64,000 nucleotides of DNA from Gordius sp. MW1. Lineage: Eukaryota > Nematomorpha > Gordioida > Gordea > Gordiidae. The stretch lies in NCBI GenBank assembly GCA_964036665.1, contig OZ038530.1:11852001-11916000 (forward strand), read 5' to 3'. The notes beneath the pieces are model-generated. The model did no database searches, was not told where the DNA came from, and saw only the letters and a program-made list of their open reading frames with translations. The position numbers were made by a program, and so were the translations under genes. Numbering within the stretch: the first letter of the stretch is position 1; the number at the start of each line of letters is the position of its first letter. This document shows, piece by piece, positions 1-64,000 of this stretch.

Positions 1-415
1 TTTTTATATTGGAATCTTGATGTTCAAAATTAAGTGTATAAACTTTTTATGCATTTTTGCTCGGAAATGATGGAGCGCGTTCTTGTCTAAATATTTGGAT
101 CAATTTCATGGGTCAAACTCGGTTGTAATTATTAATATTTTGTTTTATGAAAGTTAAAAACGTTTTTTTTGTTTATTTCAACTCTTGAGATTAAATCTAA
201 ACTTAGCTGATACTTAAAAATTATAAAAACATACAACCTTTAAGCTTAGGAAAATTTTGCACCTTACAAAATCGCTGTTATGTTATGCGTCTGAAATGTG
301 AATCTGCTGTGAATTCGAAGTTAAGACACGGCTATGTTATAACCCGTACGACGATTTTTGCTGCGCAACAAAATCCGAAGAAACAATTTTCTCTTTATTT
401 TTACTACACCTGTAG
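1..415. other. SEC63 intron (5' part outside window)
   Basis: AT-rich sequence ending in the acceptor (AG at 414-415) of the first visible SEC63 exon. I see no coding segment in it. Confidence 0.6.
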
Positions 416-3400
416 GAGGCGATCGAACGCGAAGACCAAACTCAAGGAAATGTAGACCAAGAAACGGAGCAAGGAACTGGAGGTCCTAGTTACAAACCCA
501 AAAAGAAACCGCTTTGGAAGGATAAGAGCGGAGGGGGAGGCAAGGGGAAAAAGAAGAAAGGACCTGCCCCTGCTGCCAAGAAAAAGGCTGAAACAACGAT
601 CGAAAAGGGCGAAGCCGTTGAAGTATATTGAATCCACGCAATTTATTATACTGCCAATTTTATATGAAGTGATCGCTCATCTAGGGGCTCAATTAGTGTT
701 TAAACTTAGTTTAGGGCTGCCTATTTTCATGATTAGCATTGCTGGTTTTGTGTTGATCATGATCGTAGCCAGCATTCGGATTAGAGGGGGGGGGGGCAAT
801 AATGATTTAGGAAGGGGCAAAATAATCAATCTTAAAAATTTTAGCCGTAACTTTAATAAATTTTTGGATTTTTAGAGGGGGCAGCCGCTCCTCCCTGCCC
901 CCTCCCCTTGGCTACGCCCATGGTGTTGATATATGTCCTTTTTGCTATTTGTTTCGTCCTTTATTTTTTGAGATAATTTAAGGTGTCCGAAAACTCGATC
1001 GAAACCATTCACAAACTGGAGACCAATTATTGATAGGTTATTGATGTTAATTTTCGAATGAGAAATAAATCTCTGTCTTTTCTTTTAATAACAAAATTTG
1101 ATAAGAGGGATTTAATAGTGCATGCTTTAAAAAATGAGCAGAAACAACAAGATGGTAAAGCTAAAACTGACGTTTCCAAAAACGTGAACGCTAAGGATGG
1201 TACTCGGAAAAAGAAGAAAGTCAAAACGTTGCCCAAAAGTAATTTAAATTTTCACGTTCGAATATTACGTCTATTTATTTAAAAGTTTAAAGAAAAGTTT
1301 GAAATATTTTTGTTTTCAATTGTGGTATATTACCCCACATACTAAAGGTCAAATTATTGATTGAAAAATAAGATTTAATGGGCCATTCCATGTCGAATCG
1401 TCAAAAAAAACGAATTGGGCTAATTTTTTTGAGGATGGAGACCCTCACATTAAAAAATAATTTCTGAAAATTTTAGCCATTTTGGGCCTATACTTTTTTA
1501 GTTATGGGCGCTAATATGAAATCACGCTCAAGCGCGTTTTACAAGATTTACTATTTTTGACATATTTTTAAAAGTATTGGTGTTAGCTTCGCAATTTTAG
1601 TGTATTTTAATCTTAATAAATTCTATCAGAAATATCAAACGACAAACTTTTGTGGTTAATGTTCATAGTTAAATTGGTGAATATATACGAGGTCTAAATA
1701 GGTTTTTTTGGTTTTTCCTATTAAATGATCAATTTCCTACAATTGTATATATTGTGAACAAGTATTACCATCTGTGCCATTAGCATTTGATAGATATCGT
1801 TTTAGTTTAAGGAGACCGCTTGAACCCAAAGTTTTGTTACATCAAATTAACTTGATTCTTAAGTAAATTTTTACAACTTAACCCACTTTTGAGATTAATT
1901 AAACTATCAGAACCTTAACCCTGCTCAAATGGAGAATATCACACTTTTACTATATAGAATACATATTGCGTAACAAAATAGGTGTTGTTTTATGTTATAA
2001 GCGGGAAATAGTATAACTAGATTTTTTTAAATCAAAAATATCGCTTGTTCATTTTATTTAGTGCCAAGTGAAAAAAGCGAAGCGAATTTTTAATCTAATT
2101 TATCAAACTCTTCATTCTTTTTCTTAATATCTTTATATTCATCATGAAATTTATCATATATCAATCTTATTGCACGAATATCATTGATAAGATCGTAATT
2201 ATTCTATAAACATATAAATTTTTTTAAAAAAACATAACATACCAACTTGAATTTCTTCGACATCGCGCGAAAAGTACAAAATGATTTGTATCTTATTTTC
2301 GTTCGCTTTTTGCCACGGGCGAAAATAATCGTCTGCGGTTTACTATGAACGCCTCGCCTCCTATTTACACTTCTTATTTTCGTGCGAATTAATTCGCAAT
2401 TCGCGCGTCATCACGAACGCCCCGTTACTTTAATTTAAACGATATCTATAAAAACCTTGCTTTTGACAGCTTTTTGACCAATTTAACGTTAAAGAGGTTT
2501 TCAAAAGCATTTTTAACAAAAATAAGTTTTGAAAGGCAGAGCCGTCTACTAAATATCTTTGCATACAAATTGGCGTTTATTAACCATTTATTTTTTGTAA
2601 TAACTGGTATGCTAAATGTTTTATTAATGAGATGAATGTTACTTGTATCCTTTTGAACATTGTGAACTCTTCCTTTTAAAATTGTACAACCCATCCTAAA
2701 TTAGATTTTTTATTGTTAACTTAGTGTGGCTTTATTTAAAAAATTATTTTGAATGTTTCACCCTGCTTGGTCGCAAATAGTTTCCATATATCGCGACTTC
2801 GGGTTAGATTACGGGTAAGCTGCGCTAGAACCCTTGTCCTCTCTACTGCTTTAATGATATATGTGAGCCATTTTTGTGCACTTCTTTATTTTATGTAACG
2901 TTTAAGACACGAAGTAGGAATCAAAGTGTAATGCTGCTAACAACATTCTTGGGCCACTAGGTAAATCGTCTTGCTATTTAACAAATATGCGATAAGGCGT
3001 TGCTTTTTATATTAAGTTTTTCGCAATAATTATACCTAATATAACCCATTGCACGCGTCCAGGCAGCAACAACGCTAAGAAGAAAGGTGAAAAGGGTAGT
3101 AGCGGGTCCGTGAGCGGAGGGAGCGATAGCGAAAGCAGTAGTAGCACGGATAGCGAAGAATACACCAGCGGGTCGGAGTCTGATCCCGAAGCCAGAAACC
3201 AAATCAAAAACGCCCTAGCCCAAAGCGCTCGCATGGCTGCCGACGCGGCCGAAGAGGCGGGCGGTGGGGATGAGGGGGTCGAAATGTGGGACGAAGAATT
3301 TCAGAAAACGCTTAGGAAACAGGAACGTGCCATGTTCGAAGCCGGGGCCAAAGTTAAAGAAACGCACGAAACGCATAGCCCCGCCTTTCCCGAAGTACGT

Positions 3401-6400
3401 TTTTTCATCATAATGCATGCAATCGTAGTAAAGAAGGGTTAGGCAAATTTGAAAATTTGAGGGAAAACTAAAAAAGTCGAATATACTATGATTACAAATG
3501 CATAAAAGTGTCTTCATTTATAAATACTTATTGTTTTGCACGTGATGAATACCTTGTTTCAAATCTTTAATATCAAGATACTATCATTTCAAACAATAAC
3601 CTTTTTTGGTACATTTGCTTCGCCTTTCTATATCAATTGATATTTTTGCCCACCCAGCCTGAAATAATTTAACACTGTCTACGTGGAATGTATTGTAGTA
3701 GCCTGGGTATATATAAATCTTCTTGTAGATTATAAATTTCATTGTATAAATACGGTGGATTTGGATTGATAGCGTAGGTAGAGGGAAATGGAACGCAATA
3801 TTTCGGACACTTGTAGTCCATCTTCAGGAAAAAAAAAAAAAAAAAAGGAGAAGATGAAGTCTCAAAAAATAAAAATGAAGTAAAGTGATTATAACAACGA
3901 TGATATAGATACAAAAAAAAAAAAAAAAATTACAAAAACTGGTTATAGCGAGAAATTAACAATAGCGATTGTAGGGATGGATGTTTTTTATAAGAATAGA
4001 GTAGATACATATGGAGATAGGAAAAAGGTGCGAAAAAAGTAAATAGCTAAATAATAAGAGAAAAGGGGGGAACTTGTAGATTAATTTAGTAAAATTTTAG
4101 ATTAATCTGTAAAGTATAATTTAAACGTAAAGGGTAGGATAGGATTGGTGTAGAAACAAAATTATTTTTTTAGTGACAAATATCCTTCTTAACGTTTCTG
4201 CTCTGCTCATTTATATTTTTTGGGTTTGCGTTTATAAAAAAGTGTTTTCCGTCGAATAAATCACGTAAAATTCGCTTTTTTAAACATTGGGTATACTGTT
4301 AGAAGAAAAATATTAATTCTTTGGAGTTTTTCTTATTTTAAAGCCGTAAACCTGCCTCAGGGTCGACTAAGATAAACGTTAAGGTCTGTTAAAAATGTGA
4401 ATTTTGACTAACTTTTGACAAGCAACAGTTTGTTTAAATACTAAAGATTTTGCTATAAATTAAAATTGTCGCACATAAATTATTTATCTTTGACGGTATA
4501 TTTTGATAGAAAAAGTACGAAAGGTGGTGGCTCTACATGGCGGATAGAAAGCATAGCACCCTGATTACGGCTCCCATCTATGTAACCAGTCTCAAGGAGA
4601 CCGAGGAGGTATTACGTGCATTATTTTATCACTCATCTTTCATATTTGTTTGCTCCGTGTTTTTAAGGGAAAGATTTAAAATATAATGTCATCTGTCATT
4701 TTTGTCTTTAGATTGCATCCTTTTTTGTCATTTTTATGGCATACCAAGTATACAAAAAACTTATATAATATTCTCTACTTAAGAAGGAATTGTGGTGTTT
4801 ATGTTTCAAAAATTTATAAGTGCTAGCAAATATTACCTTTTGGTTAACTCTATACTGATTAAAATGTACCCTTTTCCCCTTTAAAGAATTATATCACATC
4901 ACAAAAGGATATTGTGATAGAATGTCTTCTATTTCTATTGTTCAAAGGCGCCTATAATTTTATTTAGTTTATTTTTTCTTAAAAATATTACGTATATCAA
5001 AGTAATTGTCCTTCAAATTTTTAAGTAGCCTCTTAGCTCTTAAATTTTCATAATATATGTTAATGCGCTTTTCAATATACGTTTTGTCGTAGTTTCAACT
5101 CAAGTTTCCGGCTCCACCCAAACCGGGCATCTACCCATTTACCGTCATACTCCGTTCCGATTCATATTTAGATTGCGATTTCTCCAAAACTGTCAAGGTT
5201 ATCATTTTATCGTATTTATCTTGTATTTTAAAATATAAATTCCTTAACTACTACATAGACCTTTCATACTACAGGATATATGTATCCAATTTTTTTGTTA
5301 TTTTAATGGGTTTCAACGTTTTTTATATCGAATACAAGTCACTGATTGGCACGAGGGCTGAATTTATTTTGAACCTGACTCGAGTTCGAATCTGGCCTGA
5401 TTTGATAAAAATAGCACGAAATATGATTATGTTAGTAGGGGGTGGGGTTTGAAAAGCTATAAAATACCACTCTTTACGTATGTTATATTTCATGTTATAG
5501 AGAGTCATGTTAAATAAATAAATTATTTTGAATGGTTTGTTGGCTAGAATGGGCTCTCGAACGTTAGATTTATTCATTGATTTTTGTCCGAACCCCGTTC
5601 AATGGATTTACGTCTCAAATATTAATAAATGTAGTTTTTACATCGATATTTGTCGAAAAGCTTTTCCCGTTAATTTTTTGAGTCTTCTGCCGCAAAGTCA
5701 ATGGGACCGACCCTAGCATTTTGTAGATGACTTTAAATTCGCTGTGCAGAGCTATAACGCTAGAATTGGGATATTTAATGGGACAATAACAACCAATATA
5801 TATGTAACTATCATGCTTCGAAAGCATAGACTAATAATACTATAGATTGGCGAAAGCTGCTGATTTTTGATAAGGGTTTAGTCCGCCATCTTAGGAATAT
5901 TTATTAACAAACCAAAGGTAATTTGTTTTGCTGAATTCTAATATTTAGTTAAATATCTATTTTAAGCTAATATCACCTAACAAAGGCTTTAACAAAGAAA
6001 AAATTTATGTTCGGTAAAAAAATAGGAATCTCATTTTAAATTTTTAAAATTGTGTAACACATCCACATTAACATTGAGTTGTATCTCACTTAAGATGGCG
6101 GCCTAAGTTGCTTTATAAGATTCAATATATAAACAGCTGTTCGCCGGTCTATTATTATTCTTATTAGTCTATTTTCAAAAGGCTCATATATATGAGAGAA
6201 GAGTAGTTTTATTAATTTTTATTTCCCTCTCCCCTATCGCCCACAGCTGGACGTGAAAGAGGAAAAGAAGATGGACACCAACCATCCGCAATGGGATATA
6301 TCGGATTCCGAACATTCCCGAACCGGGGACGAAGCCGGGCCCGAAGGTAAAACGGGTCAGGGCGGCTCTGATCCCGAATACACGACTGAAGAGGACGACG

Positions 6401-6522
6401 ATGATGATGATGTTAATCATAAAGTTGAACAACAGCAAAAACAACCAACGAAACAACAAAATAAGTCAACAGTTAATTCAACAACCGCTAATTCAGGCAC
6501 CTCCTCTAACGAGTCTGAATAA
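416..6522 (+). CDS. SEC63: SEC63 translocon component, C-terminal part (5' end outside window)
   Basis: SEC63 is an ER membrane J-protein that works with the SEC61 channel and BiP in protein translocation. Six coding exons fit in phase: 416-622, 1142-1238, 3063-3394, 4510-4608, 5093-5197, 6247-6522 (stop). The first three encode Lys-rich and Ser/Asp-rich linker (GGSDSESSSSTDSEEY) ending in a charged helix. Exons 4-5 carry the family signature (KKYERWWLYMADRKHSTLI, then KFPAPPKPGIYPFTVILRSD), typical of the Sec63/Brl domain. The last exon has NHPQWD and an acidic run (EEDDDDDD), matching the acidic SEC63 tail; a Gln/Asn/Ser-rich end follows. The J domain, membrane helices and N-terminal Brl part must lie upstream. 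Exon 2 rests on phase and Lys richness only. A candidate poly(A) signal AATAAA is at 6859. Identity is from recalled family sequence; the C-terminal half is secure. Confidence 0.93.
758..922. mobile_element. MITE family A (GCGTAGCC termini), copy 1, in a SEC63 intron
   Basis: A 165-bp element with imperfect inverted ends (CATGATCGTAGCC ... GGCTACGCCCATG), flanked by an exact 8-bp duplication GTGTTGAT (750-757 and 923-930). The 8-bp duplication points to hAT-type transposition. It has no coding capacity. Further copies are listed separately. Confidence 0.9.
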
Positions 6523-7617
6523 TACTCTCTTATTTGTGTGAATGTCCATGACCAGCTAGCTTACCTCTTGAAAGCTCCAGTTCTTGCAAATACTAAATGC
6601 TTATATTTTTCTTAAATTTATCAAAGTTAAAAATTTGGTTCGACTGCCGATAGATGAATATAGCACGAATTATGCGTCAAAGTGTTATATTGTTATTTTA
6701 CTTCGGTCTCGATAGGGATTTGCAACACAAAAATTGCCAATTCACCGCGTTAAATTGAATCCAGCATTCCTAAGAATTTAAACATCGACGATTTTTTTAC
6801 CTGGTGCCCCGATGTCCTCACGTAATAGTTTTTGTTGGCAATTTTTAGTGTGAATGAAAATAAAATCGATTTCTGATTATTACTGCAATTTCTAGCTTAT
6901 TCGTGGCTATTTTGCTTTTTATCATGACCAAACAATTTCAATAGAGTTATCGTTTGGTTCTAACCTTTCGCACAAATTTAAACAATCGTCTGCTTTAAAA
7001 TCATATGGAAGTAACTTTAAACTTTTGTGGATCGACATTAAAATTTGGTGGAATAAGCTCTAATACCTAGGTTATCGTAATGATTAGACCTGTGTAAATG
7101 GCCATAAATCAACCTTAAGCACGCACCTCGATCATTTTCGCGTTGAAACAAATAATAAATATTAAAACCATATATGTTATCTCTTGCTAGTCCCTATTCT
7201 ATCCTGCACCTTCCCCCTCACCATCTTTGCATTGTAAAATAATGGACCATCCCATCACACCTTTATACTGTATGTACCTCTTCTCTCTCATCTATATATA
7301 CACTTGGCTTGTTAACCTTTAAATCCGCGAAAACATTTTTTTCTAACTTTATACTGCATTGTATTTTACTGATTTTAATATATAATCCGATCTCGACAAC
7401 CCGTTACTATTTTAAATACATGATCACGCCATCTTTTTGGGGGGTATAAGGATGCTTGCTTACAACTTATTATCTTGTTAACTACCATTATTTATAGTAT
7501 GTAGTACGAACCTTTTTCTAATCGTTAATGTTCGTATCGAATAAAAATTATATATATCAATAAAATGTTCAGTGAAAATTAAGATCAGCTATTATATTTT
7601 TATTTTTGAGTTAGTGA
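6523..7617. other. SEC63 3' flank and intergenic DNA
   Basis: No gene is recognised. It probably holds the SEC63 3' UTR; AATAAA occurs at 6859 and 7540. Otherwise AT-rich unique-looking sequence. Confidence 0.5.
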
Positions 7618-7780
7618 TAATGTTGTAAAAACGGCTAGGTTTTGTTTGGTCGGCCTTTGGTTTTAGTCGACTAAACATAAACAGACCAGGTCTGTTTATG
7701 CGACTAAGAAAAACTGTTTATGTTTGGTCGACTAAGACCAAAGATCGAGCAAACAAAACCCAGCCCTTTTTACAACACTA
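7618..7780. mobile_element. MITE family B, hairpin-forming, copy 1
   Basis: A 163-bp near-palindrome running from TAATGTTGTAAAAACGGC to CCCTTTTTACAACACTA. The inner arms repeat TTGGTCGACTAA-type words, so the element can fold into one long hairpin. Flanks GTTAGTGA (7610-7617) and GTTCGTGA (7781-7788) match at 7 of 8 positions, consistent with a hAT-type target duplication. A second copy lies at 27523-27698. Confidence 0.8.
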
Positions 7781-8310
7781 GTTCGTGATGATGTCTACGC
7801 CTCAAATTGCTTGTAAAATGAAGATTCTTAAGAGCCATTTTGTTTTGTAATTAAATTAATACTGAATAAAATTTGTTATTGCCCTTTAAATAAAATATTT
7901 GTATTTAGTTTGTTTTATTAACTAAAATAGACGCCATTTTGGTTTGGGAGTTTTCTATTTTATAGTTTAAAATATATTATAGATGGCGCTAATTTAACAA
8001 CTATTATCTTGTCAAATATATCTCTGTTTGAAAATTGGAGTGCTCTATCTCCACAAACTTCTAACTGAAATAATTGAGTTCAAAGTTTAAATGCTATAAA
8101 TTCTCAACATATTATTCATATGACCTGAAATAAAGGTCGATAATGTAAGCTATAAACATCTTGTATATTTTAGCAAAAATTGGATTTTTCTTATTTTTCC
8201 TTGTAAAAATTGACTTTACATTTCAGAGAATATTATTACTTTGCTCTATCTGCATTTTAAATAAGTTTTAAAGATTGTACATGTAAGATAATTTAAACAA
8301 AAATTAAAAT
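7781..8310. other. Intergenic DNA, nothing recognised
   Basis: AT-rich sequence with no supported gene or repeat. Confidence 0.5.
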
Positions 8311-8689
8311 AAAAACTCGGGCCTTCGGCCCTCGTGGGAAGGGGGAGAAGGGAAGGGGGGACGACTCATCTGTACTTCGTATAAATGTATCATATTTGCT
8401 ATGCAATTTATGGGCGAGAAAGGTGGGAAGGGGCGAGAATGCCTATAGGGGGGTATTAAATGCCTAATGATTAATTAATTATTTATACAAATTTTCCATT
8501 ATAGGCAAAATGTAATATAGGCAAGTGTTAGGGTTAGATTTAGTGTTTGCACCTAGTTGCGTATTACATTAGTTTTTATTGATTATGGGTCTAACAAACA
8601 TTATATTATAAAACAACACAATGTTAAGAATTTGCAGAATTGTTGGGAGAAATTTTTTGTTGAATTTGAACAATTTTTAATTAAAAAAA

Positions 8690-9650
8690 TCAAAAATTTG
8701 GCCAATGGTCACTTTTTCTCTATTGGTCAGTACCAACAGATACTCTATAAGTCAATGATAGCCAAAAAAACGGAAAAAAAAATTTTGATGCTCAATTTGG
8801 CCAATGGTCATTTTTTTCCATTGGTCAGCAGCCAGCACACGTTAAAAGTGGATATAAATTCATAAGAGTAAAAAAAAACGAAAATAAAATTTTCAAATCA
8901 CATTTTGGCCAATGGTCATTTTTTTCCATTGGTCAGCAGCCAGGACACGGTAAAAGTGGATATAAATTCATAATAGTCAAAAAAAACGAAAAAAAAGTTT
9001 TCGAATCACATTTTGGCCAATGGTCATTTTATTCCAGTGGTCAGCAGCCAGCGGACGGCCAAAAAGTGATAATAACAATGGTAGGAACAGGAACAATCAT
9101 AATAGTCAAAAAAAAACGAAAAAAATATTTTCGATTTACATTTTGGCCAATGGTCATTTTTTCCATCGGTCAGGAGCCAGCGGACGGCCAAAAAGTCATA
9201 ATAGCAATGGTAGTAACAGGAACAATCATAATAATCAAAAAAACGAAAAAATAAACTCGGATTCACATTTTGGCCAATGGTCATTTTTTTCAGTGGTCAG
9301 CAGCCAACGGACGGCCAAAAAGTCTTATTATCAATGATAGTAACAAGAACAATCATAAGAGTCAAAAAAAACCCGGGATTCTAACCCAAAAACTAGTTAA
9401 ATTGCATAGCAAGTAAAAGTAAACAACTTTATTTATGTTTATTATATAACATTGGTCAGCAGCCAGCGGACGGCCAAAAAGTCATAATAGCAATGGTAGA
9501 AACAGGAACAATCATAATAGTCAAAAAAAAAACGAAAAAAATAATTTTGATTCACATTTTGGCCAATGGTCATTTTTTTCATTGGTCAGCAGCCAGCGGA
9601 CGGCCAAAAATTCTTATTATCAATGATAGTAACAAGAACAATCATAAGAG
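8690..9650. repeat. Minisatellite with inverted CCAAT motifs, core of the HINE-like element
   Basis: About eight degenerate units of roughly 105-140 bp. Each starts near TTGGCCAATGGTCATTTTTT, continues with CCATTGGTCAGCAGCCAG, and most contain CGGACGGCCAAAAAGTCATA and a run of A's. Within each unit GGCCAATGG and CCATTGGTC form a short imperfect stem. Several frames stay open through the units (repeating LANGHFF), but this reflects unit length and composition. I do not call a protein. Confidence 0.85.
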
Positions 9651-9824
9651 TCAAAAAAACTCCGGGATTCTAACCCCAAAACTAGTTAAATTGCATAGCA
9701 ATTAAAAAGTAAACAACTTTTATTTATGTTTATTATATAACTAGTTAAATTGCATAGCAATTAAAAGTAAACAACTTTTATTTATGTTTATTATATAATA
9801 GATAATTTAACAAATCTTATATAT

Positions 9825-9950
9825 AATACACCGAGGGAGATAGAGATGAGGGGTGGGGCACCTCTTATGCATTAATTTAAAAAATAACACAGCGAGGGAG
9901 ATAGAGATGAGGGGTGGGGCACCTCTTTCTCATGCATTAATTTAAAAAAT
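9825..9950. repeat. Two-copy tandem repeat of about 62 bp
   Basis: GAGGGAGATAGAGATGAGGG followed by GTGGGGCACCTCTT and ATGCATTAATTTAAAAAAT occurs twice in tandem. The reverse complement recurs at 41690-41745, 49910-49985 and 50320-50425, so it belongs to the HINE-like element family. Confidence 0.8.
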
Positions 9951-10045
9951 CGATAACCTAATATACCCAATGCAAATAGATAAAGAGGGTAACGGACAAC
10001 GGACAACCAAAAAACGAGCCCATAAATAGCATAGCAATTAATATT

Positions 10046-12611
10046 ACTAAATTTATCGAAATTAATAATTATAAAAGTTTAGAATATATTTGAGGGGATA
10101 AATGTGTACAATTAAATTTTTAAGACAGTCACAAATTTATTTCCTTTTATAACTTTGAAAACTCAAAAATAATAATATTTCTACGTAGAAATGGTAACCC
10201 TTTAAAAGGCTTTTTAAAATTAACAAGCTAAAATTATGCTAGTTTAGGACATGACAATTTATTTTCATAAATGATAAATAGATACAAAATAATAACTCAT
10301 TATAATGAATTAAGTATATTTCAACACAAATATCTCCCGAATTCTATGTCTTGGGAATTAATTTTGGTATAATCGTTTATATTCTCGTTTTGAAGATTCA
10401 TTTTTTCTTTTCCTATCTCTCGCAAATTATAAGCCATAGTTTAATTGAGTCTATATGCATCTCTCATCTCTATATTTACTTGGCTTGATGCCCTATATAA
10501 TCTCTTTTCTAAATTTATTCGGCTTACAGTTTTACTTATTTTATTATATAATACACTTATTCCGTTAAGATTTTAATAACCCATTATTAACCTATGTTTA
10601 AAATGTGAAGAAAATCTTTCAAAATGTATTTAAAATTAGGATTTTTGCGAATTCGATACCTATTATGGCAAGAATTGATAATCTATCTTAGACCTTGTCA
10701 ATTCGTAATCCTAAAATGCGTTATTTTTACTGCTTAGAATGGAGCTTATTTTAATAAAATCTGGAAATTCCCCATTTTATGCCAGCTTAGTAATTTGAAA
10801 CCTAGCAAAAATCGGTCTTAAATTTGAAAGAAAATACCCAGGAATACAATGTAAACGCCACATTTTTAAGGGGCTTAACCCTCCCTTGGTCAGGTCAAAA
10901 TCCTAACACGGATGGTAAAGGGGGTCATGATGACCCCAAACTTTAAATAGCTATAACTTTGTTGTATTATATTATAAACTTTTAAAATTTTAAAAGCATA
11001 ATACTACAACTCTTATCTGTAAATTGATATATTATTTTGGGTATTTGAACAAGTGGTTGTAATTTAATAATTACAATTAGTGCAACCCCCAAAATTTCCC
11101 CCTATGTAACTATATTTATTCATAACAATTTTTTTCCCCTTAATTTCATAATTTAATTTATAAGATCATATAAAATAAGGGAACTATAAATATAGAAAAT
11201 TTGGCATAAAAACCCTAAAAACAAAAAAAATAGAGATGTCCAAACTTATGGAATTTTTGGCCCTATATTTTTAAAGTAAAAATGTTACTACAATTCTTAG
11301 CCATTATTTTTCTGATTTTTGGAATTCAACTAAATTTTTTTTAATAGAAATACATTATAGAAAGTTAGAATTAAGAATAGAAAAAAAATCTAATTGTAAA
11401 ATCTTAAAACAAAAGTTTTATGAGGCTCTAAAAATAATGAATTTTGTGTAAAATATGAGATCTCCTACAAATTTTCTTAGTAATTTAAATTATTTTAGAT
11501 TGAAAAGGTAAAGTTTAAAATAGTCAGTTTATAATTAAACAATGGTAATATAAGCTCATGGTTTTTGTAAATTTGGCATAAAAAACATCAAAACAAAAAA
11601 ATAGAGTTGTCCAAACAAGGAAGTTTTGACTGAGACAGAAAAGTTTCTATTGTTATTGTTCAAATTAGTTGAAGATTTTTACAATAGAAATACATCATAT
11701 AAGGGTGAATTTTAGAATATGAAAGTAATCTTCACGTAATAACTTACAACATACAGTAATAAGGCTATAAAAACAGTCAATTTTGTAAAATATGAGACTT
11801 TCTACACATATTTAATATCAAACTTAATTTGTTTCAAATTATCAAGAAATTTTTAATTTAGTTACTTTATAAACAGACCTTATATAAGCTAATATGATTT
11901 TTTAGTCTATTAAATCCTAAGCTACTAAAATATTACCTATAAAGTATAAACTCCTCAAACTAATATTTAATAATTCTTTATTAGGGACCACTTGATAAAA
12001 TTTTATCTTTATACCATCTTCAGGCAAAAAACATCAAATATATAGCACTTATTAATGTTAAACATGTTAAGATGGTTTTTAGGCATCCGTCCGACACTTT
12101 CTAAGATAACCTAATCAAAATGAGAGGTAAAATAACTCTGCGCAAAATGTAATATATGTAAAATGTAATATATAGGCAAGGGTTAGGGTTATATTTAGTT
12201 ATTTATTTGATAATATGTATTTATTTATAAAATAGATATTATATATTTTGATATAACTTATTTTGTTTTAATTGTACATATTACATGCGTATGAATATGC
12301 GTGAAAACCGGTCTCAAAAGTGTCGGACGCTTATACCCGAACCTGTTAAGATATCAAAATGCACAGAAAAATTTACTCAAATGAGCACTTTTAAATACCA
12401 CGAGGAAAAATAAACATGTTAAAATCTGATTAAAAGTTAAATATCTCAAATAAAAGGAAATGCTTAGAAAAAATTTCTTTACGGATAGGTTAAGAATAAT
12501 GGTTTATAATAAAAATTTATATTTTTTTTTGTTTCATATTGTGGAAGGTGGGGTCCTGGAAGACCCCGGGCATCTAAAACACGCTGTATCTTAAAAATTA
12601 TTGGATAAAAA
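10046..12611. other. Long AT-rich intergenic stretch with internal repeats
   Basis: No gene. Two internal related blocks (around 11180-11240 and 11565-11620, sharing AAATTTGGCATAAAAA and AAAATAGAG-TGTCCAAAC) suggest an old duplication. Part (10630-10850) is a dispersed repeat related in inverted orientation to 15240-15510. Confidence 0.55.
10630..10850. repeat. Dispersed repeat, partner of the inverted copy at 15240-15510
   Basis: Shares, on the opposite strand, words such as ACCTAGCAAAAATCGGTCTT (10800 region) and GATACCTATTATGGCA (10660 region) with 15240-15510, at roughly 75-80% similarity by eye. No coding capacity or clear termini were found. Confidence 0.7.
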
Positions 12612-13731
12612 TACGCCTCTGGGAAATCTTCGAGATTCGATCCGTCCGAATTCGAATCTATATGTGTAAGTTTCGAATCGAATATTTACGCTGCTAAGAT
12701 TCGCAAATCCGAATCGAATCCTTGAAAAAATAATTTAATTTTTTTTAAGTTTAATTTAAATAGACTATACTCAAATATTTAGCTATTTTTATCTTACAGC
12801 ATTTTAGTTATTTTCCTGCTACAATTTGAAAAAGTTTAATTTAATATTTTTCTAACTTACTTAAGTTATGGAGAACGGGGATTACAATTTAATTAAATTA
12901 TGGACTACCTTTATATTATCAACCAGGCATAGAAGATCTTGCTTGCAAAATGGCCAAATAGAAAATTGAAGATTTATGGCATTCAATAAGTAGATAGTAT
13001 TTTTTAACGAGTGTCCTCGATTTAAGGCTTGAAATTTGAGTGTTTATCACCAGTACATGGCATATCCCATAGAGAAATTAATGATGACTTGGAAACTGCT
13101 ACAGGAAGTCAGCCCGTTTTTGAATTAACTAGCGAGATATCAACACTGGATCGTCTATTAAGAGCGACATGGCGAAGTCTCATTTGGAGACATTTTTGAG
13201 CCTTAGCAATGGTGGAAATCGAATCAATGTCCTAGCCATCCAAAAATTATCAAAAAATCTTTTCTCTATACCTGGATCGTTACCCCGTGCGAAAGAATAT
13301 TTTAAACCGGAACCAATTTATTGACCAAACACAAGCAATCGTTTAAGGATGAAAGTGTTAGGAAGATAATTTGCCTTAAAAGTTGGCTAAAAACGGTTCT
13401 TGATTGTTTTACACATATCGCCATAGTTTTTTGTTTGCCTTTAATAATTTTCATTTCGATGTGTGTGTTTTTTTAAAATCTCTCTCAAATAAATTTTTCA
13501 AATGTATATGCAAATTAAAAATCATAGTAGCCTTTTTAATGTGTTTTCTAATAATAATAAAAACGTAATTTATATGCGAATCGATATCGAATCCTTAAAT
13601 TTTTTTCGAATCGAATTCGAATCTTAATTTTAATATTCGACGAATCTCGAATCGAATATTTTTTTTGAAAAAAAATCGAATCCGAATCGAATACCAAAAA
13701 TATTCGATTCGATTCGAAATCCAGAGGCGTA
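12612..13731 (+). mobile_element. hAT transposon, 1.1 kb, degenerate, with exact 8-bp target duplication
   Basis: The ends are TACGCCTCTGG and its exact complement CCAGAGGCGTA, flanked by GATAAAAA on both sides (12604-12611, 13732-13739). Subterminal regions (12630-12720 and 13570-13720) are packed with GAATCGAAT-type words, likely transposase-binding motifs. Around 13290-13400 a decayed C-terminal hAT dimerisation domain can be read (CERIF, stop, then TGTNLLTKHKQSFKDESVRK). It has frameshifts and stops, and most of the catalytic core is missing, so it is a non-autonomous or dead copy. hAT membership is supported by both the 8-bp duplication and the domain remnant. Confidence 0.88.
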
Positions 13732-13984
13732 GATAAAAACAAGCCAAATCTTGCAGAGATAATATTAATACTATGTACTGACTTTAAATAATATCACGTA
13801 TCTATAAAATGGTCAAAGAAGATCATCTGTTATTTTTATTTACCATAATGATATCTACTTTTTCTACTTTAAAATTGCAACATATAGTTTAACCTTAACG
13901 TCCTTCTTGCTTAAAAAAACGATTTTTGCATACTCATATATTTTTTATTGACGAGCAAGCTGGTAAAAGCTAATTTTATAAATA

Positions 13985-15005
13985 TTATAAGACATCGCAT
14001 TCTTTGCAATAAATAGCACCTTTCCCTGCCTGAGACATCTCTAGTATGCGATCTAGGTTAATTAAAAATTGCGAATTTTGGGACTCAGAACTTTGATGTA
14101 TGGGGATATATGGAATCGTTTCTTTATGAATATATTTAATGCGAGCATCTTGGAATACTTTAAATTTTGGTATTGCTAAATTTGTGGTAATATTGCCATC
14201 AGGTTTGCTTTGTTTCGATATTAAATGTTGATGTTTATGATTTCTAAACTTCACAGGTGGCAGATTTGTTGATAAACCAATTGTTTTTCTCTTCCGATTT
14301 ATAAAATTAAATGTCTTTTTGTCCGTTAAAGAATCTATTTCCCCAAATTTTCTATGGTTTGTGGTGTCCAAACTTTGCAAGGAGTTTGATGTAAATGGAA
14401 TAATATTGATTGAATTTGTGATCGAAGTAGTAAATATGTTAATAATAGGGAGTGTAGGAGAAACATCGGTTATGATAGATTTTTTAATGGCTACATCCTT
14501 CGCTTCCTGTAGCTTTCTCAACATTTTGAATCGAACACGTTGGGGATATTTTCTTAAAGTCGCGTCACATTGGTTTACATCAAAGTAAGGAGGTGGTTGT
14601 CCAGTACTTTTATCTATCTTGCCTAGGTTTGGTAAGACTTCAAGACATTCAGATTCATGTGTTACTTTTAATTTCATTTTCGATGTATTCATTGATCGTT
14701 CTGTTAAGTTTAATTTAAACATATTCCTTCTGTAAATGGAGAAACAATTCTCGTCGCAAAACAAAGCATGGTCCATAATTTTAGTTTTTCTCGTAGGATT
14801 CAAAAGTTTTTTTCCTTCCATTTCCTCCGTTTTTAGAAATTTGTTACCCTTTTTGTCGATTAGCTTGCGACATCCCAAACAACGTTCAACATTTTCTGCA
14901 TATAAATAAATATCCAAGTATAAAGTAAAAATTTGACTTTAATTTATAATTTGTACCATAAATCTCCGTGGTTGAAATTCGTTTTTCGTTTATGTTTTGG
15001 GTCAT
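13985..15005 (-). CDS. Putative Cys4 zinc-finger (FCS-like) protein, two exons
   Basis: Exons on the minus strand: 15005-14957 (16 codons plus one base) and 14895-13985; phases join through a 61-nt intron to give 319 residues with a clean stop. Near the N-terminus Cys22, Cys25 (CLGC) and Cys63, Cys67 (FCDENC) have the spacing of a single zinc ribbon of FCS/TRASH type. The rest is basic and rich in Ser, Thr, Asn and Ile (for example KFRNHKHQHLISKQ), without recognisable domains. The protein may bind nucleic acid or another protein; I do not recognise the family, and no function is claimed. The open length, intron signals and phase match support a real gene. An alternative donor at AAAG|GTGCT near the 3' end could remove the last residues. 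Confidence 0.72.
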
Positions 15006-15041
15006 TATGACAACGATTTTGTCTTGAAGTGCACTATACTA
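15006..15041. promoter_or_regulatory. Possible bidirectional promoter gap between two divergent starts
   Basis: Only 36 bp separate the two candidate start codons (15005 minus strand, 15042 plus strand). If both genes are real, their 5' UTRs and core promoters must overlap the opposite gene. No TATA or other core motif is evident. Confidence 0.25.
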
Positions 15042-18000
15042 ATGGCCAGTCCAATATATCTGATGCGAAATGTGGATATATTATATAATTGGGTTACACA
15101 AGAGGAAATCCGACCCCGATCTGTTAAAATGTAAGTTACTTTTTCCTTGGAGTATCCATTTACAAAACAGTAATTAATCTCCCTATATTTTACTCGGCCT
15201 CTCTACTTTTTCATATTCTGCGGAAGAAAATGCACTACGCTCCATATGATGTATTCCGGGGTATATTCTTTCGAATTTAAGACCGATTTTTGCTAGGTTT
15301 CAAATTACTCAAAACTATTAATCAGCTGGCATATAATGGGGAACTTGGGCCAGATTTATCAAAAATATGCTTCATTCTTAGCCGTATGAAAACACATTTT
15401 AAGATTACGATTTGACTAGGTCTAAGATAAAATATAAATTTCTGCCATATTAGGTATCGGATCCTCAATAATCCTAATCTTAAAAACACTTTAAAGTTTG
15501 TCAACGCATTTTAAATTAAGTTTTATTGCTTATCGGTTTTCCAAATACCGTGTAAATTGAAAGCTAAATAGGAAACGAGCCCATAAATTGCATAGCAATT
15601 AATAAAGAAATTATTAATATTTGTTTTTGTCGTTATTAATTAATTTATTAAAAAATTAATACTATATATTTTTTAAAGATTTTTTATTTATATATACCTA
15701 ATTTTTAAAACATTGGTTTTTTCACAGTCTTTCGTAGTTTGTTATGCCTAAAAGATGTTATACGATATGCCTCAGCTACCCGAAAAATTTAATGGAGCGG
15801 CTGGGCTGGATATAATATTACTGGTTATATGCTTTAATAACAAATGGGTTATCCAATAAATGTGAATTAACATATCGAATGACATGGTATTTTAAAAGTG
15901 AAACATAATAGTGAATTTTTTCGTGAACTTGCTAGATAAAATGCAATTAAGCTAATTTTAAATGGATATATTTTAAATAAAATTAAGTTTTTTCTTGAGC
16001 AAAAATCAGACTATATTATATATAAGGTGCAAATTTTAGTAGAGTTTAAATTAAATTTAATACCCCGAGCAAAACTAGTTTTTTTATTTATTTTTATTAT
16101 CAAAAATGGACAAAATATTAATGAAAAAGCTAGAGCCTTAGTCTACTCAGTTATACTTTTATAATAACATTTTATAAATGTAAACATGAAAAATAGATGA
16201 ATAAACGAAAGCAATGTTTGAAATTTATGGGGCCGCAGGAGTATAGGAAAGAAATAGAGGAATTAAATGATAACTATAAGACATTATGACTATAATTACA
16301 ATTTATTTGCCTAGAAATAAATATGGGAGAGGCAGTGATTTTAACTACTAGGCTGCCCCTTAACGTCAATGTTAAAAAGATTTAACACAATTATTCCTCC
16401 GGTTTAAAATAAGATGCGTTATTGTATTCATAGGAATGTATATAAAATATTGTAATAAGATACAAAATTCGACTTTCAAAAAGTATACTGATAGTGCTTA
16501 TCAAAGCCTTTTAAATCTAATTTTTGCAGGCAAAGTTCAGCCAAGACAAAGATGTTTTGTAGGATTTTTCTAAGATCATCTTAAGATCGATTTTGTTATT
16601 AACATTCTCGTATCTCAACCCAGAAAGGAATTTTCAGAATAGGGATCAAAGTTATCCTTTTTATAGATATATTTAATTTACTTTTATTCTGTTTTTTTTT
16701 GTTTTAAAATATTTAAAAATTCGATCAATTATTTGATGCATAATATCAAAACATGGCAAACTATTTTAAGAGCATACTCTACACTTGGTAGGAATTCCCT
16801 TTTTATCTTATGAATCCATGATATAAGAAGCTGGGGATTTTTCATGGGAACCTAAAATTGTAAAAAATCATGAGATAATTAACAAAAGTACTTACTTATG
16901 GAAAGAATATTGTTTATCCAAGTTCTTCTGTTAGAACAAAATGGAACAACTCAAAACGTCATAGTCGAAATACACTAGTTGTAATCTTCAAAATGGCTGA
17001 AAATATGACACACAATTTACCATATGGCATGAGCAGTCTATCTAGTCTATGTGCGCAACTCAGATAAAAGCAAGCAGCTCAAACTTTTTACAGTATCCAA
17101 GGATGAATCATATAAAACGGGGAAGTGTAAATTGTGCTTTTAAGCAATAAAAATGATTGATAGCAATACTTCAGGTATACAACGACATCTTAATCGTTAC
17201 CATAATAAGGATTACTATAACCTTTACTTTACTCAAGTTAATAAGGAATTAAACTGCCCAAAAACTTTTTTTCACCCAACCTTGATGCGTCAGAAAATCT
17301 AAGCATTTAACAGCTTTTATATATCAAACATATTCTTTAAAGATGACTAAATAATTATATATGTAATATAATTAGTTGATTTACAAATATAATTATCCCA
17401 ATTTAGCAGCAATGGTTAGAGATTTTCAGAACACTCCGGCGATCTCGGTGCCTGCCGAAAGATTGTTCTCGAAGGCGTCTCTGACTATTCGATAACATCG
17501 TAATAGATTAACTCATGAATTTGTTGGGAGCTTGCTATGCCTAAACTCATGATATGTGCAATTAACGTAAGATCTCAAAACTTTTATGTTATTCCAACAA
17601 TAGTGCCTATATTAATGTATTTGTAATGTTCAGATGATTACTTGTTAAAAATAATGATAATATTTTTAAAAATTTACTCTTGCATTTTTGTCATTATTTA
17701 ACTTTATTATATAAGATCTCAATTAATAAGTTAAAAAATATTGGACACCAAAATTTTATAAAAAATAGGGCCGGGTTGGTATCTTGAGAAAATTCGGGAA
17801 ATTAAAAAATAGAGCTCTTTTGTATATTACAAGAACTTATTATTCGTTATTCAATATTGGATTGTATTTTTTTTATTCTTCTATATCGAAATGTAAGAGA
17901 GCGATTCAAATAATGGTAATAATCGTTGTGTATATGTGGCACGCGTAAAATAATGATGGTTCTAATATATCGCGTAAAGAGCAATGGGGACTACTAAAAT

Positions 18001-20371
18001 CTATATCGAAATTAGTACACAGATGTTATGCTAATGCGGGTAAGATCAAAAGGGGTATCCGACCTAAATAAGATACGAACTTGCAATTAATGTATCTAGA
18101 TAGAAGGGGGGAGGGGGGTATGAGATACGCAAGTTTACAACTCTTGTGAATATAAGTACGGAGAGGGGGTGATCGATTATCAACGCGTGTGTATTGTATA
18201 GCAGCGCAGTGGGGGGGTGGGGGGATTTGTACAGGAGGTTAGTATATGATAATTTCTATAGGAGAGGACACAACAAGCTCAATGCTTATTTTAAAATTAT
18301 TTGTTTTCGCGTAATTTTACTTCACTATGTTAATAAATTCTTTTTTTCAAATAAAATGTATGTTGTGGATTACTTGTTACAGGTAAAAATTAGTTGAAAG
18401 ATAGAAATAGAAAATAGTTTTAAAATGTGCTTTATTGTCATAAAAGGACAATTTGTTGAGGTATAATTACATAATAATACAAGTCCCATCCAGGAGATGT
18501 GAAAGTTCAGTTGTGTTGTGTTGTTACAAAAAGCTTAGATTATTATAAAAGACTGTAAGGCTTACAACGTGTTGTTGACAATAACAACTAGCTAACACCC
18601 CAAACCCCTAAGCATATATCTAATGGTCCATCAGAGTCTCTATTAAAAAACAATATGGTTGGTTTGCAACATAGCCACATTGAATGCCTTCATAAGAAGA
18701 GACCATCAATGTGGGCCTGGCTCTTTTATGCACACCATAATATCACTCTAGCAGACGCCAGGGCGCGCCTCCCAGCGCACCTTTTACAGCACTAGTATTG
18801 ACAGAGATATATTAATTGCAGGGTTAAAAATTGCACAAGATCAATCCAAAATTATATCAAATTACTATTTTAGTTATCACAAGGTTAAAAACTTTATAAG
18901 CTTAGTTTTCTTTTAATTCAACTGATATCTTACTAGCTTTACTTGAATATTTCATCAAATTTATGTTATTGGTGAATTTTATTATGAAATTAATATGACA
19001 TGTTTAGGTGAAAAATAATGATTTAATCAAGGAGAAAAGGACTCTTGACTATAATTAATTAAGCCAAGTATGTCGTATTTAATATGACCTCCCTCGCCAT
19101 TTAAATAATAAATGTATATTATTAAACATGTTTGCAATTAATGCGTAAAGGATGTTGTAAAATTAAAAGCTAATATAAGCATAGTTTTTAATTACATGAT
19201 TGTCGAAACAAGTAACTTAATATCTCCTTTCCCTATAAAATATCAAGTTATCATAGTTCTTAATTTAACAAAGTAATTAAGTTCTTTAAGAACTAAATAC
19301 TTGGAACCAGTTTTAGCAGCTCAAAAAAACGAATCGTTTTTAAGCCTTTATCTTTTTTATAACTAGTGGTTCTGCAAAATATAAACCTTGCCAATCGCTA
19401 AATTTCTCTATTTATAAGTTAATCTGAAAAATAATAAAAAAATAACCACAAAACTTAATTTTGAAGATTAATAGTCTCCGATTGCCTGCATCTATATTCT
19501 CATAAACTAACCATAGTAAATAAAAAGATTTGAAATTAGGTTGTGACTATGCAGCGTACGGCTGAATTATGTGCCTATTGGTAATTAATTTTCATCATAA
19601 GCTATAACCTAGCTCTAAGATTCTATACGATTGTGGTATCCTCCGCCCCACCCCCTTACGTGTGTGTTATTCAATAATTTATATATACGTCCCCCACACA
19701 CACACACACATACGCGTAATTTTTACTCCTAATTCTGATGATTCACGACTGTTAGAATCTTAGAGATAAAAATAGATTAACGATTATTATTGCCCCTTTT
19801 ATATATATATTTTTTTGAGTAATAAATATAGGGGAAAAATGTGAGCTAATAAAGAATAATTAATATATACTTATCGCGGACGTTATCGCGGATAATTTTA
19901 TCGCTGAAATAAATTATTTTAGTATTTTAAATTTATAATTAGCAAATATTCTTCGCCATCCTGACAAAATACAATTCTTTTTAACTTCAATAAATTCTTT
20001 ATTCTGCCTTTGAGGATTTATTAACGATCTTAAAAAAAGCTACTTCAAAGGCAAATTTAACTAAAATTAATATATTTAACTTTATTATATAGCTGTTTTT
20101 AATGAATGGTAAGATCAAAATTGGATATTTTATATTCTATTGCTCCCCTCTAATTTAAAATTCAACTCAGCCTATATATTTGCAGTTTATATTTTTACCA
20201 TTTAATAAAAAGAACACTTTTAATACTTGTGATTAATTGATTTAATTACAATATATAAAAAATGCCTATTTATAAAAGTAAGTTCCATTAGAATACTAAA
20301 CTTTGCAATTCAAGGTAACTGTCGTCACGTGATTCTTACCGGTGGCGTTTACCTACCAATCATCTTACGAG
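15042..20371 (+). CDS. Candidate gene, divergent to the zinc-finger gene (tentative exons)
   Basis: An ATG at 15042 opens 29 codons (beginning MASPIYLMRNVDILYN) that run into a strong donor (AT|GTAAGT, 15131). Two small stretches downstream have good splice signals and matching phase: 19555-19580 (VRLNYVPI) and 20315-20371 (NCRHVILTGGVYLP), the second followed by another donor, GTAAAT. The implied first intron is 4.4 kb. The start lies 36 bp from the start of the oppositely directed zinc-finger gene, which would suggest a shared promoter. I recognise no family. The first exon is moderately supported, the others weakly; no stop or last exon is assigned. Confidence 0.3.
15240..15510. repeat. 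Dispersed repeat, inverted copy of 10630-10850
   Basis: Reads as the diverged reverse complement of 10630-10850 (for example AAGACCGATTTTTGCTAGGT near 15278). A short open frame here is incidental. Confidence 0.7.
15584..17040. other. Intergenic or intronic AT-rich DNA with a HINE-like end fragment
   Basis: It begins with CGAGCCCATAAATTGCATAG (15579-15598), the conserved end of the HINE-like family, without the rest of the element. The remainder is AT-rich with nothing recognisable. Confidence 0.5.
17041..17720 (+). pseudogene. hAT transposase remnant (BED finger plus C-terminal domain), copy 1
   Basis: Closely similar to 53779-54700. A BED zinc finger can be read around 17090-17225 (GKCKLC ... 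QRHLNRYH), interrupted by a stop after CF, and the hAT C-terminal region around 17400-17530 (PAERLFSKAS-like). The catalytic middle is absent in both copies at the same place, so both derive from an internally deleted element. No terminal repeats were located here. Confidence 0.8.
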
Positions 20372-20464
20372 GTAAATGAACTCTGAGTTTAATAGCTTCA
20401 CTACACATAATTTACGTCGATTCCTCCCTGTGCAAAAAGTGCAGGGTTGACGTCAGAAAACAGA
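17721..20464. other. Long AT-rich stretch, possible intron, nothing firm
   Basis: Contains G-runs (18105-18235), a (CA)n tract near 19690 and no supported gene apart from the tentative exons listed under 15042-20371. Confidence 0.45.
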
Positions 20465-20880
20465 TGGAAACACTAACTCTAAAATCACGATATTTTTAAA
20501 CAAAACTTTACAAGAGGTCGCACAAATGCTAAAACGGTACACATCGCCTGCCTACAAGAGACGAGGTGGAGCGAAACCAAAGCTAGAAAGTTAGGAAATG
20601 ATACAAACTATTCTATAGCGAGTCACCAAGTCTTAGAAACGGGGTCGGTATTGTTTTAAGCGAATCGCCCAAGAAAAGGGTGGTGGAAGTCAAGCTTTGT
20701 TTAGACATGTTAATATGGGTAAAGATTGCATATCAAGGGGGCCTTCTTTCTGTTTTAAATAACGTTTGGTCAAATACTATAACCGTGGGAATTACCTGTA
20801 ATCCCGTATTTTTTACATCTTTTTTTGAGGACTTTTCACATTATCGTACACAAGAAAAGGTGGTGAGCAAAGTATGATGT
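20465..20880 (+). pseudogene. LINE endonuclease domain fragment
   Basis: In shifting frames one can read HIACLQETRWSETKARKLG and a segment like GIVLSESPKKRVVEVKLCLD, the Exo-Endo-Phos endonuclease of non-LTR retrotransposons (the QET catalytic region is clear). There are frameshifts and no reverse transcriptase follows. The fragment ends about 50 bp before the TBC1D23 start codon, so it lies in that gene's promoter or 5' UTR. It may belong to the same LINE family as the reverse transcriptase fragments at 40330 and 55090. Confidence 0.75.
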
Positions 20881-20928
20881 ACTATATTGACGGCCTAATA
20901 GAAGACACATGATTGCTAAAATGTACAA

Positions 20929-30778
<9,850 letters not shown>

Positions 30779-32339
30779 TTTATTAATCTAATATTTTGGT
30801 TATTATTGTTATATTTTTATTAAACGTCGGTCAAATTGATGCCACATATTTATGTATGCAACAATATCGATGCGTTTTTGCATTCCTTTCGTATAACGCC
30901 CTATAGCATATTTATAATGCGACTCAAAAATGCTCTTATTTTTATTTTTTTATTATGTCGCCACAGGGAGCTTAATTAAGTTTCGTTGTGTATTTAAATG
31001 TATCAACAATCATTTATATAAGAAACGTGTTTTCGCAATTTATTAAAAAAAGAGGTATTAAATTTTTTATTTGAATCACAGATTTTTAGTAAATTTTTGT
31101 AATTTTGGTTATAAGTTAATTCATAAAATGTCCTATAATAAAATTCATGGGCGTAGTCAGGGGAGGCCACAGGGGCGACTGCCCCCTTTAAATCCAGATA
31201 TACTTTAAAACATAATATAATGATGGCTAGAATTTAAAAAAACTAACATTTTGTCCCTACCTAAAGCCTAATTGCACCCCTCTAGTTCCATTCCTTGCTA
31301 CGCCCATAATAAACAAAATAGTTGGGTGGTAATGGGAATCTTTAATAAAATAAGTCAAAAATATTACCTACTTTCTTCGGTTTTTTACTAATAATAATTA
31401 GTTTTCAGGCAAATATTCCTTTCGATAGCACGTTAACGGCATAAAATCTTAAACAATTACTTACGTGTAATTTCTAATAGATATAAAATTAAACTAGCGT
31501 GAAATATAAGTCAAGCACAATGAATATAACTAGGCTCAAATATGTTTTGAACTCGACTCAAACTTTTTTTAAATGATTAAATTATTCACTATGAAGATGT
31601 AATCCTAGTTCCAAAAAACTTCTTATTGTCATAAATGCTGTCACATCGGATGAAAGCAAGAGGGATAATAAACATAATTTACCCTTTGGCGATCAAAAAA
31701 GCTCAAAGCTGAACGAGGATGCTAAACTTTTAATAACTACAAGTATACCTGTGTTTATTAATTTAAAATTTAATCGGACAGTAACTTTAATTTTTAAATA
31801 TAGCATGATGACGTAATATAAATAAATGCATCAGCAAAACTAATTATGGACGGATATAATTTACAAAAATTATGTTCAAATCAAAAGGCAAAGTTTGGGG
31901 TCTTTATCGAGTTGTGCTTGAATCAACTCTTGTATAGCTGTCCAATCGAAGGCGTTAGATGTTTCCTATATTAAATTAATATATAGATAACACTCTTTGT
32001 AATTTCAACACATAAAAAAATAGCCGACATGTGTTATTTCCTATTAATTAAAAATCTCAGCCAATAAAGGGCTTTAGCGATTTTATTATAAATCCATTTG
32101 CTTTTAATTCTTTTTTGACGGGGGTAAAACGGTTTGATATGCAATGTACCTCTGAAATCGAGAACTTATGAAAGAGGAAATTAACTCAAAAAGTAAAATT
32201 TTGAAATCTAAAAAATTGATTACTAATCAGAATAGCAATTAATAAATTTTATGCCATGTACATTTATGTTAAAGGCTTTTCTATAATGTCAATATATATT
32301 AGTAAATCAAACATAAGATGCCAACCAACCCGCTTTGAT
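30779..32339. other. Intergenic DNA between the convergent TBC1D23 and IFT80 genes
   Basis: No gene. It holds the 3' ends of both neighbours and one family A MITE (31147-31307). Confidence 0.55.
31147..31307. mobile_element. MITE family A, copy 4
   Basis: Ends ATGGGCGTAGTCAGG and GCTACGCCCAT with the family interior. Flanking duplication is weak (AATAAAAT and AATAAACA). Confidence 0.8.
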
Positions 32340-35300
32340 TTAAATAATGTAAATTTCACAAATTAGTAAACTGACTTCTTCACTCAAAAGCCTTAGTTGG
32401 TCTTTAAATTGAGGATTTGACTCTTGTGTGTTCAGCGACTCCAAATACTTTAATCTCAACCCAATCACCAAAGGCAGCCATTCGGGATATTGCTGGGCCA
32501 ATTTAAGGGCTCTATTTTTAAAAAATGCCAAAAACATTCTATAATATATATTATTCTTCGTAGATTTATTGTTGGGAATATTAGATAAACCAATGAAGAA
32601 CATTGATTACATGAGCGTAGCCAGGGGGGCGGCTGCCACCTCTAAATCCAAAAAATTGTTGAAATTTATTAAAATTATGGCTAAAATTTTAAAAAATGAC
32701 CATTTTGCCCCTCCCTAAATCATTATTGCCCCCCTCTTCCCAATGCTGGCTACGCCCATGATTGATTATGAGGGTAAAACTTCTAAAAAATATATAATAT
32801 GTTTGAATAAAAAAAAAAAAATATAGTTTATATCAAAAAATATAATTTCAACAATAAAAAATGAATAAATTTCACTTTTCCCAACGGAAGGTGGATAGAG
32901 CAAGCCAAACCCCACGAAATCCAGGAGTTGAATTTTTCTGAACCTGAGGATATTCCACTAACCATTTCAAGGCTGTGTCAAAATCTTTCGCAACCAAATT
33001 TAATCCACAGCCTATGATTGAAACGTCTCTGGCTTCTTCCAATCGCTTGAGGTATATTAATTTGTCCAACTAAAGTCAAATAAAATTAGTTAAGTGGTAA
33101 TCTAATTTAATTTTAGATAATTTGTATAATTTATAGCATTCCTAAGATTATATACCTACTTTAGTGATTTTTTTATATAATTAAAAATTAAAGTGCTATA
33201 ATAATAGTAATAAAAGTAAGGTTTAATATTCTATTTATCAATTAAAAGCGTTATCTGAAATGCCTATTAATATATCTTGTTTAGAAAATATTATAAACAA
33301 TACTTAAAACAAAAAAATGGTGAACAAAAATCGCTCTGTGTAAACAAAGAACGAAAGTCTAGCTGAAAGCCTCAAGACTCTCTTAGATTTCAAATAAAAA
33401 TCCCTAAGTAAAGTAAATATAATAGGCAAAGTTTTCACAAATCCATTTTATTAAAAGTTTAAAAAAAATTCAAAAACTAAACATTAGTATAACTCGCGAG
33501 AAAAATGCTTATACCCGCTTTAAAGCTGAGTATGCGAGTTTCATCATTTCCAAATTACGCCGCTCCAATCCATGGCCCAAGTACAAAGCCCAAAGGCTAG
33601 TTGATGCCATACCATAATCCCCCTCAAAACTATCCAGATCCGCGCTCTCCGCATAACATAGGTTGATGGCGACTGCTTTGTTATCTCCTTTAATCGAAGA
33701 GGCTTTACTGCGACCTGTAACATTCAAAGACTGCGCCAACTTGTGTAGGGATGAGTTAGCTATGGGTATTTTCAAGTGCTTTTGCAAAGTGAACGATTCA
33801 ACCATTACGTAATTATCCACGAAACTCCGTATTTCGTAAGCACCGTCGCCCAAAAACTCTCTGGAAATAATGTTTCTTTTATACGCAAGGCAAGGAGCCA
33901 TAGACAAAATCGTTTTTTAATGGCATTATGAGCTGAGTATAAAGATAAACTTTTCTCAGATTTGTAAATCATTCGGGATAATTAAAAGTTTTTTTTTATT
34001 AATATTATGCTTATATTCAATTTGTAAAAAAATTTCATTCATAATTTTATTCTTTGGTTGTTAAAAAATTGATATAAAAAAAGAAAAACGGGTTAAATTT
34101 GGTTTATTTTGTTAGTTATATTATATTTTTGACGTTTTATACATAAACCAAAATTATAAACAAGAAATTTCAAAATGCGTTGTTTAAAAAGTAAAAACTA
34201 TTCAAAGAACATAAATTGCGTTAAGAATATCATATAATAGGCTACTCAATAATTAAATTTTACTTAATAAGTGATAAAAAAATCCAAAAGTAGATCATTT
34301 GATCTGCTTTTTCCATCTCAAGGCTTGCTTTTAATTATCAGACCTCATAAGTTAAAACAGGATAACTATTTAATGAAAGTTAACATCTATCAAATTCGAT
34401 AGAATTCCTTACTATTAGAGATAAAAACACGTTTAAAAATTAAATACTCCAAATATCACAACGGATGATCCTGCAGTATTTAGATTCATTCGTAAATAAA
34501 AATACGTCTTATCAAACCTGTAAGTGGGGTCTACGGTGGCCAAGCTTTGGGCAAAAAGTTGCGGTTCGGCGTACAACAAATTCGGCAGGGCGTAAGCAAA
34601 ATACAAGGCACCTTTAGTCGTTCCGCAAGGTGTAGGCACACTAAAGGCTAGGGCCGGGCTTAGGCCAGAAGTCCCTTGTGCCCAGGCGAATGAATAACAA
34701 GCAGCCATTGTTAAGGCCTCTTTCCTTATATCAACGCTATTGGTAGCTTCATTAGGTGAGGGCTGTATAACAATCGGAACTGGGGTTAATACACAGCAAT
34801 CATCTGCACTGCCACTTTTCAAGGGGATCTTCGCGAGGCATAATATACCTAAACCGCAAGGCTGTTGAGACTTTGTTAGAAGCATTTTGTGGGAAAATAT
34901 GGTGGTAGCCATTAGTAAGTGGGGTTCGGACGTTAAAGCGAGCACCGTATTGGTGGACGGTTCTTGATTAACTGAAGGTCGTTTTTGCTTTTCTTTGCCC
35001 AGCACCTTTTTGGTCTTAATTGAATCGAGGTTAGACTGGGGCGGGATCCCCGATATGGTTGAATTGCTAAGAGAATGAGGCCAAATTTTAAATAGGGAAG
35101 CTGTGGAGTCGGTAGTGCTTTGTTCGTGAAATTTATTTAAGCTATTTGTAGATGGCGCTACTGAGTTTTTAATCAAGGCATGGTCCTGTGGAAGTTCCTC
35201 GTAAGTTATTGTGGTTTTACACAATCCACCCCTAGATCGAGTAACTGTAATCGGGTTCACGTTTATGCAAGCATTTGAATCATCTTTGCTGCTACACTCA

Positions 35301-37903
35301 TTCAGAGAATTAATATAATCCTCCAACCAAACGTTTGAAAGGGTGAAGTATGTCTTTTCTTTGCTTTCATAGTTGTAAACCACAAAATCTAAAAAATGGA
35401 AAAATGAAAAACAAAATAAATGACAAGTAATCTCAGCTACACTTTAAAATTCAATTAATAATTATAAAATGGATCTAATTATAACAACCACATCCAATTT
35501 ATATGGTTAATAATACATTTAATTTCAAACCCAAATCTTTGGCAATGAAAAGCTTATCTGAAGGTAGACAATAAAATATTTTTTTAATTCATCAATTCCT
35601 GTAGCATTAACAAAATCCAAGCTACACCCATGCTTATTTTTAAGTTGAGATTGGAATTAGAGGGACCAGGGCAATAATGATTACGGAAGGGGCAAAATGA
35701 TAATTTTTAGATATTTAACCATAATTATATTACATTACATTTTAAAGCATTTTTAAGTTTAAATAGGCTTCCCCCTGGGTACACCCATGCATAAACACTT
35801 AGCTTTATCTACTTATTTATGATAAATAACAAAGTAATAACATCAATAAAAAGATGTAAAACAGTCTTTAAAAATTACCTTTTATAAATGTAATATCAAC
35901 ATGTAGGCACATTTAACCACAACACAAACGACACAAATCTACAAACAAGGGTAAGTGTCATACTGTTTCGCTCTAGTTGATGCCGAACAATGATATAATC
36001 ATTAGCAGTCATTGCCACATCACAGGGTTGGAGCTGTTGGTGAGATGGTATCTTGTTTATGTATTTGTCATTAGCATTGAAGAGGGAATGCAGTGAGATT
36101 CTGCACTTGAGATTTCCGTCATAATCATTAATTTCAGCAAGATCAGGTCCCCTCAAAAGTAGGAATGAACTTAAATTTAAAAATTAAATGTCAAATTTAA
36201 TTTAAAAAAATATATATTTATAAATTGGTACAATTTATATAAAAAAATTATAATTCTTACCAAGTATTAAAAATTATATGGTAAAAACTTTCAAAATTAG
36301 AGGCCATTGCAGAATCATTTATTAATTGGCAAAATGTTACTGAGTATTTTTATGTAAACCCCAAAAAAGGCTCATTTAATATATATATTTTAAGTAATAA
36401 TATATATGGAACATACTTGATATTTTGCATAATAAATTTTGTAGAGTAAGTAGGGCCTAATTCAGCTACTAAAGGTATGGCAAAGTTAGGAAGTCTAAAT
36501 GCGAGTTAAGTAAAGCTACTTCAATAATATAATTAACTTGTATATATAAAGATGATAAGATGTTATTAGTATTAAATGATCAAAATCTAATGAACATTTA
36601 AATATATCATCTTGAACATCATATAATTGTGCATCGGCAAGTTCAGTTTCATTTGTATCATAAATGTTGATAGAAAATTGTTTGGGAGTGAGCAACATGA
36701 ATTTAATTTTTTTGTACTCCATGACTCTAAATTTATAATTAACACATTTTAATTGTAAAATACTTGTTTTTAATAAATCCTTTAGAAATATTTCCACCTA
36801 TTTCAAGTAAAAACGTATTACACAAGGGTGACCAGGTAAAATTAAATGCATTTCCAGCACTAATGCCTTTGGCAAAGTTGTATTTATTAACTTCTGAATC
36901 ATTTAGATATGTCAAACTGTATGATTTATGGGTATGAATTGATTGGTCACAATACATTCTGTTCAATATGCTTATAAGCTCTATGGGTTGGTGCAAACCA
37001 AAGAATGTCATATGATTTTCTTCAAAAAAACTTGTAGTGAAAAAATTGGGTGTCCACTTTATTTCATATGACAAGCTGTAAATGTCATTTATAGTAACAT
37101 CTTGCATATAAATTAATTCAAGTTTTGAATTTGTTGCAGATTTATAAGATATGACTTTATTAATTTTTTTTTGTGATACACATAAAACCAAATAAACCTG
37201 ATGTAGATTCAAAAATTTAATATCACAGAAAACTATTGCCGACTCAAATATTTTAAGCTTAAAATTCATAGGTTAATGTTGAAATTAATTGTATACTTTA
37301 GAAAATGTTGATGCAACTGACAAATCATATAGGCATAAGAAATTTTGCTTCACAAAGTATATGTATTGAGCATCAAAAAATCCCACAAACTTCAAAGGTG
37401 TTTCTTAACAAGTTTTAGTTATGGAATATGTGTTGAAAACCGTACCTGCATTTTCAATGATGCTTACAAGAGAATATTTATTGGACCATAATTTCAAATA
37501 GCCATCTTCACCACCTTCAAAAATCAAAAAACAAATTATAAAATTAACCTGTGATAAATAACGGCAGATCCATGCTCCATTTGCAAGATAAGGCCATATT
37601 ATCAAAGATCTTCAGCTCTTTTAGCAACGTCCCATTTTCATTAATTACAATAAAATATCCATTTGATAAAGTTAGACCAATTTTGCATTCTGCATTATTG
37701 TTTAAATAGGAATAGATTATGTCAAATGATGTAGGGTATGCATTTTGGTCAATGCCTATATCTATAGTTTGAAATGGAATTGAATTAAATGTCCCAAATT
37801 TTTTCCTAAAAAATTTGTACAATATAATTCTTCCAACTCCTCCTGCAATAAAGCTTTCCCCGTCGATATAAAACAAAAGTGTTATTTCTATATTTAAATC
37901 CAT
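32340..37903 (-). CDS. IFT80: IFT80, intraflagellar transport complex B subunit, with a large insertion
   Basis: Eleven exons on the minus strand: 37903-37549, 37514-37446, 37403-37297, 37257-36764, 36726-36538, 36494-36417, 36169-35964, 35388-34518, 33860-33515, 33069-32944, 32555-32340; phases close to give 1018 residues (human 777). IFT80 is a peripheral IFT-B subunit with two WD40 propellers and a C-terminal helical repeat, needed to build cilia. Telling segments: GGEDGYLKLWS; FAFN-like AFNFTWSPLCNTFLLEIGGN; CSL-like KCSLDFDHLILITS; NDYIIVRHQLERNNFVVYNY; KLAYSALKRLDKLIYLKRLE; NRALKLAQQYPEWL. They follow the IFT80 order throughout. Exon 8 adds roughly 240 Ser/Thr/Asn-rich residues in the second propeller. 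The first five introns are 34-43 nt. The ATG at 37903 is the first after an in-frame TAG. The sequence is highly divergent, so the name rests on collinearity. Confidence 0.86.
32610..32760. mobile_element. MITE family A, copy 5, last IFT80 intron
   Basis: Ends CATGAGCGTAGCCAGG and GGCTACGCCCATG, exact 8-bp duplication ATTGATTA (32602-32609, 32761-32768). Confidence 0.93.
35648..35789. mobile_element. MITE family A, copy 6, rearranged, IFT80 intron 7
   Basis: The interior (GGCAATAATGATTACGG) and right end (GTACACCCATG) are present, but the left end is not the usual inverted end. A CTACACCCATG word in direct orientation lies at 35624, suggesting an old rearrangement. Confidence 0.7.
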
Positions 37904-37991
37904 TAAAAGTTTTGTTCGCTAGATTCATGCAGGTGAAAAAAATGAACAGATGATCTATCTAAAGCAGTTACATACAAAACATCGCGTTTTA

Positions 37992-39974
37992 AATTGGTGA
38001 ATTATCCATAACTTACAGCGTTTACCTCAACTTTTGCACTTCGTGTTCTTCTCCTGCACACTAGTAGGGGAGAAAAGGGGTAATCAATCATAGCGTCTAA
38101 CATGTATCGCTCATTCCTTCTCTCCCCTTCGCATGTAACACACTCCTTCCCCAACCTTCATGTTATTTTGCAACTCATACACCATATTTTGCACTTTTTT
38201 ATTAAATGGTTGTTTTTTGTATAAATTAGTGAATTTTTTTTTCAAATTTTTTTAGAATATAGTTTTAATTAATTAAAGTTAAATTTTTTTAATGATTAAT
38301 TTTTTTAATTCAAAGTTTATTCAGCCTTAAAAATATTTCCTGGACGAAAATCTAATTTCACAAATTCTTTCCGTCTCCTTATTTGGCATGTGGCATGTAC
38401 CTCACCCCTTTGTTACTGTGAAATGTGTTTTGGGAACTCTTGCAACTGACCCTGCGCCTTTCATAATTTTTTTTTCCGTCTAAATTTGTTCATTATTTTG
38501 GTATTTTTAAAATGATGGATCAGCAAACTCGAAAATTGGCAATAAAGCTTAGCCAAGATGGAAAATCCTATGTTGAAATCGCAAAATTACTAGATATATC
38601 GCGGTTTCAAGCAATGAGAACTGTTAAAATTTTTTACGAAGAAGGGAGAGATTACGCCAAAAAGTGTGCTGAGCGACAAAAATAATTAGATGTACCACAT
38701 GTCAATTTCATCTTTGATGAAATTGACAAAAATTGTTCGCTGTCCCTAAAAGATTGAAAAAATAAAGGATAAATACAATCTCGATGTTTGTCCTACTACA
38801 ATCGCCCGGGAAATAAAAGGTTTCCATTATTCATTTAAGCGCATAGCAATGATTCCTGAAAGGCGCAATGATGAAGACGTTATTAATAAAAGACGGCAAT
38901 ATATGCAAGAGTTTTGCCGTTTTTTAGCCCTCGATCTTAACATTATATTCATGGATGAAACGGGGTTCAATGTATCGATGAGGGCTATTTATGGAAGGGC
39001 GGCTACTAACGAAAGAGCAATAAAGAAGGTTAAAGCCCTTAAAAGCCGAAATTTAAGCATGTGCTGTGCAATAACAAAGGAAGAATTAATTTATTACAAA
39101 ATTTTAAACGATGCCTACAATAGCGCTAAATTTAACGACTTTTTAATAGAATTATTCGAATACCTATCGAATAAAAATATTCAAAACTGCATTATCGTAA
39201 TGAACAATGTTCCATTCCACATTCCCTGTTAGTAAAAAATACCTTAGCAGCTTTTGGTCATAAAGCTTTATATTTACCACCATATTCCCCTTTTTAAATC
39301 CTATAGAGGAGGTCTTTAGCAAATTGAAGTTCATCGTTAGAAAAGGCGAACCTCAAAATGAGAGGGATTTATTAACACTGGTAGAAAATTCTAAATCCGA
39401 GGTAATTTAATTTTACATATGTATATACATTAGTACATTAATCGTTAGATTACTTCAGAAGATTGTCGAAACTATTTTTCCCATGTGAAAACATATATTG
39501 ACCCGTGTTTGAATAATGAAAATATTGATTATTAAATTTTACATGCATTTTATTTGTTTTATATACATATATGCATATTTTATTGTATTTTACAATAATT
39601 TTTCGACAATAAACGTATACATGACAAAATTTAATTTTTAAGGTTGAATAAACTTTAAATTAAAAAAATTAATCATTAAAAAAATTTAAGTTAAATTAAT
39701 TAAAACTATATTTAAAAAAAATTTGAAAAAAAAATTCACTAATTTATACAAAAAACAACCATTTTATAAAAAAGTGCAAAATATGGTGTATGAGTTGCAA
39801 AATAACATGGAAGGTTGGGGAAGGAGTGTGTTACATGCGAAGGGGAGAGAAGGAATGAGCGATACATGTTAGACGCTATGATTGATTACCCCTTTTCTCC
39901 CCTACTAGTGTGCAGGAGAAGAACACGAAGTGCAAAAGTTGAGGTAAACGCTGTATATATAATTCACCAATTCA
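37992..39974 (+). mobile_element. Tc1/mariner-superfamily element with about 335-bp inverted ends
   Basis: Inverted arms of roughly 335 bp run from 37992 to about 38331 and from about 39640 to 39974; they are nearly identical (for example CAGCGTTTACCTCAAC near 38016 and its complement ending 39953). The outermost shared word is AATTGGTGAATTAT; flanking TA dinucleotides fit the TA target of this superfamily, although the very ends differ by about 2 nt. Between the arms lies a decayed transposase. The left end is 89 bp upstream of the IFT80 start codon, so the insertion sits in its promoter or 5' UTR. Confidence 0.85.
38512..39410 (+). pseudogene. Tc1/mariner-type transposase, broken
   Basis: The N-terminus has a helix-turn-helix region (KLSQDGKSYVEIAKLLDISR). 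The DDE core shows FMDETGFN (first Asp), then IVMNNVPFH where the second catalytic Asp is replaced by Asn, then, after a frameshift, LYLPPYSPF and a NPIEEVFSKLK-like segment with the third acidic residue. Stops occur after about 58 codons and near 39231. The copy therefore cannot encode an active enzyme. DD34E/DD34D-like spacing was not measured. Confidence 0.85.
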
Positions 39975-40002
39975 TAACACAGGTGGCAATTAAAGAATGT
40001 AT

Positions 40003-40159
40003 ATGGGCGTAGCCAGGTGTGCACCCCCTAAATTACAAGAAAAAAAAATTTTAATGCAAAAACTTTAAAAAATTAAAAATATTTATGTTTTGCCCCCTTC
40101 TAATTGAACTTTTAAACGTTTTGCCCCCCCCCCCTAATTCTAAACCTGACTACGCCCAT
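40003..40159. mobile_element. MITE family A, copy 7
   Basis: Ends ATGGGCGTAGCCAGG and GACTACGCCCAT, exact 8-bp duplication GAATGTAT (39995-40002, 40160-40167). It lies 28 bp outside the mariner-type element. Confidence 0.92.
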
Positions 40160-40329
40160 GAATGTATTATAAATAATCATAAGATACCTCATAAGTTTTG
40201 CATCTTCTAGGCAAAACAAACCACATATTAGATGTCCTCTCAATATTTTATAAATTCTTATCAGCATAAATTTATACGAAGTGCCATTTTATAAGACAAT
40301 TTCGGAGATATAGCGTATCATCCTCTTCT

Positions 40330-41157
40330 TTTCATGACTGTTTATCACCTAGGCTGGTGATTAGTCCTTTCAAAATTAATTTCTATTGTTTCCATATACA
40401 CAGATTTTAATTTATTTTGTGCATTTGCTTTCCAGCAAAATATATCTTCCCACTTCCCTTCGAAGTAGCTCTCGTCTCATCTCTTGACATGGCCATACCA
40501 TCTTAGACTGTTTGTGCCAGCTTTATCTTCATAGATGTTATACCAAAATTTCTCCTTATTTCTTTATTTTTTTAAGTTCTTTTTTACTTACTGCTAGCAT
40601 TCATCTTAGCAATCTCATCTCCATGCACGCAAGTGTTTCTCTTCCCTCTTACTTATAGCCCATAATTCTTAGCTATACATAATTGTTGGCTATATGATGG
40701 ACCTATATGTGTACTTTTAAGTCTTGTTAAGATCTTTTTGTCACACAGAACGCCTGTTAAATCTCTCCATTTAAACTATCCGATATTTATCCTCGCTTGG
40801 ATTTATTTATCCATTCCTCTATCCCCTTGAAGTGTTGATACTAGATATTTGAAGGAGTCCATACTTTTAAGTTCCCATTCGTCTAATAAAATGAACCTAA
40901 TTTTCATCTGATTTAAACTTGGTCGAGATGTATTCTTTTTTTTCAATTTAACCTGTGACCACTTTCTTTTATTGCGTTTACCTATCTATTTACAGTATTA
41001 GCCAATTCTTGTTGACTTTTGGCACAGAGGATTATATCGTCAGCAAAAATCATTGTTTAAGGAGCTTCCTCACGCGGATCCTTTATAATATTACCCTTTA
41101 ACGTATGAATATGAAGGGGCTAAGAGCTGAACCATAATGGAATCCACTTATGATAAC
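40330..41157 (-). pseudogene. LINE reverse transcriptase, 3' half (split from 55090-55375)
   Basis: Read on the minus strand: SGFHYGSALSPF, then MIFADDIILCAKSQQELANT with the catalytic FADD box, later FKYLVSTLQGDRGMDK, INIG, and a degraded LRWYGHV region. This is the order of non-LTR retrotransposon ORF2 C-termini. Several stops are present. The upstream half of the palm lies 13.9 kb away at 55090-55375. Confidence 0.85.
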
Positions 41158-41336
41158 TAGTGATGCGGAAAAACCGAGAAAAATCTCAGTCCGAGACGAG
41201 AATTGGAAAAATTAAGTCGAGATCGAGATGAGAATCTTTACCTCGAGACGAGATTTTATCAGCGAGATCTCGGCTTTAATTTTTATTTTTTATTGAGACA
41301 AAATTTAGCTAATTAAGAATTTTTATTTTATGAGAT

Positions 41337-41573
41337 TATCGTATCCGAAGATACGAGGATATCTTCCCCCCCCCCCATGTTCTTTTATAAAAAAAAGGCC
41401 GCCGCTCACTATACGTGGTACGTATGTTACTTTTTCTTTCCCCCATGCCCCCTGACAAAAAAGGTTAATTGATTGTAACATCTGTGTACTGAATATATAC
41501 GTAAAACTTTATTCCTTTACATTTAATTTCTAGTACGCGTATGTTATCCCCCCCCGACGCGCTTATACGTATT
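41337..41573. repeat. Segment B of a 1.26 kb tandem duplication, first copy
   Basis: About 237 bp starting TATCGTATCCGAAGATACGA, closely matching 52943-53183. Its normal continuation (segment X) is displaced to 51924 by the 10.35 kb insertion. Confidence 0.88.
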
Positions 41574-42262
41574 AATTGCTATGCAATTTATGGGCTCGTT
41601 TTTTGGTGTCCGTCCGTCTGTCCGTCCGTCCGTTACCCTCCCTATCTATTTGCATTGGGTATATTAGGTTATCGCTTTTTTAAATTAATGCATGAGAAAG
41701 AGGTGCCCCACCCCTCATCTCTATCTCCCTCGCTTTCGGGCGGGGTCGGGTTTTATATAATAAACATAAATAAAAGTTGTTTACTTTTAATTGCTATGGA
41801 GTGGAGGAGATGGAGAAAGGGAGAGAGATCATCCCTCAACCCCGCTTTACCGCTCGACAACCCAATAATAGGTTATGTTGTCGTGACCTTGATAACTATA
41901 AAATACAACTAACCATAAAGCTTACCCCTTCACTCCCTCTCTCCCCCTTTATGACGCATATTAATTCCATCTTGTTTACTTGCTATGCAATTTATTTCAA
42001 ATTCTATATCCATTAATAAAGTAAGTTTTAATTATTTTTATTATTAATAACTTGCTATTTTTATTATTTGTTCATGATTGTTTCTTGCATGTGCTAGTGT
42101 TTAGGCTTTCAACATTAATATTCTTTCAAATCCATTTTTACACATTGAATTATTTATTTTAAAGATAACTATTTTTGTTTTTTTGTGTTCTTGCATAAAA
42201 TTAGGTTTTGTCTTTCATTTATCTACTATATATTGCCTACTTATTTTATATTGCTTTTTTTT

Positions 42263-43210
42263 CAATGGTTAGTACCAATTGTATATATTTTGCATGTAGT
42301 TTGATTTCAACCATCATTTACAATTTTTTGATATATCACCTGTAAACTTATTATGAATTTATTGGCCAGGTTCTGATTCCTTTAAGCAATTTTGAAAATT
42401 ATGAAACTTCTACCACCCTGTAAGTGATTATTTTAATTTCTGTTTATCAACAATGTATTGTTGAAAATGAAATAATCATTAAATTAGGCAGATTAAATTT
42501 TTCTTATTTAGTATGTAATTAGACATATCTTTTGGCCAAATAGTTAAAATTGAAAGATTTTCAATGGTTAGGACCAATCATTGTATATATTTTGCATGTA
42601 GTTTGATTTCAACCATCATTTACAATTTTTTGATATATCACCTGTAAATTTATTACGAATTTATTGGCCAGGTTCTGATTCCTTTAAGCAATTTTGAAGA
42701 TTATGAAACTCCTACCACCCTGTAAGTGATTATTTTAATTTCTGTTTATCAACAGTGTATTGTTGAAAATGATATAATCATTAAGTTAGGCAGATTAAAT
42801 TTTTCCTATTTATTATGTAATTAGACATATTTTTGGCCAAATAGTTAAAATTGAAAGACAAAAGAGGATACAAATATGTAGTTAATAAATATTTCTAAAT
42901 TATTTTTATTTATTCTCAAATGTATTTCTTTTTTTGGCCAAATAGTTAAAATTGAAAGACAAAAGAGGATACAAATAGGTTCTGGTTCCTTTAAGCAATT
43001 TTGAAGATTATGAAACTTCTACCACCCTGTGAGTGATTATTTTAATTTCTGTTTATCAACAGTGTATTGTTGAAAATGATATAATCATTAAGTTAGGCAG
43101 ATTAAATTTTTCCTATTTATTATGTAATTAGACATATTTTTGGCCAAATAGTTAAAATTGAAAGACAAAAGAGGATACAAATATGTAGTTAATATATTTC
43201 TAAATTATTT
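42263..43210. repeat. Tandem repeat of about 300 bp, roughly three copies
   Basis: Units begin near TTCAATGGTTAGTACCAA (42263) and TTCAATGGTTAGGACCAA (42561); a third, truncated unit begins near AGGTTCTGGTTCCTTTAAGC (42977). Shared words include GGCCAGGTTCTGATTCC and TTGGCCAAATAGTTAAAATT. No gene. Confidence 0.88.
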
Positions 43211-43769
43211 TTATTAATTGCTATGCAATTTATGTTTATTCTCAAATGTATTCCTTTACATTTTGCTCATTTTGGAAACTATTTGAAACGGCGTATAAAT
43301 TACACGTTAACCGATTATTATATGATGTTTTTTGTGTTTATTATATCTAAATTTTTTAATACTTTTAGATAATTAATGCGCCCATTTTTCCCCTCAATCA
43401 TTTAAATTCTTTGACATATTGCTAAAATATAACTAATATATTACCCTTTAACGCTCTTTTCAATGCAGATATATGATTACATCTTATTTCGTATAGATTA
43501 AAAATAAACATTCGGTAAGATGATATAAAATCCCTGCCAAAATTAAACAAGATATTAAGACGTGCCTATGAACCATTAATTTATAATTTTATAAAACATG
43601 CCCTACATTTTTAAAATCTTTAAAAAAATATTTATAGTATCTAAAAAACTAAGATTTCCAATCTTAACCTATCTGTAATGAATTTAACTTATAAATTTAG
43701 ATTTTACCTCATGATTTTTAAAAGTTCTCATTTACGGAGTTGCCTGTGCATTTTGATATCTAACCATGT

Positions 43770-43937
43770 TTTAGAAGATTATTACCCTCATATTCGATGT
43801 TTTGAATGGATAAATTTTCGGGAATTGTCGAGGGTGTTAAAAAGAAATTATAATTATTATAATAATATTTCGTCTTATTTAAGGACATCTTCGGATTAAA
43901 ATAAAATAGAATTACAAAATAAAATAAAATAATACAA
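43770..43937 (-). repeat. Penelope pseudo-LTR, left copy
   Basis: About 160 bp nearly identical to 46499-46665 and, inverted, to 48757-48895. Read on the minus strand it carries the 3' UTR and, at its outer end, a copy of the start of the coding region. Confidence 0.88.
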
Positions 43938-46616
43938 TTAAATCGAACGTTCTAAAGGGAGGTTAATATTATAATGTAAGAAAGGATACAGGTTCTCTTT
44001 ACCCATATCTTCATTGAGTGTTGGGTGTAATCTTCGAATGAGAAAGGACTCTAGGGTTTTTCTTTCAAAATAGGTCTCGGTGTTAACTAAAATGGTTGTT
44101 TTTAAATTGTTTCCGTGATTTAGTTGTAATAAATGATTTGAAACGGCGGTTAAATTTGCGTTTGAGCGATATAATGCCGCTAGATGTTCCTTGAATCGTG
44201 TATTAAAATCTCTTTTTGTTTCACCAATATAGAAATTATTGCAATCATTACAAGTTATCTTATATATTAAGTTGTTTGTAGTAGGAGATGATTGGTAATT
44301 ATTTTGTATAATATTTAGTAAAGATCTGTTGGGTTTCTGACTTATTATAATGTTGTTCATATTGTTGTTCCTTAAAATGTGTCTTATGTTTCTTATGAAA
44401 CTATAAGGTATATATTGATGGTGTGGAAATGTTATAAAAACTTTATCACAAATAGTTTGCCTTATTTTTGGATTGTAACATTGATATAAAATATCACAAA
44501 ATAAGTGAAAGGGATATTTTAATAAGCTAAATGTTTCAAATAAATAAATGATTTCCTTATTTAATGCCTCGGGTGAGGATGATAGATTGATTGCCCTATT
44601 TAAAAGCCAACGTAAAGTATTAACTTTTAAATTAAAAGGTGTAAAACTATTAAAAGGAATATAATTGTATCGTGATTCGGTAGGTTTATGATAAACTTCG
44701 GTATGAAAAAAGTCCTGGTTTTTAGTAATTAAAATGTCTAAAAAAGGTAGACAGTGATGATTTTCTAGTTCGTATGTGAACTGAATATTGGGATGAAACG
44801 AATTTAATAAATTTAAAAATTGATTTAAATCATTGTCTATATCTAAATTCCAAATTGCAAATATGTCGTCAACATACCTGCTCCAAAAAGATGGGAAAAG
44901 TGGAGATTTTGATAATTCGTTTTCTAAGTGGCATAAATAAATGTTTGCCAAAACGGGAGCAATAGGCATGCCCATGGCACAGCCATCGATTTGATCATAA
45001 TTTTCCAAATTGAATTGAAAATTATTTTTCTTTGTACAAAACAATAATAGATCTTTAAAAACTTCCGAAGAAAATGGTAATGTCCCGTTTTCTTGTAACT
45101 TTGATATGCAAATATTGATTGTTTCGGATATAGGTATTTGTGTAAATAAGTTTTTAACATCAAAACTAATCATGTATGCATTGGTTGGAGGTTTGATTGA
45201 TCTGATACGTGATTTAAAATCAAGTGATTTTTTGATTGAGTATTTGTTTTTAGAGAGAGGTGATAAGAATTTTATTAAATACTTTGAGAGATTGTAATTG
45301 TATGCGTTGTAAGTTGACATGATAGGTCTTAGAGGTATATTGGGTTTGTGGATTTTAGGTAATCCGTATAATTGTGGGGTTCGAGAACATGAGGCTCTTA
45401 CTTAATTATATTCTTCCTTGGTTAAAAGATTTTTATGGAATAAACTAATTAAAACTTTATTCAATGCTTTTTCCCGTGTTTGTGTGGGGTCCTTATTTAA
45501 TTTAATAAAATGTGTTTCGTCATTTAAGATTGCTAACATTTTTGTCATGTAATCTTCCGAATTCATTAAAACAATTTTTCCACCTTTATCAGCTCTAGTG
45601 ATTTTTAAATCTTTGTTCATTTTGATATTCTTAATGATATTTGGATATATATTTTCTTTAGCACTTTGTTTTTGAGTTCTAATTTTATTCAACCTATGTC
45701 CTATGTGTGTGTTTAGGTCTTCAAAAATCTTGTTATTATCCGGTTGTGTTTGTTTTATTGTTTGTAATAATTTTTCCACACTGTTTATGGTTTGAGTTAG
45801 TGGAAAGGTTTTATTTTGTTTAAAACTAAATTTGGGACCTAGGTTTAGGAGGTCAATTGTCTTTTCATCTAATAAGTGACTTGAAAGGTTAATATATTTA
45901 TCAAAATTATGAGAATCAGCTTGTTTTGAGTTTTCCACAATAGGGCATGAGTTTGAATTAGCATTAATGGTGCGTAATGTCGGGGAAAGGTTATTAGTAT
46001 TATATGATTTATTTTGAAATTGTAAAAGATTTTGAAGTGAACTTTCTTTGGTAGTATGTTGAATTTTCTTAATGTTAGATGTTGTTTGTTTTGAAAAGAG
46101 ATTTTTTAATTTGTTCTTTAGTTTTTGAGTTATATTATACATGAGGTTAAACGACAAAATATTTATATTTGTGTTTATAAAGTTATATAGTTTGCAATGG
46201 CATGTGTTCAATAGTTGACATCTTAATGCTAGAATATCATTAAGACGCTTTTTATTTTGATTCTTATGATATGTTATTTCTGATAAAATAAATTTAATTT
46301 TAAACTTATGAATAAGTTTTTCGTTAAATTCATGCTTATTAAGTTTGATATGGTTAATAAAATTTGGAATAAGATTGTTACCTAGACAGGTTGTTAAGAA
46401 TACTATCTTATTTACGGTGCGATGGAATTTTGTGTGGAGGTTTAATAATCGATAAGAAATTTTAATTAAATTCTTCCCGTAAGAATATGATAAATATTTT
46501 AGAAGATTTTTACCCTCATATTCGATGTTTTGAATGGATAAATTTTCGGGAATTGTCGAGGGTGTTAAAAAGAAATTATAATTATTATAATAATATTTCG
46601 TCCTATTTAAGGACAT
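43938..46616 (-). pseudogene. Penelope-like reverse transcriptase with GIY-YIG endonuclease, one in-frame stop
   Basis: A reading frame of 893 codons on the minus strand broken by a single TAA (after LTKEEYN, near 45402). N-terminal third: basic, Asn/Lys-rich. Then the Penelope-type motifs: ITRADKGGKIVLMN, stop, QLYGLPKIHKPNIPLRPI, ISFDVKNLFTQIP, CAMGMPIAPVLANIYL and the catalytic YVDDIFAIW. At the C-terminus is a GIY-YIG nuclease: LIYKITCNDCNNFYIGETKR, the Arg in TRFKEH, and Glu in LESFLIRRLHPTLNED. Penelope-like elements use this nuclease to nick the target and prime reverse transcription. Length and motif order are typical. With only one stop this copy is young, and the stop could be recent or a sequencing difference. 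Confidence 0.93.
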
Positions 46617-46665
46617 CTTCGGATTAAAATAAAATAGAATTACAAAATAAAATAAAATAATACAA
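46499..46665 (-). repeat. Penelope pseudo-LTR, middle copy
   Basis: Simultaneously the 5' end of the long copy (including its first 39 codons) and the 3' UTR of the neighbouring truncated copy. Differs from 43770-43937 at only a few positions. Confidence 0.88.
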
Positions 46666-47660
46666 TTAAATCGAACGTTCTAAAGGGAGGTTAATATTAT
46701 AATGTAAGAAAGGATACACGTTCTCTTTACCCATATCTTCATTGAGTGTTGGGTGTAGTCTTCGAATGAAAAAGGACTCTAGGGTTTTTCTTTCAAAATA
46801 GGTCTCGGTGTTAACTAAAATGGTTGTTTTTAAATTGTTTCCGTGATTTAGTTGTAATAAATGATTTGAAACGGCGGTTAAATTTGCGTTTGAGCGATAT
46901 AATGCCGCTAGATGTTCCTTGAATCGTGTATTAAAATCTCTTTTTGTTTCACCAATATAGAAATTATTGCAATCATTACAAGTTATCTTATATATTAAGT
47001 TGTTTGTAGTAGGAGATGATTGGTAATTATTTTGTATAATATTTAGTAAAGATCTGTTGGGTTTCTGACTTATTATAATGTTGTTCATATTGTTGTTCCT
47101 TAAAATGTGTCTTATGTTTCTTATGAAACTATAAGGTATATATTGATGGTGTGGAAATGTTATAAAAACTTTATCACGAATAGTTTGCCCTATTTTTGGA
47201 TTGAAACATTGATATAAAGTATCACAAAATAAGTGAAAGGGATATTTTAATAAGCTAAATGTTTCAAATAAATAAATGATTGCCTTATTTAATGCCTCGG
47301 GTGAGGATGATAGATTGATTGCCCTATTTAAAAGCCAACGTAAAGTATTAACTTTTAAATTAAAAGGTGTAAAACTATTAAAAGGAATATAATTGTATCG
47401 TGATTCGGTAGGTTTATGATAAACTTCGGTATGAAAAGAGTCCTGGTTTTTAGTAATTAAAATGTCTAAAAAAGGTAGACAGTGATGATTTTCTAGTTCG
47501 TATGTGAACTGAATATTGGGATGAAACGAATTTAATAAATTTAAAAATTGATCTAAATCATTGTCTATATCTAAATTCCAAATTGCAAATATGTCGTCAA
47601 CATACCTGCTCCAAAAAGATGGGAAAGTGGAGATTTTGATAATTCGTTTTCTAAGTGGAC
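46666..47660 (-). pseudogene. Penelope-like element, 5'-truncated copy 2
   Basis: About 330 codons covering the end of the reverse transcriptase (FWSRYVDDIFAIW) and the full GIY-YIG domain. Two bases are missing relative to the other copies just before FPSFWS (near 47625), so the frame upstream is lost. It starts abruptly at TAAGTGG, 47660. Confidence 0.9.
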
Positions 47661-47682
47661 CTCCAAACAAAATTCACAATTC
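47661..47682. other. Filler at the head-to-head Penelope junction
   Basis: About 22 bp (ACCTCCAAACAAAATTCAC and neighbours) not found at the matching place in either arm. Such filler is expected from template switching or end joining at the inversion point. Confidence 0.6.
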
Positions 47683-48756
47683 AATTTGGAAAATTATGAT
47701 CAAATCGATGGCTGTGCCATGGGCATGCCTATTGCTCCCGTTTTGGCAAACATTTATTTATGCCACTTAGAAAACGAATTATCAAAATCTCCACTTTTCC
47801 CATCTTTTTGGAGCAGGTATGTTGACGACATATTTGCAATTTGGAATTTAGATATAGACAATGATTTAAATCAATTTTTAAATTTATTAAATTCGTTTCA
47901 TCCCAATATTCAGTTCACATACGAACTAGAAAATCATCACTGTCTACCTTTTTTAGACATTTTAATTACTAAAAACCAGGACTCTTTTCATACCGAAGTT
48001 TATCATAAACCTACCGAATCACGATACAATTATATTCCTTTTAATAGTTTTACACCTTTTAATTTAAAAGTTAATACTTTACGTTGGCTTTTAAATAGGG
48101 CAATCAATCTATCATCCTCACCCGAGGCATTAAATAAGGCAATCATTTATTTATTTGAAACATTTAGCTTATTAAAATATCCCTTTCACTTATTTTGTGA
48201 TACTTTATATCAATGTTTCAATCCAAAAATAAGGCAAACTATTCGTGATAAAGTTTTTATAACATTTCCACACCATCAATATATACCTTATAGTTTCATA
48301 AGAAACATAAGACACATTTTAAGGAACAACAATATGAACAACATTATAATAAGTCAGAAACCCAACAGATCTTTACTAAATATTATACAAAATAATTACC
48401 AATCATCTCCTACTACAAACAACTTAATATATAAGATAACTTGTAATGATTGCAATAATTTCTATATTGGTGAAACAAAAAGAGATTTTAATACACGATT
48501 CAAGGAACATCTAGCGGCATTATATCGCTCAAACGCAAATTTAACCGCCGTTTCAAATCATTTATTACAACTAAATCACGGAAACAATTTAAAAACAACC
48601 ATTTTAGTTAACACCGAGACCTATTTTGAAAGAAAAACCCTAGAGTCCTTTTTCATTCGAAGACTACACCCAACACTCAATGAAGATATGGGTAAAGAGA
48701 ACCTGTATCCTTTCTTACATTATAATATTAACCTCCCTTTAGAACGTTCGATTTAG
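47683..48756 (+). pseudogene. Penelope-like element, 5'-truncated inverted copy 3
   Basis: Opens at QFNLENYDQIDGCAMGMP and stays open to the natural stop, including YVDDIFAIW and the complete GIY-YIG nuclease, about 356 codons. It lacks the N-terminal half and cannot encode a whole enzyme. Nearly identical to the two minus-strand copies, so all three are of similar age. Confidence 0.92.
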
Positions 48757-48895
48757 TTGTATTATTTTATTTTATTTTGTAATTCTATTTTATTTTAATT
48801 CGAAGATGTCCTTAAATAGGACGAAATATTATTATAATAATTATAATTTCTTTTTAACACCCTCGACAATTCCCGAAAATTTATCCATTCAAAAC
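48757..48895 (+). repeat. Penelope pseudo-LTR, inverted right copy
   Basis: Reverse-complement match to 43778-43937, ending at ATTCAAAAC just before the right target duplication. Confidence 0.87.
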
Positions 48896-48907
48896 ATCTA
48901 ACCATGT

Positions 48908-50200
48908 CTTTGTTTTTTGTCTGGAGATTATATATGAATATACGAAGAATTAATACAAGTAGTCCTAAATAAATAAACATTTAGTATTATAGTAGCTTAG
49001 GAATTAATAGACTAAAAAAATAAAATTAATAAACCTATACAGTCAAAACCGTTTAATTGCTAAGCCTTGGGCCTGAATAAAAATTCGCGATTAACCGATA
49101 TATGTAAATACATAAAGTCATACGCTTCGCAATAAAAAAGATATTTTATATAATCGTATGGTTGATTTAAGGACTCGAAAATGTTTGTGAATATTCGACA
49201 TTGTAATATTAAACGATTTGTCAATAAACGATGTTTTTGGTAATATTATCGTTTGAATAAAACCAAATAGTGGTTAACGTCGCGTTTAAAAGATTTTCGC
49301 GATAATTCGATTTGCGATTAAGAAGTTTCGACTGTATTATGTATTTTTTATAAAGTAACTGAATTAAAACTTTTTAGATAATTTAAAACAAATTCAATTT
49401 GATATTAAATAGCAATTAATTTAAAATATGTGTATTAAGGGAAATCCAATTAAATTTTCCAATAGGTCATCTAAATCTACAAAATTTTAATTTTTTTTAT
49501 TTTTTTTGACCATTGGCCAAATAAATCGAAATTTTAAATTTTTCGTTTTTAAATAAATTACCATTGATAAATTACCCTATGCCCTCCCCTAGAAGTGCCT
49601 ATTAATTTTTTAAATAAAATTTATAAAATTTATATTTTGTTCTTGTTGATATTTGTTAAATTATCTATAATATATTGATTTTCTATTATTGTTCCTTTTT
49701 CAGCTAATGGCAGTTCTATGACTAAAATGATATGCAAAATAATTTTTCGATTATGTAAATGCATTTGATTGTTAACCTCTTTGCCAAAGTATTAATTGCT
49801 ATGCAATTTATGGGCTCGCTTTTGCTTTTGTTTGTCACGCTGTTTGTCCCGCTGTTTGTTATTAGTTTGCATTGGGTATATTAGGTTATCGATTTTTTAA
49901 ATTAATGCATAAGAAAGAGGTGCCCCACCCCTCATCTCTATCTCCCTCGCTGTGTTATTTTTTAAATTAATGCATAAGAGGTGTCCCATTGATAATATGA
50001 CTTTTTGGTCGTCCGATGTTCTATTATTGTTTCATTTTATTAATTTTATATAATAAACATAAATAAAAGCTGTTTACTTTTAATTGCTATGCAATTTAAC
50101 TAGTCTTAACTAGTTGTCGATTTATGTTGGAAATTAAACTATATCACATGAACAAACTGAATATGCCTCTTAATCATTTTATTTATAATTATTTTCGTTT
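48908..50200. other. AT-rich filler within the HINE-like block
   Basis: No gene. 49000-49780 is AT-rich with nothing recognised. From 49796 another HINE-type end (TTAATTGCTATGCAATTTAT) and the GTGCCCCACCCCTCATCTCT repeat appear. Confidence 0.5.
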
Positions 50201-50599
50201 TTAATTGCTATGCAATTTATGGGCTCGTTTTTGGTTGTCCGTTGTCCGTCCGTCCGTTACCCTCCCTATCTATTTGCATTGGGTATATTAGGTTATCGAT
50301 TTTTTAAATTAATGCATGAGAAAGAGGTGCCCCACCCCTGATCTCTATCTCCCTCGCTGTGTTATTTTTTAAATTAATGCATAAGAGGTGCCCCACCCCT
50401 CATCTCTATCTCCCTCGCTTTCGGGCGGGGTCGGGTTTTAATTGCTACGTTAAATTAATGCATAAGTATATCTATTCGATTTTGAATTGGGTAACATTGA
50501 TATTAATTGCTATAATTACCCTATGCCCTCCACTACAAGGGCCTATGCCTCTACTGATATGGGTCCCTGTGCCCCTACAAAAGCCTATGCCTCTATTAA

Positions 50600-50660
50600 T
50601 GTGGGTTCGAACCCCGGCGAACGTTCTGAATTGCTGGTTCGATTCCCGGAGAGGGCAAAA
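50600..50660 (+). repeat. tRNA-like B-box motifs (possible SINE remnant)
   Basis: GGGTTCGAACCCC (50607) and GGTTCGATTCCCGGAG (50636) resemble the T-arm/B-box of tRNA genes, 16 nt apart. No A box or cloverleaf was found, so this is at most a SINE remnant or chance. Confidence 0.3.
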
Positions 50661-50699
50661 TTTTTTTTTATTTTTTAAATTAAATTAATATATTTTTCC

Positions 50700-51540
50700 T
50701 GTTACTACCATTGATAATATGACTTTTTGGCCGTCCGCTTGTTCTATTATTGTTTCATTTTATTTTATAATAAACATAAATAAAAGTTGTTTACTTTTAA
50801 TTGCTATGCAATTTAACTAGTTTTTGGGTTAGAATCCCGGAGTTTTTTTGACTTTTATGATTGTTCTTGTTACTATCATTGATAATAAGACTTTTTGGCC
50901 GTCCGCTGGCTACTGACCAATGAAAAAAATGACCATTGGCCAAAATGTGAATCCGAGTTTATTTTTTCGTTTTTTTTGACTATTATGATTGTTCCTGTTA
51001 CTACCATTGCTATTATGACATTTTGGCCGTCCGCTGGCTTTTGACCGATGGAAAAAATGACCATTGGCCAAAATGTGAATCGAAATTATTTTTTTCGTTT
51101 TTTTTGACTATTATGATTGTTCCTGTTCCTACCATTGCTATTATGACTTTTTGGCCGTCCGCTGGCTGCTGACCAATGGAATAAAATGACCAGTGGCCAA
51201 AATGTGATTTGAAAATTTTTTTTTCGTTTTTTTTGACTATTATGAATTTATATCCACTTTTACCGTGTCCTGGCTGCTGACCAATGGAATATGACCATTG
51301 GCCAAAATGTGATTCGAAAATTTTTTTTACTCTTATGAATTTATATCCATTTTTACCGTGTGCTGGCTGCTGACCAATGGAAAAAAATGACCATTGGCCA
51401 AAGTGAGCATCAAATTTTTTTTCGTTTTTTTGGCTATCATTGACTTATAGAATATCTGTTGGTACTGACCAATGGAGAAAAAAGGACCATTCGCCAAATT
51501 TTCGATTTTTTTAATTAAAAATTGTTCAAATTCAACAAAA
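50700..51540. repeat. CCAAT minisatellite, inverted copy
   Basis: Seven or so units reading as the reverse complement of 8690-9650 (ATGACCATTGGCCAAAATGT; GGCCGTCCGCTGGCTGCTGA). It ends in the same flanking sequence as the first copy, then in the terminal hairpin at 51908-51920. Confidence 0.85.
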
Positions 51541-51923
51541 AATTTCTCCCAACAATTCTGCAAATTCTTAACATTGTGATGTTTTATAATATAATGTTTG
51601 TTAGACCCATAATCACTAAAGGCCGTAAAAACTAATGTAATACGCAACTAGATGCAAACACTAAATCTAACCATAACCCTTGCCTATATTACATTTTGCC
51701 TATATTACATTTTGCCTATAAATGGAAAATTTGTATAAATATTTAATTAATCATTAGGCATTTAATACCCCCCTATAGGCATTCTCGCCCCTTCCCACCT
51801 TTCTCGCCCATAAATTGCATAGCAAATATGATACATTTATACGAAGTATAAATGAGTCGTCCCCCCTTCCCTTCCCCCCTTCCCTTCTCCCCTCCCCCTT
51901 CCCACGAGGGCCGAAGGCCCGAG

Positions 51924-53400
51924 TTTGTTATTTCTATCAATACGCTTCATTGATTTTTACACACTCGAGAGTTGCTTGATTTTATTAATTAATTAATTTA
52001 TTCTTGGAGATAAATAAAATATATAAAGGACCTAAAGAAAGAATTAAATGGTGAGTCCCCCTTTGGGGGGGGGGGAACAAGGATTATCCCTTTACGGCCC
52101 AATATAGTTTATTCTTTTACGGCCCAATATTTCCCTCAATTCAAGCCATGATAATTCCCCCTTTTTCAAATCCTTTTTATTCATATCTTATATTCTTTTT
52201 TAAAGATATGAAAAGGTGTCCAGAAGATAAAAAAAATCCCACCCTCGTATATTCCTATTCATCATATCCAAAATCGCATCCTGCACAAATATAAATTTCC
52301 TCTGTGTAAAGAAAACAGGATTGAAAGTGGTTGAGAAGTTATTCGAAACAAATCACTTCTACCCAATGCATCGACTGATTGATTCGAAACCTTATTAAAA
52401 ACTGGATCGTACTTGGAAAATTCAGGTCGGGTCTGAGACATCCATAATTGTTAAGGCAGCAGGAGTCTCCTTAATTTTCAGATGATGGCAAGAGTTCCTC
52501 ATGTATGGAGGTAAAGGCATATTAAAATGCTGAGAATTCCTCATTTTAGATTAATTTCAGAACGACAATAACAAAATTATCCAATAAAAAGAAATTCATA
52601 GAGCCGGGATTCAGTTACCTATAGAGCGGGGAAGAAAATTATTTTTGGATTATTCCAGGAGTATTCCCACAAGCCATAGATGAGGTATTTATAATTACAT
52701 CCCGTTGGCCATGAATACTTAATTTTTCAAAAGAAGAGACCATGTGATTGCTTTGAAGGATACACATGTCGTATGTAATAATTTTTGGATAGTTAGTATA
52801 ATATTTTTATATATTATATTGTTACTATTAATATCATGTAAACCCATAATCAGAACGTTGTTAATAAAAACCATCCGATTGCATTATATCAATTATTCTT
52901 TTATCTACCCCTGGTCCTAATTTTTTTTGGAAAAAGGGAAGGTATCGTATCCGAAGATACGAGGATATCTTCCCCCCCCCCATGTTCTTTTATAAAAAGA
53001 AACGCCGCCGCTCACTATACGTGGTACGTATGTTACTTTTTCTTTCCCCCATGCCCCCTGACAAAAAAAGGTTAATTGATTGTAACATCTGTGTACTGAA
53101 TATATATGTAAAACTTTATTCCTTTACATTTAATTTCTAGTACTCGTATGTTATCCCCCCCCCCCGACGCGCTTATACGTATTTGTTATTTCTATCAATA
53201 CGCTTCATTAATTTTTACACACTCGAGAGTTGCTTGATTTTATTAATTAATTAATTTATTCTTGGAGATAAATAAAATATATAAAGAACCAAAAAAAGGA
53301 ATTTAATGTGAGTCACCCTTTGGGGGGGGGACAAGGATTATCCCTTTAAGGCCCAATATAGTTTATCCTTTTACGGCCCAATATATCCCTCTATCTTTCC
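51924..53400. repeat. 1.26 kb tandem duplication (segments X, B, X')
   Basis: Segment X (51924-52136, TTTGTTATTTCTATCAATAC onward) recurs as X' (53182-53395), and segment B (52943-53183) matches 41337-41573. The distance X to X' (about 1258 bp) equals the distance B' to B after subtracting the 10.35 kb insertion, so the ancestral state was a direct tandem duplication. Poly-G and poly-C runs occur in both copies. No gene. Confidence 0.85.
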
Positions 53401-53778
53401 TTTCAATTCGCCCAATTATTTATTCCTATTCTTCATATCTTAAATCCCATCCTGAACAAATATAAAGAGTTCATAATCTTGTTTTAGAATTGGAAATTAA
53501 GAATTGGAATGAACAAATATATAAATTCATAATTATCTTATTCGAAAATAGAATAGAGATTTAAATTTAAAATATTAAATGCAAATTAATATAATTTTGA
53601 AACTTTTAATATTAAATTACTTAAGCACCTAATTGTCCGCCTCGCGCAAATTTCAAATTTGTAATATAATCTTATTCACTACACAACATGTTTTTCGTGG
53701 CCCTTAGGGAATATGAATAATTATGTATTTATTACTTATTTGTATGGCATTATATAATACAAAAATTTTAGACCTATA

Positions 53779-54321
53779 ATGAGTTTATGCGCAACAAGTT
53801 CATCCAACTCAAAAAAGAGCAAGCTGCTTAAACATTTCACAGTATCCAAGGATGAATCAAATAAAATGGGGAAGTGTAAATCATGCTTTAAAGCAGTAAA
53901 AATGACTGATAGCAATACTTCAGGTCTTCAAAGACATCTTAAACGTTACCATCCTAAGGATTACTGTAACCTTTACCCTACTCAAGTTAATAAGGAATTA
54001 ACCTTCTCAAAAACTAGATGCTTCAGAAAATCTAAGCATTTAACAGTTATTATATATCAAACATATTCTTCAAAAATGTCTAAATGATTGTTTATGTTAT
54101 ATAATTAGTTGATTAACAAAAATAATTATCCCAATCTAGCAGCAATGGCCAGAGATTTTCTGAGCACCCCGGCGACCTTGGTGCCTGCCGAAAGATTGTT
54201 TTCGAAGGCGTCTCGGACTATTCGAAAACATCCTCATAGATTAACTCATGAATGTGTCAGGAGCTTGTTATGCATAAACTCATGGCACACCTCAACAAAT
54301 TTCAACCCATCACATTCTTAA
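53779..54321 (+). pseudogene. hAT transposase remnant (BED finger plus C-terminal domain), copy 2
   Basis: A 102-codon frame opens with a BED zinc finger (GKCKSC ... LQRHLKRYH); after a gap a 70-codon frame holds the hAT dimerisation region (TLVPAERLFSKASRTIRKHP, ECVRSLLCINSW). The RNase-H-like catalytic core is deleted. It lies near the right end of the 13.9 kb element and is probably that element's own gene. Internal deletion derivatives of this kind are usual for non-autonomous hAT elements. Confidence 0.87.
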
Positions 54322-54960
54322 CATTTTACGTCAAAATGTAGGCTTGGCAGATGCATTCAAATTCACTGAATTTTTTGCAAAATGCCGCAATTTATCAATA
54401 AATTAAAATAAATGAACATAAGCTTTATTAGTACGTAATTATTTTATGCGAAAATTAATAATAAATGGATTAAGTAAATATTATGTTATATATGGATGTC
54501 TCACTATAATAGAATTGTTTATTTAATAACTTAAATTATTATATATGTGCAATTAACATTTATTTTCTTCCAACAATAATGCCTGTTTTATAGTATTTGC
54601 AATGTTTAGATAATAACTTGTTATAAATAATGATAATATTCGTAAAAGTTTACTCTCGAATTTTTGTCATTATTTTAACGTTATTATATAAGATCTCAAT
54701 AAATTTATTATGTTAAATATGATGATATTACATATTAAACTTTATCCTTTTATTTAACCTTAGCCAGGAAATAAAAGTTATTAATTAGCAACTATACCTT
54801 CGAGTCATGTAGTATATAACACCTATATTAATGCTTCCTACCTTAAGTTACTCATCTAGCTTGTGTTTTGGGGTTTGCGATAAAAAATTGGTTCCATTAT
54901 GACCAATTGAAATCTTATATAATAATTTATAAGAGCCAAAAAAATATATATGGTATAATT
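54322..54960. other. 3' part of the hAT-type element, non-coding
   Basis: Similar to 17580-17720 for about 400 bp, AT-rich, leading into the GAGACGAGA subterminal repeats. Confidence 0.6.
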
Positions 54961-55089
54961 AATTTTAAAAGTCGAGACGAGAATTTTCGCCGAGACGAGA
55001 TCGAGATTTTTCTAGGCCGAGACGAGATCGAGGTTTAAATAATTGCACCCGAGACGAGATTTTGATTTCGAGACTAGATCGAATCACTA

Positions 55090-55375
55090 ATGATGGCAAA
55101 ACCCTTTGCAGTCCCGACCGTTGTAATGTACGTTCTATTTTCGTTGTACATATTTTTTATTACCTAGACTTATAATTTTGGCACTATGTTTTCTTTAAAA
55201 TATCGCCAAATTAATGTCCTATGGATTTAATCAAACGTTTTTTCTATATCGATGAAACACATGTGTAAATCTTCCTCCATTTCTCTAAACCCTTCCATTA
55301 TTCTTATAACACTGTTCAGGTCACCTTCTGTAGACCTCACCGGCATATATCCGAATTTGTTCTCTTAATCGGATA
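55090..55375 (-). pseudogene. LINE reverse transcriptase, 5' half (split from 40330-41157)
   Basis: Read on the minus strand: NKFGYMPVRSTEGDLNSVIR, FREMEEDLHMCFIDIEKTFD (first catal. Asp region), IKNMYN and TTVGTAKGFAI. Removing the intervening 13.9 kb and one 8-bp duplication joins GFAI directly to ISGFHYG in frame, restoring the usual RT motif order. Two or three stops show the LINE was already dead or has decayed since. Confidence 0.85.
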
Positions 55376-55703
55376 GCCCTCCCAAACAACACTTTATTAC
55401 CAAAGATAGATTACAGGTGGCTAGAGCGATAAAACAATGGAAAAAGAGAACAATGGAACAACAAAACTAATATCACATCACGAGTAATAACGAAGTATAA
55501 AATAATACATTAATCGAAATATTACACAAACGTAATCTCACACTCTTTTAACCCAGTTAATATTAGAAAGTATGAATCCAATACGATTTGAACTTTTCTG
55601 GTGCTTAAAAATAATATTAATTCTAAAATTTGCTGCTATGTAAAAACGTTAATGAAATATCAATATAAAATTCTTATTATAAATTGATCTAACATTTTTT
55701 AGT
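55376..55703. other. Intergenic, 5' flank of GNS
   Basis: AT-rich, nothing recognised. GNS has no visible upstream exon; the ATG at 55704 starts a clear signal peptide. Confidence 0.5.
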
Positions 55704-58700
55704 ATGAACCAATCTTATATCTCATTTGTCATTATATGTGGTTTATTTACTTTAAGTTCTTATATTTGCAAGCCACATATCATCTTTTTATTAACCGATG
55801 ATTTTGATTGTCTAATAAGTAAAGAGGTAAAATATAAACTTTTAAAGTTTATTGTTAGTTGAGTCCAAAATATATATATCAATACTTTCAGCAACATGGA
55901 ATTTTATTCCAAAATTCAGTAAGTTAATTTTTATTACAAACATCATTTGAATAGTATACTGTGTCACCATTATGTTGCCCAAGTAGAGCCTCTATTTTGA
56001 GTGGACTTTATGTCCATAATCACAAAGTTTATAATAATAGTGTCAATGGAAATTGTGTATCAAAAAGTTTTCAAAATAATATTGAAAAAAATAAAACATT
56101 TATTATAAAAATAGAGAAAAACAATTATGAGACATATTTTTTGGGCAAATATCTAAATCAAGTATGTTTAAATGGTTCAGATTTGTATAATTATTAGTAT
56201 GGTAAGTTTCAAGATGATACTTATGTGCCCCCAGGTTGGAACCACTGGTACTCATTGGTAACTTAGTAATTTTATTTTAATGCCTACTACCTTGGATTCA
56301 TTATCTAACGTTTTTAATCAATTTGGCTTGTAATAAATATATCCAAGCAAGACTTAATGGCAAATTTTAATTATTTAAACAGTTATTGATGAGGCAGAAA
56401 TTTAGATAATTATTATTAATCTTATTAAAAAAAAGCTTTGTCTCCCTTATTATTATTTATTTTAATATTTTATGTCACAATTTATGAATGTAGGTAGGCA
56501 ATTCAAAATATTATAATTACACAATTTCAAATCAGGGAGAGAAGGAGGTACATGGTCAAGATTATCTTCCTAAACTTATACATTCAAAAGCATTGGAGTA
56601 TTTGAATAATCATTTTTCCCAAATATCAGATGTGAGCAATTTATATTTTAAATTATAGCAACAAATTATTGGATAAATATCACTTACTATAAAATATATA
56701 ACACTGATTAACAGCAACTGGAGCTAATAGTAGCCAAAAATTGTGATACTCAAAAATTCGTTTTTTATTTTTAGTTTTCAATAAATCTGAAATTTGATTT
56801 TTTAAATGGTATTAAATAAAATGATGATATGGTTTTAATAATAATATTTAATATCAAAAATATTATATTTCGTTGCCTTATTTTTTATTTGACCTTTTTC
56901 AAACGCTAATAAGTAAGCTTGGGCCCACGATTATTATGGGGGGAGGGGAGTTTATTTATGGTTTGGAGAGGGAAATATGACGATGTTTTGTTATTTTAAT
57001 CACTATTATATTATATTAAATAATTATAAAAACAATAATGGGTGGGGAGTAAAGGAGAGTGGGAAGCTGTCTATTCCTGTGCCCCCCTTAAGCCCATATA
57101 AATGAGCAGCCTATTTTTTGCCCCCCCCCCATGTGGCTAGCTGGGGTGGGGCAAGAAGGCGGCGGCTGACCACCCTCCCAAATACAAATTATAAATTTCA
57201 AAAATTCTTGTTTTTAGTCTAGATGCTATAGTTTTTTATTCGCTCCGATTCTGATTAAGCTTACATGAACCGATACCGTATTTCAAATTATATGGGGTTA
57301 ATCCTTCAAATAGAAACAACATTGTACAATTAGCTAACTATAGTTTTTTGCAAGTATATCATTAGATGCACGAAATGACCCTTTATTACATGTGAATACA
57401 AAGGCAGGAATGCCTATTGCATCCCTCCTCCAAATCTAACAACATTTAATTACTAAATTATGGTAAAATTTACAAAAACAAAATCAATGCCGCCTTCCCC
57501 CCCCCCCCCCCCCCCCACTTTATCAAATAGTATGCTACTAGAGTTGTTAAATTGCTAACTTTCTTCAAACTCAAGCGCGAGCACGCACACTGAGTTGCTT
57601 AATATGCGCGTTAGCACACTATGTGCTCGCTGTTCGGTGCACTAGGCAGAACTGTAGCATATAAAAATGCTCGAGGGCCGAGCAAAAACTCGAGCAGATG
57701 GTAGCTGGAGTTGAAGAAAGTTAGCAATTTAACAACTCTATATGCTACAGAATAAATAACCATTTTTTGAGTTAATCATAACGAATAATTTGTAGCACTT
57801 CACTGTTGTGTTGGGTCCCTGAGACCCCAAGCTATCTAAAACTACGATTTATAAGGGTCGTTGTAATAATTATCAATATAAAATGCTTACTAAATTAAAT
57901 AGCAAAATAAACACTGTCATTTATTAATAAAGGGCAGAGGTTTAAAGAATGATTTGAGGAGAATAAAGTTTTAGATGTTTTTCTATGTTTATACTCCCTG
58001 GTTAAAATTAGACTTATAAACATAAAATATAGATGAATACTATTTTATTTGCTATAGAACAGAGTGCAAGAGGATAAGGTTAGTGAAAACCCTTTATTTA
58101 TGATGATATCCCTCCCATCCCCTCATGAACCATGGGAATTCGAGGCAAAATTCAGCAATAATTTTACGGATGATACGATACCCAGGACTCCTGATTTTAA
58201 TAACCCTGTGACTGATGGTGTAAATTACTCATTTGATATATGTATACGTTTTTATTTAACATGGCTAATTGCCATATTTATTGCATACTTTAATTTGAAT
58301 CTGTTTCGTTTTTTTACATTTTTTGCGATCTTCCTGTTGCATAAATGATCAAAGAATGTAATTTATTGAAACATAACAGAGAAACCGTGTCGTAACTTTT
58401 TTAAATATGAAATGTTACTTTGATTAAACCCTCCTACCCCTTTTGCGGGCAAGTGGTTACTATAGCTATAATACCATTTTAAGCCCTTGTTTGGTATTGG
58501 TAGGGTTGTTAAAATACAACTGGCATGAAAATTTTAAAAGTAATTGCAGACATATCATCATCACACATTATATGGCCTTTTTCTTAATTTTTGAAAGCAT
58601 TAATGTGCCCTAGGTTAAAGTTTAGTTTATTTGCTTGTAATTATAAGCATGGTAAAATCTCTTAATTGCACCGCTATAAGTCACGGGTTTTTATAAGGTG

Positions 58701-61520
58701 ATGAAAATTTTACATTTTAAGATTAAATGAGTTTTTAATAAATCTAACTATATGTTTAATTTAATTATTTTAATATTATATTTAAAGACAAAACATTGGC
58801 TTTTAAGGCAAGTGAAGAGACCACTTAACAACTTAACCATTACCAAGATTGATGAGATATATCGCAAAAGGTTGCTCACTAATTTTCGCAAGAAACCTAT
58901 TTATATCATTTTTGCATTTTAATAAATTTTTATTGTAGTTTTTAAAAGTAAAAATATAATTGCTTCTTCGTTTTGGAATTGCTATAACATTAATTTACTT
59001 TTGTTTCTTCATTTTAAACAATTTTCTAGCTAATTTAATGTTAAGATCTGCATTCAGGATTTCTAAGCGATTATTAAAAGTCTTTAACGATTTGATGAGG
59101 CCATGCATGAATTTTAGCAATTTTTCTTTACTTAAAAGGATATTATTTTTTGTTAACGCCGAGAATAAACTTAAAATTGTTGAATTCTACTATATATTGC
59201 TTTTAATTATTTCACAATTTATTTTGCCGATTTAAATTATTATTGTCAAAAAATTATTCTACATTTTGATTTGTACAGATTAAGAACAATGTTGACTGTT
59301 GACGAGATTATGGAATCTATTATTGTGACTTTGTCAAAATACAACGCCCTAGATTCTACCTACCTCATATTTAGTTCGGACAATGGATATCATTTAGGTA
59401 GTATCAAATAACATTATCATTATGTTAGATAGTTTATAAAATTTTAATTTATAAGTACTTTTTAGCTAATTTGTAATGTGATTTCCTCCTTAATTTATCT
59501 AAAAAAATCGGTTGAATAAAAAAAATTTAACAGTATCCTTGACAATAAATACTATTTAAATTCAATAGGACAATTTGGGTTACCTTATGATAAAAGGGAA
59601 CCCTACGAATTCGACGTCAAAGTGCCACTAATGATTAGCGGTCCCGGTATAAAGAATCGAATAATTAAGGTATAATTTCTATTTTTATTTAGTAAATGAA
59701 ATTATTTTGTCAGGATGTAGTTTCTAACGTCGATTTGGCTCCAACCTTTTTAGACATGGCCCATGTTCCGTTCGATAGTAACGATTTTGACGGGATTTCA
59801 TTACTACCCCTCATGTTGTTAAATGGTCAAGAAATGCCTATGAGGCAAAGAGAAATCGTTTTGATTGAACACGAGGGAGAAAGAAAAGTTGGCCCAATCA
59901 AAGGATGTCCTATGTATGGGAATAACACCGACGCCCTGAGTGTAAATTTATTGCAAATACTTATGAACATATATACTACTAATATGATGGACTGGCAAAC
60001 AGCTGATATTTTTTAAGTAAGGGTGTACACCATGTTATACTAACAAACTTATATGGAAAAATAATCTTTTAATGGGCTCATTATTCATCCCTCCATAACT
60101 TTTGAAATTTTTCCAACAAGTAAGCATGGGCGTATCCAAGGGGTGGCAGGGAGGGGTACCTGCCCCCCTCTAAATCCAAATATCTGCCGAAATTTATTAA
60201 AATTATGGCAAACCATGATTTTGCCCCCCCCTAATCCCAATGCTGGCTACGCCCATGCAAGTAAGCAAATTTTAAAAAATCTCACCAAAAATGGCGACCT
60301 GAGTTACTTGATATTTAATGCAAAAATCAGCCGTCGCTGGTCTTTTATATTATTAGTTTAAGCTTCGAACGATTTGTCCGTCCGAGCCGCTTTAAATTAA
60401 AGATAGAAATTTGGGGGTTCGTTTTAATTATTATTATCTATTGATAGCCCCATAAAGTAATACATGAATGTGGGTCGTAAAATTAAAATATTGTAACTAA
60501 GAAGTTTAAAAAAATTACCTTAAAAGTTTATTTATAGCTATTTAAAATAGTGGTCATCAGAGCCACCTTTACCACCTGATATATTATTTTTAACCTATCA
60601 GCGGAATATTATGGTCGCTTTGTTTAAAATGGATGATATTTGAAGAATCTTATTTATTAAAAAATAATCGGGAGATATTTATTTAGTAGATGTAAATTGT
60701 GAAATTTTGTTTATTTAAGGCCAAATGCTTTTTTAGCGCGAACTCTTAGCAACTACTACGCAGATATAACATTTTTGGAATTAAAATAGTTTTCCTTGCG
60801 AATGACGCAGGCTTAACTTTGACTAATAAGGGTGAAATATAATATTCCTTTATTTTGGCCCAAAATTCAATTTAAACCATGTCGTTGATTTTAAAAAATT
60901 TTGCTCTAAAATGTAAACGACATTGGGTAAATTAATAGTTAATTTAAACTTATGGCGTAACCGAAGGGTCCAAAAATGTCCATAATGATTTGGGGCGTAA
61001 TTGATCCTAAAAATTCATGGTTAAATGATTTTTAAGTGGTTTATAACCTAGGCTCGCTTATTATTTTGCTTTATTCTTAGTCACGCAGACGATTTTTTGG
61101 CCTTTAAAACATCCTAAATCACCATTGCTTTCTTTTATTTTAAAATCGGTGCTTTATCATAATAAATTAGGTTCCTCTTAAATATATAATTTAGATTTGT
61201 GATATAGAATGTGTGTGTCAAGATGCACCAAATAATACCTACTCTTGCATAAGAAAAGTAAGCAGCCCACCACTACAGGGATCTAAACAAGGAGACATTG
61301 AAGAAAATTATCTCTATTGTGAATTTCGAGATTCTGAGGTTTTTAATTAAATTTTTTAAATTTGATTGTTTATGTAATCTAGGGCTTTAGAGAAGTGTAC
61401 GATTTGAATGCCGACCCATTTGAAATGAACAATATTGTATCAACAATTAATAAAGCTAAATTGAGGGATTTACAAGATAATTTGGACCATATGAAAAAGT
61501 GCAGGGGAAATGATTGTTAA
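55704..61520 (+). CDS. GNS: N-acetylglucosamine-6-sulfatase (lysosomal)
   Basis: GNS removes 6-O-sulfate from glucosamine during lysosomal heparan and keratan sulfate breakdown. Twelve exons in phase: 55704-55826, 55892-55918, 55955-56161, 56198-56257, 56494-56631, 58058-58219, 58788-58870, 59279-59397, 59569-59669, 59714-59941, 61195-61338, 61383-61520; 509 residues (human 552). Residues 1-22 form a signal peptide. Metal ligands Asp32-Asp33 (FLLTDDFD), Cys57 in CCPSRAS (formylglycine site), Asp301-Asn302 in SSDNGYH and Lys315 in PYDKR are present, so it should be active. Family-specific segments: [63 protein letters not shown]. About 14 residues after the DD motif of human GNS are missing, where a 27-nt microexon sits. 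AATAAA lies 48 nt after the stop. Confidence 0.95.
57539..57740. mobile_element. MITE family D, 31-bp inverted ends, GNS intron 5
   Basis: A 202-bp element with ends TAGAGTTGTTAAATTGCTAA and its complement (both continue through GAAAGTTAGC-type words for about 31 bp), and an exact 8-bp duplication TATGCTAC (57531-57538, 57741-57748). The interior holds GAGCGCG/CTCGAG-type words. hAT-type by duplication length. Only one copy in the window. Confidence 0.93.
60125..60257. mobile_element. MITE family A, copy 8, GNS intron 10
   Basis: A 133-bp element with ends CATGGGCGTATCC and GGCTACGCCCATG, exact 8-bp duplication CAAGTAAG (60117-60124, 60258-60265). Confidence 0.94.
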
Positions 61521-62354
61521 CATTTTACCCTTACTAGTACTACATTTGTATAAAATATTCTTTTTACAATAAAATAAAATAGAGACATTTCTCTAAAAAA
61601 TACAATGTCATTTAAATTTATAAATGTTTTTTATATTTATACAACTAAATTGAATCTTCAAACTATATATTATTTATTCATTATAATTTATTAATTACTA
61701 AAGTGTTAAACATGTGGGACACATATAGTTTTTAAATTGTTCATGATAATTGAGTCAGTCATATTTTTTAACTATTATAATCACCAACACTTGTTATTCG
61801 AATTTAGGCAAAAGAAATTTATTAGTCCCAAATCAATTAACCATTTAAATAATTTAAGAACATTCTGTCTGGAAACATATCTCAAGGAAGGGTAATAATT
61901 TTCAATCAAACTTAGCATGAAGCCAAAAGAAGGGAAAGTTCAAATGTTAGGTGGTTTTCCAAAATTGAATGTTAATAGATATTCTATAATTATAAAAACT
62001 TGGGTAATTCAACTCTAGTCATTATTTAGTTTAACAAATAAAATTAAATATTTTCTGTCTTTTTTTAGACAAAAAGTGTATAAAGTTCTATTAAAAGTCA
62101 TACAAAAATGATAAACAACAATGCCATCCCCTGCACCTTATACATCATTTCTAAACTTTTTTAGTCAAACATTTAAACTGTGTTTGATATGTAATTTCAA
62201 TTATTATCTCTAAAACTAAATTGGACACATGCTAATACAAGCATCTTAAGGTAAGAGGTTGACATATATAAATATTTGTTTGACAATTGATTTTTATATA
62301 CAATGAATAAATATATTTTACAATAATTTTCTATCATATCTTCCAATATACACT
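61521..62354. other. Intergenic DNA between convergent GNS and CHMP1
   Basis: 3' UTRs of both genes; AATAAA at 61568 serves GNS. No other feature seen. Confidence 0.6.
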
Positions 62355-63510
62355 TCATTTAGTGTCACGTAACAATGCTAGCCTAAATAGATTATAGGTG
62401 ACAAATTTTATATAGATAGATATCTATTGTATAATAAATTAAACTATTGAAATGTGTTTTTTTATTTATTGTTTACCTTTTGCTTAATAAATCTTCTTCT
62501 GCTTGACTTCTTCTCACACTAACTCCAACTGGCTGAGGTGTTTCAGTAACAACAGTTGGTAATTGTCCCATAATATCTAGCCCATTTTCTTCTGCAACTT
62601 GTTTTATTAACAATTCAACTTGATCTGTGGGTACAGTCAAAGTTGTTGCTGTAGACATGGATTGATCCAAAACCTTTATACAGATTATATTTTTTATATA
62701 TGCAATTATTAACACCAATCAATATTTAAAAATATGATGGACTTACAGAGGAATGTACATCCAAATTCTCCACATTTTGCTCAAATTTCTCCATTATTTT
62801 TGATACCTTAATACAAATTAACAACAAAACTTCTATACTTTTTATACTTTTTCAAGGTCCATACTGCTCATTGCTTTTTCTAATGCCTTAGTAATCATAG
62901 CCATATTCCTTGTAACCTTTATAATAAATATTAGGTTTATATTTGTGAAATTATAGCATTTGTATAATTAAAAAACTTTACTTTTTTTTACCTGTTTCAT
63001 TGTTTCTGCTGTCCTTATTTTAGAAGTTACGGCATCAACTTTTGATGAAAGCCTGAGATAATTTAGGGCTTCATTCTTTTTACGAATAGCATTTTCTGCA
63101 AAAATTCGAGCCCCTTCAATATTTTGGCTTTGAAGCGCCTTATGATAATAACAAAATTGAAAATAAAATGTATCTTATTTAATTATGTGAAACAATTATC
63201 TTAAGATCCTTACTTTTTTAACTTTGGCTGTCTCTAAAGTCTGATCCTTTTCAGATTTTTTTGCAAGCCTATCAAGTTGTTTGACGGTAAACTATCAAAG
63301 ATTGAACAAAATTACTTTAAAACATGTAAATTTTATTAATATGGATACTATGAGGTGTAATAATTTTCAACGTATCCAACAAAAATTTGGATAGTAAATT
63401 AATATAATTCAATCTATGGATATGTGTGCAAATTGTAGGCTTACTCTGAGTTGAAAAATAAGATCTATAAGAAATTTTTAAATGATCATCTAGACTAATA
63501 TACCTTCCAT
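62355..63510 (-). CDS. CHMP1: CHMP1 (ESCRT-III subunit)
   Basis: CHMP1 polymerises with other ESCRT-III proteins on endosomal and abscission membranes and recruits VPS4 and spastin. Eight exons on the minus strand: 63510-63504, 63464-63445, 63291-63214, 63138-62992, 62916-62848, 62806-62747, 62673-62477, 62382-62355; phases give 201 residues, near the family's 196-199. N-terminus [21 protein letters not shown]; core [20 protein letters not shown] and VDAVTSK; then [19 protein letters not shown] and [10 protein letters not shown]. The C-terminus reads [16 protein letters not shown], an MIM1 motif that binds MIT domains. Without the final 28-nt exon the frame would stop at SKR, losing the motif. 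The first coding exon is only 7 nt (ATGGAAG). CHMP1A or CHMP1B orthology cannot be decided, since most invertebrates have one gene. Confidence 0.94.
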
Positions 63511-64000
63511 GAATGAGTCATCTACAGCTGACTTGCAATTAGCCTTTAAGCGTATCGGTGCATTCGACCAAAGTTTAACTGACCAAATATCTATGAATGT
63601 CTATGAATATTTAACGAAAATGCTCCTTAAGAGGGGTTTACAGAGACGCAAACGTTAGTGTTAGTGTTTTAGGTCGGTGTTTTAGGTTAGGGTTTGGGTT
63701 AGGATTAGATGCACACATTTTAATCGACAAATGCATTTTCGTAATCATTTATTTGTTATTTGCTTTTTGGTCAATTGCAACTGAATCGCCTTTAAGGGTG
63801 CCTTCTCAACTTGTTGAAAAATATCTTGCCAAATTCACCCTGGGACATTAACGATTATCCACCATTATCATTAAGAACGCCCTGAGTACCTTTTATAACA
63901 ATTATCAATTTTATTTTTAAAAATACCTAAATTTTAACTAACGTAAATTTGAATGATCAATAGGCTTTTTTTTTTGGGGGACATTTTCTATTTGGGAGAC
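63511..64000. other. 5' flank of CHMP1 with a short telomere-like patch
   Basis: No gene recognised. 63655-63710 contains degenerate TTAGTG/TTAGGT/TTAGGG/TTTGGG words. It is too short and mixed to be a telomere. Confidence 0.45.

Follow-up and report, generated by a model that had tools for sequence, protein, structure and literature searches.

The 64,000-base stretch of Gordius sp. MW1 DNA analyzed here (the window) carries a nest of transposable elements that very probably records at least five transposition events, successive and independent, with each new element lodged in the body of its predecessor. From oldest to youngest, the layers are a LINE, a hAT DNA transposon, a non-coding LTR retrotransposon, rolling-circle DNA of the HINE/Helentron type and a Penelope-like insertion (Table 1). 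The preliminary description, made from the letters alone, correctly recognized a nest with a readable order of events, which the rejoined flanks and the divergences of the layers bear out. It counted four layers, however, having read the two LTRs of the third element as a tandem duplication and thereby missed that element.

Searches and scope

The junctions were tested by searches of the window's own genome (212 Mb in 12 contigs). Each whole-genome search had hundreds to thousands of candidates, of which the best 40 were scored, and the counts refer to these scored candidates. The check for assembly gaps proposed in the preliminary description found none at the junctions and no N among the 64,000 bases. 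Rfam at gathering scores and ARAGORN gave no matches in the window, and the reading frame at 34433-35443 has no Pfam and no PDB match.

Table 1. Features of the nest in window coordinates, from the oldest layer to the youngest
Feature	Position	Strand	Basis
LINE, layer 1, 3' (downstream) part of reverse-transcriptase region	40318..41157	-	copies crossing the joint, similarity of relatives
LINE, layer 1, 5' (upstream) part	55090..55368	-	starts with second copy of 8-bp target site
hAT target duplication, left copy ATGATAAC	41150..41157	.	6/8 vs right copy
hAT target duplication, right copy ATGATGGC	55090-55097	.	6/8 vs left copy
hAT, layer 2, left end, TIR TAGTGATGCG	41158..41336	+	terminal alignment, 39/39 scored relatives
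hAT, layer 2, remainder including right TIR	53556..55089	+	matches of relatives, domains
hAT BED finger ORF	53758-54087	+	zf-BED E 3.4e-07
hAT C-terminal dimerization domain ORF	54109-54321	+	Dimer_Tnp_hAT E 3.5e-16
LTR element target duplication GAGAT, 5 bp, exact	41332..41336 and 53556-53560	.	flanks 41337-53555
LTR1, first part, layer 3, non-autonomous	41337..41573	+	matches to relatives
LTR1, second part, ending AAAGATATGAAA	51924..52213	+	matches to relatives
LTR element internal region	52214..52942	+	between LTR1 and LTR2
PBS-like AGGTGTCCAGAAG	at 52214	+	LTR element internal region
Polypurine tract GGAAAAAGGGAAGG	52929-52942	+	LTR element internal region
LTR2, alternative 3' end 53395-53555 common to L016 and L013	52943..53555	+	relatives
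Mosaic of Helentron-related modules, 8.6 kb, layer 4 or 4b, Penelope-interrupted	41574..50202	+	matches, motifs
Mosaic 5' motifs	41574, 43216, 49794, 50082	+	motif reading
Complete HINE (non-autonomous Helentron), 1.72 kb, layer 4	50203..51923	+	end-to-end copies, motifs
HINE 5' subTIR, 15-bp palindromic, AATTGCTATGCAATT	5' end of 50203..51923	+	motif reading
HINE inverted subTIR copy	~51813	.	motif reading
HINE 3' stem-loop GGGCCGAAGGCCC	3' end of 50203..51923	+	motif reading
Penelope target duplication ATCTAACCATGT, 12 bp, exact	43758..43769 and 48896-48907	.	empty sites
Penelope-like insertion, layer 5	43770..48895	-	matches to genomic copies
Penelope copy A	43770-46493	-	matches to genomic copies
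Penelope copy B, truncated, tandem	46494-47658	-	matches to genomic copies
Penelope copy C, head-to-head	47665-48895	+	matches to genomic copies
Penelope reading frame, RVT_1 and GIY-YIG	43938..46679	-	ORF list, domain search

Layers and junctions

The LINE, which we take to be RTE-like, runs uninterrupted across the hAT joint in all 38 other copies among the best 40 scored (79-81% identity); the unrelated sequence at this joint that the preliminary description had named as a counter-observation was not seen. Similarity in seven relatives extends to ~40318 and ~55368 (left block 40318-41145), close to the limits of 40330 and 55375 first given. An RVT_1 domain, expected of such a LINE, was found by domain search in the relative L073 (E 4.3e-39), whereas the window copy is only a degenerate fragment.

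The reading that a hAT element splits this LINE with a 6/8 target duplication held up, as the empty site is a single TTAATGGC in six of the seven aligned LINE relatives and TTAATGGT in the seventh. Shared with hAT transposons are the 8-bp duplication, short TIRs (TAGTGAT(G/T)CG) and transposase domains, namely a BED finger (zf-BED) and the hAT dimerization domain (Dimer_Tnp_hAT). The window copy differs in its internal deletion and in a duplication that matches at six of eight bases, an imperfection that counts against the five-event account. No catalytic core was seen in this copy, and there is no room for one between the BED finger and dimerization domain ORFs.

Within the hAT, two copies of ~450 bp lie in the same orientation, which had led to the proposal of a tandem duplication inside that element. 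The copies are instead the LTRs of a separate, GAGAT-flanked element at 41337-53555. An origin by duplication within the hAT is extremely improbable and is refuted by the hAT relatives, which run unbroken through the joint: the hAT is uninterrupted and the unit missing in 39/39 other primary matches (best 40 scored). In a further search for hAT matches, 36 of the 48 non-self rows among the matches listed start at 53556-53561 and none starts earlier. Also against a local duplication, the ~450-bp unit occurs at more than 40 other places, singly or as pairs ~1.2 kb apart, and exact 5-bp direct repeats surround other units. A pattern search found such a repeat at 13 of 20 unit ends with the right end in reach, although the repeat of L006, among the 13, coincides with the PBS and is to be discounted, and L016, among the seven misses, has a repeat at the alternative end. 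LTR1 and LTR2 differ by 14 substitutions in 447 (3.1%).

TRIM-type non-autonomous LTR retrotransposons have direct LTRs, a PBS, a purine tract and 5-bp target duplications, and also occur as solo LTRs. The element here resembles them in its two direct LTRs, PBS-like sequence, purine tract, target duplication of constant length (5 bp), solo LTRs and the absence of a visible coding region (no ORF of >=120 aa in the ORF list for 52214..52942). It differs in LTRs that begin with TATCG, not TG; the termini are TATCG...GAAA or ...AATA in place of the usual, but not universal, TG...CA. The whole element measures ~1.75 kb, and the 3' end of LTR2 is unlike that of LTR1. In the relative L037, the PBS TGGTGTCAGAAGTGGGATC is presumably complementary to the 3' end of tRNA-Leu.

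The T-rich junction of the next layer, with its empty site in the sister copy, stands as first described: LTR1 reads TT before and TTT after the inserted block, versus TTT in the uninterrupted LTR. This site is uninterrupted in 42 of the 44 other matches listed, the remaining two being fragments that fall short of it. All 38 distinct uninterrupted sites have three T, which is a description rather than a test, as the search pattern is unable to match an interrupted site.

The block at 41574-51923 had been called HINE-like throughout. That name fits 50203-51923, a complete HINE, but 41574-50202 consists of Helentron-related modules put together as a mosaic. One simple HINE starting at 41574 was rejected, as the end-to-end copies (17 among 75 non-self rows of the matches listed) cover 50203-51923 only, and 42/42 non-self rows listed in a search across the mosaic/HINE joint begin at 50173-50201. 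By its sequence, the HINE appears to be non-coding (short open stretches only), and it has palindromic subTIRs, a 3' stem-loop and a T-rich target without duplication. Palindromic subTIRs of 12-15 bp, a 3' stem-loop and a T-rich target without duplication are likewise features of HINE/DINE-1 elements (PMC4067079), where the 3' subTIR of mite families lies 38-60 bp from the end, versus ~110 bp here.

It is quite conceivable, at somewhat less than an even chance, that 41574-51923 minus the Penelope insertion entered as one 5.2-kb chimeric Helentron, its 5' end at 41574 being read through to the HINE 3' terminator at 51923. A HINE-type 5' motif is present at 41574, the left block lacks a 3' subTIR (no inverted motif was found in 41574-50202) and the LTR rejoins cleanly once the whole block is omitted. 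However, the joint at 50200 appears in 0/42 non-self rows listed, and no donor copy was seen. Parts of the left block match other loci at 98-99% identity, compared with 92-97% for the end-to-end HINE copies, which suggests a separate, younger arrival, an argument qualified by other left-block pieces at only 86-95%. The fourth layer would represent one event or two.

The Penelope cluster at 43770-48895 and its exact 12-bp duplication were confirmed as described, the site being empty in 5/5 relatives fetched, of seven rows starting at the site. These five are mosaic relatives that are unlike the window further left; in two of them, 108 bp of left flank match at 99% identity. The RVT_1 (E 1.9e-12) and GIY-YIG (E 7.7e-07) domains lie in one open stretch of a single frame, which one in-frame stop upstream of them (45402-45404) divides into open stretches of 425 and 487 aa. 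Further Penelope hallmarks are the partial tandem (pseudo-LTR) arrangement, with a join from 2728 to 1 of the template in the window, L040 and L041, and a ~31-nt tail on one terminus together with the short target duplication. Arms B and C differ at 6 of 1138 positions, and arm A differs from both by 1.1-1.2%, a distance equal to that between copies of different loci.

Order of events

As the preliminary description had expected, rejoined flanks align to other genomic copies and inner layers are less diverged. Divergence from relatives is 19-21% for the LINE (among the best 40 scored matches), 9-21% for the hAT in the main rows (among the best scored matches), 3-8% for end-to-end HINE copies among the matches listed and 0.9% between Penelope copy A and its closest genomic copies among the matches listed. 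These values agree with the order but mix subfamily age with insertion age. Only the LTR pair and the Penelope arms serve as internal clocks, and the order therefore rests on the junctions. Assembly artefact or collapsed repeats could be suspected where several layers are multi-copy repeats; this explanation is most unlikely, given a window without N, distinct duplication signatures exactly where each family predicts and every empty site found elsewhere.

The layers, the empty sites and the order from LINE to Penelope are shown by the sequences; the enzymes would be those suggested by each family's known biochemistry. A LINE copy was present first. A hAT transposon then inserted into the reverse-transcriptase gene of this LINE, presumably by cut-and-paste at a staggered cut of 8 bp. 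The LTR retrotransposon followed, into the hAT, and would have integrated through a 5-bp staggered cut. Next, rolling-circle DNA arrived, probably in one or two events, at a T run in LTR1 without target duplication. Last came Penelope, whose insertion into the rolling-circle mosaic would have used target-primed reverse transcription at a 12-bp staggered cut.

Penelope pairs across the genome

Exactly one arm carries the 31-nt tail in all 22 head-to-head Penelope pairs counted (tail state taken from match coordinates for nine and from sequence for the rest); the second arm consists of just ~28 nt at C3:17647785 and of just ~10 nt of tail at C5:15822257. Both flanks share a string of 9-17 bp in 13/13 paired insertions with sequence in hand and in 0/2 unpaired ones. 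In the 19 pairs for which truncation points were counted, those of the two arms differ by >20 nt in 18 and by >100 nt in 15 (median 454). Unmatched DNA separates the arms at C8:23921174 (~1.1 kb) and C2:4843714 (~240 bp). The pair count leaves aside the one-arm loci C3:17576293, C2:1925993, C5:14143886, C1:9892122 and C6:4839242 (the last three judged without sequence inspection), the ambiguous locus C3:18619476, the tandem array C2:12289770-12308158 and diverged subfamilies of 80-92% identity, including two at C8:33526693 and C5:9181090 that likewise show the head-to-head arrangement and unequal 3' ends.

Hairpin formation by self-priming of one cDNA has been favored for Penelope from Adineta vaga (PMC3846280). 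Copies in this family are likewise head-to-head as a rule, the opposed arms within a locus are closer (65 differences in 11,121, 0.58%) than copies of different loci (1.10%), and one pair of 19, C5:15517937, would fit, with truncation points of its arms that lie only 4 nt from each other, at an imperfect palindrome of the element. A copy made as a hairpin would be the mirror image of its own arm, however, so the unequal truncations and single tails count against self-priming, which is improbable for this family. One tail per pair and the shared flanks favor the priming of two cDNAs, one on each side of the break. In vitro, both strands are cleaved and extended, with no apparent strand difference in start site (PMC11167929).

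Roughly even odds can be given to a more specific version of two-sided priming: asymmetric double-ended target-primed reverse transcription, with one outer-site and one inner-site start and head-to-head joining of the cDNAs. A dimeric complex would cut both strands with a stagger of ~12 bp, and one cDNA would be primed per side. One of them would invariably begin at the outer RNA site and retain the tail, and its partner would invariably begin at the inner RNA site; the two 5'-truncated cDNAs would then join head-to-head.

Adineta vaga Pen2a (PMC3846280) and Anolis PAc (PMC11167929) share with this family GIY-YIG and RVT_1, partial tandem copies, an inverted head-to-head copy, target direct repeats and a ~31-nt tail on one arm. 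Unlike theirs, the arms of this family are frequently long and differ in how far they are truncated, and the tail that is constantly on one arm here is 'optional' in A. vaga. A possible further difference concerns the hammerhead ribozyme: a search of 43700-49000 with Rfam, down to matches of E 5, listed no hammerhead family, although degenerate motifs may escape. The portion of PMC12910113 (D. virilis transposons) consulted yielded nothing on Penelope insertion structure.

Implications

Transposon nests whose order can be recovered are common, and the initial view that so complete a chronology is unusual lacks support. Software that infers the chronology of transposon activity from such nests is reported (PMC5657132, PMC3014933). 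The nest is well documented but ordinary, with relative dates that can be read and cross-checked, and its chief value lies in the youngest layer and the evidence on Penelope insertion. The mode of that insertion is unsettled, and young copies supply a quantitative rule that any mechanism must explain. Under asymmetric double-ended priming, the constant one-tail rule would imply non-equivalence of the two reverse transcriptases, and together with the 9-17 bp flanks the rule can be tested at once in other genomes.

Nested insertions and their order

Each junction was tested with its rejoined flanks, or one flank alone, as a query against the window's own genome (211.8 Mb in 12 contigs; C1-C8 are 21-37 Mb each), in which the window occupies C4:11852001-11916000. 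The 64,000 nt of the window contain no N. The chronology of the nest is sound and its order comes from the junctions: a LINE received a hAT element, then in turn came an LTR retrotransposon, rolling-circle DNA and a Penelope insertion. The preliminary description of a nest with readable chronology was largely right, but there is one layer more than claimed and the fourth is composite; as a nest, described there as unusual, it is ordinary.

Coordinates of the nest and associated features (window positions unless a contig is named)
Layer	Feature	Position	Remark
1	LINE query	40900-41157 + 55098-55375	rejoined flanks
1	LINE similarity, seven relatives	about 40318-41145 and 55098-55368	
2	hAT query	41158-41336 + 53561 onward	rejoined, single GAGAT
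	hAT-family copy	17056-17727	~85% identical
3	GAGAT target duplication	41332-41336 and 53556-53560	
3	LTR2	52943-53555	3' end unlike that of LTR1: 53395-53555
	LTR insertion L016	C6:20657663-20659519	target duplication AACAT
4	Mosaic	41574-50202	Helentron-related modules
	Tandem repeat in mosaic	42259-43165	roughly 302 bp, three copies
	MITE-like segment in mosaic	49040-49334	inverted ends CAGTC(A/G)AAAC, TA at either side
4	Complete HINE	50203-51923	non-autonomous Helentron
	Second HINE copy	8317-10043 (-)	89% identical where matching 50656-51933
	HINE tandem array	C3:20821114-20827473	~1.15-kb units, five consecutive scored rows
5	Penelope insertion	43770-48895	in-frame stop at 45402
	Penelope 3' piece, 1.6 kb	C2:12289770-12308158	five scored copies, mostly 3,672-bp steps
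	Element with inverted repeats	37986-39978	350-bp repeats, 95.7% identical; Tc1/mariner-like
	DDE_3 transposase fragment	38750-39232	inside the preceding element

The expectation that other genomic copies run uninterrupted across the rejoined flanks held at the LINE joint (38/38 other scored matches, 79-81% identity) and at the hAT joint (39/39 other primary matches scored). The two hAT target copies in the LINE, ATGATAAC and ATGATGGC, agree at 6/8 bases, as first noted, yet the 8-bp duplication is real because aligned LINE relatives have a single site (TTAATGGC in 6/7, TTAATGGT in 1/7). An open stretch of one LINE relative, L073, contains RVT_1 (E 4.3e-39).

The hAT element has TIRs TAGTGATGCG and TAGTGATTCG (terminal alignment). 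Two neighbouring open stretches encode a BED finger and a hAT dimerisation domain, and between them the window copy has no room for the catalytic core. With a query beginning at 53471, 36 of the 48 non-self rows start at 53556-53561 and none earlier, the long rows being 79-91% identical. Because hAT relatives start there and cross the rejoined joint, the entire interval 41337-53555 is a later arrival.

LTR retrotransposon

The 'tandem duplication' previously placed inside the hAT element is rejected, since the repeat occurs in >40 other places and all 39 scored hAT relatives are uninterrupted; it is the LTR pair of a retrotransposon inserted with a 5-bp duplication. Elsewhere in the genome the repeat is single, or paired ~1.2 kb apart around a common body. 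The LTR has TATCGTATCC at its start and, in most cases, AAAGATATGAAA at its end; the first LTR is often followed by a PBS-like ATGGTGTC, and GGAAAAAGGGAAGG or a similar stretch lies ahead of the second. In a pattern search, 13/20 left ends with a right end in reach have an exact 5-bp duplication, of which L006 is not to be counted (its duplication coincides with the PBS), while L016, one of the seven others, does have a duplication at an alternative end.

LTR1 and LTR2 show 14 differences over 447 aligned sites; in a second alignment of ten sequences, 11/13 differences are private to one of the two. Their 3' ends are unlike, and L016 repeats this arrangement, so that two insertions combine unequal LTR 3' ends with an exact 5-bp duplication each. 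Relative L013 has the alternative 3' end followed by the PBS. Unequal 3' ends on one element's LTRs are not expected from standard LTR replication; the pattern suggests template exchange between subfamilies.

Rolling-circle DNA

The TT junction with an empty sister site is borne out: LTR1 reads TT|insert|TTT, and 38 distinct LTR copies read TTT in a pattern search unable to match an interrupted copy. The site is uninterrupted in 42 of 44 non-self rows listed, and the remaining two do not reach it. What had been described as one HINE-like block (41574-51923) contains a complete HINE, but the remainder is a mosaic. End-to-end HINE copies make up 17/75 non-self rows listed, and at the HINE left edge 42/42 non-self rows listed start at 50173-50201. 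The HINE agrees with the published description (PMC4067079) in its subTIR, its stem-loop and its T-rich target.

Some mosaic pieces are 98-99% identical to other loci and others 86-95%. The mosaic has four 5' motifs, and a search of it for the 3' inverted motif found none; it may have arrived together with the HINE or later. The MITE-like segment is spanned without a break in two relatives (94-98%) and therefore probably predates the Penelope insertion.

Penelope insertion and divergence

Exact copies of ATCTAACCATGT bound the Penelope insertion, as the reported 12-bp duplication implied, and the site is empty in 5/5 relatives examined, of seven matches listed that start there. Two of these match the left flank at 99% identity over 108 bp; another, L081, has one change within the 12 target bases. 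The insertion comprises full-length A, truncated tandem B and truncated, opposed C, with a frame containing RVT_1 and GIY-YIG and a single in-frame stop.

Divergence agrees with the junction-derived order and with the expectation that inner layers are younger: 19-21% for the LINE and 9-21% for hAT against relatives, 3.1% within the LTR pair, and 0.5% between B and C (0.9% between A and its closest genomic copies among those listed). The 3-8% between the HINE and end-to-end copies is no clock for its insertion and, taken by itself, would not distinguish the HINE from the LTR element.

Penelope pairs and a one-tail rule

Among 15 young insertions with sequence examined, 13 are head-to-head pairs whose 3' ends face outward; the other two are unpaired. 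All 13 pairs have a string of 9-17 bp in common at their flanks, and in eight of them it measures 12 bp; the unpaired insertions share only 5 bp, the chance level (mean 5.2 bp in 2,000 random pairs, 1.9% reaching 9). In every pair one arm carries the ~31-nt tail (template ~2725-2728) and the other ends at ~2689-2701; in one pair the second arm consists of no more than ~10 nt of tail. With nine more pairs scored by match coordinates alone, 22/22 have a single tail (probability 2e-7 if the choice were independent at one half). The 1.6-kb piece on C2 is the end of a retroelement that has become part of a tandem array.

Opposed arms within a locus are more alike (65 differences over 11,121 sites, 0.58%) than copies from different loci (1.10% pooled, 358 comparisons), so a single RNA, or closely related RNAs, probably gave rise to both; arm A in the window departs from this, differing from B and C by 1.1-1.2%. 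Self-priming, proposed as the origin of head-to-head copies in PMC3846280, which describes the tail as optional and on one of the inverted copies, does not fit the unequal arms of this genome's family (median difference in template start 454; >20 nt in 18/19 pairs) or their single tail. In the lone exception, which would fit a hairpin, the arm starts are 4 nt apart and coincide with an imperfect palindrome in the element.

The arm and tail pattern fits two-sided priming at a staggered break: two cDNAs would be primed, one from each side and each at a different one of the two start sites described in vitro, before being joined. In vitro, both strands are cleaved and extended, and two start sites delimit the tail, without apparent difference in start site between strands (PMC11167929). 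A strict one-tail rule was not found stated in the literature searched, in which subscription papers are thinly covered, and this is no proof of novelty; the Penelope one-tail rule deserves follow-up.
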